DNA from: Pseudogemmobacter humi
GTDB lineage: Bacteria > Pseudomonadota > Alphaproteobacteria > Rhodobacterales > Rhodobacteraceae
Length of the DNA: 64,000 bases
NCBI RefSeq assembly: GCF_900609055.1
Contig: NZ_UXAW01000034.1
Coordinates: 62,001 to 126,000, forward strand
Direction: 5' to 3'
Made by a program: the position numbers and the translations under genes
Shown here: piece after piece, positions 1 to 64,000 of the stretch
How positions within the stretch are numbered: position 1 is the stretch's first letter
How the letters are laid out: each line of letters starts with the position of its first letter
The notes under the pieces: generated by a model
The model's database searches: none
Seen by the model: the letters and a program-made list of their open reading frames with translations, nothing else
Told to the model about the DNA's origin: nothing

Positions 1-232
1 GGCGGAACTGTTCCGCCGGGTGGCCGATACCGATGCGCTGGTGGTGATGAAGATCGGCCGCAACCTCGACCGGCTGCGGCGTGCGCTGGCGGCGGCGGGG
101 CGGCTGGAGGACGCCTGGCTGGTGGAACATGGCACCATGCCTGCGGAAAAGGTGCGCCGGCTGGGCGATGTGGAGGGCGAGGCACCCTATTTCTCAATCG
201 TCATCATCCATGGCCGGGGGCGTCGGCCATGA
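1..232 (+). CDS. cobI: Precorrin-2 C20-methyltransferase, C-terminal part
   Basis: The gene is cut by the window edge and only the last 76 codons or so are present, in the frame that begins at base 2. The visible tail carries the DTDALVVMKIGRNL and VEHGTMP segments and ends in PYFSIVIIHGRGRRP, which are typical of the C-terminus of CobI. That enzyme adds the C20 methyl group to precorrin-2 using S-adenosylmethionine in aerobic cobalamin synthesis. Its TGA stop (230-232) overlaps an ATG at 229 that is in frame with cobJ, but a hairpin and a repeat element lie before the conserved start of CobJ. Family assignment is firm despite truncation. Confidence 0.9.
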   Translation, partial: AELFRRVADTDALVVMKIGRNLDRLRRALAAAGRLEDAWLVEHGTMPAEKVRRLGDVEGEAPYFSIVIIHGRGRRP

Positions 233-267
233 CTGCGGACGAAGAGGCGGGGGCCCTGCCCCCCAGT

Positions 268-334
268 CCATCGGTTCTTGAACCGATGGCGAACACGATG
301 GACTACCCCCGGGGTATTTCGGTCAGGATGAAAG
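268..334 (+). repeat. Intergenic repeat family A, copy 1 (hairpin plus core)
   Basis: A perfect hairpin, CCATCGGTTC-TT-GAACCGATGG (268-289), is followed by the core GGGGTATTTCGGTCAGGATG plus AAAG (311-334). The order is the cobI stop, the hairpin, then the core, as in most other copies. Unusually, the ATG inside the core (328-330) is the likely start codon of cobJ, so here the repeat lies in the leader of a downstream gene. Role unknown; it could end or attenuate transcription between cobI and cobJ. Confidence 0.75.
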
Positions 335-1062
335 GCTGGATCGTCGTCGCCGGGCTGGGGCCGGGCGCGGAGGCGCTGGTGACGCCGGAGGTGTCTGCGA
401 TTCTGGCCGCGGCGACCGATGTGATCGGCTATATCCCTTACGTCGCGCGGGTGCCGGACCGGGAGGGGCTGGTGAAGCATGCCAGCGACAACCGGGTGGA
501 ACTGGACCGCGCCCGCCACGCGCTGGAACTGGCGGCCTCGGGGCGGCGGGTGGTGGTGGTGTCTTCGGGCGATCCGGGGGTGTTCGCCATGGCCTCGGCG
601 GTGTTCGAGGCGATGGAGGCGGGGCCTGCGGACTGGCGCGAGCTGGATCTGCGGGTGCTGCCGGGGATCACCGCGATGCTGGCGGCGGCGGCGGCGGTCG
701 GTGCGCCTCTGGGGCATGATTTCTGCGCGATCAATCTGTCTGACAATCTCAAGCCTCTGGATCTGGTGCTGAAGCGTTTGCGGCTGGCAATTGAGGGTGA
801 TTTCGCGATGGGGTTCTACAATCCGCGCTCGCGTTCGCGCCCCGGGCAGTTCGACCGGGTGCTGGAGGTCCTGCGCGAGGGCTGCGAGCCGGAGCGGCTG
901 GTGGTGCTGGCGCGGGCGGTGTCTACCCCGGAGCAGAGCGTGACCGTGTTGCCGCTGGCCGATCTGCGGGCAGAGATGGTGGATATGCGGACCATGGTGA
1001 TCCTGGGCTCGTCGCTGACGCGGCGGGTCGGGCGCTTCGTCTACACCCCGAGGTCGGCATGA
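328..1062 (+). CDS. cobJ: Precorrin-3B C17-methyltransferase
   Basis: This 244-residue SAM-dependent methyltransferase carries out the C17 methylation linked to ring contraction in aerobic corrin synthesis. The N-terminal VVAGLGPG glycine loop (residues 6-13), the SSGDPG motif (79-84) and the FYNPRSRSRPGQ segment identify the CobJ/CbiH branch of the tetrapyrrole methylases. I place the start at 328, where homology begins. An in-frame ATG at 229 overlaps the cobI stop as ATGA and would add 33 residues, but that stretch crosses a hairpin and a repeat element and has no family-like sequence. The last 22 bases overlap the 3-prime end of cobK on the other strand. Confidence 0.92.
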   Translation: MKGWIVVAGLGPGAEALVTPEVSAILAAATDVIGYIPYVARVPDREGLVKHASDNRVELDRARHALELAASGRRVVVVSSGDPGVFAMASAVFEAMEAGPADWRELDLRVLPGITAMLAAAAAVGAPLGHDFCAINLSDNLKPLDLVLKRLRLAIEGDFAMGFYNPRSRSRPGQFDRVLEVLREGCEPERLVVLARAVSTPEQSVTVLPLADLRAEMVDMRTMVILGSSLTRRVGRFVYTPRSA

Positions 1063-1793
1063 AGCCAGGCGAGCACATCCTCCGGGCTGGCGGCGGTGGG
1101 CGCCTCGGGCAGCCGGGGCCGGTCGATCATCACCACCGGCAGGCCGAGATCGCGCGCGGCGGTCAGCTTGGCGCTGGCGCCCGCGCCGCCCGCGTTTTTC
1201 GCGACGATCATCTGAATGCCGTGGCGCTGCATCAGCGCGCGGTCCGAGGCCGTGTCGAACGGGCCGCGGGCGATCTCCAGCGTGACCTGCGGCAGGGGCA
1301 GGCTGCTGACCGGCGGATCGACGAGGCGCAGAAGGTAGTGATGCTGCGGCCGGGCGGCGAAGGGCGCCAGATGCTGGCGGCCGATGGCGAGGAATATCCG
1401 CCTCGGCGTCTCGCCGGTCGCCTGCACCGCCTCGGCGATGTCGGGCACCGGGGTCCAGGCGTCGCCCGGGCCGGGGCGCCAGGCCGGGCGCTCCAGCCGG
1501 ATCAGCGGGACGCCGGTCTCCTGCGCTGCCAGGGCGGCGTTCGTGCTCATCTGCGCGGCGAAAGGGTGGGTGGCGTCGATCAGGTGGCTGATGCGATGGG
1601 TGCGAAGGTATCCGGCCAGCCCCTCGGCCCCACCGAAGCCGCCGGTGCGCACCGGCACCGGCTGCGCCCGCGGGCTTTCCACCCGGCCCGCATAGGACAG
1701 CACGGCAGAGAGCCCGGCCCCGGCCACCAGGGCGGCAAGACGGCTGGCTTCGGTCGTGCCGCCGAGGATCAGCAGCCTGGGGGTATCGCGCAT
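1041..1793 (-). CDS. cobK: Precorrin-6A reductase
   Basis: This 250-residue protein reduces precorrin-6A to precorrin-6B (called precorrin-6Y in the older aerobic literature) with NADPH. It shows the CobK/CbiJ hallmarks LILGGTTEASRLA near the N-terminus and DATHPFA at residues 73-79. It is the only cob gene of this block on the opposite strand. It overlaps cobJ by 22 bases at its 3-prime end, and its ATG lies in the same CATG tetranucleotide (1791-1794) as the ATG of cobL, so both start codons overlap. Its promoter must therefore lie inside cobL. No clear ribosome-binding site is visible upstream. Confidence 0.93.
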   Translation of the reverse strand: MRDTPRLLILGGTTEASRLAALVAGAGLSAVLSYAGRVESPRAQPVPVRTGGFGGAEGLAGYLRTHRISHLIDATHPFAAQMSTNAALAAQETGVPLIRLERPAWRPGPGDAWTPVPDIAEAVQATGETPRRIFLAIGRQHLAPFAARPQHHYLLRLVDPPVSSLPLPQVTLEIARGPFDTASDRALMQRHGIQMIVAKNAGGAGASAKLTAARDLGLPVVMIDRPRLPEAPTAASPEDVLAWLHADLGV

Positions 1794-2973
1794 GGGTGAG
1801 TGGCTTTCCATCATCGGTATCGGCGAAGATGGCCCGGCGGGCCTGTCGGAGGCAAGCCGCGATGCGCTGGCGGCGGCCGAGGTCGTGTTCGGCGGGCCGC
1901 GGCATCTGGCGATGATCGCGCACCCCGACAAGCGCGCATGGCCGGTGCCGTTCTCGCTGGCGCCGCTGCTGGCGTTGCGCGGGCGGCGGGTGGCGGTGCT
2001 GGCCTCGGGCAATCCGTTCTGGCACGGGGCAGGCGGCAGCATCGCGCGGCAGATCGGCCCCGGCGAATGGCGCGCTTTTCCGGCGCCTTCGGTCTTCTCC
2101 CGCGCGGCGGCGCAGATGGGCTGGCGGCTGGAGGAGACCCCCTGCATCGGTCTCCATGCCGCGCCTCATGAGCGGCTGCGCCCGCATCTGGCGCCCGGCC
2201 AGCGGCTGATCGTCACCCTGCGCGACGGCGCCGCCCCGCAGGCGCTGGCGGAATGGCTGGCGGAGATGGGGTTCGGCGCGAGCCTTGTCACCGTGCTGGA
2301 ACGGCTGGGCGGGCCTTCGGCGCGGATCCGCGCCACCCGTGCCGATGGGTTCGATCTTGCAGACATCACCGCGCCGGTCGCCGCCGCGATCGAGGTCGCC
2401 GGGGCGGGGCGGGTGCTGACCCGGGCCTCGGGCCTTGCCGACGATTTCTTTGAACATGACGGCCAGATCACCAAACGGCCGGTGCGGGCGCTGGCGCTCT
2501 CGGCGCTGGCGCCGCGGCCGGGCGAGATGCTCTGGGATCTGGGCGCGGGCTCCGGCTCTGTCGGGATCGAATGGCTGCTTGCGCATCCGGCGATGCGCGC
2601 GGTGGGGGTGGAATCCGACGCCACCCGCGCGGCGCGGGCGCGGGCGAATGCCGCGCGCCTCGGCTGCGACCGGCTGGAGATCCGCGAGGGCCGGGCGCTC
2701 GACGTTCTGCCCGCGCTGCCCAGGCCCGATGCGGTCTTTGTCGGTGGCGGGATGGAGGAGAACCTGCTGAATGCGCTCTGGGCCTGTCTGCCCGGCGGGA
2801 CGCGGCTGGTGGTCCATGGTGTGACGCTGGAGACCGAGGCGCTGCTGGCGTCCTGGCATGGGGCGAAGGGCGGTCAGATGCTGCGGATCGAGCTGGCCGA
2901 GGCCGCGCCTCTGGGGCGGCGGCGGGGCTGGAAATCCGCCTATCCGGTGGTGCAATGGAGCGTGACGCGATGA
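1792..2973 (+). CDS. cobL: Precorrin-6Y C5,15-methyltransferase (decarboxylating), CbiE-CbiT fusion
   Basis: This 393-residue bifunctional enzyme methylates C5 and C15 and removes the acetate carboxyl at C12. The N-terminal CbiE-type methyltransferase half begins with [14 protein letters not shown]. The C-terminal CbiT half has a class I SAM-binding loop, [15 protein letters not shown], at about residues 247-261. The length is normal for the fused CobL form. The start codon shares CATG with the divergent cobK. No good Shine-Dalgarno is seen within 10 bases, so translation may be leaderless or depend on read-through from upstream. It ends in a 4-base overlap with cobE. Confidence 0.94.
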
Positions 2974-3332
2974 TCGCGGGCATTGGGTTCCGCGAGGCGG
3001 CAGGGGCGGAGTCGATCCTCGACGCGCTGCGGCGCGCAGGCGGCGCGGATCTGCGCGACCTCGCGCTGCCCGTGCGCAAGGCGCGCCATCCGGCGGTGCT
3101 GGCGCTGTCCCGGCAGGGCTTCCGCATCCATCCGGTGACGGCGGAGGATCTGACCCGCGCCGTCACCCTGACCGACAGCGCCGCCGCCCGTGCGGCCCAT
3201 GGCACCGGCAGCGTCTCGGAAGGCTGCGCTTTGGTGGCCTGCGGGCCGGGCGCGCGGCTTCTGGCGCCGCGCAGCATATCGGGCGACGGGCTGGCCACCG
3301 CCGCCCTGGCCGTGAAAGGAAAGAACGAATGA
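2970..3332 (+). CDS. cobE: Cobalamin biosynthesis protein CobE (CbiG C-terminal family)
   Basis: This 120-residue protein resembles the C-terminal domain of CbiG. It begins [12 protein letters not shown] and contains the family segment [17 protein letters not shown]. In the aerobic pathway CobE is needed for efficient cobalamin synthesis, but its exact step is not settled. I chose the start at 2970 because its ATG overlaps the cobL stop as ATGA. An ATG at 2955 in the same frame would add five residues. It overlaps cobM by four bases at 3329-3332. Confidence 0.85.
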
Positions 3333-4108
3333 CCGTCCATTTCATCGGGGCCGGGCCGGGGGCGCCCGATCTGCTGACCCTGCGGGGGCGCGATCTGATC
3401 GCCGCCTCGCCGGTCTGTCTTTACGCCGGTTCGCTGATCCCCGAGGCGGTGCTGGCCCATTGCCCGCCGGGGTGCCGGATCGTGAACACCGCGCCGATGG
3501 ACCTCGACGCGATCATGGCCGAAATCGCCGCCGCGCATCAGGCGGGCGAGGATGTGGCGCGGCTGCATTCCGGCGATCTCTCGGTCTGGTCGGCCATGGG
3601 GGAACAGCTTCGCCGCCTGCGCGAGGCCGGAATCCCCTATAGCGTGACCCCGGGCGTGCCGTCTTTCGCCGCCGCCGCCGCCGCGCTCGGGGTAGAGCTG
3701 ACCCTGCCGGGCCTTGCGCAAAGCGTGGTGCTGACCCGCACCCCGGGCCGCGCCTCGGCGATGCCCGAGGGCGAGAACCTCACCGCTTTCGCCGCGACCG
3801 GGGCGACGCTGGCGATCCATCTCTCGATCCACCGGCTGGAGGAGACCGCGGCTGAGCTGATCCCGCATTACGGCGCGGATTGCCCGGTGGCGGTGGTCTG
3901 GCGCGCGACCTGGCCCGACCAGCGGCTCGTGCGCGGGACGCTGGCGACCATCGCCACCGAGGTCGGCGACAGCATGGAGCGCACCGCGCTGATCCTCGTC
4001 GGCCCGGCGCTCGGGCAGGAGGGGTTCATCGACTCGAGTCTTTACTCCACCGATTACGACCGGCGCTTCCGCGCGGGCCGGGCCGACGCCGTGAAGGTGA
4101 AACCATGA
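3329..4108 (+). CDS. cobM: Precorrin-4 C11-methyltransferase
   Basis: This 259-residue SAM-dependent tetrapyrrole methylase methylates C11 of precorrin-4. It shows the N-terminal [15 protein letters not shown] loop, the [15 protein letters not shown] segment and the [14 protein letters not shown] segment that mark CobM/CbiF. Translation is coupled on both sides by ATGA overlaps with cobE (3329-3332) and cobB (4105-4108). Length and motifs are complete. Confidence 0.95.
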
Positions 4109-5403
4109 CCCCGGGCCTGATCATATCGGCGCCGCGGTCGGGTGCGGGCAAGACCACGGTGATGCTGGGCCTGTTGCGCGCTTTGGCCGAGGACGGCGTG
4201 GCGGTGCAGCCCTATAAATGCGGCCCCGATTACATCGACCCGGCCTTTCATCTGGCGGCCTGCGGGCGGGCCTCGTTCAACCTGGACAGTTGGGCGATGC
4301 AGCCGGGCCTCCTGGCCGCGCAACTGGCGCGCGGCGGCGAGATGGCGCTGGCCGAGGGCTCGATGGGCCTGTTCGACGGCGTGGTCTATCCGGGCGAGGC
4401 CGGAACCGGCGCCAGCGCCGACATCGCCGCGCTGACCGGCTGGCCGGTCGTGGCGGTGCTCGATGTTTCCGGCGCGGCGCAGACCGTGGCGGCGCTGGCG
4501 GCGGGGATGGCGGCCTGGCGGCCCGATGTGAAACTGGCGGGCGTGATCCTGAACCGCGTCGCCTCGGCCCGGCACGAAAGGCTTTGCCGCCTCGGGATGG
4601 AGAGCGCCGGTCTGCCGGTGTTCGGCGCGCTGCCCCGGCGCGGCGATCTGACCCTGCCCGAGCGTCACCTCGGCCTCGTCCAGGCGGTGGAGCACCCGGA
4701 TCTGGACGCCGCCATCGCGCAATATGCCGCCTTCCTGCGCGAACATACCGACCTTGCCGCCCTGCGCGCCGCCGCAACCGCCAGGACAGTGCCGGGCGCA
4801 CTGCAGCAGCCAAAGCCCCCGGGTCAGCGCATCGCCATCGCGCGGGACGAGGCGTTTTCCTTCACCTATCCGCATCTCTTAAGCGCCTGGACCGCGCAGG
4901 GGGCCGAAATCCTGCCCTTCTCGCCGCTGGCCGACGAGGCCCCGGACCCCACCGCCGATCTGTGCTGGCTGCCCGGCGGCTACCCGGAACTGCACGCGGG
5001 CCGCCTCGCTGCGGCGGGGCGTTTCCTGACCGGGTTGCGGTCCTTCGCGCAGACGAAGCCGGTCCACGGCGAATGCGGCGGCTACATGGTTCTGGGCGAG
5101 GCGCTGATCGACGCCAAAGGCACCCGCCACGCGATGGCGGGGCTTCTGGGCCTCGTCACATCCTACGAGAAGCGGAAGATGCACCTCGGTTACCGCCTTG
5201 CGGAACTGGCCGCGCCGCTGCCGGGCCATGCGCCGGGCGCGCGGCTGCGGGGGCATGAGTTCCACTATTCCACCATCCTTGCCCAGCCCGACCCGCCGCT
5301 CGCGCGCGTCCTGGATGCCGAAGGCACGGCGGTGCCCGAGACCGGCTCGCACCGCGGCAGGGTCAGCGGCACCTTCTTCCACCTGATCGGAGAGGCGTCA
5401 TGA
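4105..5403 (+). CDS. cobB: Hydrogenobyrinic acid a,c-diamide synthase
   Basis: This 432-residue glutamine- and ATP-dependent amidotransferase amidates the a and c side chains of the corrin ring. The N-terminal dethiobiotin-synthetase-like domain has a P-loop ([11 protein letters not shown], residues 8-18) and the [10 protein letters not shown] motif. The C-terminal class I glutaminase domain has its nucleophile in [10 protein letters not shown] (Cys about 324) and a histidine near the C-terminus (GTFFHLIGE). The aerobic-pathway context favours hydrogenobyrinate rather than cobyrinate as substrate. The start is fixed by the ATGA overlap with cobM. Confidence 0.93.
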
Positions 5404-6119
5404 ACGGCTTCGTCAGTTTCGTCTCCTCGGGGCCGGGCGATCCCGAACTGCTGACCGTCCGCGCCGTGAACCGGCTGCGCGAGGCCGAGGTGGTGCTCTA
5501 TGACGATCTGTCCTCCGGACCGATCCTCGATCTGGCGCCCACTACCGCGGATCTGATCTCGGTCGGCAAACGCGCGGGCCGCGCCTCGCCTCGCCAGGAT
5601 CACGTCAGCCGGCTGCTGATCGACCATGCCGCGACCGGACTGAAGGTGGTGCGGCTGAAATCCGGCGATTCCGGCATGTTCGGGCGGCTGGAAGAAGAAA
5701 TCACCGCCCTGCGCGCGGCCGGGATCGGCTATGAGATCGTGCCCGGCATCACCGCGCCCTCGGCCGCCTGCGCCGCGGCGGGGATTCCGCTGACGCGCAG
5801 GCTGAACGCGCGGCGGGTGCAGTTCGTGACCGGCCACGACGTGACCGGCGCCCTCCCCGAGGGGCTGAACTGGACCGCGCTGGCCGATCCCCAGGCGGTG
5901 ACGGCGGTGTTCATGGCGCGCGCGACCTTCCCGGCGCTGGCCGAACGGCTGATGGCCCATGGCCTTGCGCCCGGGACCCCCACGCTGATGGCGCAGGGTG
6001 TCTCGACCCCGGCGCAGAGCTTCCGGCGCGACACCCTGGCGGGGCTGGCCGCGCATCTGACGGATGCCGCCCCCGATCCGGCGCCGACGCTGATCCTTTA
6101 CGGCGCGCTGGCGGAATGA
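5400..6119 (+). CDS. cobA: Uroporphyrinogen-III C-methyltransferase
   Basis: This 239-residue stand-alone SUMT makes precorrin-2 from uroporphyrinogen III, the branch point into corrins and sirohaem. It has FVSSGPGDPELLTVRA at the N-terminus, VVRLKSGDSGMFGRLEEE in the middle and the VPGITAPSAACAAAGIPLTRR segment typical of CobA. It is the last gene of the + strand cob operon and overlaps cobB as ATGA. There is no fused CysG-type dehydrogenase domain. About 40 bases after its stop the cobalamin riboswitch begins. Confidence 0.94.
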   Translation: MNGFVSFVSSGPGDPELLTVRAVNRLREAEVVLYDDLSSGPILDLAPTTADLISVGKRAGRASPRQDHVSRLLIDHAATGLKVVRLKSGDSGMFGRLEEEITALRAAGIGYEIVPGITAPSAACAAAGIPLTRRLNARRVQFVTGHDVTGALPEGLNWTALADPQAVTAVFMARATFPALAERLMAHGLAPGTPTLMAQGVSTPAQSFRRDTLAGLAAHLTDAAPDPAPTLILYGALAE

Positions 6120-6159
6120 TGCTTGCTTGACCCGGCCCCCGCGCGCTGTCACTGTCGGG

Positions 6160-6364
6160 GCGCGCAAGGTGCCGGGGACGATCTCCGGCATGGGAACAGG
6201 GTGGGTGCAAGCCCCAACCCGACCGCCCCCGCGACTGTGAGCAGCGAGCCGACCGCCGGGCATCCACTGTGGCCATAAGCCATGGGAAGGAGGGCAGAGG
6301 CAGCGACCTGCGAGTCAGGAGACCGACCTTCGCGCAGATGCAACCGCCGTCGGGGATGACGGCC
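6160..6364 (+). promoter_or_regulatory. Cobalamin riboswitch (AdoCbl-type) upstream of cbtB
   Basis: The conserved parts appear in the right order: AAGGTGCC near 6166, GGGAACAGGGTGGGTGCAAG near 6192-6211, CGCCCCCGCGACTGTGA near 6224-6240, GGGAAGGAGGGCAG near 6284, and the B12 box GCGAGTCAGGAGACCGACC near 6310. A small hairpin, GCCGTC-GGGGAT-GACGGC (6346-6363), sits directly before the AGGAGG ribosome-binding site of cbtB (6365-6370). I see no U-tract terminator, so control of translation is more likely than termination. A weak -35-like TTGACC lies at 6127. It should repress cbtBA, which encode a probable cobalt importer, when cobalamin is plentiful. Confidence 0.93.
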
Positions 6365-6376
6365 AGGAGGTTATCC

Positions 6377-6547
6377 ATGTCCACCCTTACCCGGGCCGAC
6401 GGCACCGTATCGGTTTCGCTGGCAAATATCGTGATCGTCGCGCTGGTCGGGGCCGCGCTGGTCTTCGTCGCCGGTCTCGCCCAGTCGGAAACCCTGCATG
6501 ACGCCGCCCATGACGTGCGTCACGCGGTCGGATTCCCCTGCCACTGA
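6377..6547 (+). CDS. cbtB: Cobalt transporter subunit CbtB
   Basis: This 56-residue protein has one predicted membrane helix (about residues 14-33) and a C-terminal metal-binding-like tail, HDAAHDVRHAVGFPCH, which is the CbtB signature. CbtA/CbtB pairs are predicted cobalt importers found under B12 riboswitches. An AGGAGG site six bases upstream fixes the start, and the riboswitch lies immediately before it. cbtA follows one base after the stop. Confidence 0.9.
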   Translation: MSTLTRADGTVSVSLANIVIVALVGAALVFVAGLAQSETLHDAAHDVRHAVGFPCH

Positions 6548-6548
6548 C

Positions 6549-7322
6549 ATGCTGCAAAGATTGCTGACCAGCGCATTGATCGCTGGCGCTGCCGCGGGGC
6601 TGATTGCCGCCCTGTTGCAGCTTGTCTTCGTGCAGCCGGTGCTTCTGCATGCCGAACTCTACGAGGGGGGCGAGCGCACCCATTTCGCAGCCGCGTCAGA
6701 ACATGATCACGGCCACGGCGAAGAGGCCGCCCCGGATGAGGGCGAAGCCCCCGCCGAAGCTCCCGCCGCGGAAGCGGCCGGCCACGATCACGCCGATGCG
6801 GGCGAGATCCCCGGCATCGGCTTCGACGCGCCGCGCGACGGGCTGTCGGTGCTGTTCTCGATCATGGTCTATGCCGGTTACGGTCTGATCCTGGTCGCCG
6901 CCATCGCGCTGGCCGAGAACGCGGGGCACCGCGTCACCGCGCGCCAGGGCCTCCTGTGGGGGTTGGCCGGTTACATCGCCGTGCAACTCGCGCCCGCGGT
7001 GGGGCTGTCGCCGGAACTGCCGGGCATGGCCGCCGCCGACATCAACGCCCGCGCGGTCTGGTGGGTGGCGACGGTGATCGCCTCGGCGGTCGGGCTCTGG
7101 CTGATCGCCTTCGGCAAGGGCTGGGGCGCCTGGATCCTCGCCATCGTGCTGCTCGCCGCGCCCCATGTCATCGGCGCGCCGCATCCGCATGAGTTCACCG
7201 GCCCGACGCCGCCGGAACTGGCCGCGCAATTCGCCGGCCGCGCGCTCGGCGTCGGTCTGGCGGTCTGGGCGCTGCTCGGCCTGTTCGCGGCCTCGCTCTG
7301 GAGCCGCGGCCGCACCGCGTAA
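6549..7322 (+). CDS. cbtA: Cobalt transporter subunit CbtA
   Basis: This 257-residue inner-membrane protein has about five hydrophobic segments. Between the first and second it has a periplasm-like loop rich in His, Asp and Glu (HDHGHG, HDHADAG), which could collect metal. A later PHPHEFTG motif lies before the last helix. These features match the CbtA family, the predicted partner of CbtB in cobalt uptake for cobalamin. It is co-transcribed with cbtB (one-base gap) and controlled by the upstream riboswitch. Confidence 0.9.
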   Translation: MLQRLLTSALIAGAAAGLIAALLQLVFVQPVLLHAELYEGGERTHFAAASEHDHGHGEEAAPDEGEAPAEAPAAEAAGHDHADAGEIPGIGFDAPRDGLSVLFSIMVYAGYGLILVAAIALAENAGHRVTARQGLLWGLAGYIAVQLAPAVGLSPELPGMAAADINARAVWWVATVIASAVGLWLIAFGKGWGAWILAIVLLAAPHVIGAPHPHEFTGPTPPELAAQFAGRALGVGLAVWALLGLFAASLWSRGRTA

Positions 7323-7330
7323 GACACCGG

Positions 7331-7354
7331 CCCCGGCGGCTCAGCCCGCCGGGG
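7331..7354. terminator. Hairpin between convergent cbtA and cobF
   Basis: CCCCGGCGG (7331-7339) pairs perfectly with CCGCCGGGG (7346-7354) around a six-base loop. The cobF stop codon (7341-7343 on -) lies inside the loop. There is no T-run on either side, so this is a likely but unproven bidirectional terminator or mRNA end-protecting hairpin. Confidence 0.55.
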
Positions 7355-8096
7355 TCCGCCGCAGGATATAGATATCCATGATCCAGCCATGTTCGGCCCG
7401 CGCCGCCTCGCGCGCGGCCAGGATCCTCGGCCCGGCCTCGCTCAGCGGCCCCCGGTCGGTGATCTGCCCGCTCATCCCGACATAGGCGCCCCACCAGATC
7501 TCCACCCCCTCGGGCGGCACGGTCTGGAAGGCGCAGCCGCCGTCCAGCATGACGACCAGCGTGTCCACCCCCAAAGGCCAGCCGTCCTCGCGCAGCCGCC
7601 GCCCGGTGGTCACCAGAAACGGCGCCCCCAGATCGTTGAGCGGAATGCCATGCGCCGCCGCCAGAACCTGGGGCGACATGATTCCCGGGATCACCCGCAC
7701 CCGCAATTCCATCCGCCGCGCCAGCCGTTCCGCGATACGCAAAGTGCTGTCGTAAAGCGCCGGATCGCCCCAGACCAGCAGCGCCACCCGTTCCGCGCCG
7801 CCCGCATCAGAGATCGCGGCCGTCCAAGCCCCGGCGATCGCATCATGCCAGTCGTTGACCCGCGCCAGATAGGACGGATTGGCCGGATCGCGCACCGGCA
7901 TGGCAAAGCCCCGGATCCGCACCGCCGGATCGGTCAGAACATCGGCGCAGATCCGGCGGCGCAATTCGGCCAGATCGGCCTTGTCCTCGCCCTTTTCGGG
8001 GATCAGCACCAGATCCACCGAGTTCAGCGCCTTCACCGCCTCCAGCGTCAGGTGATCCGGGTTGCCGGTGCCGATCCCGATCAGAAGAAGGTCCAT
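7341..8096 (-). CDS. cobF: Precorrin-6A synthase (deacetylating)
   Basis: This 251-residue CobF-type tetrapyrrole methylase methylates C1 and releases the extruded acetyl group. This step is specific to the aerobic pathway. It begins [21 protein letters not shown] and contains [16 protein letters not shown] and [20 protein letters not shown], which are typical of CobF. It is convergent with cbtA, and a repeat family A copy lies just before its start. It is unlinked to the main + strand cob operon and so probably has its own promoter or is read from the transglycosylase gene upstream. Confidence 0.93.
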
Positions 8097-8153
8097 CCCG
8101 CGCTCCGCTGTTTTCCGCGCCAGAAATCACCCCGAGGGGCGAAAGAAAACCCC

Positions 8154-8210
8154 TGCCGCTTTCATCCTGACCCAAATACCCCCGCCGGAGGCCTCCCGGC
8201 GCAGCCGGGA
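8154..8210 (-). repeat. Intergenic repeat family A, copy 2 (hairpin plus core)
   Basis: On the - strand a hairpin TCCCGGC-GCA-GCCGGGA (8210-8194) follows the transglycosylase stop. It is followed by the constant core, present on + as GCTTTCATCCTGACCCAAAT plus ACCCCC. A 39-base block (8154-8192) is identical to 19754-19792. The position just after a stop codon matches the other copies. Confidence 0.8.
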
Positions 8211-8214
8211 CCAC

Positions 8215-10131
8215 TTACCCTTTCAACTCGGCACTGATCCGCACCGGCCCCGTCGCGCCGCGCAGCTTGGCGCGGTAGATCACCACGCCTTCCACCACAC
8301 GCATCACATAGGTGCGGGTCTCGGCGAAGGGGATGGTTTCCACCCAGTCCACCACATCCACATCCGCCCGCCGCGGATCGCCGAATTCGGTGATCCAGCG
8401 CCGCGGCCGCCCCGGCCCCGCATTGTAGCCCGAGGCGATCATGGCGATCGACGGCCCGAACTCTTCGACCATCTTCGCCAGATAGGCCGCGCCGACCTGA
8501 GTATTGAACGAAGGCTCGTAAAGTTTCGACAGCGCGTATTCGAGGCCCAGATCCTTCGCCATCCGCTCGGCGGTTTCCGGCAGCACCTGCATCAGCCCGC
8601 GCGCATTGGCCGAGGACCGCGCTATAGGCTCGAACTCGCTCTCGCGGCGCGAGATGGCCAGCGCCAGCGCCCGGCTGACTTTCAGCCCGTCCGGCACCAG
8701 ATCGGGCACCGGGTAATAGGGCCGGGGCAGGATCGCGCCGCGCTCGGCCGCCTGTTTGGCGATCACCAGCGCGATATGCGGCTCGTTCATCTCAAGCGCC
8801 ATCTCGGCCAGCTGCGCCAGTTCGGCGCTGCTCAGGCTTTCCGAGAGGTGCAGCAGGAAGCGTTTCCCCTCGGGCCGGTTCCCCGCCGCCAGCAGCAGCC
8901 GCCCGGCCTCCAGCACCGAAGACCCCGCGAAACCCGACTGCCGCCAGCCCGCGGCCGGGGTCTCGTTCAACAGCGCCGGGTCAAGGTCCAGCCCCAGCCT
9001 CTCCGCCGCCAGCAGCCCGTAATAGGCGGTCTGATGCTTTGCCGCCGCGCGGTAATGCGCCAAAGCCTGATCCTGCCGCCCTGCCGCCTCTTCGGCGCGG
9101 CCCTGCCAGTAATCGGCGCGCGCGACCGAGATCGCGGTGGTCACTTCGGCGCGCAGATGGCCGAAATGTTTCAGCGCGGTCGCGGGGTCGTTCAGCCGCC
9201 GCAGCGCGATGAACCCGGCCAGGAACTCCAGATCGACGTAAGAAGAGCCGCGCGTCAGCCCATGGCCCGCCGCCACCCGATAGGCTTTCTGCGCCTCGCC
9301 CTGGCGCATCAGCCAGCGCGCCAGCAGCGCGCGCCGCGCGGTCCAGGCCTCGGGGCGGCCCAGTTTATCAGGCGCGACCGACAGGATCAGCTCCGCCGCC
9401 TCGGGGTAAAGATCGCGCCGCATCCGCCAGATGAACCGCTCATAACCCAGACCCGGATCGGATTTCAGCGAATCGGGCACCCTGGCCAGAATCGCATCGA
9501 TGCCCTTCTCGTCGGCGCGCAGCGCCAGCCGCGCCTCGGCCAGCAGCCGCAGATCCGCGCTCACCCGTGGCAGCATCCGCATCGCCTCGGGGCGGCGGCC
9601 CTCCCAGAGCAGGGTGTCGAGCCGCAGCGGATGCACCATCGCCACCGCCTCGGGCATCAGCGCGATGAGCGTCTCTTCCTCGGCGGCGGTGAAGCTGAGT
9701 TCGGCCCAGGCCCGCATCGCCTCGGTCTCGGCCATAGCCATCTGGCCGAGCGCCTTATGCGCGCCGACCAGCGCGATGGCGCCCCTGGCGGTCTGCGGCG
9801 GGTAATCCTTGAACCAGGCCGTTACCCGCGCCGGCGTCTCGGACCGCGCCACCGCCTCTTCGCCCTTCTGGCGCAACAGCGCGAGGCCGGGCCAGTCGCC
9901 GCGCCGCGTAAGAAACGCCTCGTAATCCCCGAGCCTGCCCTCGCCTTCGCGCAGCCAGGACCAGATCACGAAGTCGCGCCCCACGCCTGCGGGCGCCGCC
10001 TCCAGCGCCGCCTGCCAGTCTTTCGTGCGCAGCAGTTCCAGTGCGGTTTTCATCGCCTGCACCTGATCGGCGCGGGCGGGCAGGGGCAGGAGCACGAGGG
10101 CGAGGATCAGCAAGCGGAAGACGAGGCTCAT
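8215..10131 (-). CDS. Soluble lytic murein transglycosylase (Slt family)
   Basis: This 638-residue periplasmic enzyme cleaves peptidoglycan glycan strands to anhydro-muropeptides. It has a signal peptide ([21 protein letters not shown]), a long alpha-superhelical region of about 450 residues, and a C-terminal SLT goose-lysozyme-like domain. The catalytic Glu is in [11 protein letters not shown] (Glu 497), and the later [10 protein letters not shown] and [10 protein letters not shown] motifs are present. The start at 10131 was chosen for the signal peptide; an ATG 12 codons upstream gives an unlikely N-terminus. It is divergent from dapA. Confidence 0.92.
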
Positions 10132-10203
10132 GGCGCGGACTGTGCCAAAGCCCCCCTGCCGCCACAAGGCACGATCCCGTCAGCAGGTGTCCGACAGCAC
10201 CGC

Positions 10204-10230
10204 TTGGCAAGGCCCTTGCGCGACTGTAAG
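10204..10230 (+). promoter_or_regulatory. Candidate dapA promoter
   Basis: TTGGCA (10204-10209) and TGTAAG (10225-10230) are separated by 15 bases, about 55 bases upstream of the dapA start. The spacing is short and the -10 is weak, so this is only a candidate. Confidence 0.3.
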
Positions 10231-10284
10231 GAAGGCCCGTTGCACCCAGGGGCCGATCCGCCCCCAGACGAGGAGACGCGTGCC

Positions 10285-11157
10285 ATGATCCAGGGGTCGA
10301 TTCCCGCGCTGGTGACGCCGTTCAAAAACGGCGAGCTGGATATGGATACGCTCAGGAAACTCGTCGAATGGCAGATCGAACAGGGCACCACCGGGCTGGT
10401 TCCGGTGGGCACGACCGGCGAAAGCCCGACGCTCAGCCATGAAGAACACGAGGCGGTGGTCGAGGCGGTGGTGAAATTCGCCGCCGGCCGGGTGCCGGTG
10501 ATTGCGGGCGCGGGCTCGAACAACACCGTCGAAGGCATCCGCCTGATCCGCCATGCCGAGAAGGTGGGCGCCGACGCGGCCCTGGTGGTGACGCCCTATT
10601 ACAACAAGCCCACGCAAGGAGGGCTGATCGCGCATTACCGCGCGGTGCACGATTCCTGCAATCTGCCGATCATCATCTACAATATCCCCGGCCGCTCGGT
10701 CGTCGATATGACGCCCGCCACCATGGGCGAACTGGCGAAACTGCCGCGGATCGTCGGCGTCAAGGACGCCACCGGCAAGATCGAGCGGGTCAGCCAGCAG
10801 CGCGCCGCCTGCGGTGCGGATTTCATCCAGCTTTCGGGCGAGGACGCCACCGCGCTCGGCTTCAACGCCCATGGCGGCACCGGCTGCATCTCGGTCACGG
10901 CGAATGTCGCGCCGAAGCTCTGCGCCGAATTCCAGGCGGCGACCCTGCGCGGCGACTACAAGGCCGCGCTGGACTATCAGGACCGGCTGATGCCGCTGCA
11001 TGAGGCGATCTTCCTGGAGCCGGGTGTTGCCGGGGCGAAATACGGCCTCTCGCTTCTGGGCCGCTGCACGGAAGAGGTGCGCCTGCCGCTGGTGGGCCTG
11101 ACCGATGCCACCAAAGAGCGCATCCGGGCCGCCATGGTTCATGCCGGTCTCCTCTGA
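10285..11157 (+). CDS. dapA: 4-hydroxy-tetrahydrodipicolinate synthase
   Basis: This 290-residue TIM-barrel enzyme condenses pyruvate with aspartate semialdehyde, the first committed step to diaminopimelate and lysine. The family motifs [28 protein letters not shown] and IIYNIPGRS (catalytic Tyr) are present, and the Schiff-base Lys is in [15 protein letters not shown] sequence lies about ten bases upstream of the ATG. The twin-hairpin repeat (family B) begins four bases after the stop, followed by a putative exporter gene. dapD elsewhere in the window is followed by the same kind of repeat. Confidence 0.96.
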
Positions 11158-11161
11158 GCGA

Positions 11162-11206
11162 CAAATTCCTTCAAAGGAATTTGCAAAAATCTTTGAAGAT
11201 TTTTGC
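11162..11206 (+). repeat. Intergenic repeat family B, copy 1 (twin AT-rich hairpins)
   Basis: There are two adjacent perfect hairpins. The first is CAAATTCCTT-CA-AAGGAATTTG (11162-11183). The second is GCAAAAATCTT-TG-AAGATTTTTGC (11183-11206), sharing one base with the first. They are strikingly AT-rich against the surrounding high GC. The element lies between the dapA stop and the next gene and closely resembles the pair at 43661-43705 after dapD. A termination or mRNA-stability role is plausible. Confidence 0.85.
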
Positions 11207-11217
11207 GTGGCGCAGTT

Positions 11218-12096
11218 GTGAGCGCGCCGCTCTCTCCCGATCTGCGCGGCGCCGCGCTGATGACGGCGGCGATGGCCGGTTTCGCCATCGAGGATCTGTT
11301 CATCAAACGCGCCGCGCTCAGCCTGCCGGTGGGGCAGGTCATGGTGCTGATGGGCTTTTCCGGCGCGCTGGTCTTCGCGCTGATGGCGCGCGCCAGGGGT
11401 GAGGCCGCCTTGCCCCGCGTCTTCCTCTCGCGGCCGATGCTGATCCGCTCGGGGTTCGAGATTTCCGGGCGGCTGTTCTACAGTCTCGCGCTGGCGCTGA
11501 CGCCGATGTCGGCCACGGTTGCCATCCTTCAGGCGACGCCTCTGGTGGTGCTGGCCGGCGCGGCGCTGATCTTCGGCGAGCAGGTCGGCTGGCGGCGCTG
11601 GTCGGCGGTGATCGTCGGCTTCATCGGTGTGCTGATCGTGCTGCGTCCGGGGGCCGAGGGCTTCTCGGCGCTGTCGCTGCTTGCCGTGGCCGGGATGCTG
11701 GGCTTTGCGGGCCGCGATCTCGCGACCCGGGCCGCGCCGCAAAGCATGTCGAACCGCCAGCTTGGCACTTTGGGCTTTGCCATGCTGGGCTTTGCCGGGG
11801 TGATCGTCCTCGGCTTCACCGGCGAGGCGCATATCCCCGACCTGCGCGAGGCCGGGCTGGTGCTGGGCGCCACCGTCTTCGGCGTTGCCGCCTATAACGC
11901 GCTGACCGCGGCGATGCGCACCGGCGATGTCTCGGCGGTGACGCCCTTCCGCTACACGCGGCTGATCTTCGCGATGATCCTCGCGGTGCTGATCTTAGGC
12001 GAATCCCCCGATGCGGCGACGATCCTCGGCAGCGCGATCATCGTGGTCAGCGGCCTTTACACCCTTCTGCGCGCGCGCCGGAAAGCCCTGCGTTAA
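11218..12096 (+). CDS. EamA/DMT-family transporter
   Basis: This protein of about 292 residues is made of two repeated halves of five hydrophobic helices, as in drug/metabolite exporters (EamA domains at about residues 10-145 and 150-285). The second half has the familiar AAYNALTAAMRTGDVSAVTPFRYTR pattern split around a helix boundary. The substrate is unknown; the family exports amino acids, nucleosides and drugs. I favour the GTG at 11218 (VSAPLSPDL), which lies 11 bases after the twin-hairpin element. A TTG at 11203 is possible, and no strong ribosome site helps decide. Confidence 0.8.
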   Translation: MSAPLSPDLRGAALMTAAMAGFAIEDLFIKRAALSLPVGQVMVLMGFSGALVFALMARARGEAALPRVFLSRPMLIRSGFEISGRLFYSLALALTPMSATVAILQATPLVVLAGAALIFGEQVGWRRWSAVIVGFIGVLIVLRPGAEGFSALSLLAVAGMLGFAGRDLATRAAPQSMSNRQLGTLGFAMLGFAGVIVLGFTGEAHIPDLREAGLVLGATVFGVAAYNALTAAMRTGDVSAVTPFRYTRLIFAMILAVLILGESPDAATILGSAIIVVSGLYTLLRARRKALR

Positions 12097-12144
12097 GGGC
12101 TGCGCCTTTACTCGCGCCCGGGCATCGCCTATCTCCTGCGGGTC

Positions 12145-12621
12145 ATGATGAAGAAATCCGATCCCAATTCAAAGCTGATCGCCGAAAACCGCCGGGCGCG
12201 GTTCGATTATCATATCGAAAGCGACCTTGAGGCCGGGATCGTGCTTCAGGGGTCCGAGGTCAAAAGCCTGCGCAATGGCGGCTCGAACATCGCCGACAGC
12301 TACGCTTCGGTCGAAGGCGGCGAGTTGTGGCTGATCAACGGCTATATCGCGCCCTACCGACAGTCGAACGCCTGGGACAGCCATGAGGAACGCCGCAAGC
12401 GCAAGCTGCTGGTCTCAAAGCGCGAGCTTTCGCGGCTCTGGAACGCCACCGCGCGCGAGGGGATGACCATCGTGCCCCTGCGGATGTATTTCAACGACCG
12501 CGGCATGGTGAAGCTCGCGCTCGGCATCGCCAAGGGCAAGAAGCTGGCCGACAAGCGCGAGACCAGCGCGAAACGCGACTGGGAGCGGCAGAAGGCCCGG
12601 CTCCTGAAGCAGAACGGCTGA
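12145..12621 (+). CDS. smpB: SsrA-binding protein SmpB
   Basis: This 158-residue protein binds tmRNA and brings it to stalled ribosomes for trans-translation. The sequence has the SmpB core: [29 protein letters not shown] and YNDRG-like [19 protein letters not shown]. It ends in the basic tail [19 protein letters not shown] that inserts into the ribosomal A site. The length is normal. Two adjacent ATGs (12145 and 12148) are both possible starts. No tmRNA gene is visible next to it. Confidence 0.96.
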
Positions 12622-12770
12622 AGATCTGGTGGCTGCGGCCTGAGCGAATACAACATTTGCCAGGATGGGAAGGATAGGGCACCATTCCCCCTGCCCGGAT
12701 CATTTCTTTCGACCCATGATGCCGGGTGTAAAGCCGGATGAAAAACGGCAGTCACAGAGGGACGAATGAC

Positions 12771-13061
12771 ATGGAACTGATCATTCAGCTGGTCGCGGGC
12801 CTTGTGGGCGGCAATGCCGCCGGGGCCGCGTTGAAGAACCTGAACCTCGGGCCGGTGCTGAATTCGGTCATCGGGCTGATCGGCGGTCTGGGCGGCGGGC
12901 AGCTTCTGTCGATGCTGGGCGTGGGCGGTGCCGGAGAGGCGGCCGCCGCGGCCTCGAATCTCGACATCGCCTCGATCGTGCAGAGCGTGATCGGCGGCGG
13001 CGCGGGCGGCGGCATCCTGGTCGCCATCGTCGGCGCCATCAAAAAAGCCATGGGAAAGTGA
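12771..13061 (+). CDS. Small glycine-rich membrane protein, function unknown
   Basis: This 96-residue protein begins MELIIQLVAGLVGGNAAG and is composed mainly of Gly, Ala, Leu and Ile. It has two or three hydrophobic stretches rich in small residues (GLIGGLGGGQLLSMLG, VIGGGAGGGILVAIVGAI) and a short basic end, KKAMGK. I do not recognise a characterised family, though the pattern recalls small inner-membrane proteins packed by glycine zippers. An AGAGGG sequence lies about ten bases upstream of the ATG. A strong T-run terminator 22 bases after the stop suggests a monocistronic, possibly well-expressed gene. Confidence 0.7.
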   Translation: MELIIQLVAGLVGGNAAGAALKNLNLGPVLNSVIGLIGGLGGGQLLSMLGVGGAGEAAAAASNLDIASIVQSVIGGGAGGGILVAIVGAIKKAMGK

Positions 13062-13082
13062 TCTGACCCTCGCAGGAACAGC

Positions 13083-13115
13083 CCCGCCCGCGCAGACCCC
13101 GCGGGCGGGTTTTTT
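13083..13115 (+). terminator. Rho-independent terminator after the small membrane protein gene
   Basis: CCCGCCCGC (13083-13091) pairs with GCGGGCGGG (13101-13109) over a nine-base loop and is followed by six T residues. This is the most canonical intrinsic terminator in the window. Confidence 0.9.
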
Positions 13116-13150
13116 GTTGCGCAGGCGGGGCCGACGGGCCGGGCGGAGGC

Positions 13151-13191
13151 TTGCGCACAAGGCTGGGCGGGCTATAGGACGGTGACCGTCC
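13151..13191 (+). promoter_or_regulatory. Candidate sseA promoter with overlapping palindrome
   Basis: TTGCGC (13151-13156) and TATAGG (13173-13178) are 16 bases apart and lie about 30 bases before the sseA start. A perfect 7+1+7 palindrome, GGACGGTGACCGTCC (13177-13191), begins at the end of the -10 and covers the expected transcription start. It could be an operator, but this is inferred from position only. Confidence 0.4.
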
Positions 13192-13209
13192 CGTGACCCC
13201 GAGGCCGCC

Positions 13210-14085
13210 ATGCCGCTGACCCCCTCTCCGAATGACGATCCGAAAACCCTCGTCTCGACCGACTGGCTCGGGCGGCATCTGAAGGATCCAGATCTGCGGC
13301 TGCTGGATGCCAGCTGGTATCTGCCCGACGCGGGGCGCGACGCAAAGGCGGAATACCTGGCCGCGCATATCCCCGGCGCGCGGTTCTTCGATATCGACGA
13401 GATTTCCGACCACCGCTCGAATCTGCCGCATATGGCGCCGCCGATCGAGAAATTCATGTCGCGGATGCGCGCGATGGGGGTGGGCGACGGCCATCAGGTG
13501 GTGGTCTATGACGGCTCGGGCCTGTTCTCGGCCGCCCGCGTCTGGTGGCTGTTCCGGCTGATGGGCAAGACCGATGTCGCGGTCTTGGACGGCGGTCTGC
13601 CGAAATGGCGGGCCGAGGGCCGCGAGACCGAGGATCTGCCGCCGGTGATCCGCGACCGCCACATGACCGTGCAGCGCCAGAACCACCTGGTGAAAGACGT
13701 GACCCAGGTCGCCCATGCCGCCAAGCTGAAACAGGCGGTGGTGATCGACGCCCGCGCGCCTGCCCGCTTTGCCGGCGAGGCGCCCGAGCCGCGCCCCGGC
13801 CTGCGCGCGGGCCATATCCCCGGCGCGCGCAATGTGCCCTTCGGTGCGGTGCTGAACCCCGACGGCACGATGAAAGACCCCGCCGCTTTGCGCCGGGTGT
13901 TCGAGGCGGCCGGGGTCGATCTGACGAAGCCCGCGATCACCAGTTGCGGCTCGGGCGTGACGGCGGCGGTGCTGGCGCTGGCGCTGGAACGCATCGGCCA
14001 CCGCGACTGGTCGCTCTATGACGGTTCCTGGACCGAATGGGGCATGTATGAGGATCTGCCGGTCGAAACCGGCCCGGCCCGGTGA
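13210..14085 (+). CDS. sseA: 3-mercaptopyruvate sulfurtransferase (rhodanese family)
   Basis: This 291-residue protein has two rhodanese domains. The N-terminal inactive copy contains AAHIPGARFFDIDEISD. The C-terminal copy carries the active-site loop CGSGVTAA (nucleophile Cys 246), which is the mercaptopyruvate-type loop rather than the CRKGVTA loop of thiosulfate sulfurtransferases. It transfers sulfur from 3-mercaptopyruvate to thiols or cyanide. A candidate promoter with a palindrome lies just upstream, and an aminotransferase gene follows 41 bases later on the same strand. Confidence 0.9.
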   Translation: MPLTPSPNDDPKTLVSTDWLGRHLKDPDLRLLDASWYLPDAGRDAKAEYLAAHIPGARFFDIDEISDHRSNLPHMAPPIEKFMSRMRAMGVGDGHQVVVYDGSGLFSAARVWWLFRLMGKTDVAVLDGGLPKWRAEGRETEDLPPVIRDRHMTVQRQNHLVKDVTQVAHAAKLKQAVVIDARAPARFAGEAPEPRPGLRAGHIPGARNVPFGAVLNPDGTMKDPAALRRVFEAAGVDLTKPAITSCGSGVTAAVLALALERIGHRDWSLYDGSWTEWGMYEDLPVETGPAR

Positions 14086-14126
14086 AACTGGCTCTGTAAG
14101 GCCCTGAAAGGGCGAATGAGGGGAAA

Positions 14127-15302
14127 ATGCTTGAGGCTCTGAACCCGCAGCCGCAGGATAAGATCCTGCAACTTCTGGCCATGTTCCGCGAGGACAAGCG
14201 GGCCGGCAAGATCGACCTCGGCGTCGGGGTCTACAAGGACGCGACCGGGCTGACCCCGGTGATGCGCGCCGTCAAGGCGGCGGAAAAGAAGCTGTGGGAG
14301 AGTGAGACCACCAAGACCTACACCGCCCTGGCCGGAGAGCCGGCCTATAACACTGCTATGCAGGGGCTGATCCTGGGCGAGGGCTATGCGGATCGCGCGG
14401 CCTCGATCTCGACCCCGGGCGGCACCGGCGCGCTTCGTCAGGCGCTGGAGCTGATCCGGCTGGCGCGGCCCCAGGCGAAGATCTGGCTCTCGGCGCCGAC
14501 CTGGCCGAACCATCCTTCGATCGTGAAATTCCTCGGCCTTCCGATGGCGGAATACCGTTACTTCGACGTGGAAGGTTCGGGGCTGGATTTCGCCGGGCTG
14601 ATCGAGGATCTGGGCCGCGTCGCCGAGGGCGATGTGGTGCTGCTGCACGGCTGCTGCCACAACCCGACCGGCGCCAATCCGACCCCGGCCCAGTGGGACG
14701 AGATCATCGCGGTGCTGAAGGCGAAGAAGGCCATGCCGCTGGTCGATCTGGCCTATCAGGGCTTCGGCGACGGGCTGGATGCGGATGCCGAAGCCACCCG
14801 CAAGGTGGCCGCGGCCTTCCCGGAAGTGCTGATCGCCGCGTCCTGTTCCAAGAATTTCGGCATCTATCGTGAGCGGACCGGCATCCTGATCGCGCTGACC
14901 TCGCCCGAGCGCAAGGCGGTGGTCCAGGCCAATCTGAACTTCCTGAACCGGCAGAATTACAGCTTCCCGCCCGACCATGGCGCGCGGCTGGTGACGATGA
15001 TCCTGGAAGACCCCGCGCTGCGCGCGGAATGGGTGGTCGAGCTGGAGGAGACCCGGCTCAACATGCTGAACCTGCGGGTGCAGCTGGCCGAGGAACTGCG
15101 CAAGGCCACCAATTCGGACCGTTTCGACTTCGTGGCGCATCATCGCGGCATGTTCAGCCGCCTCGGGCTGAGCGAGGCCCAGGTGAACCGCCTGCGCGAG
15201 GAAAACGCGATCTACATGGTGGGCGATTCGCGCATCAACATCGCCGGGCTGAACCGGGAAACCGTGCCGCTGCTGGCGAAGGCGATCGCCGCGGTGCTGT
15301 GA
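14127..15302 (+). CDS. Aromatic/aspartate aminotransferase (class I)
   Basis: This 391-residue PLP enzyme has the Ib-type signature of the AspC/TyrB family: LGVGVYKDATGLTPVM, HGCCHNPTGANPT, and the PLP-binding Lys in SCSKNFGIYRERTG (Lys 242). The FGIYRERTG context is typical of tyrB-like aromatic aminotransferases with broad activity on aspartate, tyrosine and phenylalanine. It follows sseA on the same strand. In that context it could supply mercaptopyruvate by transaminating cysteine, but this is inference. A GC hairpin and a family A repeat follow the stop. Confidence 0.9.
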   Translation: MLEALNPQPQDKILQLLAMFREDKRAGKIDLGVGVYKDATGLTPVMRAVKAAEKKLWESETTKTYTALAGEPAYNTAMQGLILGEGYADRAASISTPGGTGALRQALELIRLARPQAKIWLSAPTWPNHPSIVKFLGLPMAEYRYFDVEGSGLDFAGLIEDLGRVAEGDVVLLHGCCHNPTGANPTPAQWDEIIAVLKAKKAMPLVDLAYQGFGDGLDADAEATRKVAAAFPEVLIAASCSKNFGIYRERTGILIALTSPERKAVVQANLNFLNRQNYSFPPDHGARLVTMILEDPALRAEWVVELEETRLNMLNLRVQLAEELRKATNSDRFDFVAHHRGMFSRLGLSEAQVNRLREENAIYMVGDSRINIAGLNRETVPLLAKAIAAVL

Positions 15303-15328
15303 GCGGTCGCTTCTGACTGCTGGCGGAA

Positions 15329-15381
15329 GCGGGGGTTTCACACCCCCGCACCCCCGTGGGGTATTTCCATCAAGGTGAAAG
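15329..15381 (+). repeat. Intergenic repeat family A, copy 3 (hairpin plus core)
   Basis: The hairpin GCGGGGGT-TTCAC-ACCCCCGC (15329-15349) follows the aminotransferase stop. It is followed by a diverged core, GTGGGGTATTTCCATCAAGG plus TGAAAG (15356-15381). The copy sits between convergent genes and may end transcription of the aminotransferase gene. Confidence 0.7.
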
Positions 15382-15463
15382 ACAAGGTGCGGTCGGTTCC
15401 GGGCGCCTGTTGTGGGCATCCGGCGCGAAGAATACGACGCGGCGCTAAGGGCGGACGCCCGGG

Positions 15464-17710
15464 TCAGTTGATCCCGAGCGCCTCGCGCACTGCGCGGTCG
15501 ATCTCTTCCTGGCGGCGCGCGTCGGGCATACCCTGTTCGGTCGAGCCGCCCTGGTAGACCGGGGCGTTCGAGCCGTCGAAATAGGGCACTTCCTCGGGCA
15601 GGATCGGCCGCTCGACCCCGCCGATATCGGGCGAGGGGGCGAGGCCCCCGGTGCCCGAGACCGTGTTGGGAGGGATCTCTTTCGGCAGGGGCTGTGCGGC
15701 CACGCCTTCGTTGATGCGCACCATCACCTCGCGCCAGATGTCGGCGGGCAGGCCGCCGCCGGTCACCCCGGTCAGCGGGCGGTTGTCGTCGTAGCCGAGC
15801 CAGACCCCCACCACGTAATCGGCGGTGAACCCCACGAACCAGGCGTCGCGCGCCGAATTGGTGGTGCCGGTCTTGCCCGCCGCCTCGCGGTCGGGAAGCC
15901 GGGCGCGGGTGCCGGTGCCGCCGTTGATCACCTCGCTCATCATATAGATCAGCGCATGGGCGGCGCGTTCCGAGATCACCCGTTCGCCGATGCCGCCGCC
16001 CTGGCCAAACAGTTCTTCGTCCTCGCCCTTCAGCTTGAGCGCGCGCAGCCCGTAGGGCGTGACCGACGAGCCGCCGTTCAGGATCCCGGCATAGGCGCCG
16101 GTCATCTCGATCAGCGTCGATTCCGAGGCGCCGAGCGCCAGCGCGGGGCCGTCGGCCATCTTCGAGGCCACGCCGAAATCGGTAGCGACCTTTTTCACCA
16201 GATCGCGGCCCACCAGTTCCGAGATCTTCACCGCCGGGATGTTGCGGCTTTCGGCCAGAGCCTGGGTGAGAGTGATCATCCCCTTGAATTTGCCGTCGTA
16301 ATTCTTGGGGCTGTAGGGGCCCGAACCGGGGACGTTGATCGTATAGGGGCTGTCGTCGACGTAATCGAGCGGGCTGTAGCCCAGATCCAGCGCCACCGCA
16401 TAGACGAAGGGTTTGAACGAGGATCCGGTCTGGCGCAAAGCCATGGTCGCGCGGTTGAAATCGCCCGCCCTCGGGATCGCGCGTCCGCCGACCATGGCGC
16501 GCACGGCGCCATCCGCGCTCATCACCACGATAGCGGCCTGGGCGGTGGAGCCCTCCTTGACCTTGCTGTCGAACACATGGGCCAGCGCTGCCTCGGCCTG
16601 GGCCTGGATCCGCTGGTCGAGCGTGGTCTCGATGATCACATCCTCGGTGGTGTCGCGGGCGAGGTAGTCGGGCGTGGTCTCCATCACCCAGTCGGCGAAG
16701 AAACCGCCGTTCCGCTGCCGCGCGGCCTCGGACAGTTGCGCCGGATTGCGCCGCGCCTCATCGGCCTCGGCTTTGGTCAGATAGCCCTGCTCCTCCATCA
16801 GCCCGATCACCACATTGGCGCGGTTCTGCGAGCGTTCCAGATTGGCGGTGGGCGCCAGCGCCGAGGGCGCCTGCAACAGACCGGCCAGCATCGCCGCCTC
16901 GGCCGGCGAGACATTGGCGGCGGATTTGCCGAAATAGCGCTGCGCCGCGGCCTCGAAGCCGCGCGCCCCCGCGCCCAGGTAGGCGCGGTTCATGTAGATC
17001 GTCAGGATGTCTTTCTTGGAATATTTCAGCTCCATCGCGATGGCATAGGGCACTTCCTTGATCTTGCGCCGGATGCCGCCGCCGCGGCAGTCGTTCTCGT
17101 ATTCCGCCTCGGATTTCCACTGCGCCGGGTCATAGGCCACGCCAAGGCACAGAAGTTTCGCCACCTGCTGGGTGATGGTCGAGCCGCCGTTGCCCTGGAA
17201 GGCGCTGCGCCCCTCGGCCAGGTTGATGCGGATCGCGCTGGCGATGCCGCGGGGCGAGACGCCGAGGTGATAGTAGAAGCGCTTGTCCTCGGTGGCGACG
17301 ATGGCGTCGTGCAGATGCTTTGACACATTGTCGACGGTGATCTGGCCGCCGAAGGTCTCGCCCCGCCAGGCGAAGACCTTGCCGTCGCGGTCGAGCAGCG
17401 TGACCGAGCCGCGGGCGCGGCCGTCGAGCAGAGAGTCCACCGGCGGAAGCTGGCTGTAGAAGTAAAAGACCACGCCGCCCACCACCATCGTGGCCACGGC
17501 GGTGACGCGCCAGAGCACGCCCCAGACGATGCGCCAGAAGAACAGAAGCGTGCCCGCGATGAAACCATGCCGCCGCCGCGGACGGCGCGGTTTCGGGTCG
17601 GGTTTGCGCTTTTTCGGCGGCGGCGCCGCTTTGGCCTTCGGCTTCGCGCCGCCGGCCGGATAACGCCTGTCTGCCACAAGGGGACGCTTGCCCCCGCCAC
17701 TCGTTGCCAT
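15464..17710 (-). CDS. Penicillin-binding protein 1A family (bifunctional peptidoglycan synthase)
   Basis: This 748-residue protein polymerises and cross-links peptidoglycan. It has a basic proline-rich cytoplasmic tail (residues 1-50) and one membrane anchor (about 55-90). The GT51 glycosyltransferase domain has its catalytic Glu in ATEDKRFYYHLG (Glu 141) and the GGSTITQQVAK motif. The transpeptidase domain has SSFK (Ser 430), SRN and KTGTT motifs. Near the C-terminus it has the PADIWREVMV segment common in alphaproteobacterial PBP1A. The start at 17710 is the first ATG giving a sensible tail. It is divergent from glnK. Confidence 0.9.
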   Translation of the reverse strand: MATSGGGKRPLVADRRYPAGGAKPKAKAAPPPKKRKPDPKPRRPRRRHGFIAGTLLFFWRIVWGVLWRVTAVATMVVGGVVFYFYSQLPPVDSLLDGRARGSVTLLDRDGKVFAWRGETFGGQITVDNVSKHLHDAIVATEDKRFYYHLGVSPRGIASAIRINLAEGRSAFQGNGGSTITQQVAKLLCLGVAYDPAQWKSEAEYENDCRGGGIRRKIKEVPYAIAMELKYSKKDILTIYMNRAYLGAGARGFEAAAQRYFGKSAANVSPAEAAMLAGLLQAPSALAPTANLERSQNRANVVIGLMEEQGYLTKAEADEARRNPAQLSEAARQRNGGFFADWVMETTPDYLARDTTEDVIIETTLDQRIQAQAEAALAHVFDSKVKEGSTAQAAIVVMSADGAVRAMVGGRAIPRAGDFNRATMALRQTGSSFKPFVYAVALDLGYSPLDYVDDSPYTINVPGSGPYSPKNYDGKFKGMITLTQALAESRNIPAVKISELVGRDLVKKVATDFGVASKMADGPALALGASESTLIEMTGAYAGILNGGSSVTPYGLRALKLKGEDEELFGQGGGIGERVISERAAHALIYMMSEVINGGTGTRARLPDREAAGKTGTTNSARDAWFVGFTADYVVGVWLGYDDNRPLTGVTGGGLPADIWREVMVRINEGVAAQPLPKEIPPNTVSGTGGLAPSPDIGGVERPILPEEVPYFDGSNAPVYQGGSTEQGMPDARRQEEIDRAVREALGIN

Positions 17711-17930
17711 TGCCTGACTGTCCGCTTTCGTCGCGTGTTCTCGTGTAATGGCGGGCAACATAGCCTGCTTTCCCGCCAATGCGAAGGCCGGGCTCCCGCG
17801 ATTCGAATCCCATCGGTGCCCAAAATCCGGGCAGTCGGCGGCGATTATGCGCAATTTCTGCCATCGCAGCATGTCCGGCCGGTCCGGCGCCCGCCGTTTT
17901 CTTGTGCTGCACCTGCGAAATCCCGCCTGA

Positions 17931-18323
<393 letters not shown>

Positions 18324-18352
18324 CAAAGACCCAGGGAAGGGGAAATCACCAG

Positions 18353-19690
18353 ATGAACAAAATCACGAAATTCGCTGGCCTGGCGGCGCCTGCCGCGCTG
18401 TTCGCCGGCCTGCCCGCCTGGGCCCAGGAGGCGGCCGAAACCGTCGAAGAGATCGTCGAAGCCGCGCCCGCGCCTGATACCGGCGACACCGCTTGGATGA
18501 TGGTCTCGACCGTCATCGTGCTCTTCATGATCTTTCCGGGGATCGCGTTGTTCTACGGCGGGCTGGTGCGCACCAAGAACATGCTGTCCTTGCTGATGCA
18601 GACCACGACCATCGCCGCGATGATGATGGTGGTCTATGTGGTCTACGGCTATTCCTTCGCCTTCGGCGGCGGCGAGGGGCCGTATTTCGGCGGTTTCGGC
18701 AAGCTGTTCCTTGCGGGCGTAACCCCCGACAGCCTGGCGGGCACCATACCGGAATATGTGTTCATCGCCTTCCAGATGACCTTCGCCAGCATCACCCCGG
18801 TGCTGATCATCGGCGGCTTTGCCGAGCGGATCAAATTCCGCGCCGCGCTTCTGTTCAGCCTGCTCTGGGCGACGTTCGTCTATTTCCCGGTGGCGCATAT
18901 GGCCTGGGATGCGAATGGCCTCTTCTTCGGCTGGGAAGTGTTCGACTTCGCCGGCGGCACGGTGGTGCATATCAACGCCGGGATCGCGGCGCTGGTCGGC
19001 GCGATCTGCGTCGGCAAGCGCATCGGCTACGGCAAAGAGAACATGACGCCGCATTCGCTGACCCTGACCATGGTGGGCGCTTCGATCCTGTTCGTCGGCT
19101 GGTTCGGCTTCAACGTCGGCTCGGCGCTCGGCGCGGGCACGCTGGCGGGGCTGGCGATGATCAACACCTTCACCGCGACGGCGGGCGGCATCATCGGCTG
19201 GATCCTGGTCGAGGCGGTTTTGCGCGGCAAGGCGTCGATGCTGGGCGCGGTCTCGGGGATGATCGCGGGCCTCGTGGCCATCACCCCGGCGGCGGGCGTG
19301 GTCGGGCCGGTCGGCGCGATCTTCCTCGGCGCGATCGCCTCGGCGCTGGCCTACTGGTTCGTGGCGGTGGTGAAGATCAAACTCGGCTATGACGACAGCC
19401 TCGACGTGTTCGGCATCCATGGCATCGGCGGCATCACCGGCGCCATCGGCGCGGGGATCTTCTGCGCCCCGGCGCTTGGCGGCCAGGGCTTCGCAGGCGA
19501 GCGCGGCATGGGCGAGCAGCTGTTCTACCAGGTCGCGGCGGTGGGGATCACCATCGTCTGGTGCGCGGTGGTCTCGTTCATCCTGTTCAAGGTGGTCGGT
19601 GCGCTGACCGGCGGGCTGCGGGTCACCGCCGATGCCGAACGCGAAGGGCTCGACCTTACCTCGCACGGCGAACGCGCCTATCATTACTGA
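18353..19690 (+). CDS. amtB: Ammonium transporter AmtB
   Basis: This 445-residue inner-membrane channel conducts ammonium. It has a cleavable signal peptide (ending PAWAQ) and eleven hydrophobic segments. The twin pore histidines lie in VVHINAG and FGIHGIGG. A periplasmic acidic linker (AAETVEEIVEAAPAPDTGD) precedes the first core helix, and the C-terminal tail that binds GlnK is present. It forms an operon with glnK and ends at a strong hairpin terminator. Expression under nitrogen limitation is expected, but I could not identify a convincing sigma-54 or NtrC site. Confidence 0.96.
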   Translation: MNKITKFAGLAAPAALFAGLPAWAQEAAETVEEIVEAAPAPDTGDTAWMMVSTVIVLFMIFPGIALFYGGLVRTKNMLSLLMQTTTIAAMMMVVYVVYGYSFAFGGGEGPYFGGFGKLFLAGVTPDSLAGTIPEYVFIAFQMTFASITPVLIIGGFAERIKFRAALLFSLLWATFVYFPVAHMAWDANGLFFGWEVFDFAGGTVVHINAGIAALVGAICVGKRIGYGKENMTPHSLTLTMVGASILFVGWFGFNVGSALGAGTLAGLAMINTFTATAGGIIGWILVEAVLRGKASMLGAVSGMIAGLVAITPAAGVVGPVGAIFLGAIASALAYWFVAVVKIKLGYDDSLDVFGIHGIGGITGAIGAGIFCAPALGGQGFAGERGMGEQLFYQVAAVGITIVWCAVVSFILFKVVGALTGGLRVTADAEREGLDLTSHGERAYHY

Positions 19691-19708
19691 CAGGCTGCAC
19701 GACAGGCG

Positions 19709-19740
19709 AAGGCCCGCCGGAGACGATCCGGCGGGCCTTT
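19709..19740. terminator. Bidirectional terminator between amtB and mlaC
   Basis: A perfect 13-base stem, AAGGCCCGCCGGA (19709-19721) with TCCGGCGGGCCTT (19727-19739), encloses a five-base loop and ends in TTT. The matching A residues on the other side allow it to work for both convergent genes. Confidence 0.85.
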
Positions 19741-19753
19741 CTCATGAAACGAA

Positions 19754-19808
19754 TGCCGCTTTCATCCTGACCCAAATACCCCCGCCGGAGGCATCCCTGG
19801 CCTGCCAG
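19754..19808 (-). repeat. Intergenic repeat family A, copy 4 (hairpin plus core)
   Basis: On the - strand a short hairpin, CTGGC-CT-GCCAG (19808-19797), follows the mlaC stop, and the core follows it. The 39-base block 19754-19792 is identical to 8154-8192, which shows strong conservation between distant copies. Confidence 0.8.
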
Positions 19809-19814
19809 AGGCGC

Positions 19815-20426
19815 TTACGCCTTTTTCAGATCCTCGATCAGCGCGTCGATATTGCCCTTGCGCCGGTCCAGCATGGCACCGATCTCGGTGCGCTCGGAGG
19901 CCAGCATGTTCACGCCTTCGATGATGATGTTGAAGAACAGATTCCTGCCGCTCTTGTTCGAGACATGCCAGCGCACCTCGAACGGCGCCTCGCCCTTCAG
20001 ATGCGCGGTCGAGATCACCTCGAAATAGCTTTTCAGCGGCCGCGCGCCGGTCACTTCGATCTTGCCGCCGATGAATTCGCGGAAGCGGCGGCCGTATTTG
20101 CGGCTGATATAGCCCTGGAAGGCCTGGGTATAGGCTTTCATCTGCCCGTCCGAGGCCGAGCGCGCCGCGTTCCCCAGCGTCGAGCGCGCGATCTGCGGCA
20201 CATCGGCGTAGCGCACGAACAGCTTCTCGAACTCGGGATACATCTGCTTTTCCGAGCGGCCCGAGTTGATGATCGCGTTGATCTCGCCCACGGCCTTGTC
20301 GATCAGCGCCCGCGCTTCGGCGTCGTTCAGCGCGAAGGCAGGCGCGGCGCCAAGCGCGGCGGCGGCGGCAAGGCCCGTGCCGAGGAAACAGCGGCGCGAG
20401 AGGCCGGAAACGATTTTACCAGGCAT
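19815..20426 (-). CDS. mlaC: Phospholipid-binding protein MlaC (Ttg2D family)
   Basis: This 203-residue periplasmic carrier shuttles phospholipids between the outer-membrane MlaA complex and the inner-membrane transporter. The N-terminus has a twin-arginine-like signal (GLSRRCFLGTGLAAAAALG, cleaved after PAFA). The body has the family segments YISRKYGRRFREF and VRWHVSNKSG, and ends with the FNIIIEGVNML region. It lies one base after mlaA and is clearly translated with it. The inner-membrane MlaFEDB genes are not in the window. It carries a Tat signal rather than the usual Sec signal of the E. coli protein. Confidence 0.88.
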   Translation of the reverse strand: MPGKIVSGLSRRCFLGTGLAAAAALGAAPAFALNDAEARALIDKAVGEINAIINSGRSEKQMYPEFEKLFVRYADVPQIARSTLGNAARSASDGQMKAYTQAFQGYISRKYGRRFREFIGGKIEVTGARPLKSYFEVISTAHLKGEAPFEVRWHVSNKSGRNLFFNIIIEGVNMLASERTEIGAMLDRRKGNIDALIEDLKKA

Positions 20427-20427
20427 G

Positions 20428-21219
20428 TCAGTCCTCGTAGGGGTCGATGAAACCGTCGTCATAGGGGTCGATGAAACCGTCATCCGCCCCCCCGTCGGCA
20501 CCGCCGCGCACCTTCGCGATCTCGTGCCGGCGGTTCTGAAGATACAACAGCCGAAGCTGCGCATAGCTGTCGGCGCTCTCATATAGGATGGAATCGACCG
20601 TATCGGAATAACGGTAGCGATCATTTAGCCGTGAAAGCGCCTCGATCCCCAGGGTTGCGGTCTCGTCGTCGCCGTCGAAGACATTGCCCACCGGGTTCAT
20701 CGCCAGATCGACCGCGAAGCCCACCGTGTCGCGCAGCGTCGACGGCCCTTCGACGGGCAGTTCCACATAGGGGCCTTCGCCCACACCCCAGACCGCCAGC
20801 GTCTGGCCGAAATCGGCATCGGTCTTCGGCATGCCCAGAACCGAGGCCACGTCGACCAGCCCGCCCAGCCCGGCGGTGGCATTGACCGCAAAGCGCAGGG
20901 TATTGGTCGCCGCCTCGCCGATTCGGGCCTGAAGCACCTGGTTGATCACCACGCCCGGCAGATCCAGCGTATCGGCCACGTTCGAGACGCCCTGGCGCAC
21001 CGGCCCCGGGACCACGGTGCCATAGGCTTTTGCCGCGGGCCGCACCAAAGCGGTGTCCAGCCCCTTGTTCAGCCCGTGGATTCCGCGGTTCACCGGCTCC
21101 AGCGGATCGTTGATGCCGTCCTGCGCCGGCCCCCGGGCGCAGCCCGACAGCGCGGCCAGCGCAAGGCTCAGGGCGATGAGGCGGCCGCAACGGTCGCGGA
21201 TCGTGGGGGCAGGGGTCAT
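20428..21219 (-). CDS. mlaA: Outer-membrane lipoprotein MlaA (VacJ)
   Basis: This 263-residue lipoprotein removes misplaced phospholipids from the outer leaflet of the outer membrane. The signal peptide ends in the lipobox LSGC (Cys 27). The VacJ core begins at NDPLEPVNRGIHGLNKG and includes VLGMPKTDADFGQTLAVWGVG. The C-terminus is odd: it ends in two tandem copies of the octapeptide DDGFIDPY, encoded by a near-perfect 24-base direct repeat. mlaC follows after one base. Confidence 0.93.
   Translation of the reverse strand: MTPAPTIRDRCGRLIALSLALAALSGCARGPAQDGINDPLEPVNRGIHGLNKGLDTALVRPAAKAYGTVVPGPVRQGVSNVADTLDLPGVVINQVLQARIGEAATNTLRFAVNATAGLGGLVDVASVLGMPKTDADFGQTLAVWGVGEGPYVELPVEGPSTLRDTVGFAVDLAMNPVGNVFDGDDETATLGIEALSRLNDRYRYSDTVDSILYESADSYAQLRLLYLQNRRHEIAKVRGGADGGADDGFIDPYDDGFIDPYED
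20437..20484. repeat. Two tandem 24-base repeats in the 3-prime end of mlaA
   Basis: Units at 20437-20460 and 20461-20484 differ at two positions and encode DDGFIDPY twice. They look like a recent in-frame slippage or duplication in the acidic tail of MlaA. Confidence 0.85.
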
Positions 21220-21377
21220 GACTGAAAACTCGGGCGCGCTCGGGACTGGTTTTCACGCTTTTTTCGTGAATTGAAGGTCAGGATTACGGCCTGGCAAAGC
21301 GCAAGACAACACGCATTCGTTATGCGATGTTGCGACTGGCGGGCTTTGGCCATGGCGGCGTATTTCGGAGCGTGGAA

Positions 21378-23126
21378 TTGAAGAAAGACATCGGCCATCA
21401 CGGGCGGGGCGAGCTTGCCGCGGTCAGATCCCTGTCGCGAGGCGCGCTGATGGCGGCGTTTCTGTTCTCGGTCTTCGCCAATCTGCTGATGCTGACCTCG
21501 CCGCTCTATATGCTGCAAATCTACGACCGGGTGCTGTTGTCGCGCTCGGAGCCCACGCTGCTGGCGCTGTCCCTGCTGGCCTGTTTCCTGTTTCTGGTCA
21601 TGGGGCTGCTGGATCACGCCCGGGGCCGCATCCTCGCCCGGATCGGCGCCCGTTTCCAGGAGGCGCTGGACCGGCGGGTGCTGTCGGCCTCGTTCCGGCG
21701 GCTCTCGGTCGTGCCGGGCGACGGCGCCGCGCGCACGGCGCAGGGCGATCTTGAAACCATCGCCCGGTTCTGGGCCTCGCCTCTGCTGCAATCGCTGCTG
21801 GATCTGCCCTGGACGCCGGTCTTCATCGCGGCGCTGTTCATCTTCCATCCCTGGCTTGGCTGGTTCGCGGTGGCCGCGTCGCTGTTGCTGATGGCGCTGG
21901 CCTGGGCCAACCAGTCCGGCACCGATCAGATCACGCGCGAGGCGACGCTGGCCGGATTCGCCGCCGAGCGTCAGGCCGAGAATCTCAAGGCGGAATCGGA
22001 ACTCGTCCGTTCCCTCGGGATGAGCGGCAGCGCCTTCGCCCGCTGGTATGGTCTGCGCCGCGAGGCCTTGGCGAAAGGCATGACGCTGGCCGACACCGCC
22101 GGCAGCTATCAGGTGCTGACGAAAACCCTGCGGATCTTCCTGCAATCGGCGATCCTCGGGCTGGGGGCCTGGCTGGTGCTGAGGGGTGATCTTTCGGCGG
22201 GGGCGATGATCGCGGGCTCGATCCTTCTGGGCCGCGCGCTGCAACCGATCGAAGGCGCGATCAGCCAGTGGCCGATGATGTCGCGCACGCGGGCCGCGCG
22301 CGAGCGGCTGGTGAAACTGCTGGACGATGCCCCGGCCGAGCCCATGCGCACCGCTTTGCCGCGCCCCGCCGCGAATATCGAGGCCAGCGGCCTGACCGTG
22401 GTGCCGCCGGGCGACAGCCGCCCGGTGCTGCGCGGCATCTCGCTGCGGGTCGGGCCGGGTCAGGCCATCGGCGTGATCGGGGTCTCGGGCTCGGGCAAAA
22501 GCTCGCTCGCCCGCGCGATCTGCGGCGTCTGGCCACCGGCGGCGGGCCATATCCGGCTCGATGGCGCCACGCTTGATCAGTATGAGCCGGACGTTCTGGG
22601 CAGCTACATCGGCTATCTGCCGCAGCGGGTCACGCTGTTCGACGGCACCATCGCCGAGAACATCGCCCGGCTCGATGCCTCGGCCGAGCCGGAGAAGATC
22701 GTGGCGGCGGCCAGGAAGGCGGCGGTCCACGATTTGATCCTGCGGCTGCCCGCGGGCTACGACACCCAGGTCTCGACCATGGGAGGCCAGTTGTCCGGCG
22801 GGCAGATCCAGCGCATCGGCCTTGCGCGGGCGTTTTACGGCGATCCGGTGATCCTGGTGCTGGACGAGCCGAACTCGAACCTCGACAACGACGGCTCGAT
22901 GGCGCTGAACCACGCCATCCGCCAGGCCAAGCAGGACGGCTGCGCGGTCTTCATCATGGCGCATCGCCCGGCGGCGATCCAGGAATGCGATCTGCTGCTG
23001 GTGATGAAGGACGGCATGGCCCAGCATTTCGGCCCGCGCGACCAGGTGCTGCGCGAGGCGGTGAAGAACGCGGGCGACATCGCGCGGCCGATCAACGCCG
23101 GTTCCATCCAAGGGGGCGTGTCATGA
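21378..23126 (+). CDS. Type I secretion ABC transporter (PrtD/HlyB-like ATPase-permease)
   Basis: This protein of about 582 residues is a fused half-transporter for type I export. Six membrane helices occupy about residues 20-300, and there is no N-terminal C39-like domain, so it is of the PrtD type. The ATPase domain has Walker A GVSGSGKSS, the signature LSGGQIQRIGLARA and Walker B VILVLDEPNSNLD. I favour the TTG at 21378 because GGAG lies seven bases upstream and the product then starts MKKDIGHHGRGEL. An ATG at 21327 would add 17 residues. It overlaps the adaptor gene as ATGA. Confidence 0.87.
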   Translation: MKKDIGHHGRGELAAVRSLSRGALMAAFLFSVFANLLMLTSPLYMLQIYDRVLLSRSEPTLLALSLLACFLFLVMGLLDHARGRILARIGARFQEALDRRVLSASFRRLSVVPGDGAARTAQGDLETIARFWASPLLQSLLDLPWTPVFIAALFIFHPWLGWFAVAASLLLMALAWANQSGTDQITREATLAGFAAERQAENLKAESELVRSLGMSGSAFARWYGLRREALAKGMTLADTAGSYQVLTKTLRIFLQSAILGLGAWLVLRGDLSAGAMIAGSILLGRALQPIEGAISQWPMMSRTRAARERLVKLLDDAPAEPMRTALPRPAANIEASGLTVVPPGDSRPVLRGISLRVGPGQAIGVIGVSGSGKSSLARAICGVWPPAAGHIRLDGATLDQYEPDVLGSYIGYLPQRVTLFDGTIAENIARLDASAEPEKIVAAARKAAVHDLILRLPAGYDTQVSTMGGQLSGGQIQRIGLARAFYGDPVILVLDEPNSNLDNDGSMALNHAIRQAKQDGCAVFIMAHRPAAIQECDLLLVMKDGMAQHFGPRDQVLREAVKNAGDIARPINAGSIQGGVS

Positions 23127-24427
23127 GCGCGAGCCGTCCGCTCTGGTCGATCCGCCGCCCGCTGGTGCTGGGCTTTCTCGCGCTGTTCGCGCTGATCTTC
23201 GGCTTCGGGATCTGGGCCGCGACCGCCAGCCTGTCGGGCGCCATCGTCGCCCCGGGCCAGATCGAGGTCGAACAGAACCGCCAGGTGGTGCAGCATCCCG
23301 ACGGCGGCGTGGTCGCCGGGATCGAAGTGACCGAGGGCCAGAGGGTCCAGGCCGGCGACGTGCTGATCCGGCTGGACGGTGCGCTCTTGTCGACCGAACT
23401 CGCCATCGTCGAGGGCCGGTTGTCCGAGGCCATCGCGCAGCGCGCCCGGCTTGAGGCCGAGCGCGACGGCGCGGCGCGGCCGGTCTTTCCGCCGGATCTC
23501 GTCGCCGAGGCCGGGGCCAGCCCCACGGTGCGCGATCAGATCGACGGACAGCTCGGCCTGTTCGACGCGCGCCTTGAGGCGGCGGAAAAGGAGGTGGAGC
23601 AGCTCAACCGCCAGATCGAACAGATCCGCGCCCGGATCACCGGCATCGACGCCCAGGCCGAGGCGATCCGCATCCAGCTCGACCTGATCCGCCAGGAGCT
23701 GGTCAGCCAGAAGACCCTGCTGGACCGCGGCCTCGCCCAGGCGGCCTCGGTCCTCGCGCTGCAACGCGAGGAGGCGCGGCTTCTGGGCCAGACCGGCGAT
23801 CTGATCGCCAACCGCGCCCAGGCCGAGGAGCGTATCACCGAGATCGAACTGTCGATCGGCGCCATCAGCCTGCGCCGCCGTGAACAGGCCGCCGACCAGC
23901 TGCGCGAGATCGCGCCGCTGGAACTGGAACTCGCCGAACGTCGCCGGGGGCTGCGCGAACAGGTCGCGCGGCTGGATATCCGCGCGCCGGTGTCGGGGGT
24001 GGTGCTGGGCCTTGCGGTGACCACGCCGCGCGCGGTGCTGCGCCCGGCCGAGGCGGTGCTCTACATCGTGCCGCAGGACCGGCCGCTGATGATCGCCGCC
24101 CGGGTTTCGCCCATCGACATCGATCAGATTCACACCGGCCAGGACGTGGAGCTGGTGTTCTCTGCCTTTTCCTCGCGCACCACCCCGCATCTGAAGGGCA
24201 AGGTGATGCTCGTCTCGGCCGATGCCTTCACCGACCAGACCGCGCATGTCAGCTTCTACCGGGTCGAGATCGTGCTGCACGCGGATGAGGCGGAAAAGCT
24301 GGGCGGGCTGGCGCTTTTGCCCGGCATGCCGGTCGAAGCCTTCATCCAGACCGGGGCGCAGACGCCTTTCGCCTATCTGATCAAACCCTTCGCCGATTAT
24401 TTCAATCGCGCCTTCCGCGAAAGCTGA
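23123..24427 (+). CDS. Type I secretion membrane-fusion protein (HlyD/PrtE family)
   Basis: This 434-residue periplasmic adaptor links the ABC exporter to an outer-membrane TolC-like channel. It has one N-terminal membrane helix (about residues 15-40), a biotinyl-lipoyl-like half motif (HPDGGVVAGIEVTEGQRVQAGDVLI), and a long coiled coil rich in Glu, Gln, Arg and Ala (about 140-300). The second lipoyl half (RLDIRAPVSGVVLG) and a beta-barrel domain follow. The start is fixed by the ATGA overlap with the ABC gene. No outer-membrane factor or repeat-toxin substrate lies nearby. Confidence 0.9.
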   Translation: MSASRPLWSIRRPLVLGFLALFALIFGFGIWAATASLSGAIVAPGQIEVEQNRQVVQHPDGGVVAGIEVTEGQRVQAGDVLIRLDGALLSTELAIVEGRLSEAIAQRARLEAERDGAARPVFPPDLVAEAGASPTVRDQIDGQLGLFDARLEAAEKEVEQLNRQIEQIRARITGIDAQAEAIRIQLDLIRQELVSQKTLLDRGLAQAASVLALQREEARLLGQTGDLIANRAQAEERITEIELSIGAISLRRREQAADQLREIAPLELELAERRRGLREQVARLDIRAPVSGVVLGLAVTTPRAVLRPAEAVLYIVPQDRPLMIAARVSPIDIDQIHTGQDVELVFSAFSSRTTPHLKGKVMLVSADAFTDQTAHVSFYRVEIVLHADEAEKLGGLALLPGMPVEAFIQTGAQTPFAYLIKPFADYFNRAFRES

Positions 24428-24513
24428 CCTCACCTGACGCGGGGCAGGCGCTTGCCCCGCCCCCGGCCTTCTGGCAGGGTCCGGCCGAACGCACCGATCC
24501 GAAGGGAAAGCCC

Positions 24514-24972
24514 ATGTCCATCGAAGCCCGTCTCGCCGAGCTTGGCATCACCCTGCCCGACGCCCCCGCGCCGGTCGCCAATTACGTCGGCTTCGTCCAG
24601 ACCGGCAATCTCGTCCATGTCTCGGGCCAGATCAGCCAGAACGAATCCGGGCCGATCAGGGGCAAGCTGGGCGCCGATCTGTCGGTGGAACAGGGTGCCG
24701 AGGCCGCGCGGCGCTGCGCCATCTCGCTGCTGTCGCAGGTCAAAAAGGCGTGCGGCGGCGATCTGGGGCGCGTGGTGCGGCTGGTGAAACTGACCGGCTT
24801 CGTCAATTCCACCCCGGATTTCACCGACCAGCCCAAGGTCATCAACGGCGCCTCGGATTTCATGGTCGAGGTGCTGGGCGACAAGGGCCGCCATGCCCGT
24901 GCCGCGGTCTCGTCGAACTCGCTGCCGCTCGGCGTCGCGGTCGAGATCGACGCGATCTTCGAGATCGCCTGA
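24514..24972 (+). CDS. RidA/YjgF-family protein
   Basis: This 152-residue protein belongs to the RidA superfamily, whose well-studied members deaminate reactive enamine and imine intermediates. The N-terminal part resembles the longer YjgF-like group (VGFVQTGNLVHVSGQISQNESGP). The C-terminal half has SDFMVEVLGDKGRHARAAVSSNSLPLGVAVEID. An Arg in the GRHARAAV context occupies the region of the catalytic Arg of RidA. Nine bases downstream a phosphodiesterase gene starts on the same strand. The specific substrate is unknown. Confidence 0.88.
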   Translation: MSIEARLAELGITLPDAPAPVANYVGFVQTGNLVHVSGQISQNESGPIRGKLGADLSVEQGAEAARRCAISLLSQVKKACGGDLGRVVRLVKLTGFVNSTPDFTDQPKVINGASDFMVEVLGDKGRHARAAVSSNSLPLGVAVEIDAIFEIA

Positions 24973-24980
24973 GCGCCGCC

Positions 24981-25754
24981 ATGGCCCGCGTCCCCCTGCC
25001 GCCCGGCTTCCTGCGCCTGCCGCTCGCGCATCGCGCGCTGCATGACCGCGCGGCGGGGGTGATCGAGAATTCGCCCGCCGCGATCCGCGCCGCCATCGCC
25101 GCGGGCTACGGCATCGAGATCGACCTGCAACTGTCGCGCGACGGCGAGGCGATGGTGTTCCACGACGACGGGCTCGACCGGCTCACCGCCGCGACCGGCC
25201 CGGTCAGCGCCCTGAGCGCGGCCGGGCTGACCGCCCTCACGCTCAGGGGCAGCGAGGACCGCATTCCGACGCTGGCCGAAGTGCTGGACCTGGTCTCCGG
25301 CCGGGTGCCGCTGCTGATCGAGCTGAAGGACCAGACGCTCGCCATGTCCGAAACCGACGGCCGGCTTGAGGCCGCCACCGCGCGCCTGCTGGCGGATTAC
25401 CGGGGTGAGGTGGCGGTGATGTCCTTCAACCCCCATTCGGTGGCGCATATGGCCCGGCTCGCGCCCTCGGTGCCGCGCGGGCTGACCACCTCGGCCTGGG
25501 ACCCCGACGAGTGGGCGCCGCTCGACCCCGCCACCTGCGCGCGGCTGCGGGAAATTCCGGATTACGCAAGCAGCGAAAGCAGCTTCATCAGCCACGAAGC
25601 CGCCGACCTGCCCCGCCCGCGCGTCGCCGAACTGAAAGCCGAAGGCGCGGCGGTGCTGTGCTGGACCATCCGCTCGCCCGCGGACGAGGCCTGTGCGCGC
25701 CGTATCGCCGACAATATCACCTTCGAGGGCTACGCCGCGCCGATCCCGGCCTGA
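24981..25754 (+). CDS. Glycerophosphodiester phosphodiesterase
   Basis: This 257-residue GDPD-family TIM-barrel enzyme hydrolyses glycerophosphodiesters to glycerol-3-phosphate and an alcohol. It has the active-site patterns LAHRALHDRAAGVIENSPAA (catalytic His-Arg and Glu-Asn), IEIDLQLSRDGEAMVFHDDGLDRLT and LLIELKD. There is no signal peptide, so the enzyme is cytoplasmic, like UgpQ. It starts eight bases after the RidA stop and lies in a + strand run with the next three genes. Confidence 0.92.
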   Translation: MARVPLPPGFLRLPLAHRALHDRAAGVIENSPAAIRAAIAAGYGIEIDLQLSRDGEAMVFHDDGLDRLTAATGPVSALSAAGLTALTLRGSEDRIPTLAEVLDLVSGRVPLLIELKDQTLAMSETDGRLEAATARLLADYRGEVAVMSFNPHSVAHMARLAPSVPRGLTTSAWDPDEWAPLDPATCARLREIPDYASSESSFISHEAADLPRPRVAELKAEGAAVLCWTIRSPADEACARRIADNITFEGYAAPIPA

Positions 25755-25811
25755 GCCCTTTCCCTTCGCCCCGCGGCCACATAGCCTCGGCGCAAAGCCA
25801 GCGGAGCCAGG

Positions 25812-26990
25812 ATGCCGGACTTCGTTCTTCTCGACAGCCTGACAGAGATCACCGCCGCCGCATGGGACGCGCTGGCGGCGCCGGAACAGGCGACCGGCCG
25901 GCCGCTCGACCCGTTCACCACCCACCGCTTCCTCATGGCGCTGGAACAGTCGGGCTCTGTCGGCCAGGGCACCGGCTGGCTGCCGCGCCCCTTGGTGCTG
26001 CGCGAAAACGGCGAGGTGCGCGCCGCGCTGCCGCTCTATGTGAAAACCCACAGCCAGGGCGAATATATCTTCGACCATGGCTGGGCCGAGGCCTTCCAGC
26101 GCGCGGGCGGGCGCTATTACCCCAAGCTCCAGGTCGCGGTGCCCTTCACCCCGGCCAGCGGTCGGCGCTTCCTCGGCCCCGAGGCCCTTCGCGCCGATCT
26201 GGCCAGCGCCGCCATCGGCCTCGCCGCGGGCAACGATCTGTCCTCGCTGCACATCACCTTCTGCACCGAAGCCGAGGCCCGGGCGCTGGCCGGGCATGAC
26301 GGCCTTCTCCACCGTGTCACCAGCCAGTTCCACTGGCTGAACCGCGGCTACGGCGATTTCGCGGATTTCCTCGCCGATCTCGCCTCGCGCAAGCGCAAGA
26401 CGATCCGCAAGGAACGCGAGACCGCCCGCGCCCATGGCCTGACCCTCCGCGCGCTGACCGGCGACGACATCCTGCCCGAGCACTGGGATGCGTTCTGGGC
26501 CTTCTACCAGGACACCGGCAGCCGCAAATGGGGCCGCCCCTATCTGACCCGTGCCGCGTTCGACGCCTTCCACGCCACGATGCGCAGCGACATGCTGCTG
26601 GTCATGGCCTTTGACGGAACCCGGCCGGTGGCGGGCGCGTTGAACTTCATCGGGCGCGACTGCCTTTACGGCCGCTACTGGGGCACCACCGGCGATTACC
26701 CGGCACTGCATTTCGAGCTGTGCTATTATCAGGCCATCGACTGGGCCATCGCCAACGGCTTGTCGCGGGTCGAGGCCGGAGCGCAGGGCGAACACAAGCT
26801 CGCCCGCGGCTATCTGCCGGTCGAGACCCATTCGCTGCACTGGATCGCCGATCCGGGCTTTCGCCGCGCGGTGGCGGATTACCTGCGGGCCGAGCGCGCG
26901 GCCACCGGCGAGGATATCGGGGTTCTGACCCGGTTCGGCCCGTTCCGGCGCGGCGGAGCGGAAAGCGGAGGAAAGGAAGAGGAATGCTGA
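25812..26990 (+). CDS. FemAB-like / peptidogalycan biosynthesis family protein
   Basis: This 392-residue protein belongs to the GNAT-related FemAB-like family (often annotated DUF482 or peptidogalycan biosynthesis). The middle has FLADLASRKRKTIRKERETARAHG split over a helix, and the acyltransferase-like core has FYQDTGSRKWGRPYLTRAAF and GRYWGTTGDYPALHFELCYYQ. The characteristic EAGAQGEHKLARGYLP segment follows. The reaction is not established for the family; transfer of an amino acid or acyl group is inferred from fold. It overlaps the next gene by seven bases. Confidence 0.82.
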   Translation: MPDFVLLDSLTEITAAAWDALAAPEQATGRPLDPFTTHRFLMALEQSGSVGQGTGWLPRPLVLRENGEVRAALPLYVKTHSQGEYIFDHGWAEAFQRAGGRYYPKLQVAVPFTPASGRRFLGPEALRADLASAAIGLAAGNDLSSLHITFCTEAEARALAGHDGLLHRVTSQFHWLNRGYGDFADFLADLASRKRKTIRKERETARAHGLTLRALTGDDILPEHWDAFWAFYQDTGSRKWGRPYLTRAAFDAFHATMRSDMLLVMAFDGTRPVAGALNFIGRDCLYGRYWGTTGDYPALHFELCYYQAIDWAIANGLSRVEAGAQGEHKLARGYLPVETHSLHWIADPGFRRAVADYLRAERAATGEDIGVLTRFGPFRRGGAESGGKEEEC

Positions 26991-27580
26991 CCTTCTACAC
27001 CAATCCGATGTCGCGCGGCCGCATGATCCGCTGGATGCTGGAGGAACTGGAAGAGCCCTATGAGACCGTGGTCCTCGGCTACGGCGCCGATATGAACGCG
27101 CCGGGCTATCTGGCGCTGAACCCGATGGGCAAGGTGCCCACCGTGGTGCTGGGCGAAACCGTCGTCACCGAGGTCGCGGCGATCTGCACCTGGCTCGCGC
27201 AGAAATTCCCCGAAAAAGGGCTGATGGCGCAGGACAGCGCCAGCTTCTACCGCTGGATGTTCTTCGCCGCCGGGCCGCTTGAGGCCGCGGTGACCAACAC
27301 CTCCTTCGGCTGGAAACCCGAAGGCCCCGAGCAGGAGGGCCGCGCCGGCTACGGCAGTTTTGATCGCGTGGTGCGCACGCTCTCGGGGTACCTGGGGAAC
27401 CACGACTATATTGCCGATGGTCGCTTCACCGCCGCCGATGTCTATGTCGGCAGCCAGGTCGGCTGGGGGATGCGCTTCGGCAGCCTGCCCGAAACCGATG
27501 CCTTCCAGGCCTATTGGAACCGGCTGAAAGACCGTCCGGCGCTGATCCGGGCGAATACCAAAGACGATGCGCTGATCTGA
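26984..27580 (+). CDS. Glutathione S-transferase family protein
   Basis: This 198-residue protein has an N-terminal thioredoxin-like domain (LTFYTNPMSRGRMIRWMLEE, with Ser in the position of the catalytic residue) and the cis-Pro KVPTVVL. Its C-terminal helical domain contains FTAADVYVGSQVGWGM. It is probably cytosolic with an unknown electrophilic or reductive substrate. The ATG follows the AAGGAAGAGG sequence and overlaps the stop of the FemAB-like gene by seven bases. Confidence 0.88.
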   Translation: MLTFYTNPMSRGRMIRWMLEELEEPYETVVLGYGADMNAPGYLALNPMGKVPTVVLGETVVTEVAAICTWLAQKFPEKGLMAQDSASFYRWMFFAAGPLEAAVTNTSFGWKPEGPEQEGRAGYGSFDRVVRTLSGYLGNHDYIADGRFTAADVYVGSQVGWGMRFGSLPETDAFQAYWNRLKDRPALIRANTKDDALI

Positions 27581-27598
27581 CAAGGAAAGGCTTGAACC

Positions 27599-27967
27599 AT
27601 GGCTGCCACCCTGCTGAGCGAAGACGAACGCAAATCCCGCCTGCCAGAACTCGAATCCACCGGCTGGCGCGCGGCCGAAGGCCAGGACGCGATCCGCAAG
27701 ATCTGGAAATTCCGCAACTTTCCGGAAGCCTTCGCTTTCATGGCCCGCGCCGCGCTGGCGGCGGAAAAGGCCGACCACCACCCCGACTGGTCGAACCGCT
27801 ACAATATCGTGGATGTGACCCTGACCACCCATTCCGCCAGGGGCCTCACCGCGCTCGACCTCGCTTTGGCCACGAAACTCGACAAATTCGCGCCAGGGGC
27901 CGAGGTGATCCGCGACCACGGTGCCGACATCCGCTGCCTCTGCGAGATCCGCGCCGAAAAGCCCTGA
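27599..27967 (+). CDS. phhB: Pterin-4a-carbinolamine dehydratase
   Basis: This 122-residue protein dehydrates 4a-hydroxytetrahydropterin formed by aromatic amino acid hydroxylases. The diagnostic run is present, with ADHHPDWSNRYNIVDVTL followed by TTHSARGLTALDLALA, including the paired histidines. The length is slightly longer than the roughly 100-residue core because of N- and C-terminal extensions. No phenylalanine hydroxylase gene is adjacent. It is the last gene in a + strand run that starts at ridA. Confidence 0.92.
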   Translation: MAATLLSEDERKSRLPELESTGWRAAEGQDAIRKIWKFRNFPEAFAFMARAALAAEKADHHPDWSNRYNIVDVTLTTHSARGLTALDLALATKLDKFAPGAEVIRDHGADIRCLCEIRAEKP

Positions 27968-27968
27968 T

Positions 27969-28043
27969 CTTCACCCTGACGCAAATACCCTCGGGGGGAG
28001 CTCATCGCGGCACGCGATGAGCCGGGGGGCAGACAGCCCCCCG
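27969..28043 (-). repeat. Intergenic repeat family A, copy 5 (two hairpins plus core)
   Basis: Read on the - strand after the peroxiredoxin stop, this copy has two hairpins. They are CGGGGGGC-TGTCT-GCCCCCCG (28043-28023) and GCTCATCGCG-TGC-CGCGATGAGC (28022-28000). The core follows, present on + as CTTCACCCTGACGCAAATAC plus CCTCGGGG (27969-27996). It lies between convergent phhB and the peroxiredoxin gene and may act as their terminator. Confidence 0.75.
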
Positions 28044-28074
28044 CCTTCCTGAACCTCAGCCTTCCTGAACCTCA
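28043..28074. repeat. Perfect 16-base tandem direct repeat
   Basis: GCCTTCCTGAACCTCA occurs twice in direct succession (28043-28058 and 28059-28074). It lies immediately downstream of the peroxiredoxin gene stop and next to the family A element. Confidence 0.9.
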
Positions 28075-28081
28075 GCTTTGC

Positions 28082-28573
28082 TTACACTTCGGCCAGCAGC
28101 GCCTCGCCGCCCGAGATGTCGCATTGCCCGGGCGAGGCTTCCAGGTGCAGCACCTTCACCACCCCGTCCTCAGCCAGAAGCGCATAGCGTTTCGAGCGGC
28201 CGAACAGCCCTGCGGGCGGCACGTCGAAGGCCAGGCCGATGGCTTTGGTGAACCCGCCATCGGCGTCGGCAAGGAACGTCAGCCCGGCCGCCTTCGCGCC
28301 CGTCGAGTCCGCCCAGGCCGCCATGACGAAGGGATCGTTGACCGAAACGCAGATGATCTCGGCCACGCCCTTCTCGCGGAATGCCCCTGCGGTGCGGATG
28401 AAGCTCGGCACATGGGCATTGCTGCAGGTGCCGGTATAGGCGCCCGGCAGGCCGAAGATCACCACTTTGCGGCCCTTCAGCTTCTCGCCCAGTTCCACCG
28501 CTTCGGGCCCGCTGGCGCCGACCTGCAAGAGTTTCGCTGCGGGCAGTTGCGCCCCGACTGTGATTTCCGCCAT
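28082..28573 (-). CDS. Peroxiredoxin (Prx5/AhpE-like thioredoxin-fold)
   Basis: This 163-residue thiol peroxidase reduces hydroperoxides. The peroxidatic Cys is in PGAYTGTCSNAHVPSF (Cys 50), which is the Prx5 signature. A second Cys near the end (SPGQCDISGGEALL) could resolve the disulfide. The IICVSVNDPFVMAAWA segment is also typical. It is divergent from an FAD-dependent reductase that could plausibly take part in redox supply, though nothing shows they work together. Confidence 0.93.
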   Translation of the reverse strand: MAEITVGAQLPAAKLLQVGASGPEAVELGEKLKGRKVVIFGLPGAYTGTCSNAHVPSFIRTAGAFREKGVAEIICVSVNDPFVMAAWADSTGAKAAGLTFLADADGGFTKAIGLAFDVPPAGLFGRSKRYALLAEDGVVKVLHLEASPGQCDISGGEALLAEV

Positions 28574-28591
28574 TTCCGGTCTCCTCGCGCG

Positions 28592-28619
28592 TTGCGCCTG
28601 TTGCCCGCACGGTTATAGG
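28592..28619 (+). promoter_or_regulatory. Candidate promoter of the FAD-dependent reductase
   Basis: TTGCGC (28592-28597) and TATAGG (28614-28619) are 16 bases apart and about 37 bases upstream of the start codon, between two divergent genes. The same TTGCG / TATAG pattern precedes dapD and sseA. Confidence 0.45.
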
Positions 28620-28655
28620 CTCCGCCCCGGGGATGTTTCCAGAGGGAGTTCGGCC

Positions 28656-29849
28656 ATGCGGGTCGTGATCGTGGGTGCAGGTCAGGCGGGCGCGGCGCTG
28701 GCGGCGAAGCTGCGCGCGCTCGGCCATCCGGGTGCGATCACCCTGATCGGCGACGAGCCTGCGCCGCCCTATCAGCGCCCGCCGCTGTCCAAGGCCTATC
28801 TGCTTGGCGAGATGGAGGAGGAACGCCTCTGGCTGCGCGCGCCCGAGTTCTGGGCCGACAACAACGTCGATCTGCGCCTCGGTCACAAGGTCGGGGCCAT
28901 CGACCCGGCGGCGAAGACGGTGACGGTCGGCGGCGAGGCGATTCCCTACGACCAGCTTGCCCTGACCACCGGCTCGGCGCCCCGACGCCTGCCCGCGGTG
29001 ATCGGCGGCGATCTGGGTGGCGTCTATACCGTCCGGACGCTGGCGGATGTGGACCGGATGCGCGCCGAATTCGCGCCCGGCCGCCGGGTGGTGGTGGTCG
29101 GCGGCGGCTATATCGGGCTGGAGGCGGCGGCGGTCGCGCGCAAACTCGGGCTTGAGGTCACGCTGATCGAGGCCGCGCCGCGCATCCTGAACCGGGTGGC
29201 CGCGCCGCAGACCTCGGATTTCATCCGCACCCTGCACCGCGACAAGGGCGTGACGATTCTTGAGGCGACCGGGCTGGAGCGCATCCTCGGCGAGACCCGC
29301 GCGGAAGGCGTGCGGCTCCTGGACGGGCGCGAACTGCCGGCGGATTTCGTGATCACCGGCGTCGGCATCACCCCGGGCACCGATCTCGCGGCGGCGGCGG
29401 GGCTGGTGCTCGACAACGGCATCGCCACCGACGAGATGGGCCGCACCTCGGACCCGTCCGTCTGGGCTGCGGGCGATTGCGCGTCTTTTCCCTGGCAGGG
29501 CGGCCGGATCCGGCTGGAATCGGTCGGCAATGCCATCGACCAGGCCGAGGCGGTGGCGGCGAACATGCTCGGCGCTGGCCAGCCCTACCAGGCGCGGCCG
29601 TGGTTCTGGTCGGATCAATACGATCTGAAGCTGCAAATCGCCGGGCTGAATACGGGTTACGATCATGTCGTGACCCGCGACGAGGGCGGCACCTCGTTCT
29701 GGTATTACCGCGGCGATAAGCTGCTGGCGGTGGATGCGATGGGCGATGCGCGGGCCTATATGGTCGGCAAGCGCCTGATCGAAGCCGGCAAATCGCCTGA
29801 CCCCGAGGCGGTGCGCAGCGCGCCCGACCTCAAGGCGCTGCTGAAGTAA
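28656..29849 (+). CDS. FAD-dependent ferredoxin/rubredoxin-type reductase
   Basis: This 397-residue NAD(P)H:acceptor oxidoreductase is of the rhodocoxin/putidaredoxin reductase type. It has two dinucleotide folds: VIVGAGQAGAALAAKLR at the N-terminus for FAD and VVVVGGGYIGLEAAAVARKLG (split here by family convention) around residue 148 for NAD(P)H. It also has the YQRPPLSKAYLLG motif, the SVWAAGDCASF FAD-binding motif and a C-terminal reductase domain. Such proteins feed electrons to [2Fe-2S] ferredoxins. No partner gene is adjacent. It could in principle serve the distant Rieske oxygenases, which lack a clustered reductase. Confidence 0.88.
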   Translation: MRVVIVGAGQAGAALAAKLRALGHPGAITLIGDEPAPPYQRPPLSKAYLLGEMEEERLWLRAPEFWADNNVDLRLGHKVGAIDPAAKTVTVGGEAIPYDQLALTTGSAPRRLPAVIGGDLGGVYTVRTLADVDRMRAEFAPGRRVVVVGGGYIGLEAAAVARKLGLEVTLIEAAPRILNRVAAPQTSDFIRTLHRDKGVTILEATGLERILGETRAEGVRLLDGRELPADFVITGVGITPGTDLAAAAGLVLDNGIATDEMGRTSDPSVWAAGDCASFPWQGGRIRLESVGNAIDQAEAVAANMLGAGQPYQARPWFWSDQYDLKLQIAGLNTGYDHVVTRDEGGTSFWYYRGDKLLAVDAMGDARAYMVGKRLIEAGKSPDPEAVRSAPDLKALLK

Positions 29850-29859
29850 GGGCGAAAAC

Positions 29860-30423
29860 ATGCGGATCATCGGAGGCGCGCGGCGCGGGCTGCAATTGGC
29901 CGAGGTCGGCGCGGGCGATCAGGCCGCCCATCTGCGCCCCACCTCCGACCGGGTGCGCGAGGCGATCTTCAACCTGCTGATCAACGGCGGCTACGGCGAT
30001 CCGGTCACGGGCGCGCGGGTGCTGGATCTGTTCGCGGGCACCGGCGCGCTCGGGCTGGAGGCATTGTCGCGCGGCGCCGCGCGGGTGGCTTTCGTCGATG
30101 ACGGCGCTGCGGCGCGCGCGCTTTTGCGCCGCAATATCGAGAAGATGCAGGCCATGGGCACAACCGATGTCTGGCGCCGCGATGCGACCAGGCTCGGCCC
30201 GAACCGGGGGCCGGGCTATGGGCTGGTGTTCCTCGACCCGCCCTATGGCAAGGCGCTCGGCGAGGCGGCGCTGGCCTCGGCGGTCGAAGGTGGCTGGCTT
30301 GCCCCCGGCGCGCTGGTGGTCTGGGAGGAAGGCACCGCCCCCGCGCCGCCCGCGGGATTCGAGCCGCTGGATCAGCGCCGCTATGGCGACACATGGGTGA
30401 CGCTCCTGCGCGCGCCGGGGTGA
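29860..30423 (+). CDS. rsmD: 16S rRNA (guanine(966)-N(2))-methyltransferase
   Basis: This 187-residue SAM-dependent enzyme methylates G966 of 16S rRNA. It begins MRIIGGARRGLQL and has RPTSDRVREAIFNLL. The SAM loop is VLDLFAGTGALGLEALSRGA, and the catalytic LVFLDPPYGKALG motif carries DPPY. The length is normal. It starts ten bases after the reductase stop on the same strand. Confidence 0.95.
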   Translation: MRIIGGARRGLQLAEVGAGDQAAHLRPTSDRVREAIFNLLINGGYGDPVTGARVLDLFAGTGALGLEALSRGAARVAFVDDGAAARALLRRNIEKMQAMGTTDVWRRDATRLGPNRGPGYGLVFLDPPYGKALGEAALASAVEGGWLAPGALVVWEEGTAPAPPAGFEPLDQRRYGDTWVTLLRAPG

Positions 30424-30488
30424 CGTTACCGCTACCATCCGGCGGCGGCGCGTGTTATCCGCCCGCCCGGATGACCAAAGGAAGCGCC

Positions 30489-31145
30489 ATGACCCCGCCC
30501 GCCGCCGTTCTGTTCGATTGCGATGGCGTGATCGTCGACAGCGAAGCACCGACCTTCCGGCTGCTGATCGCGGATCTCGCTGGCCACGGTTTTCCGCTGA
30601 CCGTGCACGACCTGGAGACCGATTACATCGGCGGCACGGTCGAGGATGTGGGCAACCGCGTCCGCGCGCGCGGCGGGGTGCTGCCCGAAACCTGGGCCGC
30701 GGATTTTTACCGCAAGATGTATGCGATGCTGGCCGAAGGCGTGCCGCTGATGCCGGGCGTGCTGGAGGTGTTCGACCGGCTGGATGCGGCGGGCATTCCT
30801 TATGCGGTCGGCTCGAACGGCACGGATGAGAAGATGCAGATCACGCTTGGCGCGCGGGGGCTGTTGCCGCGGTTCCGCGCCGTGCTGTCGGGCCATGCCA
30901 TGGGCAGGCCGAAACCGGCGCCCGATCTTTATCTGGCGGCGGCGCGGGCCTGCGGGGCCGAACCCGCGCGCTGCATGGTGATCGAGGACAGCCCTTCGGG
31001 GGCGCTCGCTGCGCTCGCGGCCGGGATCCCGTGTTGGGGCTTCGCCCCGCACGGGCCAGAGGCCGCACCGGCACGGGGCCTCGCTGCGCTCGGGGTGCCG
31101 TTGTTTCACGACATGGCGGAACTGCCCGGCCTGCTGGGGCTTTAA
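30489..31145 (+). CDS. HAD-superfamily hydrolase (beta-phosphoglucomutase/phosphatase-like)
   Basis: This 218-residue protein has the four HAD motifs. Motif I is LFDCDGVIVDSE (nucleophile Asp and acid/base Asp) and motif II is VGSNGTD. The motif III Lys lies in MGRPKPAPDLYL, and motif IV is MVIEDSPSGALAALAAG. The helical cap after motif I is the C1 type. The family dephosphorylates sugar phosphates or phosphoglycolate, and the exact substrate is not readable. AAGGAAG lies seven bases before the ATG. Its last four bases overlap the convergent transglycosylase gene. Confidence 0.9.
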   Translation: MTPPAAVLFDCDGVIVDSEAPTFRLLIADLAGHGFPLTVHDLETDYIGGTVEDVGNRVRARGGVLPETWAADFYRKMYAMLAEGVPLMPGVLEVFDRLDAAGIPYAVGSNGTDEKMQITLGARGLLPRFRAVLSGHAMGRPKPAPDLYLAAARACGAEPARCMVIEDSPSGALAALAAGIPCWGFAPHGPEAAPARGLAALGVPLFHDMAELPGLLGL

Positions 31146-32380
31146 GGCTTTTCCGCCCGCAGCGCGGCCAGCACGTCGGGGCTGGCGTAGCCATCGGGCA
31201 CCAGGCCCCGGGCCTGTTGCCAGGCCCTGACCGCTGCCACCGTCTTTGGCCCGACCCGGCCATCGACCCCGCCGGCGTCGAACCCGGCCCCGGTCAGGAG
31301 CCCCTGCACCTCTTTGCGTTCCTCCAGCGTCAGCGCCTGCCAGTGGCGCGGCCAGGATGCCGCAATCGCCGGGCCGCCCAGGATGCGGTCGGCCAGATGG
31401 CCGATGCCGATCACATAGGCGTCGGCGGGGTTGTAGCTCTCGATCACCTGAAAATTCGGCCAGATCGCGAAAGCCGCGCCCGAGGCACCGGCGGGCAGCA
31501 GGATCGACACGCTGTCGCCCTCCGGCAATGTGCCCCCGGCCATGGGCCGCACCCCGAGCGCGCGCCAGCCTTCGGCGGGTTTCACCACCCGCTCCGAGGT
31601 TTCGGCATAGTCGAAGCCCTCGGGCAGGCGCACTTCCATCCCCCAGGGCGCATCCTTCACCCAGCCGTGGTGGCGCAGGTAGTTGGCGGTCGAGGCCAGA
31701 GCATCGGCGGGATCGTCGCTCCAGATACCCCGCCGCCCGTCGCCGTCGAAATCCACCGCGAATTCGGCCCAGCTTGTCGGCATGAACTGGGTGTGGCCCA
31801 TGGCCCCGGCCCAGCTTCCGCGCATCGCCGGGCGCGCGACCTCGCCCGCGTCGAGGATCTTCAGCGCCTGGATCAGCTGATCGGCGAAGAATTCCGCCCG
31901 CCGCCCGTCATAGGCCAGCGTCGCCAGCGCGCTGATGGTGTCGGTGTCGCCCCGCCAGGTGCCGAACGAGGTTTCCAGCCCCCAGACCGCCAGCACGATC
32001 TCATAATTCACGCCGTATTCGGCCTCGATGCGCTCCAGCAACTGAGTGTGTTCCGCCAGCGCCTCGCGGCCCATGCGGATGCGCTCGTCGGAGACCGCGA
32101 TGTCGAGATAATCCCAGATCGTTTTGGTGAATTCGGTCTGGTTGCGGTCGCGGCGCACGACATCGGGCAGGAACTCGGCGCTGCGCATCTCGCGGTCGTA
32201 GACCGTGGCCGGGATGCCCGCGGCGAGCGCGGTCTCGCGGAACGCGCCCACCCATTGGCGGAAGCCGGCGGCGGATTCGTCCTCGCGCCCTTCGGTCATG
32301 CTGCCCTCCGGTTCGGGGACGGTCTGCGCCGCCAGCGGTGTGGCGGCGAGGGTCAGCGCCAGAATCAATCCCCGCATCAT
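31142..32380 (-). CDS. MltB-family lytic murein transglycosylase with peptidoglycan-binding domain
   Basis: This 412-residue periplasmic protein cleaves peptidoglycan glycan strands. It has a signal peptide (ending PLAAQ) and an SltB1/MltB catalytic domain (about 35-335). The catalytic Glu is in VWGLETSFG (Glu 136), and AMGHTQFMPTSW is also present. A PG_binding_1 domain at the C-terminus includes GGVDGRVGPKTVAAVRAWQ. There is no lipobox, so it is soluble. Its start overlaps the rnr stop by four bases, so the two are translated together, and its 3-prime end overlaps the HAD gene. Confidence 0.92.
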   Translation of the reverse strand: MMRGLILALTLAATPLAAQTVPEPEGSMTEGREDESAAGFRQWVGAFRETALAAGIPATVYDREMRSAEFLPDVVRRDRNQTEFTKTIWDYLDIAVSDERIRMGREALAEHTQLLERIEAEYGVNYEIVLAVWGLETSFGTWRGDTDTISALATLAYDGRRAEFFADQLIQALKILDAGEVARPAMRGSWAGAMGHTQFMPTSWAEFAVDFDGDGRRGIWSDDPADALASTANYLRHHGWVKDAPWGMEVRLPEGFDYAETSERVVKPAEGWRALGVRPMAGGTLPEGDSVSILLPAGASGAAFAIWPNFQVIESYNPADAYVIGIGHLADRILGGPAIAASWPRHWQALTLEERKEVQGLLTGAGFDAGGVDGRVGPKTVAAVRAWQQARGLVPDGYASPDVLAALRAEKP

Positions 32381-34629
32381 TTGCGCCTTCTGACCACGCG
32401 CCGCTTCGCCGCCTTTTCGGCGGCAGCCTTGCCCAAAGCGCGGCGCGGCGGCTTGCCCCGCCCGCGCGCCGCCCGGCCCGAGGGCAGCGGGCGGTCCTCG
32501 ATTTCCACCAGTTCCAGCATCAGCCCGCCGGTCACCGGCACCGCCTCGGCCAGCCGGACGGTGACCTTCTGGCCGATGCCGATGGTCAGGCCGGTGTCCG
32601 ATCCCATCAGGGTCTGGCTGTCGGGGTCGTGATGGAAGAACTCGCGCCCGACCTCGCGGATCGGCACCAGCCCGTCGGCGCCGGTCTCGTCCAGCTTGAT
32701 GAACAGGCCGAAGCGCTGCACGCCCGAGACGCGGCCGGTAAAGGTCGATCCCACCCGGTCCGAGAGATACGCCGCCAGGTAGCGGTCCACCGTATCGCGC
32801 TCGGCCGCCATGCTGCGGCGCTCGGCGTCCGAGATCAGCTTGCCGGTCTCTTCCAGGTTCTCGATGTCGAAATCCGAGAGCCCGTCCTTGCCCAGACCAA
32901 GCCCCCGGATCAACGCGCGATGCACGACCAGATCGGAATAGCGCCGGATCGGGCTGGTGAAATGCGCGTAATTTTGCAGCGCCAGCCCGAAATGCCCGAA
33001 ATTCTGCGGCGCGTAATAGGCCTGGGTCATCGAGCGCAGGGTCGAGATGTTGATCAGCTCGTCGAACTCGCTGCCCTCGGCCTGGCGCAGAAGGTTGTTC
33101 AGATGCGAGGTTTTCAGCACCTGACCCTTCGCCAGCGTGAAGCCCGAGGCCTGGGCGACCTCACGTAAAGCGTCCAGCTTCTCGGGGCTGGGCTCTTCAT
33201 GCACCCGGTAAAGCAGCGGGTGGCGCAGGCGTTGCAATTCCTCGGCCGCGGCGACATTGGCCATGACCATGCATTCCTCGATCAGCCGGTGCGCATCGAG
33301 CCGTTCCTTGAAGGCGACCGAAAGCACCTTGCCCTCGTCCGAGAGCAGGATCTGCCGCTCGGGCAGGTCCAGATCCAGCGGCTGGCGCAGGCTGCGGCCG
33401 CGTTTCAACGCCTCGTAGCAGGCGTAAAGCGGGCGCAGCACCGGATCGAGCAGCGGTTCGGTCACGGCATCCGGCTCGCCATCGACGGCGCGCTGGACCT
33501 GGCCGTATTCGAGGCTGGCCTTCGAGCGCATCATCCCGCGCATGAAGCGGTGGCTGATCTTGCTTCCCGAGGCATCGATCCGCATCCGCACCGCCATGCA
33601 GGGCCGGTCCACATGTTCGTGCAAAGAGCAGAGATCGCCCGACAGCATATCGGGCAGCATCGGGACCACCCGGTCGGGGAAATAGGTGGAATTGCCGCGC
33701 CGCCGCGCCTCACGGTCGAGCGCCGAGCCGGGGCGGACGTAATGCGCCACATCGGCGATGGCGACCCAGAGGATGAAGCCGCCCGGATTGCCCGGCTCGG
33801 TATCGGGCAGCGCCAGCACCGCATCGTCGCGGTCGCGCGCATCGGCCGGGTCGATGGTGACGAGGTTCAGATCGCGCAGATCCTCGCGGTGCTCCATCGT
33901 CACCGGGGGCGGGTTGTCGGCCTCGGCCATGGCCTTGTCGGGGAACTGGTCGGGGATGCCGTGCTGGTGGATCGCGATCAGGCTGACCGCGCGCGGCCCG
34001 GCGGGATCGCCGAGGCGCGCGGTGATCTTCGCCTGCGGCAGGCCGAGGCGGCGGTTGCCGATGGATTCGCCCTCGACCAGTTCGCCGTCGCGCGCGCCCA
34101 TGTCGTCCTCGGGCCGGACGCGCCATTCCTTGTCCTGGCCCTTGTCGATCGGCAGGATACGCCCGCCTTCCGATCCCTTGCGGAACACCCCCAGCACCTT
34201 GAGCGGGTTCGAGCCGATCCGCCGGATCAGCCGCGCCTCGTAAGCGTAATCGTCGAGATCCACTTTTGAGAGCCGCGCGAGGATGCGGTCGCCCGCCGCC
34301 AGCGCCGGATCGCCCTTCTTCGGCACGATCAGGATGCGCCCGGCGTCCGGGTCGACGCCTTCCTCCATCGCCTCGGCGAACAGATCGCCGGCGGGATCGG
34401 GCGGCAGCACCTTCAAGAGCGCCACCGGGGGCAACTCGCCCCTGGCCTGGAACCGGCGCGATCTTTTCGCCAGATCGCCCTCGGCCTCCATCTCGCGCAT
34501 CAGGCGTTTCAGCTCGGCGCGGTCCTCGCCTTTCAGCCCGAAGGCCTTGGCGACATCGCGTTTCGAGGACAGGCCGGGATTGTCGGTAATCCACTGGCGG
34601 ATCTGGTCTTTGGTGGGAAGCGGGTTCAT
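32377..34629 (-). CDS. rnr: Ribonuclease R
   Basis: This 750-residue 3-prime to 5-prime exoribonuclease degrades structured RNA. It has an N-terminal helix-turn-helix-like region (residues 1-60), cold-shock domains, and the RNB catalytic domain with VTIDPADARDRDDAVL (metal-binding Asp cluster) and VAHYVRPGSALDREARRRG. The C-terminal S1 domain (FTGRVSGVQRFGLFIKL) is followed by a basic tail rich in Arg, Lys and Ala. The tail is typical of RNase R rather than RNase II. Translation of the following mltB-like gene is coupled by a 4-base overlap. Confidence 0.95.
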   Translation of the reverse strand: MNPLPTKDQIRQWITDNPGLSSKRDVAKAFGLKGEDRAELKRLMREMEAEGDLAKRSRRFQARGELPPVALLKVLPPDPAGDLFAEAMEEGVDPDAGRILIVPKKGDPALAAGDRILARLSKVDLDDYAYEARLIRRIGSNPLKVLGVFRKGSEGGRILPIDKGQDKEWRVRPEDDMGARDGELVEGESIGNRRLGLPQAKITARLGDPAGPRAVSLIAIHQHGIPDQFPDKAMAEADNPPPVTMEHREDLRDLNLVTIDPADARDRDDAVLALPDTEPGNPGGFILWVAIADVAHYVRPGSALDREARRRGNSTYFPDRVVPMLPDMLSGDLCSLHEHVDRPCMAVRMRIDASGSKISHRFMRGMMRSKASLEYGQVQRAVDGEPDAVTEPLLDPVLRPLYACYEALKRGRSLRQPLDLDLPERQILLSDEGKVLSVAFKERLDAHRLIEECMVMANVAAAEELQRLRHPLLYRVHEEPSPEKLDALREVAQASGFTLAKGQVLKTSHLNNLLRQAEGSEFDELINISTLRSMTQAYYAPQNFGHFGLALQNYAHFTSPIRRYSDLVVHRALIRGLGLGKDGLSDFDIENLEETGKLISDAERRSMAAERDTVDRYLAAYLSDRVGSTFTGRVSGVQRFGLFIKLDETGADGLVPIREVGREFFHHDPDSQTLMGSDTGLTIGIGQKVTVRLAEAVPVTGGLMLELVEIEDRPLPSGRAARGRGKPPRRALGKAAAEKAAKRRVVRRRK

Positions 34630-34720
34630 GATCGCAGACCTAACACGCCCCGGGCCTTGCGGGAAGCGGCAGCCTTACGGGGCGGCGCCTTCTGCCAGGT
34701 CGGGAAAACAGGAGCACCGC

Positions 34721-35044
34721 ATGGCCCGCGCCCCCGCGCCAAAGACCCCGGAAGAGGAATTCCTGCTGCCGCTGGCGCAACTTGCCCTGCGCCAGCCCGA
34801 GATCGAGGCGCTGGTGTTCTGGGGCGGCGAGGGCTGGAGCGCGGAGCCCTCCGAGGTGCTGGAAAGCGAAGAGATCGCCTTCTGGGCCGAGGGGCTGTTG
34901 CCCGAGGGTTTCGCGCTGGAATGGCGGATCATCGCCGCGCCGGACGGCAAGACGCCCGGCCATATCCGGCTATATGCCTGGGAGGCGGGCGATCCGCCGC
35001 CGCCCGGGGCCGGGGTGCTCTCGTCGGCGCGCTGGCCGCGCTAG
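34721..35044 (+). CDS. Conserved hypothetical protein, 107 residues
   Basis: This is a small acidic soluble protein beginning MARAPAPKTPEEEFLLPLAQ. It has several Trp residues (VFWGGEGWSAEP, EIAFWAEGLLPEGFALEW) and a Gly/Pro-rich C-terminal end. There is no signal peptide, membrane segment or metal motif. I do not recognise the family. CAGGAG lies nine bases upstream of the ATG. It is divergent from rnr, and its final four bases overlap the convergent CAP-domain gene. Confidence 0.65.
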   Translation: MARAPAPKTPEEEFLLPLAQLALRQPEIEALVFWGGEGWSAEPSEVLESEEIAFWAEGLLPEGFALEWRIIAAPDGKTPGHIRLYAWEAGDPPPPGAGVLSSARWPR

Positions 35045-35523
35045 CCGCGCGGTTTCGCGCCGACGAAAACGTAATAGCTGCCGCCCTCGCCTTCGATCAC
35101 GGCCAGCCCCATCTCGGTGATCTGCGGGTTCAGAAGATTGACCAGATGGCCGGGCGAATTGCTCCACAGCCGCGCCGCCGTTGCCGACGAGGGCGGTTGG
35201 CTGCTGCGGGCGACATTCTCGGTGGCGGTGGAAAGACCATAGCCCACGCTGCGCAGCCGGGTTTTCAGCGTCGAGCCGTCCGAGCCGCGATGGCCCATGA
35301 AATTCCGCCCCGCCATGTCGCAGGCATGTGCGGTGGCCGCCTTTTCCAGCGAGGCCGAGGGCCGCAGCGGTTTCAGCCCGCGCGAGGCGCGCAGATCGTT
35401 CACCCAACTGGTGAATTCGGCATGGATAGTCTGGCGCTGCGCTGGCCGTTCGCAGGCCAGGGCCGGGAAGGCAAGCGCCAGGCCGAGCGCCGCGACAGCA
35501 CAGGAGAGGAAGGATTTTTGCAT
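35041..35523 (-). CDS. Secreted CAP-domain (SCP/PR1-like) protein
   Basis: This 160-residue protein has a signal peptide (ending PALAC) and one CAP domain. The recognisable elements are FTSWVNDLRASRGLKPL, AATAHACDMAGRNFMGHRG with the family His, and LWSNSPGHLVNLLNPQITEMGLAVIEG. The second conserved His lies in PGHLVNL. Bacterial CAP proteins are exported, but their roles are mostly unknown. It is a short, stand-alone member. Confidence 0.88.
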   Translation of the reverse strand: MQKSFLSCAVAALGLALAFPALACERPAQRQTIHAEFTSWVNDLRASRGLKPLRPSASLEKAATAHACDMAGRNFMGHRGSDGSTLKTRLRSVGYGLSTATENVARSSQPPSSATAARLWSNSPGHLVNLLNPQITEMGLAVIEGEGGSYYVFVGAKPRG

Positions 35524-35644
35524 GGCAGCCTCTGATCTGGTCGGCGGGAGCCGCCGCCGCAAGGCCGGCAGGAGCGGGCGCGATGCGGGGGCGGCGGCTT
35601 TCCGCTGTCGCATCCGAATCGAGCCGCAGTAAGGCGCCTGAATG

Positions 35645-35673
35645 AAAAAACCCGGGCCATCCGCCCGGGTTTT
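35645..35673 (-). terminator. Rho-independent terminator after the DUF1013 gene
   Basis: AAAACCCGGGC (35647-35657) pairs with GCCCGGGTTTT (35663-35673). On the - strand the stem is followed by a run of six T residues, which fits the DUF1013 gene ending at 35696. Confidence 0.85.
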
Positions 35674-35695
35674 CCTCAATTCGGCGGAAAGCCAC

Positions 35696-36460
35696 TCAGC
35701 GGTGGTCGTCTTCGTCCTCGTCCTCGTCTTCGTCCTGGCCGCCCGCGGGCAGCGAGAAGAAGCTCTCGGCGTCCGAGAAGTCCTTGGATTCGTTCGCGTC
35801 CTTTTCTTCCTCGCCGCCGAAGACCTCAAGCCCGGTCGGATCCTCGCCGACGCGGGCCTTCGGCTCCATCCCGAGGCTCTGCTCGGTGGAAACCAGCTTG
35901 CGGCGCTCGTCGTCCGACATGACATGGCCCTCGGCCGCCTTGCGGCGCACCGCCTGCTGCACGGCGGCGTCGAGTTCCGACTGGCGGCACAGGCCAAGCG
36001 CCACCGGATCGACCGGGGTGATGTGCTGGATGTTCCAGTGGGTGCGCTCGCGGATCGACTGGATCGTGGGCTTGGTGGTGCCGACCAGCTTGCCGATGGC
36101 GCCGTCCGACAGTTCCGGGTGGAACTTGACCAGCCAGAGGATCGCCGCCGGGCGGTCCTGGCGCTTCGACAGGGGCGTGTAGCGCGGGCCGCGGCGCTTT
36201 TCCTCGCCCACGGCGGCGGCGTTGAACTTCAGCTTCAGCTTGTAGAGCGGGTCTTTTTCGCCGCGCCCGATCTCGACCTGGTCGAGCTGGTTGTTGGCGA
36301 TCGGGTCGAACCCTTTCACGCCGCCGCCCACGTCGCCATCGGCGATGCCCTGAACCTCAAGCTCGTGCATGCCGCAGAAGTCGGCGATCTGTCGGAAGGT
36401 CAGCGTCGTGTTGTCCACCAGCCAGACGGCGGTCGCGCGGGCCATGATCGGCTTCGTCAT
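35696..36460 (-). CDS. DUF1013 family protein (alphaproteobacterial, TrcR-like)
   Basis: This 254-residue cytoplasmic protein has helix-turn-helix-like segments: TLTFRQIADFCGMHELEVQGIADG near the N-terminus (written in parts by family convention) and LSDGAIGKLVGTTKPTIQSIRE in the middle. It ends in a very acidic tail (QDEDEDEDEDDHR). The family is restricted to alphaproteobacteria. From memory, one member has been proposed as an RNA-polymerase-associated cell-cycle regulator called TrcR; I treat that as tentative. It has its own strong terminator. Confidence 0.85.
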   Translation of the reverse strand: MTKPIMARATAVWLVDNTTLTFRQIADFCGMHELEVQGIADGDVGGGVKGFDPIANNQLDQVEIGRGEKDPLYKLKLKFNAAAVGEEKRRGPRYTPLSKRQDRPAAILWLVKFHPELSDGAIGKLVGTTKPTIQSIRERTHWNIQHITPVDPVALGLCRQSELDAAVQQAVRRKAAEGHVMSDDERRKLVSTEQSLGMEPKARVGEDPTGLEVFGGEEEKDANESKDFSDAESFFSLPAGGQDEDEDEDEDDHR

Positions 36461-36606
36461 AAGACTTCCTTTCAGCTTCTGCCCGACGCGGCGGGCCGGC
36501 CTTTACAAATCTCTCCCGGGCCGGGAAAACGGCTGCGGGCCTGGCCCGCGGTTCTCCGATGTCGGGGAATCCCTTGCCGTATAGTGCGATTCCGGGGGAA
36601 GGGAAA

Positions 36607-37251
36607 GTGAAATTGAAACGGGTGGCCGCCTGGCTCACGACACTGTTCCTGCCCGCCGCCGCGCTGGCCGGGGACGGGAAACCGGGCGATTTCGACTATT
36701 ACGTCCTGTCGCTGTCCTGGTCCCCGGCCTGGTGCGCGCAAGAGGGCGACGCGCGGGCCGATCCGCAATGCGACCGGGGCCGCAGGCACGGTTTCGTCTT
36801 GCACGGGCTGTGGCCGCAATACGAACAGGGCTGGCCGGACTATTGCCGCACCACCCACAACGACCCCACCCGGGCCGAGACCGCCGCTATGGCCGATCTG
36901 ATGGGCGGGGCGGGCTATGCCTTCCATCAGTGGAAGAAGCACGGACGCTGCTCGGGCCTTTCCCCCCGCGACTATTATGCCACCGCGCGCCGCGCCTTCA
37001 CCGGCGTCACCATCCCGCCGGTTTTCACGAAGATGACGAAGACGCTGAAAGTGCCCGCCGAGGTGATCGAGGGCGCCTTTCTCGAATCCAATCCTGGGCT
37101 GGAGCGCGACCAGATCACCGTCACCTGCAAAGAGGGCATGATCCAGGAGGTGCGGATCTGCCTGACCAGGGATCTGGAGCCGCGCCGCTGCGGATCGGAC
37201 ACGATCCGCGATTGCCGTCTGAAAGACGCGGTGCTGGAAGCCCTGCGCTGA
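36607..37251 (+). CDS. Secreted RNase T2-family ribonuclease
   Basis: This 214-residue protein has a signal peptide (ending AALAG) and both RNase T2 segments. CAS I is HGFVLHGLWPQ (His 66) and CAS II is FHQWKKHGRCSG (His 107, His 112). Several Cys residues could form the family disulfides. It should cleave RNA in the periplasm or outside the cell. The residue between the CAS II histidines where fungal and plant enzymes have the catalytic Glu is Gln 108 here. I chose the GTG at 36607, which follows a GGGGGAAGGG ribosome site. Confidence 0.88.
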   Translation: MKLKRVAAWLTTLFLPAAALAGDGKPGDFDYYVLSLSWSPAWCAQEGDARADPQCDRGRRHGFVLHGLWPQYEQGWPDYCRTTHNDPTRAETAAMADLMGGAGYAFHQWKKHGRCSGLSPRDYYATARRAFTGVTIPPVFTKMTKTLKVPAEVIEGAFLESNPGLERDQITVTCKEGMIQEVRICLTRDLEPRRCGSDTIRDCRLKDAVLEALR

Positions 37252-37283
37252 TCCGGGGGCGCAGGGTGCCTCCCGCGCGGCGC

Positions 37284-38279
37284 TCAGCCCTGTTCGACCT
37301 TCATCACGATCTTGCCGATATGGCCGGGCGCCTCGATCCGCTCATGGGCTTTCGGCGCGTCGCGCAGCGGGAATTCGCTGTCGAGCACCACTTTCAGCGC
37401 GCCGCGCGCGATCATCGGCCAGACCTCGCGCTCGACCTCGGCCCCGATCCGGGCCTTGGCGATCTCGCTTTGCGGGCGCAGGGTCGAGCCGGTGATCGTC
37501 AGCCGCCGCATCATCACCTCGGCGAAGTTCACCTCGGCCTTGGCGCCTTGCAGGAAGGCGATCTGGACGATCCGTCCCTCATCCGCCAGCGCCTTGATGT
37601 TGCGCGGGATATAGGATCCGCCCACCATGTCGAGGATCAGATCCGCGCCGCCCAGCTTGCGCATCTCGGTCACGAAATCCTGGGTGCGGTAGTTGAAGGC
37701 GGCCTCGGCGCCCAGATCCTCGCAGACGCGGGCTTTCTCATCGGTGCCGGCGGTGGCGAAGACGCGCGCGCCGAGCGCGCGGGCGATCTGGATCGCGGTG
37801 GTGCCGATCCCCGAGGTGCCGCCGTGGACGAGAAATTTCTCGCCCGCTTTCAGCCCGCCGCGCATGACGATGTTCGACCAGACGGTGAAACAGGTCTCGG
37901 GCAGGCAGGCCGCCATCTTCATCGACATGCCTTTGGGCACCGGCAAAGCGTGGGTCTCGTGGCAGACCGCATATTCGGCATAACCGCCGCCCGGAAGCAG
38001 CGCGCAGACCTTGTCGCCGATCTTCCAGCGGGTGACGCCCGGCCCGGTCTCGACCACGGTGCCCGAACATTCCAGCCCCGGCAGCGGCGAGGCATCGGCA
38101 GGGGGCGCATAGGCGCCGGCGCGTTGCAGCGCGTCGGGGCGGTTCACCCCGGCATAGGCGACCCGGATCACGATCTGGCCATGGCAGGGCACCGGCACCG
38201 GCAGCGAGCAGGGTTGCAGCACGTCGGGGCCGCCGGGGGCGACGATCTCGATGGCCATCATCGTGTCGGAAAGGGTCAT
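37284..38279 (-). CDS. Quinone oxidoreductase (MDR superfamily, PIG3-like)
   Basis: This 331-residue zinc-free medium-chain dehydrogenase has VNRPDALQRAGAYAPPADASPLPG in the catalytic domain, which is the PIG3/TP53I3 pattern. The NADPH fold is LVHGGTSGIGTTAIQIARALGA. It probably reduces quinones or enals with NADPH. It sits 24 bases downstream of the COQ9-like gene on the same strand, so co-transcription is likely. Confidence 0.9.
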   Translation of the reverse strand: MTLSDTMMAIEIVAPGGPDVLQPCSLPVPVPCHGQIVIRVAYAGVNRPDALQRAGAYAPPADASPLPGLECSGTVVETGPGVTRWKIGDKVCALLPGGGYAEYAVCHETHALPVPKGMSMKMAACLPETCFTVWSNIVMRGGLKAGEKFLVHGGTSGIGTTAIQIARALGARVFATAGTDEKARVCEDLGAEAAFNYRTQDFVTEMRKLGGADLILDMVGGSYIPRNIKALADEGRIVQIAFLQGAKAEVNFAEVMMRRLTITGSTLRPQSEIAKARIGAEVEREVWPMIARGALKVVLDSEFPLRDAPKAHERIEAPGHIGKIVMKVEQG

Positions 38280-38303
38280 GGGCTTATGCTCCGGCGGTCT
38301 GGG

Positions 38304-38993
38304 TCAGTCAGGGCGGGGACCGGCGCGGTCCTGTCCCGGCAGGTCTTCGGCGATGCGGGGCGGCCGGATCCGGTCGAGGACTTTCAGCGGCCCCGCCATC
38401 AGTGCCTTGCCGAGCGGGTTTTTGGCAAGCGCCGCCTTCGCTTTCTCGAACCGCATCACGCCTTCGATCCGGCGGTCGAGGAAATCGCGCACCGCCTGGT
38501 GGCCGCTGCTGTCGTCGCCCAGCCAGTAAAGCACCGTGGCGCCATAGACCGCCGAAAGCGTGGCGCGCTTGGTATACCAGTTCACATCATCCGATGTGTC
38601 GCCAAGCGCGGTCCAGATCGCATCCGCGGTGCCCCAGATCGCCCGCGCGCCCGCCGCCGAATGCTGCGGCAGCGCGAAAAGCGTGGTGCCGCGCTGCACC
38701 GCCTCGCGGTCGGAAACCTCCAGCCGCAGCATCACCGCCCGGGCGATCCGGTCGCGGAACCTGAGCGCGGCGAGGTCTTCTTCGGCCAGCCGCCGGATCA
38801 TCTCGCGGTCGCCCCGGGCGTGGTAGGCCAGCGCCAGATCGACGCCGCCGCGCGGGAACAGCGCATGGGCGAGCCCCGGCTCTACCCCCGAATCGGCTAT
38901 GGCTGCACGCAAAGTCGCCCCCGACCAGCCGTCGAAGGCCACATGCGGAAGCGCGGCTTCCACCAGTTTTTCCCGCACATCCGACGCTTCCAT
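38304..38993 (-). CDS. COQ9 family protein
   Basis: This 229-residue protein matches the COQ9 family, whose eukaryotic members bind lipids and assist ubiquinone synthesis. The TetR-like helical fold is suggested by AALPHVAFDGWSGATLRAAIAD and GVDLALAYHARGD. The typical WYTKRATLSAVYGATVLYWLGD and FLDRRIEGVMRFEKAKA segments are present (the first given in part). COQ9 occurs in mitochondria and alphaproteobacteria, which supports the assignment of the host. Confidence 0.9.
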   Translation of the reverse strand: MEASDVREKLVEAALPHVAFDGWSGATLRAAIADSGVEPGLAHALFPRGGVDLALAYHARGDREMIRRLAEEDLAALRFRDRIARAVMLRLEVSDREAVQRGTTLFALPQHSAAGARAIWGTADAIWTALGDTSDDVNWYTKRATLSAVYGATVLYWLGDDSSGHQAVRDFLDRRIEGVMRFEKAKAALAKNPLGKALMAGPLKVLDRIRPPRIAEDLPGQDRAGPRPD

Positions 38994-39064
38994 CGCTGCC
39001 TCCCGACCGCACGGTCCTTGTCAAGGTGGACAGGGACGCCCCCCTCTGCTATGGGGCGCGGGCC

Positions 39065-39111
39065 TGCACAAATCATGTGCAACTCTAGCTTAGGAAGGTG
39101 GTGACAACCAC
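39065..39111 (+). promoter_or_regulatory. Structured leader of rpsU
   Basis: An inverted repeat, TGCACA-AATCA-TGTGCA (39065-39081), is followed by the ribosome site GGAAGG (39093-39098). A second hairpin, GTGGT-GACA-ACCAC (39098-39111), ends one base before the ATG. The second stem could hide or present the start codon. Regulation is inferred from structure only. Confidence 0.5.
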
Positions 39112-39318
39112 ATGCAGGTCAGCGTCCGCGACAATAACGTCGAACAGGCCCTTCGGGCCCTGAAGAAAAAGCTCCAGCGCGAAGGCGTTTTCCGCGAAAT
39201 GAAGCTCAAGCAGCATTTCGAGAAACCGTCGGTCAAAAAAGCGCGTGAGCAAGCCGAGGCGATCCGCCGTGCGCGTAAACTCGCGCGCAAGAAGGCGCAG
39301 CGCGAAGGCGCGCTCTGA
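39112..39318 (+). CDS. rpsU: 30S ribosomal protein S21
   Basis: This 68-residue basic protein has the S21 pattern [41 protein letters not shown] and a Lys/Arg-rich tail. S21 helps base pairing between mRNA and 16S rRNA during initiation. It stands alone, with a structured leader and a strong downstream terminator. Confidence 0.97.
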
Positions 39319-39383
39319 GCTTTTCGCCCGCAAGGGCGAGGCGTTCATGCGAACACTGGGGCCGCAAGGCCCGGACAAGTCAG

Positions 39384-39414
39384 CCCCCGCCCGCAAGGCC
39401 GGGGGTTTTCTTTT
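39384..39414 (+). terminator. Rho-independent terminator after rpsU
   Basis: The stem CCCCCG-C-CC-GCAA-GG-C-CGGGGG (39384-39405) has a GNRA tetraloop and is followed by TTTTCTTTT. A smaller GCAA hairpin (39326-39340) lies between the stop and this terminator. Confidence 0.88.
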
Positions 39415-39497
39415 GCTTTCCCTGGCTCGCGTTTTCCTTGTTCCGCGGGGCGGTTCTGCGCCATGCTCGGCCCCGGAGAGCACGCAGGGAGGTGCGG

Positions 39498-40616
39498 ATG
39501 AAAATCGGTTGCCCGAAAGAGATCAAGCCGCAGGAGTTCCGGGTCGGCATGACCCCGGATGCCGCGCGCGAGGCGGTGGCGCGCGGCCATGAGGTGCTGA
39601 TCCAGACCGGCGCGGGCCTCGGCGCGGGATTCGCCGACGAGGATTATCTGGCGGCCGGTGCCCGGATCGCCGCCGATGCGGCAGAGGTCTTCGCTGCGTC
39701 CGGGATGATCGTGAAGGTCAAGGAGCCGCAGCCCGCCGAGCGGCGGATGCTGCGCGAGGGGCAGCTTCTGTTCACCTATCTGCACCTGGCGCCCGACCCG
39801 GAACAGACCCGCGACCTGCTGGCCTCGGGCGTGACCGCCATCGCCTATGAGACGGTGACCGACGCCCGTGGCGGGCTGCCCTTGCTCGCGCCGATGTCAG
39901 AGGTCGCCGGGCGGCTGGCGCCCCAGGTGGGCGCATGGGCGCTGCAAAAGGCCAATGGCGGGCGCGGGGTTCTGCTGGGCGGCATCCCCGGGGTGCGGCC
40001 GGCGAATGTGGTGATCATCGGCGGCGGCGTTGTGGGCACCGCTGCCGCACGGGTCGCGGTGGGGATGGGGGCGAATGTCACCGTGCTGGACCGCTCGGTC
40101 CCGCGGCTGTCCTACCTTGATGACATCTTCATGGGAAAGCTGACCACGCAATATGCCAGCGGCGCGGCGGTGGCCGATCTGATCCGCAGCGCGGATATGG
40201 TGGTCGGCGCGGTGCTGGTGCCGGGCGCGGCGGCGCCGCGGCTGATCAGCCGGGCGCAGCTTGCCACCATGCCGCCGGGCGCGGTGCTGGTCGATGTGGC
40301 GATCGACCAGGGCGGCTGTTTCGAGACCAGCCACGCCACCACCCATGAGGCCCCTGTCTACGAGGTCGACGGCATCCTGCATTACTGCGTGGCGAACATG
40401 CCCGGCGCGGTGGCGCGCACCTCGACCCAGGGCCTCGGCAATGCGACTTTGCCCTTCCTGCTCGCGCTGGCCGACAAGGGCTGGCGCCGCGCCTGCGCCG
40501 AGGATCCGCATCTGCTGAACGGGCTGAACACCCATGCCGGGCGGCTGACCTATGCCGCCGTGGGCGCGGCGCTGGATCTGCCGGTGATCCCGGCCAGCGA
40601 GGCGCTGGCGCTGTAA
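39498..40616 (+). CDS. ald: Alanine dehydrogenase
   Basis: This 372-residue NAD-dependent enzyme interconverts alanine and pyruvate plus ammonia. It has [20 protein letters not shown] at the N-terminus, the substrate-binding KVKEPQPAE and FTYLHLAPD motifs, and the NAD loop [24 protein letters not shown] (given in parts). The [15 protein letters not shown] segment is diagnostic for alanine dehydrogenase against the PntA transhydrogenase subunit. A GGGAGG site lies five bases before the ATG. Confidence 0.95.
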
Positions 40617-40623
40617 GCGAAAA

Positions 40624-40648
40624 GCCCGCGGGGGGCTTCCCCGCGGGC
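40624..40648. terminator. Hairpin between convergent ald and mscL
   Basis: GCCCGCGGGG (40624-40633) pairs with CCCCGCGGGC (40639-40648) around a five-base loop. It is preceded by AAA but lacks a T-run downstream. It is probably a bidirectional terminator. Confidence 0.6.
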
Positions 40649-40679
40649 CTGCTGTCCGGCTGGCGCGTTGCGCTGGCGG

Positions 40680-41069
40680 TCAGAGTTTGCTCGTTTTCAA
40701 CTCGGTCAGGATCTGTTGCAGCAGTTCCGCTTCGGTCGGCGCTGCCGGGGCGGCGGGCTCGGGCTCTTTGGGTTTGCGGCCCAGTTCGCTGGCGCGGTTC
40801 ACCGCCTTGACCAGCAGGAAGACCACCCAGGCGATGATCAGGAACTTGATGACGGCATTGATGAAATTGCCATACATGAACTTCGCATCGCCGATGCCGA
40901 CGCTGAGCGCCGAGAAGTCGATCCCGCCGACGAAGATACCGATCAGCGGGTTGACCAGATCGTCCACCAGCGAGGTGACGATGGCGGTGAAGGCGGCGCC
41001 GATGATGATACCGACCGCCATGTCGATGACGTTGCCTTTGGAGATAAACGCCTTGAACTCATTGAGCAT
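40680..41069 (-). CDS. mscL: Large-conductance mechanosensitive channel
   Basis: This 129-residue inner-membrane protein forms the MscL pentamer that releases solutes under hypo-osmotic shock. It has the conserved N-terminal [23 protein letters not shown], given here as its recognisable core [12 protein letters not shown]. The periplasmic loop and second helix ([21 protein letters not shown]) lead into a charged C-terminal helix. A GAGGAA ribosome site precedes the ATG. It is divergent from a glutathione transferase gene. Confidence 0.96.
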
Positions 41070-41219
41070 CGCTCTGTTCCTCTGTTCTGGCCGGAATGGG
41101 TTTCCCGGTCCTGTCATTTGCTGCGCGCACAGGCGCGCCGGAAATATCGCACAGATCTGAAGGCTTACCCAGGGGGAATTTTCGGCTATCCCATTCAGGA
41201 GCCCTCGCAGGAGTCAGAC

Positions 41220-41915
41220 ATGACCGCGCTTTCCGATTTTCCGATCACCCGCCGCTGGCCGCCGCGCAACCCTCGCGCGATCCAGCTTTACTCGCTGCCG
41301 ACGCCGAACGGGGTGAAGGTCTCGCTGATGCTGGAAGAGACCGGATTGCCCTATGACGCGCATCTGGTGGATTTCGGCAAGAACGACCAGTTGACGCCGG
41401 AATTCCTGTCGCTGAACCCCAACAACAAGATCCCGGCGATCATCGACCCCGAGGGGCCGGACGGCCAGCCGCTGCCGCTGTTCGAAAGCGGGGCGATCCT
41501 GCTGTATCTGGCGGAAAAATCGGGGCAGTTCCTGCCCGAAGCGGAACGCTGGCAGGTGATCCAGTGGCTGATGTTCCAGATGGGCGGCCTTGGGCCGATG
41601 TTCGGCCAGCTTGGCTTTTTCCACCATTTCGCCGGGAAAGAGATCGAAGATCCCCGCCCGAAGGAACGCTACCGCGCCGAGGCGGAGCGGCTTCTGAAGG
41701 TGCTCGATGGTGCGCTGGAAGGCCGGGACTGGATCGCGGGCGACTACACGATCGCCGATATGGCGATCGGCCCCTGGCTCAACGCTTTGCGCAACTTCTA
41801 CAAGGCCGCCGATCTGGCGGGCTGGGGCGCGCTGCGCCATGTGCCGGGCTATCTTGAGCGTTTCCTCGCCCGCCCGGCGGTGCAGCGGGCGATGAACATT
41901 CCGGCCAGGGGCTGA
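41220..41915 (+). CDS. Glutathione S-transferase family protein (YghU/YfcG-like)
   Basis: This 231-residue protein has an N-terminal extension before the thioredoxin-like domain, as in the nu-class YghU/YfcG group. It has the YSLPTPNGVKVSLMLEE motif (with the Thr-Pro-Asn active-site region), NNKIPAIIDPEG and the LFESGAILLYLAEKSG glutathione-binding segment. Known relatives act as disulfide-bond reductases with glutathione. A GCAGGAG site lies seven bases upstream. Its stop codon lies inside a palindrome shared with the convergent gene. Confidence 0.9.
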   Translation: MTALSDFPITRRWPPRNPRAIQLYSLPTPNGVKVSLMLEETGLPYDAHLVDFGKNDQLTPEFLSLNPNNKIPAIIDPEGPDGQPLPLFESGAILLYLAEKSGQFLPEAERWQVIQWLMFQMGGLGPMFGQLGFFHHFAGKEIEDPRPKERYRAEAERLLKVLDGALEGRDWIAGDYTIADMAIGPWLNALRNFYKAADLAGWGALRHVPGYLERFLARPAVQRAMNIPARG

Positions 41916-41931
41916 GGGGGAACCCCCTCAG
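41912..41931. terminator. Perfect palindrome containing the stop codons of two convergent genes
   Basis: CTGAGGGGG (41912-41920), AA, CCCCCTCAG (41923-41931). The TGA of the transferase gene (41913-41915) and the TGA of the LOG-family gene (41928-41930 on -) both lie in the stem. This is a compact shared transcript end without a T-run. Confidence 0.6.
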
Positions 41932-42749
41932 ATCCCGTTCTTCCAGGCGTCGATGGCGGTGATCGCCTCTTCGGCGGTCTCGACGATGCTGAACAGCGCC
42001 AGATCCTCGGGGCTGATCACGCCCGCATCGGCAAGCTGCTGCCAGTTCACCACCTTTTCCCACCAGTCCCGGCCGAACAGCAGGAAGGGGATCGGCTTCA
42101 TCCGCCGGGTCTGGATCAGCGTCAGGCTCTCGAACAATTCATCCATCGTGCCGAAGCCGCCGGGGAAAACCACGATCGCCGCCGCCCGCATCAGGAAATG
42201 CATCTTGCGGATGGCGAAATAGTGGAAGTTGAAGCACAGATCGGGCGTGACGTAAGCGTTCGGCGCCTGTTCGTGCGGCAAGACGATGTTGAGGCCGACC
42301 GACTGCCCGCCCGCATCCGCCGCACCGCGGTTGCCGGCCTCCATCACGCCCGGGCCGCCGCCGGTGACGATCACCCATTTGCGGCCGTAGCTCTCCAGGC
42401 TGCGCTCGGTCATGATCCGGGCGAATCGCCGCGCCTCGTCGTAATAGGGCGACAGATCGGCCAGAACCGCGGTTTTCGCCGCATCGCGGTGTTCGGGCGC
42501 CGGGATGCGTGCGCCGCCGAACATCACCACGGTGCTTTCCACGCCGCGCTCGTCCATCACCATCTGCGGCTTCAGCAGTTCCAGCTGCAACCGCACCGGG
42601 CGCAACTCCTCGCGCGTCATGAAATCCTGGTCGGTGAAGGCCAGCCGATAGGCGGGCGCGCGGGTCTGCGCGGTATCCGGTATCCGGTCGGCGGCCTCGA
42701 TGTCCTGCGTGCTGTCGCGGAACGGATGATTGCGCGGTTCGTCCTTCAT
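41928..42749 (-). CDS. LOG-family protein (TIGR00730, cytokinin riboside phosphoribohydrolase-like)
   Basis: This 273-residue protein has the LOG signature PGGFGTMDE and the preceding VTGGGPGVMEAGNRGA nucleotide-binding loop. Family members hydrolyse nucleoside 5-monophosphates to base plus ribose 5-phosphate. It belongs to the longer bacterial form with an N-terminal extension of about 70 residues. The GGGAGAGG site fixes the start. It is divergent from dapD. Confidence 0.9.
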   Translation of the reverse strand: MKDEPRNHPFRDSTQDIEAADRIPDTAQTRAPAYRLAFTDQDFMTREELRPVRLQLELLKPQMVMDERGVESTVVMFGGARIPAPEHRDAAKTAVLADLSPYYDEARRFARIMTERSLESYGRKWVIVTGGGPGVMEAGNRGAADAGGQSVGLNIVLPHEQAPNAYVTPDLCFNFHYFAIRKMHFLMRAAAIVVFPGGFGTMDELFESLTLIQTRRMKPIPFLLFGRDWWEKVVNWQQLADAGVISPEDLALFSIVETAEEAITAIDAWKNGI

Positions 42750-42762
42750 GGCCTCTCCCGGA

Positions 42763-42790
42763 TTGCGTGAGCTTTTCGCAAGGCTTATAG
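42763..42790 (+). promoter_or_regulatory. Candidate dapD promoter
   Basis: TTGCGT (42763-42768) and TTATAG (42785-42790) are 16 bases apart and about 40 bases upstream of the dapD start. The -10 is the best match to consensus among the candidates in this window. Confidence 0.5.
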
Positions 42791-42830
42791 CCCGGGGAAC
42801 CCGAGCGAAACCCGTCCAGAGGAAATCCCC

Positions 42831-43658
<828 letters not shown>

Positions 43659-43660
43659 AC

Positions 43661-43705
43661 GCAAATTTCTTCAAAGAAATTTGCAAAATCCTTCGAAGGA
43701 TTTTG
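43661..43705 (+). repeat. Intergenic repeat family B, copy 2 (twin AT-rich hairpins)
   Basis: GCAAATTTCTT-CA-AAGAAATTTGC (43661-43684) is followed by CAAAATCCTT-CG-AAGGATTTTG (43684-43705), sharing one base. Both are perfect. The architecture and much of the sequence match the copy after dapA (11162-11206). The next gene starts 10 bases later. Confidence 0.85.
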
Positions 43706-43715
43706 GGGGCGCGAG

Positions 43716-44051
43716 ATGGCTGAAGACGAGAAAAAGGAAAAGCGCCCCCAGCAGGTCTATACTCTGGTGGTCGAGGTCGGGCGCAAGGCGGGCGACGGCC
43801 TGCCCGACAAGGCCACCGGCGCCGCGCTGATGTGCTATGCCTCGGGCGTGGACGAGGCCGAGGCGGTGCGCGAAACCGTCGCGATCCTGAAAGAGGCCGA
43901 TCTGGCGCCGCTGGAGGTCCAGGGTCTTGGCACGCTCGACGAGCGGCAGAAGGCCGGGGAAGAGATCGGCGCGGAAGAGATCGCGCTGATGGAGCGCGCG
44001 CTGGCCGAGAATTCGGTCGTCGTGGCGCAGATGACGCCGTTCTACGATTAG
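43716..44051 (+). CDS. Conserved hypothetical protein, 111 residues
   Basis: This is a small acidic cytoplasmic protein with a charged N-terminus (MAEDEKKEKRPQQ) and a beta-alpha pattern: VYTLVVEVGRKAGDGLPDKATGAALMCY (in parts), AEAVRETVAILKEADLAPLEV and ALAENSVVVAQMTPFYD. There is no signal, membrane segment or metal motif. I do not recognise a characterised family. GGGGGCGCGAG upstream could serve as ribosome site. It follows dapD, separated by the twin-hairpin repeat. Confidence 0.7.
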   Translation: MAEDEKKEKRPQQVYTLVVEVGRKAGDGLPDKATGAALMCYASGVDEAEAVRETVAILKEADLAPLEVQGLGTLDERQKAGEEIGAEEIALMERALAENSVVVAQMTPFYD

Positions 44052-44052
44052 G

Positions 44053-44116
44053 CCGGTCTGCCTTCGGACCGGCGTCGGATGCCTCCGGCGGGGGTATCTG
44101 GGTCAGGATGAAAGCG
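44053..44116 (+). repeat. Intergenic repeat family A, copy 6 (hairpin plus core)
   Basis: CCGGTC-TGCCTTCG-GACCGG (44053-44072) starts two bases after the stop of the hypothetical gene. It is followed by GCCTCCGGCGGGGGTATCTG plus GGTCAGGATGAAAGCG (44081-44116). The core differs from copies 2 and 4 at one base over their shared length. The element lies between convergent genes. Confidence 0.8.
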
Positions 44117-44117
44117 A

Positions 44118-45383
44118 TCAGCGCAAAGCGCGGCCCTTGATGATCGCCTCTTTGCCGAACCGGGCGCGGATCGCATCGGCGGCGCGCTCGGCGGCGGCGC
44201 GGCGGCTGGCCTCGGGGTCCAGCAGGTCGGGCGAGCGGTCGGCCTCGGTTCCGGGGCAGAGGTCGGCGATGCCGACACCTATCAGCCGGAACGGGCCGGG
44301 GGTGCCGCTGCGGTCCATCATCTCGCGCGCGGTGCGGTAGATCCGGTCGGCCAGCCGGGTCGGATCGCCAAGCGCCTGGCGGCGCGAGATCAGCTGGAAA
44401 TCTCCGCGTTTCAGTTTCAGCGTGACGGTGCGTCCGGCCAGATCCTTCGCCTTGGCCCGGTCGGCGACCTGTTCCGCCAGCCGCCAGAGATGGCCGTCCA
44501 GCAGGTCGGCATCGGCGGTGTCCTCGGAGAAAGTGGTTTCCTTCGAGATGGATTTCGGCACCGCGTCGCGGCTGACGCGGCGGCGGTCCTCGCCGCGCGC
44601 CAGATGCCAGAGCCGCTCGCCCATCTGGCCGAAGCGGGCGATCAGATCGGCCCGCTCCCATCTGAGCAGATCGGCGATGGTGCGGATCCCCGCGGATTCC
44701 AGCGCCGCGCGGCTGGCGGTGCCCACGCCCCAGATGATGCCCACCGGCTTTGGCGTCAGGAAGGCGCGGGTCTCGGCGCGGCCGATCACCGAGAACCCGC
44801 GCGGCTTGTCCAGATCCGAGGCGATCTTGGCGAGGAATTTGTTGTGCGACAGGCCGACCGAGCCGGTGACGCCGATCTCGTCCTCCATCCGTTTCGTCAG
44901 CCGCGCGAGCAGCACGGCGGGCGGGGCGCCATGCAGCCGCGCGGTGCCCGAGAGATCGAGGAAGGCCTCATCCAGCGACAGCGGTTCGATATCGGGGGTC
45001 AGTTCCTCCATCAGCGCGCGGATCCGGCGGCTGACCTCGGCATAGACCTGCATCCGCGGCGCGATCACCACCGCCTCGGGGCAGAGCGCGCGGGCCTGGA
45101 ACATCGGCATCGCCGAGCGCACGCCCCTGATCCGCGCGAGGTAGCAGCAGGTCGAGACCACGCCCCGGGTGCCGCCGCCGACGATCAGCGGCCGGTCGCG
45201 CAGGTCGGGATTGTCGCGCTTCTCGACGCTGGCGTAAAAGGCGTCGCAATCCATATGGGCGATGGAGAGCGCCTCCAGTTCCTCATGCGCGACCACGCGG
45301 GGGCTGCGGCAGGCGGGGCATCGCGCGCCGGCGGTAAAGCGGGTCAGGCAGTCGCGGCACAGGGCGGGCATGATACCGATCAT
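44118..45383 (-). CDS. dinB: DNA polymerase IV with N-terminal zinc-ribbon extension
   Basis: This Y-family translesion polymerase is about 421 residues long. The catalytic acids are in IAHMDCDAFYASVEKRD and LSLDEAFLDLSG, and the little-finger domain is at the C-terminus. Unlike E. coli DinB it begins with a four-Cys motif, C-x2-C-x9-C-x2-C (residues 9-25, LCRDCLTRF and CPACRSP), which looks like a zinc ribbon. I used the ATG at 45383, and an ATG at 45371 is also possible. No LexA box is obvious upstream. Confidence 0.92.
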   Translation of the reverse strand: MIGIMPALCRDCLTRFTAGARCPACRSPRVVAHEELEALSIAHMDCDAFYASVEKRDNPDLRDRPLIVGGGTRGVVSTCCYLARIRGVRSAMPMFQARALCPEAVVIAPRMQVYAEVSRRIRALMEELTPDIEPLSLDEAFLDLSGTARLHGAPPAVLLARLTKRMEDEIGVTGSVGLSHNKFLAKIASDLDKPRGFSVIGRAETRAFLTPKPVGIIWGVGTASRAALESAGIRTIADLLRWERADLIARFGQMGERLWHLARGEDRRRVSRDAVPKSISKETTFSEDTADADLLDGHLWRLAEQVADRAKAKDLAGRTVTLKLKRGDFQLISRRQALGDPTRLADRIYRTAREMMDRSGTPGPFRLIGVGIADLCPGTEADRSPDLLDPEASRRAAAERAADAIRARFGKEAIIKGRALR

Positions 45384-45558
45384 ATCCCGGCGAGGCGCGG
45401 GTGAACAGATGCCCGGTGCTATACAGGGGCGCGAAAAGCGTGTAGAGCCGCGGCAGGCCTGAGCGTTCCGGGGCCGTCGCCGGGGAGGGCGCGGCCGGGG
45501 CAAGTGGGCCTTTTTCTTTTGGCTCACGAGGGGGCATGGCCCCCGGACAGGACGAATC

Positions 45559-47826
45559 ATGGATATGGAAGATCTGGCCGCGCCGCTGAAGGCGGCGCTG
45601 GCGGCAAAGGGCTATTCGCAGCTGACCCCGGTGCAGGAGGCAGTGCTGGCGCCCAATCTGATCGGGCGCGACCTGCTGGTCTCGGCCCAGACCGGATCGG
45701 GCAAGACGGTGGCCTTCGGCCTTGCCATGGCGCCCGAGGTGCTGGGCGGGATGGATGTGCTGCTGCCCGCCGAGAAGCCCCTCGGCCTCGTGATCGCGCC
45801 GACGCGTGAACTGGCGCTTCAGGTGCAGCGCGAGCTGGTCTGGCTTTATGCCGATGCGACCGTGGCGTCCTGCGTGGGCGGGATGGATTACCGGACCGAG
45901 CGGCGCGCGCTGGATCGTGGCGCGCATCTCGTCGTCGGCACCCCGGGCCGGTTGCGCGACCACGTCGAGCGCGGCTCGCTCGATCTGTCGGAACTGCGGG
46001 CGGTGGTGCTCGACGAAGCCGATGAGATGCTCGACATGGGCTTTGCCGAGGATCTGGAGTTCCTGCTGGCGGCCGCGCCCGAGGAAAAGCGGGTGCTGAT
46101 GTTCTCGGCCACGGTGCCGAAAGAGATCGCGACGCTGGCCGCGACCTATCAGAAGGATGCGCGGCGGGTCGAGGTGAAGTCCGAGGCCAGCCAGCATGCC
46201 GACATCGAATATCGCGCGATCTCGGTCGCGAACCGCGACAAGGAGCCGGCGATCTTCAACCTGTTGCGCTGGTATGACGCCCAGGTCGCCATCGTCTTCG
46301 CCAAGACCCGGGCCAATGTGAACCACCTGCATGCGCGGATGGTGAACCGGGGCTTCCCGGTGGTGGCTTTGTCGGGGGAGCTCTCGCAAAGCGAGCGGCT
46401 GCATGCTTTGCAAGCCCTGCGCGACGGGCGGGCGCGGGTCTGTATCGCAACCGACGTGGCCGCGCGCGGCATCGACCTGCCGGGGCTGGATCTGGTGATC
46501 CACGCCGATCTGCCGACCAATCATGACACGCTGCTGCACCGCTCGGGCCGCACCGGGCGCGCGGGGCGCAAGGGCACTTCGGTTCTGGTGGTGCCCCAGG
46601 CCGAGTTCCGCAAGGCGAACCGGCTGCTTCAGGGTGCGAAACTGGTCGCCGAATGGGGCAAGGCGCCGGGGGCCGAGGAATTGCAGATGCGCGAGGACGA
46701 GCGGCTGATGGCCGATCCGGCGCTGTCCGAAGCGGCCGGGGATGAGGCCGGGATCGCCGCGGATCTGCTGGAGGCGCATGGGCCCGAGGCCATCGCGGCG
46801 GCCTTCGTGCGGCTCTGGCGCGCCGGGCGCTCGGCGCCCGAGGAACTGGCCGAGGATCTGCCGCCCCCCGCGGCGCTGCCGCCGCGCGAGCGGGGCGAGT
46901 TCGGACCCGCGGTGTGGTTCCGGCTGTCGGTCGGCCATACCGGCCGGGCCGAGGCGCGCTGGCTGTTGCCGAAGATCTGCGATGCCGGCGGGATCTCCAA
47001 AGACGGGATCGGCGCGATCCGGGTGCAGCAGGAGGAAACCTTCGTCCAGATCGCCGAGCCGCTGGCCGGGCGGTTCAAGGATGGTGCCGAGATCGAGCAG
47101 GGCCTGGTCATGCACCGGGTGGACGAGGCGCCGGACTTCGGCCCGAAAGGCCGGGTCGCCGGGCCGCGTCCCGAGCGTGGTGAGCGTCCCGAGCGCGCGC
47201 CGCGCCGCGAGGGGCCGAAAGCGCCTTACAAGCCGAAGCCCTCGCGTTTTGCCGATGAGGATGAGGCGGCGCGTCCTGCGCCTGCCGAGCGCAAGCCCTG
47301 GGCGCGGCGCGAGGACGATGCCCCGCGTCCGGCCTCGGCGGAAGGCGGCAGAAAGCCTTGGCCGCGCAAGCGCGACGAGACCGAAGAGCGAGCGCCCCGG
47401 GCGCGTCGCGATGAGGGCGACGACAGGAAGCCGCGCTGGTCTCCGACCGCAGGCGAGCGTCCGGCGCCGAAATCGGCAGGCTACAAATCGCATGACGGTG
47501 ACAGGCCCGCCCGGGCGGCGGGCTACAAGAGCCATGCCGCCGGAGGCGCGCCGCGGTCGCGCGAGGATTACGCGCCGAGGGACTCTGATGCCCGCCGCCC
47601 CCGCGCCGAGGGCGGCGCGGAAGGCCGGCCCTTCGTGAAACGCGAGGGCGCGAAACCCGCGGCTCCGCGCAGCGCCGGGGCGAAGAGCCATGGCGCGAAA
47701 CCCGCGGGCAAGGGATTCGCGGCGAAAAAGCCCTTCGCGAAACCGGCAGGCAAGCCTGCGCCGGCGCGGACCGATGCGCGCGACACCTCGAAGCGGTTCG
47801 TGCCGCCGAAGAAGCCCCGGGCCTGA
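45559..47826 (+). CDS. DEAD-box RNA helicase with DbpA/CsdA-type domain and long basic tail
   Basis: This 755-residue helicase has the Q-motif region, Walker A AQTGSGKT and the DEAD box (residues 152-155). SAT is present in LMFSATVP, motif V includes IATDVAARGIDLPGLDLVIH (in part), and motif VI is HRSGRTGRAG. A DbpA-like RNA-binding domain (about 455-535, VWFRLSVGHTGRAEARWLLP) follows. The last 220 residues are a low-complexity tail of Arg, Pro, Ala, Glu and Lys with repeats of the form AGYKSH. It probably remodels rRNA or mRNA, with roles in ribosome assembly or cold adaptation. The tail likely binds RNA. Confidence 0.92.
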   Translation: MDMEDLAAPLKAALAAKGYSQLTPVQEAVLAPNLIGRDLLVSAQTGSGKTVAFGLAMAPEVLGGMDVLLPAEKPLGLVIAPTRELALQVQRELVWLYADATVASCVGGMDYRTERRALDRGAHLVVGTPGRLRDHVERGSLDLSELRAVVLDEADEMLDMGFAEDLEFLLAAAPEEKRVLMFSATVPKEIATLAATYQKDARRVEVKSEASQHADIEYRAISVANRDKEPAIFNLLRWYDAQVAIVFAKTRANVNHLHARMVNRGFPVVALSGELSQSERLHALQALRDGRARVCIATDVAARGIDLPGLDLVIHADLPTNHDTLLHRSGRTGRAGRKGTSVLVVPQAEFRKANRLLQGAKLVAEWGKAPGAEELQMREDERLMADPALSEAAGDEAGIAADLLEAHGPEAIAAAFVRLWRAGRSAPEELAEDLPPPAALPPRERGEFGPAVWFRLSVGHTGRAEARWLLPKICDAGGISKDGIGAIRVQQEETFVQIAEPLAGRFKDGAEIEQGLVMHRVDEAPDFGPKGRVAGPRPERGERPERAPRREGPKAPYKPKPSRFADEDEAARPAPAERKPWARREDDAPRPASAEGGRKPWPRKRDETEERAPRARRDEGDDRKPRWSPTAGERPAPKSAGYKSHDGDRPARAAGYKSHAAGGAPRSREDYAPRDSDARRPRAEGGAEGRPFVKREGAKPAAPRSAGAKSHGAKPAGKGFAAKKPFAKPAGKPAPARTDARDTSKRFVPPKKPRA

Positions 47827-47848
47827 GCGCGGGACGGCTGGCGGCGCA

Positions 47849-47900
47849 TGGGGGGCCAGCCCCCCATACCCCCCGGGGTATTTCGGTCAGGATGAAAGGG
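47849..47900 (+). repeat. Intergenic repeat family A, copy 7 (hairpin plus core)
   Basis: TGGGGGG-CCAG-CCCCCCA (47849-47866) follows the helicase stop. It is followed by TACCCCCCGGGGTA and the core ending TCAGGATGAAAGG (47867-47900). The element lies between the convergent helicase and amidohydrolase genes. Confidence 0.78.
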
Positions 47901-47905
47901 AGAGG

Positions 47906-49519
47906 TCAGGCGCTGTGCACCGGCTGGCCTTTGAAGAGCGTCAGCAGGACTTTGGTGTCCGAGATCTTTGTGGTCGGGCAGGCGAAGATGTCCTGGTCCA
48001 GCAGGATCAGATCGGCCGAGAAACCGGGTGAGAGTCTGCCGGTGAAGGTTTCGCGCCAGCAGGCGCGGGCGGCCTGGGCCGTGTAGCCCTCGACGCATTC
48101 GGCGACGGTCAGCGCTTCGTCTGGCAGGAAGGGCGGGCCGGGGGTCTCGGCCTGCCGCGCCTGGCGGGTGATGGCGGTCTCGATGATCTCGAACGGGTTC
48201 AGGGTCGAGACCGGCCAGTCCGATGACAGGCAGAATCCTGCGCCCTGATCCAGCATCCGGCGGAAGGCGTAGGTGAGGAGCAGCCGCTCCGGCCCGATCA
48301 TGTCGAGCGCGATGTCGGGGATCTTGGGATCGTAACGCGCCCAGAGCGGCTGGATATTCGCCATTCCGAGCGCAGCGAGGTGCGCGAAATCCCCGGGCGC
48401 CGTCAGTTGCAGATGGGCGAGCTGATGCGCCGCGGGCCAGGCGCCGTTCGCGGCCCGCGCGGCCTCCAGCCCGTCGAGCACGCGGGTAAGCGCCGCATCG
48501 CCGATCACATGGGCATGGATCTGGAACCGCGCCGCGTCCAGCGCCGTCATCAGCGCGACCGTCTGGTCCTGGCTGAACATGCAGGGCGCGTTGCCGCCCT
48601 GTGCGTCGGCATAGGGCGCGTGGCAGGCGGCGGTCCGGTTCTCGAACACGCCATCCATGAAGAATTTCGCCGATTGCACATGGAAATCCGGCCCCGGATG
48701 GGCGGCGCGCAGCGCGGTCAGCCTGGCGAGCGCGGTCTCGGGCGTGTCCTGCGGTGCGATCCGCGCCGCGCCGGTCACGCGCAGGGTAAGGTCGCCGCGT
48801 GCGACGGCCATGGCGTAGATCCGCGCCTCAAGATCGGTGATGCAGGGATCGAGCACGCCGGTGATCCCATGCGCATTGGCATGGGCCTGGCCCGCGCGCA
48901 GCCCTTGCAGGTGATGGGCATCGCTGAGGTGCGGCAGGCGTGAGAGCGCCATCGGGATCGCCTCTTCATGCAGCATCCCGGTGGGCCGGCCCGATGGGTA
49001 ACGGACGATATGGCCGTTCGGGGGATCAGACGTTCCGGGGCCGATCCCGGCCATAGTCAGCGCGGCGGTGTTCAGGCAGGCGTTGTGAAAGCTGGAATCG
49101 TAAAGCACCGCCGGGCGGCCGCCGGTCGCGGGGTCGATCGCCTCGGCGGTCAGATCGGCGTCGGTGAAGATCCCCGGCTGCCAGCCCGCGCCGAGGATCA
49201 GGGGCAGGTCGGGCGTCCGCGTGGCGTGGGCCGCCACCCGCGAAAGCAGATCGGCGAGGTTCACGGCTTCATACAGCGGCGCGGCGGTGGCCAGATCGGT
49301 GCCGCCGGACAAGAGATGGATATGCGCGTCCTGGAAGCCGGGCAGCACCAGGGCGCCATGGGCGTCGATCCGTTTCGCGCCTTTGGGGGCCAGCGCGGCG
49401 ATCTCTTCGGTGGTGCCGAGCGCGGCGATGCGGCCGTCCCGGATCAGCAGCGCCCCGGCCCTGGGGCGGACCGGGTCCATGGTGCGGATCCGGGCATTGG
49501 TGAGGATTGTGGCGCTCAT
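47906..49519 (-). CDS. YtcJ-like amidohydrolase (amidohydrolase 3 family)
   Basis: This 537-residue metal-dependent hydrolase is the last gene of the twelve-gene operon. It has TILTNARIRTMDP at the N-terminus, the metal site GFQDAHIHLLSGG, the FMDGVFENRTAA segment, the HAHVIGDAALTRVLDG motif and a C-terminal FSADLILLDQDIF, all typical of YtcJ/NfdA-like enzymes. Family members cleave amide or C-N bonds of small molecules, and the substrate here is unknown. Its ATG overlaps the cupin stop as ATGA, so it is translated with the operon and is probably part of the pathway. Confidence 0.87.
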   Translation of the reverse strand: MSATILTNARIRTMDPVRPRAGALLIRDGRIAALGTTEEIAALAPKGAKRIDAHGALVLPGFQDAHIHLLSGGTDLATAAPLYEAVNLADLLSRVAAHATRTPDLPLILGAGWQPGIFTDADLTAEAIDPATGGRPAVLYDSSFHNACLNTAALTMAGIGPGTSDPPNGHIVRYPSGRPTGMLHEEAIPMALSRLPHLSDAHHLQGLRAGQAHANAHGITGVLDPCITDLEARIYAMAVARGDLTLRVTGAARIAPQDTPETALARLTALRAAHPGPDFHVQSAKFFMDGVFENRTAACHAPYADAQGGNAPCMFSQDQTVALMTALDAARFQIHAHVIGDAALTRVLDGLEAARAANGAWPAAHQLAHLQLTAPGDFAHLAALGMANIQPLWARYDPKIPDIALDMIGPERLLLTYAFRRMLDQGAGFCLSSDWPVSTLNPFEIIETAITRQARQAETPGPPFLPDEALTVAECVEGYTAQAARACWRETFTGRLSPGFSADLILLDQDIFACPTTKISDTKVLLTLFKGQPVHSA

Positions 49520-50370
49520 GGCGTGGGCTCGTGGGTGGGCCAGTCGTCGGCGGGCAGGACGTAAGCCTGGGCGCGGGTGTCGCGGGTCCAGGCGTAGAGC
49601 GCGAGGAAGGGCTGGGCCCCGGTCAGCGTGGCATGGGGGCGGTGCGGCGGGTTCCAGACCGGCGCGAGGGCGGGTTTCTCGCGAAAACCGGCGCCGGGGG
49701 TGAAGCGCCAGCGATGCGGGCCGGTCAGCGGCAGGTAAAGCTCGGGCGCGGCATGGGCATGGTCGCGGTAGAGCGTGTGCGGCGCGATCAGGAACAGGCC
49801 GAGGTCGAAATCCCGCGCTGTGAAGGGTGCGCTCTCGCCTGCGAGGCTGGCAAAGGCATGGGACTGCGGGAAATGCGGGCCGATCCCGGGGCCGTAGCCG
49901 TAGCTTTCCCATGTCAGATGCGGGGCGGCGAGGGCGATGGCCTCGGCCAGCGTGGGGTTCTCCCCGGCCAGCGCGGCGAGGGCCGGGGGCAGCAGCGCGG
50001 CGGCCACCGGGTGCTCCGGTCCCGGCCGGGGCTGCGGGGCCTGCCGGGTGAGCGCGGCGAAGCCGCTGCGGGTCTCGGCGATGCCGGGACTGGCGAGCGT
50101 GGCGAGGCAGCGGTCGATCTCATCGGCGAGCAGCGTCAGCGCGAGGGCTGGCGAGGGCGGTGGGGCCTCGGGGACCGCCAGGCCGCGGTCGGTCAGCACC
50201 TGCGCGGGGTCCTGGTCGTCGAAGGCCGAGGCTTCGCGGTAGGCTTCCAACTGCTGCCGGGACAACCGGCCCTGGGCGTGCAGTTCCATCGCGGCGCCGT
50301 AGCGGGCGCGGGCGCTGCCGGGGGGGCCGGCCGGGCGGGTCAATTGGTGCCAGAGCCGCGCCCCGCTCAT
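49516..50370 (-). CDS. Cupin protein of the DMSP-lyase superfamily
   Basis: This 284-residue protein has an N-terminal helical part (about residues 1-185) and a C-terminal cupin barrel. The metal-binding motif H-x-H-x3-E-x-Y is exact (His 204, His 206, Glu 210, Tyr 212 in RDHAHAAPELYLPLTG), with a later His (243 or 246 in WNPPHRPHATL). This spacing matches the cupin DMSP lyases DddK, DddW and DddQ as I remember them. The protein is longer than those enzymes and sits in an amine-type operon, so it may act on another betaine or propionate-like compound. It is linked by ATGA overlaps to potC-like and amidohydrolase genes. Confidence 0.75.
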   Translation of the reverse strand: MSGARLWHQLTRPAGPPGSARARYGAAMELHAQGRLSRQQLEAYREASAFDDQDPAQVLTDRGLAVPEAPPPSPALALTLLADEIDRCLATLASPGIAETRSGFAALTRQAPQPRPGPEHPVAAALLPPALAALAGENPTLAEAIALAAPHLTWESYGYGPGIGPHFPQSHAFASLAGESAPFTARDFDLGLFLIAPHTLYRDHAHAAPELYLPLTGPHRWRFTPGAGFREKPALAPVWNPPHRPHATLTGAQPFLALYAWTRDTRAQAYVLPADDWPTHEPTP

Positions 50371-51206
50371 CCGCCGGCCCTGTAGGCGAGGCGTTCCTCG
50401 GCGAGGCGGCGGCGCTCGGCCCGGCTCATCAGCCAGCCCGCCAGCGCGACGCAGAGACCGACGGTCACGACGATCAGCGTCGCCAGCGCGTTGATGTCGG
50501 GGGTGACGCCCAGCTTGACCTTGGACCAGATCAAAAGCGGCAAAGTGGTCGCGCCCGGCCCGGTGGTGAAAGAGGTGATTACCACATCGTCGAGCGAGAT
50601 GGTGAAGGCGAGAAGCCAGCCCGAGACCAAAGCGGGCGAGATCACCGGCAGGGTCACGTCCTTCAGCACCTGCCAGGGGCGCGAGCCGAGATCCATCGCC
50701 GCCTCTTCGATGGAGCGGTCCATCTGGCTCATGCGGGCGTGAACCACGGTGGTGACGAACACCATGGAAAATGTGATATGCGCCAGCGTGATCGTGGTGA
50801 AACCGCGTTGCCCGGGCCAGCCGGTGATCTGCGCCAGCATGATGAAGAACATCAGCAGCGATATGCCGGTGATCACCTCGGGCATGATCAGGGGTGCGGT
50901 CACCATGCCGGAGAATATCGTCCGGCCGCGGAACTTGCGGAACCGCGCCAGCGCGATCCCGGCCATGGCGCCGAGGATGGTGGCCATGGTGGCCGAGATC
51001 AGCGCGATCTGCACCGACAAGAGCAGCGCGGCGCCGACCTGGCGGTTCGAGAACAGTGAGGCATACCAGCGGGTCGAGAACCCGCCCCAGACCGTGGCCA
51101 GTCTGCTGTCGTTGAAGGAATAGACCATCATCGACAGGATCGGGATGTAGAAGAACGCAAAGCCGAAACAGAGCACGGTGATCAGAAAGACCGGGCGGCG
51201 GGTCAT
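50367..51206 (-). CDS. ABC importer permease, PotC/PotI type
   Basis: This 279-residue inner-membrane permease has six hydrophobic segments. The EAA loop is EEAAMDLGSRPWQVLKDVTLP, recognised by EEAAMDLGSRPW, and the family segments SLDDVVITSFTTGPGATTLP (in part) and LIMPEVITGISLL are present. It pairs with the PotB-type permease upstream, with which it overlaps by four bases. It should take up polyamines or other cationic amines together with the binding protein and ATPase of this operon. Confidence 0.9.
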   Translation of the reverse strand: MTRRPVFLITVLCFGFAFFYIPILSMMVYSFNDSRLATVWGGFSTRWYASLFSNRQVGAALLLSVQIALISATMATILGAMAGIALARFRKFRGRTIFSGMVTAPLIMPEVITGISLLMFFIMLAQITGWPGQRGFTTITLAHITFSMVFVTTVVHARMSQMDRSIEEAAMDLGSRPWQVLKDVTLPVISPALVSGWLLAFTISLDDVVITSFTTGPGATTLPLLIWSKVKLGVTPDINALATLIVVTVGLCVALAGWLMSRAERRRLAEERLAYRAGG

Positions 51207-52129
51207 GGTTTTTCCTCCCCCGATCCGGCGCCTTCGGCCTTTTGCTGATAGCGCGAGTAGATCATCGTTGGCCCGACCATCAGCACGAGGAGCGCGACCG
51301 CGACGGTCGAGGCCATCGGCCAGTCGCGGGCCTGGGCGAATTCGTCCGAGATGATGCGGCCGATCATCGGCGAGGACGGATTGCCGACGAGGACCGGGAT
51401 CACCAGCTCGCCCGCCGCCGGGATGAAGACCAGCATCCCGCCGGCGATGATGCCGGGCAGGGATTGCGGCAGGGTCACGTCGAGAAACACCCGCCAGGGG
51501 CGCGAGCCCAGATCCATCGCCGCCTCGTCGAGCTGCGGGTCGAGCCGTTCGAGGCTGGCGTAGAGCGGCAGGATCATGAACGGCAGGTAAGTGTAGACCG
51601 TGACGAGGATCACCGCGAAATTACTGTTCATCATCGGCACGCTGGTGATGGCCCAGTCGGAGGGCACCAGCCAGTTCCAGCTGTCGGTCAGCATCCGGTT
51701 GAACCAGGAATTGCGCCCCATCAGCCCCATCCAGGCGTAGACCCGCAGAAGGAACGAGGTCCAGAACGGCAGGATCACCAGCATCAAAAGGATATTTCGC
51801 CAGCTTTTCGACACCCGGGTCAGGCCGAGCGCCATCGGATAGCCGAGGAGCAGGCAGAAGATGGTGGCGATCGAGGCGTTCATCAGCGAGGTGACGAAGG
51901 CGCGGATATAGAGCGTGTCGGTGAAGAGCCGCGCATAGCCCCGGAAATTCAGCACCGGATTTTCGCCGCCGTAGCCGAAGGGCGGCGCGGTCGGGGTGCG
52001 GGTGGCGAGGCTCATCGCGACCACGATCAGGAAGGGAATCAGGAACAGCAGGATCAGCCAGGCGTAGGGCGTGGCGATGATCAGATCGCGCCAGCCGCGG
52101 CGGTGGAACCAGCGGGCGAGGGTGCTCAT
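51203..52129 (-). CDS. ABC importer permease, PotB/PotH type
   Basis: This 308-residue permease has a short cytoplasmic N-terminus and six membrane segments. Its EAA loop is DEAAMDLGSRPWRVFLDVTLP (core DEAAMDLGSRPW). The LPFWTSFLLRVYAWMGLMG and FIPAAGELVIPVLVG segments are typical of PotB/PotH. I chose the ATG at 52129 (MSTLARWFHRRG). The gap to the upstream ATPase gene, 117 bases, is the largest in the operon and holds a repeat family A copy with two hairpins. Confidence 0.9.
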   Translation of the reverse strand: MSTLARWFHRRGWRDLIIATPYAWLILLFLIPFLIVVAMSLATRTPTAPPFGYGGENPVLNFRGYARLFTDTLYIRAFVTSLMNASIATIFCLLLGYPMALGLTRVSKSWRNILLMLVILPFWTSFLLRVYAWMGLMGRNSWFNRMLTDSWNWLVPSDWAITSVPMMNSNFAVILVTVYTYLPFMILPLYASLERLDPQLDEAAMDLGSRPWRVFLDVTLPQSLPGIIAGGMLVFIPAAGELVIPVLVGNPSSPMIGRIISDEFAQARDWPMASTVAVALLVLMVGPTMIYSRYQQKAEGAGSGEEKP

Positions 52130-52155
52130 GGCGCGCCCCGCTGGCTGGCCGGGGA

Positions 52156-52225
52156 GCGGGGGGCCGTCTGCCCCCCGCGGCGCCATTCGGCGCCTCCCCC
52201 CGAGGGTATTTGGATCAAGGTGAAG
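52156..52225 (+). repeat. Intergenic repeat family A, copy 8 (two hairpins plus core)
   Basis: GCGGGGGG-CCGTCTG-CCCCCCGC (52156-52178) and GGCGCC-ATTC-GGCGCC (52179-52194) are followed by the core CGAGGGTATTTGGATCAAGG plus TGAAG (52201-52225). It lies inside the - strand operon between the ATPase and permease genes. It is the only copy in which the hairpin-to-core order runs against transcription. It could tune expression of the downstream half of the operon. Confidence 0.72.
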
Positions 52226-52246
52226 AGGGGGGCGGGGCGCATGGCG

Positions 52247-53350
52247 TCAGTCCGTCAGGATGATGGCCGAGGCGGGCTCGAACGAGAGCCAGACCTTGTC
52301 GTCCCAGTCGGCAGGGCGGGCGGTGTCGGGGCCGCGGCGCGCGTTGACGGCGTGGACCGCGATGAGATCGCCGCCGGGCAAAGTGACGCGGTAGAGGCTG
52401 TCCTTGCCGAAATAGGCGAGGTCTTTGACCTGGCCCTCGACCACGTTCACCGCATCGGGGCAGGTTTTCGCGATGGCTACCTTTTCGGGGCGCAGCGCGA
52501 CGGTGATCTCTTGGCCCTCGGTCAGGCCCGGGGTGGCGCGGGCGGCGAAGGTACCGTCCATCGCCGGGATGTCGACCTCGGCGAGGTCTCCGGTCAGGCG
52601 GATGACGCGGGCCGGGAAGGTCGAGATCGCGCCGATGAAACCGGCAACGAAGCGCGAGGCGGGGTATTCGTAGATCTCGGTCGGGGTGCCCACCTGGCGG
52701 ACCTCGCCCCGGTCCATCACCGCGATGCGGTCGGAGAGGGTCATCGCCTCTTCCTGGTCGTGGGTGACGACGATGAAGGTGACGCCGGTGCGGGCCTGGA
52801 TCGACATCAGCTCGAACTGGGTGTGTTCGCGCAGTTTCTTGTCGAGCGCGGCGAGCGGCTCGTCGAGCAGCAGGAGTTTCGGCTGCCGCGCCAGGGCGCG
52901 CGCGAGCGCCACCCGCTGGCGCTGCCCGCCCGAGATCTGATGCGGCTTGCGTTTCGCGAAAGGCGTGAGCTGCACCAGATCGAGCATTTCGGCCACCCGG
53001 GCGGCGCGGTCGGCGGCGCTGATCCGTTCATGCTTCAGCCCGTAGGCGATGTTCTTCTCGACGCTCATATGCGGGAAGATCGCGTAAGACTGGAACATCA
53101 TATGCACCGGCCGCTCCCAGGGCGGGATGCCGGACATGTCCTGGCCGTCGATGAAGATCCGCCCGGCGGTGGGGTCCTCGAACCCGGCGAGCATCCGCAG
53201 AAGCGTGGTCTTGCCGCAGCCCGAGCCGCCCAGAAGCGAGAAGATCTCGCCCCGGGCCACGGTCAGGTTCACGTCTTTCACCGCCTGGAAGCTGCCGAAG
53301 CTCTTGGCCACGTTCTCGATGCGGATGAAGGGTTCCGCCTCACCGGACAT
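52247..53350 (-). CDS. ABC importer ATPase, PotA/PotG type
   Basis: This 367-residue ATPase energises the importer. Walker A is LLGGSGCGKTTLLR, the signature is QISGGQRQRVALARALA, Walker B is LLLLDEPLAALD, and the H-loop is VVTHDQEEAM. A C-terminal TOBE-type domain (about 270-367) is present, as in PotA. The start at 53350 lies five bases after the binding-protein stop. The high similarity of order (binding protein, ATPase, two permeases) to potFGHI supports the family. Confidence 0.92.
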   Translation of the reverse strand: MSGEAEPFIRIENVAKSFGSFQAVKDVNLTVARGEIFSLLGGSGCGKTTLLRMLAGFEDPTAGRIFIDGQDMSGIPPWERPVHMMFQSYAIFPHMSVEKNIAYGLKHERISAADRAARVAEMLDLVQLTPFAKRKPHQISGGQRQRVALARALARQPKLLLLDEPLAALDKKLREHTQFELMSIQARTGVTFIVVTHDQEEAMTLSDRIAVMDRGEVRQVGTPTEIYEYPASRFVAGFIGAISTFPARVIRLTGDLAEVDIPAMDGTFAARATPGLTEGQEITVALRPEKVAIAKTCPDAVNVVEGQVKDLAYFGKDSLYRVTLPGGDLIAVHAVNARRGPDTARPADWDDKVWLSFEPASAIILTD

Positions 53351-53355
53351 GACGC

Positions 53356-54462
53356 TCAGCCGCCGGTCTTGATGGTCTGCCAGATCCGGTTCAGGTCGCT
53401 CTCCTGCTGATCGGTCTGGGGTGCGGGGGTGTAGAGGCGCGCGAGGATTTCCTCGTCGGGGTAGACCGCCGGGTCCGAGGCGATATCGGGATCGACAAGC
53501 GGTGTCGCCGCGGCATTGGCATTCGCGTAGCCGGTGTAATCGGTGCAGGCGGCGATGACTTCGGGGCGCAGAAGGTAGTCGATGAAGCGGTAGGCGTTCT
53601 CGGTGTTCGGCGCATCCGAGGGGATCGACCACAGGTCGAACCAGGCCGGGGCGCCGGTTTTCGGCACGTAATAGGCGAGGTTCAGATCCAGCCCGGCCTC
53701 GGCCGCGCGCGACTTCGCCACGCTGTAATCGCCCGACCAGGTGTTGGCGACGCAGATCTCGCCGTTGGGCAAGGTGTTGAGATAGTTGGAATTGTCGAAG
53801 GTCGCCACATATTGCCGGATCGGCGCGAAAGCCTCGGCCATCTTCGCATATTCCGCGGCGCCGGCGGTGTCGGGGTCGATGCCCAGCCATTTCAGCACCG
53901 TCCAGCCGATGTCGGTCGGGCTGTCGAGCAGCGAGATCCCGCAATCGGCCAGTTTCGCGGCGTTTTCCGGGGTGAAGATCGTCGCCAGATCCTCTAGATC
54001 GGCATCGGGCAGGCGTTCGCGCACCAGGTCCAGGTTGAAGGTGAAACCGACCGAGCCCCACATATAGGGCACGCCATGGGTGTTGCCGGGATCGAAGCCC
54101 CCGACGATCTTCAGGATATCGGGGTCGAGATTCGACCAGCCGGTGAGTTTTGCCTTGTCGATCGGCTGGAAGACCCCGGCCTTGACGAATTGCGGCATCG
54201 AGAGGCCCGATTGCAGCACCACATCGTATCCGGTGCCGCCGACCAGCATCCGGGCCTGGGCCTCTTCGGAACTGGCGTAAAGGTCGTAGACGACGCTGAT
54301 CCCGGTTTCGGATTCGAAATCGGCGATGGTGGTTTCGCCGATGTAATCCGCCCAGTTGTAGACATTGACCGATCCTCCCTGGGCCCGGGCGGGGCGGATG
54401 TAGGGGGCCGAAAGCGCGGCACCGGAGAGGGCGGCGAGCGTGTGGCGGCGGGTCAGCTTCAT
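53356..54462 (-). CDS. Periplasmic polyamine-type binding protein, PotF-like
   Basis: This 368-residue protein has a twin-arginine-like signal (KLTRRHTLAALSG, cleaved near ARA). It aligns closely with E. coli PotF as I remember it: YNWADYIGETTIADFE, GVPYMWGSVGF and GYANANAAATPLV. Residues that match the putrescine pocket of PotF are Trp 37, Asp 39, Tyr 40, Ser 85, Trp 242, Asp 245, Asp 276 and Tyr 312. PotF Ser 38 is Ala, and the Glu near 185 is Asp 184. A cationic diamine or N-methylated amine is the likely ligand. A GGGAG site precedes the ATG. Confidence 0.9.
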   Translation of the reverse strand: MKLTRRHTLAALSGAALSAPYIRPARAQGGSVNVYNWADYIGETTIADFESETGISVVYDLYASSEEAQARMLVGGTGYDVVLQSGLSMPQFVKAGVFQPIDKAKLTGWSNLDPDILKIVGGFDPGNTHGVPYMWGSVGFTFNLDLVRERLPDADLEDLATIFTPENAAKLADCGISLLDSPTDIGWTVLKWLGIDPDTAGAAEYAKMAEAFAPIRQYVATFDNSNYLNTLPNGEICVANTWSGDYSVAKSRAAEAGLDLNLAYYVPKTGAPAWFDLWSIPSDAPNTENAYRFIDYLLRPEVIAACTDYTGYANANAAATPLVDPDIASDPAVYPDEEILARLYTPAPQTDQQESDLNRIWQTIKTGG

Positions 54463-54505
54463 GTCGGTCTCCCTGTCAGGTTTTTCGATGTGTTTTGGAT
54501 TAAGC

Positions 54506-55723
54506 CTAGGCCTGCCCGGTCCTTGCGCAAAGCAATTCGTCGTTGAGGGCGGGGATCTGACTTTCGGGCGGCGCGTGGTCCTCGCGCATCACCGGAAGCA
54601 GGTCGCGCAACTGGTCGTGGTGGCGGCGCAGCCCGTATTCCAGATCCGAGAGGTGGAACCCCTCGAAATGGTCCGAGCGCATCGATTCGTTCGACCAGAT
54701 CGACAGTTGCTGATCCTCGGCCGAGGTGTCGCGGTCGATCCTTTGCGCAAGGTAGCGGGCGGCGCGGGTCTGGCGGTCCTCGTTCGCGAGGCGGTAGAGC
54801 CGCCCGGTCAGCCGGGTCTGGCCGGGGGAGACCGGCAGGTCGTGGTAGAACTGCGCGCTTTCGGGGGTGAAGGCGATCACCGTGTTCGGAAACAGGCCGT
54901 AATAGGCCCAGGTGCGTTGCAGATGCGGCGGCAGGCCCTCGCGCACAGGCGAGTGTCTGACGTAGTTCCTGACCGACCAGCGCCGCCCGGGCCGGTCGCC
55001 GTAGAAGCCGTAGCTGACATGCAGGCCGCCGGGCAGATAGAGGTCGCGGTAATCGCGGCCGTAAAGATCCTGGAGCGAGGGATGGGCCAGCGCCACATGA
55101 TAGCCCTCGTTGTCCACATCGCGCACCGATTTCCAGTTGACCGGCAGGTCCGCCGACCAGCCCGCGACATCGACCGGCAGCAGGTTCCCGCTTTGCCAGG
55201 CCTGGAAATCGGCGGCATAGGGCGCCAGCATCTCCGCGACCGAAGGCTGCGGGCCGCGGCGGAAGCGCAGGAACAGAAAGCCGCCGAAGATCTCCAGCTC
55301 CAGCGGTTTCAGCCCGAAGGCGGCTTTGTCCACGCCCTCGCCGAAGGTCTCGGGGCGCGAGACGCCGCGCAGACTGCCATCGAGATTGTAGACCCAGCCA
55401 TGGAACGGACAGACCAGAGCGCCGCGGCATTTGCCCTGCGCGCCTTCCACCACCCGCGCGCCCCGGTGGCGGCAGAGGTTCATGAAAGCGCGGATTTCGC
55501 CGTCCTGGCCGCGGAGGATCACGGCGCGCTCGTCCAGGAGATCGAAGGCCAGCCAGTCGCCGGGGGCGGGAATGTCCGAGACATGGCCCGCCACCTGCCA
55601 GTGATTGAGGAACAGGTGTTCACGTTCCAGATCGAACAGGGCCGGCGAGTGGTAGGTCCAGGCCGGAAGACCGCGGCGGTCCCATTGCCGCGGGATCGGT
55701 TCCGATGTCAGGGGCAGGGTCAT
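54506..55723 (-). CDS. Rieske non-haem iron oxygenase alpha subunit (A)
   Basis: This 405-residue oxygenase has an N-terminal Rieske domain (Cys 84, His 86, Cys 105, His 108 in NLCRHRG and VCPFHGW). The catalytic domain carries mononuclear iron ligands in DNEGYHVALAHP (His 208, His 213). The bridging residue is Glu 205, not the Asp of aromatic dioxygenases. From memory, Glu occurs at this site in carnitine monooxygenase and related N-demethylating enzymes. No reductase or beta subunit is adjacent. The start is fixed by an ATGA overlap with the other Rieske gene and a GGAGGG site. Confidence 0.9.
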   Translation of the reverse strand: MTLPLTSEPIPRQWDRRGLPAWTYHSPALFDLEREHLFLNHWQVAGHVSDIPAPGDWLAFDLLDERAVILRGQDGEIRAFMNLCRHRGARVVEGAQGKCRGALVCPFHGWVYNLDGSLRGVSRPETFGEGVDKAAFGLKPLELEIFGGFLFLRFRRGPQPSVAEMLAPYAADFQAWQSGNLLPVDVAGWSADLPVNWKSVRDVDNEGYHVALAHPSLQDLYGRDYRDLYLPGGLHVSYGFYGDRPGRRWSVRNYVRHSPVREGLPPHLQRTWAYYGLFPNTVIAFTPESAQFYHDLPVSPGQTRLTGRLYRLANEDRQTRAARYLAQRIDRDTSAEDQQLSIWSNESMRSDHFEGFHLSDLEYGLRRHHDQLRDLLPVMREDHAPPESQIPALNDELLCARTGQA

Positions 55724-56850
55724 GGCGATCCCTCCATCTCGGTCAGCAGCCATTGGTGAAAGCGGTGGATCTCGTATTCCTCGGGCATCAGCCGCCCGCG
55801 CCGGAAAGCGGGCGATGCGATGCCGCGCTGGTTCATCTCAGACGCCGCGCCGTCCTGCTCCATCACCAGTTTCGCGAAAGCGGCGACGGTGGCGGGGTCG
55901 AAGCCGGGTTGGGCCAGGGTCTCTGCGGGGAAATACCATTCCGCCAGCAGCCGGGTGTGTGTGGGGGAGAGCGGCTCCAGCCGCACGGCGCGGATATGGT
56001 CGGCATGGGCGACCACGTAGCCCGAGGGCCAGAAGGTCACGAACGTATAGCCGCGCGCGCGTTCCTCAGCCGTCAGCCCCGGGAAGGCCGGCCCGCAGAG
56101 CGCGCCCGAGGGGGTCCAGCTTTCCGCGCCCTCGCGCAGGTTCGGGCGCGCGGGCTGATCGGGCGCCCAGTCCCGGGCCTCGTTCGCACCCATGATGCCC
56201 TGGCCGTAGAGGGGCACCATCTCGCAGAGCTCCGGGTGGATGCCGGGGCAATGCAGGCATTCCGAGTAGTTTTCCCAGAAAACCTTCCAGTTGCAGGCGA
56301 TTTCGGTTTGCCAGCGGTGGCCGGTGAGCAGCCCCGCCGCCGGCCAGTTGTCGAGGCTGGCGAGCGGCACATCGGGCGTGAGCGGGCCGGGGGCGGCGGC
56401 CAGGTTGACGAGGATGAAGCCGTTCCAGACCTGATGCGCGACGGGCTGCAACCCGTGGTTCTCTTTGCGGAAATCGTCGGTCGGATGAGCATGGCCGGTC
56501 GAGACCAGCCGCCCGTCGGCGGCGGCGAAGGCCCAGGCGTGATAGGGGCAGGTGATCAGGCGCCCGAGTTTGCGGTCCTCGCCCTCGCGGCAGAGTTCTG
56601 ATCCGCGATGGCGGCAGGTGTTATGGAACGCTGCCATCCCGCCGCCAGCTTCCCGTGCCAGCAGCACCGGTGCCTCTCCGATGCGGATCGCCCGCATCGT
56701 GCCGGGAGGCAGATCGGCGAGCCGCCCCGCCATCACCCAGTTCCGCGCGAAAACCGTCTGCATCTCGCGCACGAACCAGTCGGGCGAGAGATAGGCCTCG
56801 CGCGGCAGGGTCTCGGGGCAATGGGTCAGGCGAGGGCTGCCCTTGTACAT
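55720..56850 (-). CDS. Rieske non-haem iron oxygenase alpha subunit (B)
   Basis: This 376-residue oxygenase has a Rieske cluster site (Cys 79, His 81, Cys 101, His 104 in NTCRHRG and TCPYHAW). Iron ligands lie in ENYSECLHCPGIHP (His 200, His 205), and the bridging residue is Glu 197. It is clearly a paralogue of the neighbouring Rieske gene but diverged in length and sequence. The pair could form two steps or a mixed complex. The start at 56850 has GGGGAGG upstream and overlaps the GcvT-like stop by one base (TGATG). Confidence 0.9.
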   Translation of the reverse strand: MYKGSPRLTHCPETLPREAYLSPDWFVREMQTVFARNWVMAGRLADLPPGTMRAIRIGEAPVLLAREAGGGMAAFHNTCRHRGSELCREGEDRKLGRLITCPYHAWAFAAADGRLVSTGHAHPTDDFRKENHGLQPVAHQVWNGFILVNLAAAPGPLTPDVPLASLDNWPAAGLLTGHRWQTEIACNWKVFWENYSECLHCPGIHPELCEMVPLYGQGIMGANEARDWAPDQPARPNLREGAESWTPSGALCGPAFPGLTAEERARGYTFVTFWPSGYVVAHADHIRAVRLEPLSPTHTRLLAEWYFPAETLAQPGFDPATVAAFAKLVMEQDGAASEMNQRGIASPAFRRGRLMPEEYEIHRFHQWLLTEMEGSP

Positions 56851-58037
56851 CAGAACCTCCCCGGCGGGGTGGCGCGGCGGCGGTCGGGTGCGAAGAACGG
56901 CCGTTCGGTTTTCGTGACCGGCAGCATCAGCTTGTGATATTGCAACTCGCGCAGAGCGTAGATCTCGACCCACAGGTCGCGGCAATCGGCGTATTTCGCC
57001 GCGACATGGGCGATGGCTATGTTGCGTTTCAGTGTGGGTGACCAGCAGGCTGCGGTGACGAATCCGGCCTCGCGCCGCTTGCCATGGTAGAGGATCGAGC
57101 CCTCGGCGCTGACATTGCCGGGAATGTCGAGCCCGACCAGCGCCCAACGGGAGGTCTTGCCCTCACGCTCGGCCATCAGCGCGCGCCGCCCGGTGAACGG
57201 CCCCTTGTCCCAGGCGATCATCCAGCCGAGGCCGAGTTCCAGCGGCGAGCGGGTGCGGTCCTCGCGCAGGGCCTGTTGGGCGGGGATGAAGTCGAGGTTC
57301 GTGGTCAGAAACCCGGCTTCGGTGCGCGCCAGCATCACCGCATCGGTGCCGGTCGGGACCAGCCCGAGCGGTGCGCCATGGGCCATCAGGTGGTCCCACA
57401 GGACCAGCGCGTCTTCCGGCGTTGTCCAAAGCTCGTAGCCCAGATCGCCGGTGAAGCCGGTGCGCGAGATCGTCACCTCGCCCGCGCTGAGCGGAAAGGT
57501 GGCCAGCCGGAACGGCTTCAGCGCGCTGACATCGAATCCGGCGGCGGCCAGCACCGTGGCCGAGACCGGCCCTTGCAGCGCGAGCCCGGCGATCCGGTCG
57601 GTCTCGTCCCCGATGGTCACATCGAAGCCCCAGGCGGAGTCGAGCAGCCACGGCAGGTGGCGCTCCTGGCAGCAGAGGCGGAAGTCGTCGGCCCCCAGCC
57701 GGAACAGGGTGCCGTCGTCCATCACCTGGCCCGCATCGTCGGTCCAGGCGGTGTAATGCACCGCGCCCACCGGCAGACGGGCGGCGTCGCGCAGGGTCAG
57801 CCGGTTCAGATAATCCGCCGCCTCCGGGCCCCGGATGCGGTATTTGATCATCGGCGAGATGTCGTAAAGCGTGGCCGTGTTGCGGATGCCGGTATGTTCC
57901 ATCGCGCTGTCGCCATAGCATGAGGGCGTCATATAACCCGCCCAGGCCCCCCAGTTTTGCAGCCGGTTCAGGGGAGCGGTGCGCGGATGGAACGGCGTTT
58001 CGCGCAGGGGCTTCTCGTAGTGACGCTGCGGGATCAT
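56850..58037 (-). CDS. GcvT-like aminomethyltransferase family protein
   Basis: This 395-residue protein has the folate-binding GcvT fold. Recognisable parts are TATLYDISPMIKYRIRGP, the DDAGQVMDDGTLFRL segment (with the family acidic pair) and VTISRTGFTGDLGYELW. The family moves one-carbon units or methyl groups to tetrahydrofolate and includes the glycine-cleavage T protein, dimethylglycine-type enzymes and DMSP demethylase. Here it probably handles the carbon released by the Rieske enzymes. I used the ATG at 58037, behind a GGAGG site and overlapping the upstream FAD gene as ATGA. Confidence 0.87.
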   Translation of the reverse strand: MIPQRHYEKPLRETPFHPRTAPLNRLQNWGAWAGYMTPSCYGDSAMEHTGIRNTATLYDISPMIKYRIRGPEAADYLNRLTLRDAARLPVGAVHYTAWTDDAGQVMDDGTLFRLGADDFRLCCQERHLPWLLDSAWGFDVTIGDETDRIAGLALQGPVSATVLAAAGFDVSALKPFRLATFPLSAGEVTISRTGFTGDLGYELWTTPEDALVLWDHLMAHGAPLGLVPTGTDAVMLARTEAGFLTTNLDFIPAQQALREDRTRSPLELGLGWMIAWDKGPFTGRRALMAEREGKTSRWALVGLDIPGNVSAEGSILYHGKRREAGFVTAACWSPTLKRNIAIAHVAAKYADCRDLWVEIYALRELQYHKLMLPVTKTERPFFAPDRRRATPPGRF

Positions 58038-59563
58038 TGCCTCGCCTCCAGGACTGCCCCGGCGGTGTTCCAGCCCGCCGCGCCCGACATGCCGCCCGGA
58101 TGGGTGCCCGCGCCGGTCAGCCACAGGCCGCGGATCGGTGTGGCGTAGCGCGAAAGCTGCGGGATCGGGCGCAGGAACAGCATCTGCTCGACCGTCAGTT
58201 CACCGTGATGCCAGTTGCCGCCCGCCATGCCGAACTGCCGTTCTATATCGTAAGGCATCAGAAGGTCTGCCCTGACGATCATGCGACGGATCCCCGGCGC
58301 GGCGGCTTCCAGCCGGGCGAGGCTGGCCTCCAGCATCGCCGCCCGGGCCTCGTCCCGGCCGATCTTCGGGTCATGCGGCGCGAACTGGACGGTGGCGGAA
58401 AGCACATGGCCGCCTTCGGGCGCATGGCCCGGATCAAAAGCCGAGGGCAGCAGGATCTCCATCACCGGGCGTTCCGGCACCTCACCGTATTTCACCGGGT
58501 TGAAGGCGCTTTCCACCTCGTGCTCGTCGCCGGCGAGGATCATTCGCGCGTGCAGGTCGGTGCCGAAATCCGGCGCGGCGGACAGCGCCAGATGCAGCTT
58601 CGCCGCACCGCCGCGCGATTTCTGGTGCCTCAGCCGCGTGACCAGCCCGGCGTCCAGCGCGCGCGGGCCGACCAGATCGAGGAGCGTCGATTTGGGTCCG
58701 ATCGCCGAGATCACCAGATCCGCCCGCAATTCCCCGCCATCCGCCAGCGTGACGCCGCTGACCCGTTCGCCATCGGTCACGATCCGCGCCACCCGCGCGC
58801 CCTGCCGCAGGGTGACGCCCGCGGCTTCCGCCGCACGGGCCATGGCGGCAGCCAAAGCGGGCATCCCGCCTTTGGGCATCCCAAGGCTCGCGCGCTGGCC
58901 GCCGATCTGCCCGGCCAGCCGGTCGAGCCACAATATCAACGTATTAGGCGAGCGCGGCCCGGCCCAGGCCCCGAGCGTGGCGTCGAAACACAAAGCCGCG
59001 CGCAGGCGGGGATCGGTCAACTCGTCCTGCGCCACGTCATGGGCGTTGATCAGCAGCACCCGCAGCAACTCGCGGAAATCATGGGTGCCGAGGGCGCGGA
59101 GCTTCAGGAGGTTCTTCGCCAGTTGCCCCCAGGAATTGTCTTTGGCAAGGCGCGGGGGTGTCATGCGGCGGAACGGCTCCAGAGCCCCGGCGAAGCACAG
59201 CATCCTCTGGTAAAGCGTGGCCCAGGCCCCGGCATCCGGCCCCTCGGCCAGCCCGCCCCGGATGGTCAGCGGGCCATCGGGCGACAGCACCGTGGTGGGA
59301 ATGCCCTGCGCGGCCCATTCCAGCCCGTGACGGGAAAGGTCCATCGCCGCCTCGGCCCGGGGATCAAACTGCCAGATCAGATGCGCAAGCGCGGGCGAGC
59401 GGTAGCCCGGCGCCAGATCGGGCAGCGCCCGCGCCCCGCCGCCGGGGGCGGCTTCGGCCTCCAGCAGCGTGACCCGCCGGCCCTTCTGCGCCAGCCGGGT
59501 CGCGCAGGCCAGACCGTTCGGCCCGGCCCCGATGACGATGATGTCAGAGAACCGCCCAGGCAT
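58034..59563 (-). CDS. CrtI/PYROXD2-like FAD-dependent oxidoreductase (B)
   Basis: This 509-residue flavoprotein has an N-terminal FAD fold (DIIVIGAGPNGLACATRLAQ) and the C-terminal motif LWLTGAGTHPGGMSGAAGWN of the phytoene-desaturase-like family. Carotenoid genes are absent nearby, so carotenoid synthesis is unlikely. Oxidation of an amine or a cyclic imine is more consistent with the operon. It overlaps the preceding paralogue by 20 bases and the GcvT-like gene by four. Confidence 0.85.
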   Translation of the reverse strand: MPGRFSDIIVIGAGPNGLACATRLAQKGRRVTLLEAEAAPGGGARALPDLAPGYRSPALAHLIWQFDPRAEAAMDLSRHGLEWAAQGIPTTVLSPDGPLTIRGGLAEGPDAGAWATLYQRMLCFAGALEPFRRMTPPRLAKDNSWGQLAKNLLKLRALGTHDFRELLRVLLINAHDVAQDELTDPRLRAALCFDATLGAWAGPRSPNTLILWLDRLAGQIGGQRASLGMPKGGMPALAAAMARAAEAAGVTLRQGARVARIVTDGERVSGVTLADGGELRADLVISAIGPKSTLLDLVGPRALDAGLVTRLRHQKSRGGAAKLHLALSAAPDFGTDLHARMILAGDEHEVESAFNPVKYGEVPERPVMEILLPSAFDPGHAPEGGHVLSATVQFAPHDPKIGRDEARAAMLEASLARLEAAAPGIRRMIVRADLLMPYDIERQFGMAGGNWHHGELTVEQMLFLRPIPQLSRYATPIRGLWLTGAGTHPGGMSGAAGWNTAGAVLEARQ

Positions 59564-61160
59564 CGCTCATATCCCTGACAGAAAGTTTGGCGTCGCGCAG
59601 AATCTCGGCCGCAGCATTGCGCCCCGGCGCGCCCATCACCCCGCCGCCCGGATGGGTCGAGGAGCCGCAGATCCACAGATCGCGAACGGGAGTCCGGTAA
59701 TTGGCGTAGCCCGGCACCGGGCGGTTGAAGAGAAGCTGGTCGAAGGTCAGCTCGCCCTGGAAGATGTTGCCCTCGGTCAGCCCCACCTCGGCCTCCAGCT
59801 CGCGGGGCGTGCGCACCTCGACATGCAGCACAAGGTTTTTGAAGCCGGGCGCGTAACGCTCGATCTGGTCGAGACAGGTCTGGCCGAACGCGTCGCGGTC
59901 GGCATCCGTCCAGTCACGGCCTTCGATCTTCGGCGGCGCATATTGCACGAAGCAGGACATGAAATGCTTGCCCGGCGGGGTCATGGTCGGGTCGATCATC
60001 GTGGGGATCATCACGTCCTGGAACGGATCGCGGCTGAAATGGCCCGCCTTCCAGTCGTCATAGGCGCGCTCCATCTTCTCGATGGAATCGGTGAAATGCA
60101 GATCGCCTTTCAGCGCGGTGGAACCCTCGGGCAGCGCCGGGAACTTCGGCACCCCGTCCAGCGCGATATTGAGCTTGCCCGACGAGCCGCGGGTTTTGAA
60201 CTTCCTGACCGAGGCGATGTAATCGCCCGGCAGATCGGCCTCATCGACATGGCGCAGCATGGTGCGCTTCACGTCCATGTTGGAAATCACCCGCTTCGCG
60301 CGGATCTCGTCGCCGCCTTCCAGCACGACGCCGGTGGTGCGCCCGCCTTTCACCAGCACCTTCTCCACCGCCGCCCCGGTGCGGATTTCGCCCCCCGATG
60401 AGCGCAGCGAAGAGGCCAGCGCCCGGGTGATCGCCCCCATCCCGCCGCGCGCGAACCCCCAGGCGCCGATGTTGCCGTCCACATCGCCCATGTAGTGATG
60501 CAGCAGCACATAGGCCGAGCCGGGCGACATCGGCCCGAGCGCGGTGCCGATGATGGCCGAAACCGCGAGATAGGCCTTGATCACCGGGTTCTCGAAATAA
60601 TGGTCGAGGTAGTCCGAGATGCTCATGGTCCAGAACCGCACCATCCCGGCGATCTGGGCCTCGGACAGGGCCGAGACCTGTTTGCCGATCCATAAAAGCT
60701 CACCCATGTCGCGCGGGCGGAAGCGCGCCGGGTCGGGTGGGGTGCGCAGAAGCAGCGGCCGGATGAAACGGCAATGACGCAGCACGTCGCGCGAGTAGAT
60801 GTCGTAGGCCTCGGCGTCGCGGGGCGAATGGCGGGCGAATTCGCGGCGGTTCGCATCATGATCGCGGAACATGCCGAGATAGCCGCCGCCCTCCTGCAAC
60901 ACCGCGCCGCCCTCATAGGGCAGGATCTGGAGCCCGTGGCGCGGCAATTCCAGGTCGCGCATGATCTCGGGGCGGAACAGCGAGGCGACATAGGAACAGT
61001 TGGAATAGGTGAAGCCGGGCGTCAGCTCGCGCGAGACCGCCGCGCCGCCGATCCAGTCGTTCTTCTCGACCACCAGCACCTTCATTCCGGCGCGGGCGAG
61101 GTAGCAGGCGGTGACCAGCCCGTTATGCCCGGCGCCAAGGATCACCGCATCGTAAGTCAT
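59544..61160 (-). CDS. CrtI/PYROXD2-like FAD-dependent oxidoreductase (A)
   Basis: This 538-residue flavoprotein has the FAD fold YDAVILGAGHNGLVTACYLA and the C-terminal motif LWICGSSTHPGGGVMGAPGRN. A middle segment, LLHHYMGDVDGNIGAWGFARGG (recognised by GDVDGNIGAWGFARGG), is typical of the PYROXD2-like branch. It is a paralogue of the next gene. The start at 61160 follows GGAGGGG, and an ATG 13 codons upstream gives an unlikely N-terminus. It lies 61 bases after the aminotransferase stop. Confidence 0.86.
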   Translation of the reverse strand: MTYDAVILGAGHNGLVTACYLARAGMKVLVVEKNDWIGGAAVSRELTPGFTYSNCSYVASLFRPEIMRDLELPRHGLQILPYEGGAVLQEGGGYLGMFRDHDANRREFARHSPRDAEAYDIYSRDVLRHCRFIRPLLLRTPPDPARFRPRDMGELLWIGKQVSALSEAQIAGMVRFWTMSISDYLDHYFENPVIKAYLAVSAIIGTALGPMSPGSAYVLLHHYMGDVDGNIGAWGFARGGMGAITRALASSLRSSGGEIRTGAAVEKVLVKGGRTTGVVLEGGDEIRAKRVISNMDVKRTMLRHVDEADLPGDYIASVRKFKTRGSSGKLNIALDGVPKFPALPEGSTALKGDLHFTDSIEKMERAYDDWKAGHFSRDPFQDVMIPTMIDPTMTPPGKHFMSCFVQYAPPKIEGRDWTDADRDAFGQTCLDQIERYAPGFKNLVLHVEVRTPRELEAEVGLTEGNIFQGELTFDQLLFNRPVPGYANYRTPVRDLWICGSSTHPGGGVMGAPGRNAAAEILRDAKLSVRDMSDAWAVL

Positions 61161-61221
61161 CCCCTCCGCCCCCCGGGCGCCGCAGCGAAGAGCGGGCAAG
61201 GCCCGGCGATGAGCGGCCCGG

Positions 61222-62580
61222 TCATTCCGCCGCGTCCAGTCTGCCCTCGGTCTGATCCCGCAGCGTCAGCTCCACCGCCGCTTCCACCGCTTTCAGCGTA
61301 TCGGTCAGGCAGCTGTCATCAAGGCCATGCGCCTCGCACATGAACCAGGGCTCGCGCGAGTCGGGCTCGACGATGATGCCGAGGTCATGCAGATAATACG
61401 CCATCCGGTCGTAGAAGGTGTAATCCGAGGTCTTCCAGGCCCGGTAATTGTCCGGCGGCGCCTCGGCAAAGAACAGGCCGAACATCGAGGGATGGCCCGA
61501 GAAGCTGTGGGTGATCCCCCGCGCGCTCAGGATCTGCGACACCCCAGCTTTCAGCCGCTCGCCGTAACCCGCCAGCGTTTCCAGCGCCGGGGTTTCATCA
61601 AGGATGCGCAGACATTCCTCGGCGGCCGCGAGGCTGACCGAATGGGCGGTATAGGTGCCGCCATGGCTGGCGCCGCCGTAGCGGAAGCTGCGCATCACAT
61701 CCTCGCGCCCGGCCACCAGCGAGATCGGATAGCCGTTGGCCACCGCCTTGGCGAAAGTGGTGATGTCTGGCCGCACCCCGAGGATGCCCTGGATGCCGCC
61801 CTTGCCCACACGGAAGCCGGTCTTTACCTCGTCGATGATCAGCAGGACGCCATACTGGTCGCAAAGCTGCCGCGCCAGTTGCACATAATCGCGGCTGGCC
61901 GAGATCGCGCAGCAATTGCCCTGGATCGGCTCGATCAGCATGGCGGCCATGGTCTCGCCGTGGCGGCGGAAGGTATCCTCCAGCCGCTGCATGTCGTTCA
62001 TCGGCACCAGATGGGCGAGGTGCTTCACCGTTTCCGGGATGCCCTTGCCATAGGGCACCACCTCGGGGTCGCGGTTCGATTTCGCGTCCCATTCGTCCAT
62101 GTTCGCCATCCACATCGCGGCGTCGAACAGCCCGTGATAGCCGCCCTCGACCAGCAGATAGCTCTCGCGCCCGGTATAGGCGCGGGCGAGGCGCAAAGCG
62201 GCCATCACCGCCTCGGTGCCGGAATTCGAGAAGCGCACCAGTTCCGCCGCCGGAACCATCTTCGCCACCCGCTCGGCGACGATCAGTTCGCGCTCGGTCG
62301 AAAGAGCAAAGACGCCGCCCACCTCCATCCCCCTGCGCGCGGCGGCGTCCACCCTCTCGTCGGCATAGCCGAGAATCGCCGGCCCGTAGCCCAGCCGGTA
62401 ATCGACGTAAGAATTGCCGTCGATGTCCCAGGTCCGCCCGCCCTTGCCGTGGTGGGCATAGATCGTCCGCTCGTCGCCCCAGTAGCGGAAGGTCGAGGCC
62501 ACCCCGAGCGGCAGCCGCTTCACCGCGCGCTGAAACTGGGCGTTGGATTTGTCGAGCCGGCGCTGAGGGGCGGAAATCAT
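61222..62580 (-). CDS. Class III aminotransferase (glutamate-1-semialdehyde aminomutase-like)
   Basis: This 452-residue PLP enzyme has LVRFSNSGTEAVMAALRLAR, the IIDEVKTGFR motif and the PLP Lys in ITTFAKAVANGYP (Lys 278). It resembles the HemL-like branch of class III aminotransferases, but the operon setting argues for a catabolic transaminase or mutase rather than haem synthesis. It is the first gene of the twelve-gene operon. The leader holds the palindrome shared with the divergent TetR gene. Confidence 0.9.
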   Translation of the reverse strand: MISAPQRRLDKSNAQFQRAVKRLPLGVASTFRYWGDERTIYAHHGKGGRTWDIDGNSYVDYRLGYGPAILGYADERVDAAARRGMEVGGVFALSTERELIVAERVAKMVPAAELVRFSNSGTEAVMAALRLARAYTGRESYLLVEGGYHGLFDAAMWMANMDEWDAKSNRDPEVVPYGKGIPETVKHLAHLVPMNDMQRLEDTFRRHGETMAAMLIEPIQGNCCAISASRDYVQLARQLCDQYGVLLIIDEVKTGFRVGKGGIQGILGVRPDITTFAKAVANGYPISLVAGREDVMRSFRYGGASHGGTYTAHSVSLAAAEECLRILDETPALETLAGYGERLKAGVSQILSARGITHSFSGHPSMFGLFFAEAPPDNYRAWKTSDYTFYDRMAYYLHDLGIIVEPDSREPWFMCEAHGLDDSCLTDTLKAVEAAVELTLRDQTEGRLDAAE

Positions 62581-62625
62581 GGCGCGGAACCCTGTCTGTT
62601 GTGGATGATTCAGCGTCTCATTATT

Positions 62626-62655
62626 TTGACTGAACTGTCAATCAGAATGTATCAT
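62626..62655 (+). promoter_or_regulatory. Divergent control region: palindrome and TetR-gene promoter
   Basis: TTGACTGAACTGTCAA (62626-62641) is an imperfect palindrome, symmetric at 12 of 16 positions with TTGAC/GTCAA arms. Its left arm is also a -35 (TTGACT) for the + strand, with TATCAT 18 bases on (62650-62655). On the - strand TTGACA (62641-62636) could be the -35 of the aminotransferase operon. A repressor bound here would block both directions, which suits the adjacent TetR gene. Confidence 0.6.
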
Positions 62656-62721
62656 GTGATGTGAAGGGTTTCGCGCCGCCGGATTTCCGCTATGGATTGC
62701 AGGCCCGGAACGGAGGTGCCC

Positions 62722-63384
62722 ATGGCCGCTGTCCTTGAGAACGCAAACCCCGAACCCGCGCCGCGCAAGATGCCGCGCGACGCGCGGCGGGTGCAGCTGA
62801 TCGAGGCGACGATCGAGACGATCGCCCGCTTCGGCTATTCCCGCACCACCATGTCAGAGGTGGCGCGGATGGCGGGGCTGTCGCACGGGCTGGTGAATTT
62901 CCACTTCTCGACCAAAGAGAATCTTCTGTCCGAGACGCTGCTCTACCTGGCCGAGGAATACCGGCAGAACTGGCTTCAGGCGGTCGAGGCGGCGGGGCCG
63001 GGGGTGGCCGAACAGCTTTATGCGATGCTGGCGGCTGATTTCCGGCCCGAGATGTGCACTCATGCGCGGCTTTCGGCCTGGTGCGCCTTCTGGGGCGAGG
63101 CATCGGGCCGGCCGCTTTATCAGGAGAAATGCGGCTCGAACGACGAGGAATACAATCGCAGGCTGGAAGAATACTGCACTGCGATGAATGCGGCCCATGG
63201 CTACGCTGTCGATCCGGCGCGCACCGCCCGGGTGATGCGGGTCACGACCGAAGGGGTCTGGCTCGACATGATGACGATGCAGGCGCCCTATGACGCGAAG
63301 GAGGCGCTGGCCACGCTGATGACCTGCGTCGCCGCCTTCTTCCCGCGGCATTTCGACGAGAACGGGCTGATCAGCGCGGCGTGA
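62722..63384 (+). CDS. TetR/AcrR-family regulator (BetI-like)
   Basis: This 220-residue repressor has an N-terminal helix-turn-helix (TMSEVARMAGLSHGLVNFHF) followed by STKENLL. Its ligand domain recalls BetI (WCAFWGEASGRPLYQE). BetI controls choline/betaine genes, which would fit a betaine or amine signal here. I chose the ATG at 62722 behind GGAGGTG; an ATG ten codons upstream lacks such a site. It is divergent from the operon and probably represses it and itself. Its last 14 bases overlap pyrF. Confidence 0.9.
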   Translation: MAAVLENANPEPAPRKMPRDARRVQLIEATIETIARFGYSRTTMSEVARMAGLSHGLVNFHFSTKENLLSETLLYLAEEYRQNWLQAVEAAGPGVAEQLYAMLAADFRPEMCTHARLSAWCAFWGEASGRPLYQEKCGSNDEEYNRRLEEYCTAMNAAHGYAVDPARTARVMRVTTEGVWLDMMTMQAPYDAKEALATLMTCVAAFFPRHFDENGLISAA

Positions 63385-64000
63385 GTCCGGCGATGATCTC
63401 GCGCGCGGCCGCGGCCGGATCGGCGCTGGCCCAGACCGGGCGGCCCACCACGATATGGTCGGCGCCCTGGCCGATGGCCTCGGCTGGCGTGGCGATGCGC
63501 TTCTGATCGCCCTTCGCCGCGCCCGCCGGACGGACGCCGGGGGTGACGATCAGCCGCCCCGCGGCCTCGGGCAGAGCGCGGATCGCCGCGGCCTCCTGCG
63601 GCGAGGTGATCACGCCATCGGCGCCCGCCGACAGCGCGCGCGCGGCGCGTTCCACCGTGATCTCGTGAATGTCGCCGGGCCGGATCATGTTCGCATCCAG
63701 ATCGGCACGGTCGAGCGAGGTCAGCACCGTCACCGCGAGGATCTTCAGGTCGCTGCCGGATTTGCCCTCGGCCGCCGCCCGCACCACCTGCGGATCGCCA
63801 TGCACGGTCAGGAAATCGAGGCCCAGCCCCGCCAGCCCGCGCACCGCATTCTCGATGGTCTGGCCGATGTCGAAGAGTTTCAGGTCAAGGAACACCCGCT
63901 TGCCGTGTTCCTGCTTCAGCTCCAACGCCAGCGCGAGGCCGCCGCCGGTCAGCATCCCGAGGCCGACCTTGTAAAAGCCGACCGCATCGCCAATCCGGTC
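63371..64000 (-). CDS. pyrF: Orotidine 5-phosphate decarboxylase, partial at the window edge
   Basis: The 5-prime end lies beyond the window, and about 209 codons are visible. The segments FYKVGLG, RVFLDLKLFDIGQTIENAV (the Asp-Lys-x-x-Asp-Ile catalytic region), LTVHGDPQVV and VTPGVRPAGAAKGDQKR identify PyrF. The enzyme makes UMP from OMP in pyrimidine synthesis. It is convergent with the TetR gene and overlaps it by 14 bases, with no room for a separate terminator. Confidence 0.95.
   Translation of the reverse strand, partial: DRIGDAVGFYKVGLGMLTGGGLALALELKQEHGKRVFLDLKLFDIGQTIENAVRGLAGLGLDFLTVHGDPQVVRAAAEGKSGSDLKILAVTVLTSLDRADLDANMIRPGDIHEITVERAARALSAGADGVITSPQEAAAIRALPEAAGRLIVTPGVRPAGAAKGDQKRIATPAEAIGQGADHIVVGRPVWASADPAAAAREIIAGLTPR

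Follow-up and report, generated by a model that had tools for sequence, protein, structure and literature searches.

Within the window, a 64,000-nucleotide stretch of Pseudogemmobacter humi DNA, twelve collinear minus-strand open reading frames at positions 47906-62580 appear to form a TetR-controlled catabolic operon that would import a di- or polyamine that is N-methylated, probably as a quaternary or tertiary amine, and break it down by stepwise oxidation, a reading to which we assign a probability of about 0.5. We favor a methylated polyamine because the binding protein keeps the diamine site of PotF, the Rieske oxygenase R1 carries a group V signature, and the GcvT-like protein resembles trimethylamine N-oxide demethylase (Tdm), and because the cupin keeps the residues of DddQ and a spermine-oxidase/LSD1-like enzyme adjoins a related locus, L162.

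All twelve reading frames are present on the minus strand (Table 1). The arrangement given in a preliminary description, i.e. twelve genes on one strand, largely overlapping, with a divergent TetR gene at the head, holds; the recomputed junctions are gaps of 61, 43, 5 and 117 and overlaps of 20, 4, 1, 4, 4, 4 and 4 bases. Its family assignments also held, as Pfam agrees above cut-off for every gene: Aminotran_3, two PF01593/DAO flavoproteins, GCV_T, two Rieske/Ring_hydroxyl_A proteins, SBP, ABC_tran, two BPD_transp_1 permeases, DMSP_lyase and Amidohydro_3.

Table 1. Features of the operon and its upstream region, in window positions. The starts of FAD1 (61160), GcvT (58037), R1 (56850), R2 (55723), PotA (53350), PotB (52129) and AH3 (49519) are those chosen for the junctions.
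Feature	Position	Strand	Basis
TetR/BetI-like repressor gene	62692..63384	+	PF00440 + PF13977 BetI-type C-terminal domain
Operator-like palindrome TGATTGACAGTTCAGTCAA	62626..62644	.	overlaps TTGACA (-35-like)
AT, class III (GSA-type) aminotransferase	61222..62580	-	PF00202
FAD1, CrtI/amine-oxidase-fold flavoprotein	59544..61160	-	PF01593; predicted structure
FAD2, diverged FAD1 paralogue	58034..59563	-	PF01266/PF01593; blastp
GcvT-like folate protein	56850..58037	-	PF01571, PF08669
R1, Rieske oxygenase, group V quaternary-amine type	55720..56850	-	PF00355, PF00848
R2, non-canonical Rieske oxygenase	54506..55723	-	Pfam Rieske/Ring_hydroxyl_A; alignment to CntA
PotF-like substrate-binding protein	53356..54462	-	PotF chains = top PDB matches
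ABC ATPase (PotG/PotA-like)	52247..53350	-	PF00005, PF08402 TOBE_2
ABC permease (PotH/PotB-like)	51203..52129	-	PF00528
ABC permease (PotI/PotC-like)	50367..51206	-	PF00528
DMSP-lyase-like cupin, N-terminal helical extension	49516..50370	-	PF16867, 77 bits vs cut-off 27
AH3, amidohydrolase family 3 protein	47906..49519	-	PF07969, 263 bits

The same order of genes is found in other genera, which argues that the arrangement is not due to chance, and the set that the preliminary description proposed to look for is indeed kept together. Among 295 genomes of the family, presumably Rhodobacteraceae (Paracoccaceae at NCBI), 12 relatives of the same type (type A) were found by GcvT; both flavoproteins are kept in all 12, and the Rieske and PotF-like genes in 11. 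AT is missing in three, AH3 was found in four, and the cupin is full-length in seven and partial in one, two short contigs ending before it. A GcvT orthologue occurs in 29 of the 295 genomes. When the best few candidates per genome were scored, these 29 included 11 of the 12 genomes with the cupin (hypergeometric p 1e-11; 1e-10 without the window's own genome), 10 of the 11 with AT (2e-10; 2e-9) and 13 of the 16 with R2 at an identity of at least 66% (2e-12; 2e-11); at a looser threshold for R2 (E <= 1e-110), they included 22 of 39. A wider survey took the best 80 of 580 relatives. Since loci entered the comparison through FAD1 or GcvT, counts of the FAD1-FAD2-GcvT trio are biased upward, while contig ends reduce the counts of neighbors. 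L047 and L066 are apparently one plasmid, and L057 and L102 one contig; L065 and L161 belong to a single genome.

The TetR gene, separated from AT by 111 bp, is kept in all 12 type A relatives, and its product matches BetI models of NCBIfam below cut-off. The exact palindrome TGATTGACAGTTCAGTCAA is the sole match to itself (0 mismatches) at up to 2 mismatches in the 4.47 Mb genome, where a backward-read control pattern likewise gave one match; in the window, the chance expectation is 0.19 at up to 3 mismatches, with at least one match in 17 of 100 shuffles. The palindrome recurs ahead of the first operon gene in type A relatives and also precedes the reduced loci L157-L160, of which L158 and L159 carry only R2-PotDABC behind TetR, a stripped-down TetR-Rieske-PotDABC version. 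Matches with 2 mismatches lie near background (5 in 310,721 bases of type B loci), so that the palindromes of L048 and L160 count by position only. None was found at up to 2 mismatches in L161 or L162, and a lone 1-mismatch match in L085 looks like chance. Because the palindrome is common to full operons and stripped-down loci, these make up one modular regulon, of which the palindrome is the predicted operator.

The binding protein matches PotF best in the PDB (7oyv, E 2e-96; 1a99, E 1e-94). Its W37, W242, D245 and Y312 are invariant in 16 sequences, with D39 and D276 nearly so, and we take these conserved Trp, Asp and Tyr residues to be the equivalents of the diamine ligands of PotF. A PotF-type diamine site is kept, and polyamine binding is predicted. 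At one position the window protein has a Trp where wild-type PotF presumably has Phe. In L162, R2 (57%) occurs together with Pot-like genes (41-55%) and an omega-aminotransferase, and the best solved relatives of a flavoprotein there are LSD2, spermine oxidase, acetylpolyamine oxidase and LSD1.

In R1, Y195, E197, C198, H200 and C201 align with Y203, E205, C206, H208 and C209 of CntA. R1 thus has the group V features (the bridging Glu205, Cys206-x-x-Cys209, and the Rieske and 2-His-1-Asp ligands, in CntA numbering). A Tyr at CntA position 203, the mark of group Va, was present in all six R1 sequences examined, whereas the best overall matches of R1, 3n0q and 3vca (the latter presumably Stc2), carry the Asn of group Vb. 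The roles of the group V residues are described in parts of PMC7948474 and PMC10952381; sections of PMC7948474 assign an aromatic residue at position 203 to Va, i.e. CntA and the choline and benzalkonium enzymes, and Asn to the demethylating group Vb. R1 may cleave a C-N bond rather than demethylate. R2 departs from the group V signature; it has Asp at position 203 and no Cys pair, with the bridging Glu kept, and all six type A R2 sequences examined share the motif D-N-E-G-Y-H-V. No Rieske reductase was found by Pfam among the twelve operon genes; elsewhere in the genome there are five PF00970 proteins, two of which adjoin other Rieske genes.

FAD2 is 31% identical to FAD1 (blastp). The best NCBIfam models of both are CrtO/CrtI-like and far below cut-off: FAD1 and FAD2 score 294.8 and 183.7 bits against CrtO (cut-off 1000), and 117.9 and 120.6 bits against crtI_fam (238.1). 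The predicted structure of FAD1 (pLDDT 83) lies nearest to the carotenoid desaturase 4rep, followed by folds that include NicA2, putrescine oxidase and MAO; as the model indicates only a CrtI/amine-oxidase fold, structure does not decide the reaction. The GcvT-like protein, with an MDD motif at 106-108, is best matched in NCBIfam by TMAO demethylase (245.7 bits, cut-off 1100), yet it covers only profile positions 385-761 of 763, i.e. the C-terminal half of that two-domain architecture. It scores 197.6 bits against GcvT, 93.5 against DMSP demethylase, and 165.9 against the glycine cleavage T protein equivalog, below the cut-off of 235.85. Its top PDB matches, 9q5a and 9q59, likewise point to Tdm.

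The trio recurs with no importer in Acidobacteria, Chloroflexi, Bacteroidota and Planctomycetes, and together with the importer in one Pelagibacterales record. Type B relatives share it but have a different aminotransferase and binding protein (22-28% identity), which indicates that the trio has no fixed link to a single substrate. In three Acidobacteria loci, a gene for PurU (formyl-THF deformylase) adjoins the FAD pair, as expected if one-carbon folate is produced. Ten neighbors from non-proteobacterial loci included one PurU and an amino-acid permease (a separate look gave another permease), and also an unrelated sugar kinase, glycoside hydrolase, Na+/H+ antiporter and class IV aminotransferase, with no clue to the substrate. 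Glutamine-synthetase-like and pipecolate-oxidase-like genes near gammaproteobacterial or type B loci scored far below cut-off and were set aside. In the group of other phyla, which includes loci labeled Beta- and Deltaproteobacteria, the second flavoprotein usually scores higher against FAD1 than against FAD2, and GcvT frequently lies on the opposite strand. Named records annotate the trio generically ('NAD(P)/FAD-dependent oxidoreductase' twice, and 'aminomethyltransferase family protein'), and no description or function of it was found in the open-licence literature. Tentatively, and with somewhat less confidence than the reading of the operon as a whole, the trio might represent an undescribed three-protein folate-linked N-demethylase, in which a heteromeric pair of CrtI-fold flavoproteins hands methylene to a stand-alone GcvT, spread over many phyla and the Pelagibacterales record; in Proteobacteria it would have become part of a regulon for methylated polyamines, alongside two Rieske enzymes and a cupin acting as a C-N lyase with a repurposed DMSP-lyase active site.

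AT has GntE/GSAM-like NCBIfam matches, all below cut-off (for GSA aminomutase, 327 against 527.3 for the equivalog and 340.9 against 398 for the subfamily), and is 62-86% identical to the AT of relatives, gammaproteobacteria included. In the cupin, Y201, H204, H206, E210, Y212 and H246 are invariant in 9 of 9 sequences, and all six residues listed as essential for DddQ in part of PMC4437653 are present. Its predicted structure (pLDDT 91) is nearest to DddQ, at 21-24% identity to the DddQ chains, and includes a long N-terminal helical region that takes up about residues 1-150 of the 284. As judged from the compared loci, AT, the cupin and the amidohydrolase are dispensable parts of the gene set.

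While the cluster, its conservation, the operator-like site, the domain families and the active-site residues are read from sequence, we infer every reaction, the order of the steps and the substrate. The PotFGHI-type importer would bind a cationic amine, and R1 and R2 would oxidize at or beside the methylated nitrogen, R1 acting on a quaternary center and R2 on a related cationic center. The FAD1-FAD2 pair would then dehydrogenate the remaining N-methylamine to an iminium, and the GcvT-like protein would trap the methylene unit on tetrahydrofolate with no release of formaldehyde. AT could convert the freed primary amine to an aldehyde, an aminopropionyl-type product could undergo beta-elimination by the cupin in the manner of a DMSP lyase, and AH3 would be an optional hydrolase. 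The idea of import and oxidative N-demethylation with folate, put forward in the preliminary description, is supported. Its 'complete route' is not, since the operon contains neither a Rieske reductase nor, among its twelve genes by Pfam, an aldehyde dehydrogenase, and since AT, the cupin and AH3 are dispensable.

Both N-methylated polyamines and betaines had been named as candidate substrates. A zwitterionic betaine (carnitine, gamma-butyrobetaine, trimethyllysine, stachydrine or a homarine-like compound), brought in by a repurposed PotF-type importer and demethylated by Rieske and flavoprotein-folate enzymes, would suit the BetI-like regulator, a GbcA-like Rieske gene on a type B plasmid locus (303.7 bits, below the cut-off of 670), and the group V enzymes of known function covered in parts of PMC7948474, which act on betaines, choline and benzalkonium. 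We consider it rather unlikely, as the acidic PotF diamine positions are kept, an enzyme of the spermine-oxidase/LSD1 clade lies next to R2 in L162, no betaine-specific gene was seen in type A loci, and nothing seen points to homarine or trigonelline. No homarine, trigonelline or betaine operon for comparison was found in the open-licence literature, nor was a characterized pathway with this gene set, in line with the earlier remark that none was known.

If the substrate were instead an unmethylated polyamine or alkanolamine, the Rieske enzymes would hydroxylate carbon and cleave C-N, and GcvT would only detoxify incidental one-carbon units. The PotF-like site, the group Va Tyr that R1 shares with CntA, and the aminotransferase and polyamine-oxidase-like neighbors are all compatible with this, but two conserved flavoproteins with a Tdm-like GcvT and PurU neighbors suggest a real one-carbon flux, and the CntA pocket recognizes quaternary ammonium by a cation-pi contact (PMC7948474, in part); this reading appears less probable still than a betaine. 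Least probable by far is a sulfonium (DMSP-like) pathway with the cupin as DMSP lyase and GcvT as DMSP demethylase: the modeled cupin fold and the six retained residues agree with it, whereas GcvT scores far lower against the DMSP-demethylase model than against TMAO demethylase, and the cupin is distant from DddQ and missing from some relatives. To our knowledge, Rieske and Pot genes are no part of DMSP routes. Against the favored methylated polyamine itself count the nearest solved folds of FAD1, where carotenoid desaturases come ahead of amine oxidases, the Va Tyr of R1, the lack of a tie between trio and substrate, and the missing operon reductase.

If right, the methylated-polyamine reading would give marine and soil bacteria a further way of recycling methylated nitrogen compounds, and would place a DMSP-lyase site within an amine pathway. 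It further singles out a three-gene module of wide occurrence, with a testable claim that a flavin pair and a folate protein act as a demethylase. A link to the long-chain N-methylated polyamines of diatoms is left as a guess, because rhizobia have type B relatives and soil phyla have the trio.

Several known systems resemble parts of the operon. The whole mature binding protein can be aligned with PotF of PotFGHI, and of the site it retains two Trp, three Asp and one Tyr; it differs in an Ala after W37, and oxidative enzymes are added to the operon. In L162, a member of the spermine oxidase/LSD1 clade lies beside R2 and a Pot importer, whereas the window operon has none and FAD1-FAD2-GcvT may fill that role instead. 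Of the group V Rieske enzymes (CntA, GbcA/BmoA and Stc2), R1 shares the bridging Glu, Cys-X-X-Cys and the aromatic residue at 203, and both R1 and R2 have the iron ligands; R2 departs from them in its Asp and missing Cys pair, and no reductase gene lies alongside. The cupin shares fold, metal ligands and both tyrosines with the DMSP lyases DddQ and DddW, but differs in its helical N-terminal part, low identity and amine context. Tdm has the same folate-binding GcvT domain, whereas the window GcvT is a separate protein with two flavoproteins alongside. In dimethylglycine oxidase/dehydrogenase and heterotetrameric sarcosine oxidase, oxidation of an N-methyl group by a flavin is coupled to a folate domain. 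Their GcvT-like domain is shared, as seen in sequence matches, but the window flavoproteins are two separate CrtI/amine-oxidase-type paralogues, unfused to the folate domain.

We show herein that the twelve-gene operon is real, conserved and out of the ordinary. Reading of the open reading frames (ORFs) in the window bore out the twelve minus-strand genes of a preliminary description, and a domain profile search returned the family it had named for each of them. Its junctions were also reproduced on recomputation (gaps of 61, 43, 5 and 117 bases; overlaps of 20, 4, 1, 4, 4, 4 and 4 bases), as was the divergent TetR gene, which lies 111 bp from the operon and encodes a BetI-type C-terminal domain. 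The flanking ORFs, named by eye, resemble pyrF and a DEAD-box helicase gene, so the operon may be an insertion at a housekeeping site.

Coordinates of the operon, its surroundings and related loci
Feature	Locus	Position	Remark
Twelve-gene operon	window	47906-62580	minus strand
Palindrome TGATTGACAGTTCAGTCAA	window	62626-62644	within the gap between TetR and aminotransferase (AT) genes
pyrF-like ORF	window	63371-63955	flank
DEAD-box helicase-like ORF	window	45559-47826	flank
Minimal operon	L158	5542-11423	TetR, R2 and PotDABC only
Minimal operon	L159	5295-11527	TetR, R2 and PotDABC only
Plasmid region	L069 (Parasedimentitalea marina pW43C)	10692-28920	see text
Flavoprotein gene	L162	11332-12651	adjoins R2

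An orthologue of the folate protein GcvT occurs in 29 of 295 family genomes, the window's included, each of another genus, and presence of the cupin, AT (a class III aminotransferase) and R2 (the second Rieske oxygenase) is strongly associated with it among these genomes. Comparison of the surroundings of the 28 other orthologues, up to 20 kb each, distinguished two architectures. Type A (12 loci; GcvT 62-67% identical to the window's) invariably carries TetR and the trio FAD1-FAD2-GcvT, with a Rieske gene and a PotF-like protein at 11 loci, AT at nine, and the amidohydrolase AH3 at four. The cupin is full-length at seven and partial at one; two of the twelve loci lie on short contigs that stop ahead of it, and both genomes have a cupin on another small contig. 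A plasmid of Fuscovulum ytuae bears a complete type A operon under generic annotation only. In type B (16 loci; GcvT 45-53% identical), the trio is accompanied throughout by an aminotransferase unlike AT, of the PRK07036 type in plasmid examples, and at 15 loci each by TetR and by a binding protein unlike the window's; seven have a Rieske gene inside the fetched stretch. Type B-like sets occur on plasmids of Shinella, Rhizobium, Ensifer and Parasedimentitalea, the last (L069) having, in one region, a FAD1-FAD2-GcvT-aminotransferase set alongside four genes for Rieske oxygenases and one for an OYE-type flavoprotein.

The trio extends well beyond the family. When 80 of at least 580 relatives from a profile scan of named genomes were pooled with the type A and B loci, two FAD genes plus GcvT were found, among the matches listed and summed over groups, at 101 of 113 loci, these being chosen by FAD1 or GcvT and including a few duplicates. 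By record title, trio loci among those matches include gammaproteobacteria, Kiloniella, an uncultured alphaproteobacterium and Candidatus Pelagibacterales. Records L096 (uncultured Alphaproteobacteria by title) and L098 (Candidatus Pelagibacterales by title) join the trio to an aminotransferase and Pot-like genes, L098 also to a Rieske gene; L089 has the FAD1-FAD2 pair twice, and an OYE-type flavoprotein lies in the roughly 10 kb between the copies. Of 36 loci in a mixed group, drawn mostly from Acidobacteria, Gemmatimonadetes, Chloroflexi, Bacteroidota, Planctomycetes and Actinobacteria, 28 have the trio among the matches listed, eight of them with a Rieske gene and none, among those matches, with Pot permeases or either aminotransferase. 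At three Acidobacteria loci (L111, L112, L117) the FAD pair adjoins PurU, a formyl-THF deformylase (L112, 400 bits against an NCBIfam cut-off of 286; L111 and L117 copies, 74-83% identical). Of 385 genomes in a class-wide sample, 68, counting the window's own, have a FAD1 relative at E <= 1e-100; mostly 34-48% identical, these may be paralogues.

FAD1 and FAD2 are themselves paralogues (31% identical), and GcvT finds its best match in the folate half of TMAO demethylase. The window's 4.47 Mb genome contains many folate-domain proteins (23 GCV_T matches, 21 above cut-off). The trio would constitute an oxidative N-demethylation module supplying methylene-THF. The fold neighbours of FAD1 start with carotenoid desaturases and go on to include NicA2, putrescine oxidase and MAO; they do not settle that role.

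The palindrome ahead of AT is the sole match at up to two mismatches in the whole genome. Its 15-base core recurs at up to one mismatch at 11 of 12 type A loci, preceding AT, or FAD1 where AT is absent (L045, L049); L048 has it ahead of FAD1 with two mismatches. A similar TetR and site (one mismatch) stand before a reduced operon, R1-R2-PotDABC-cupin (L157), they likewise precede, again at one mismatch, the minimal operons of L158 and L159, and AT alone follows such a TetR and site (two mismatches) at L160. This recurrence before full and reduced operons indicates that the operon is assembled from modules sharing a single regulator, and we infer that the operon's TetR binds the palindrome.

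Both Rieske oxygenases keep the cluster ligands, iron ligands and bridging Glu in alignment. R1 shares Tyr203, Glu205, Cys206 and Cys209 of CntA, the group V quaternary-ammonium signature according to PMC7948474 and PMC10952381. Its Tyr marks subgroup Va, whereas its best matches overall, 3n0q and 3vca, carry the Vb Asn. R2 falls outside the described signature because it aligns Asp at 203 and is missing the Cys pair. A Rieske reductase gene is absent from the twelve genes and present at other loci.

By sequence the binding protein resembles PotF (E 2e-96 and 1e-94 against PotF structures), and its alignment, with gammaproteobacterial relatives, keeps the Trp, Asp and Tyr positions that line the diamine site of PotF; one of 16 aligned proteins (L082) deviates at two of the Asp positions. 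Judged from sequence, this retention favours a cationic amine rather than a carboxylate betaine, and a betaine, also among the substrates first proposed, seems about half as likely as a methylated polyamine. Polyamines or N-methylated alkylamines are again indicated at L162, where R2 (57% identical) is grouped with an aminotransferase of the PRK07036 type, with Pot-like genes at 41-55% identity, and with a flavoprotein whose closest solved structures are LSD2, spermine oxidase, acetylpolyamine oxidase and LSD1. We put the probability of a methylated polyamine at about 0.5.

The cupin belongs to the DMSP_lyase family by domain profile, with DddQ as its nearest fold. Y201, H204, H206, E210, Y212 and H246, invariant in nine of nine sequences, align with the six residues that PMC4437653 gives as essential in DddQ. 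We suggest that the cupin may release an amine from an aminopropionate-type intermediate by beta-elimination. The parts of the operon are known kinds of enzyme, and the known category to which it compares is folate-linked oxidative N-demethylation.
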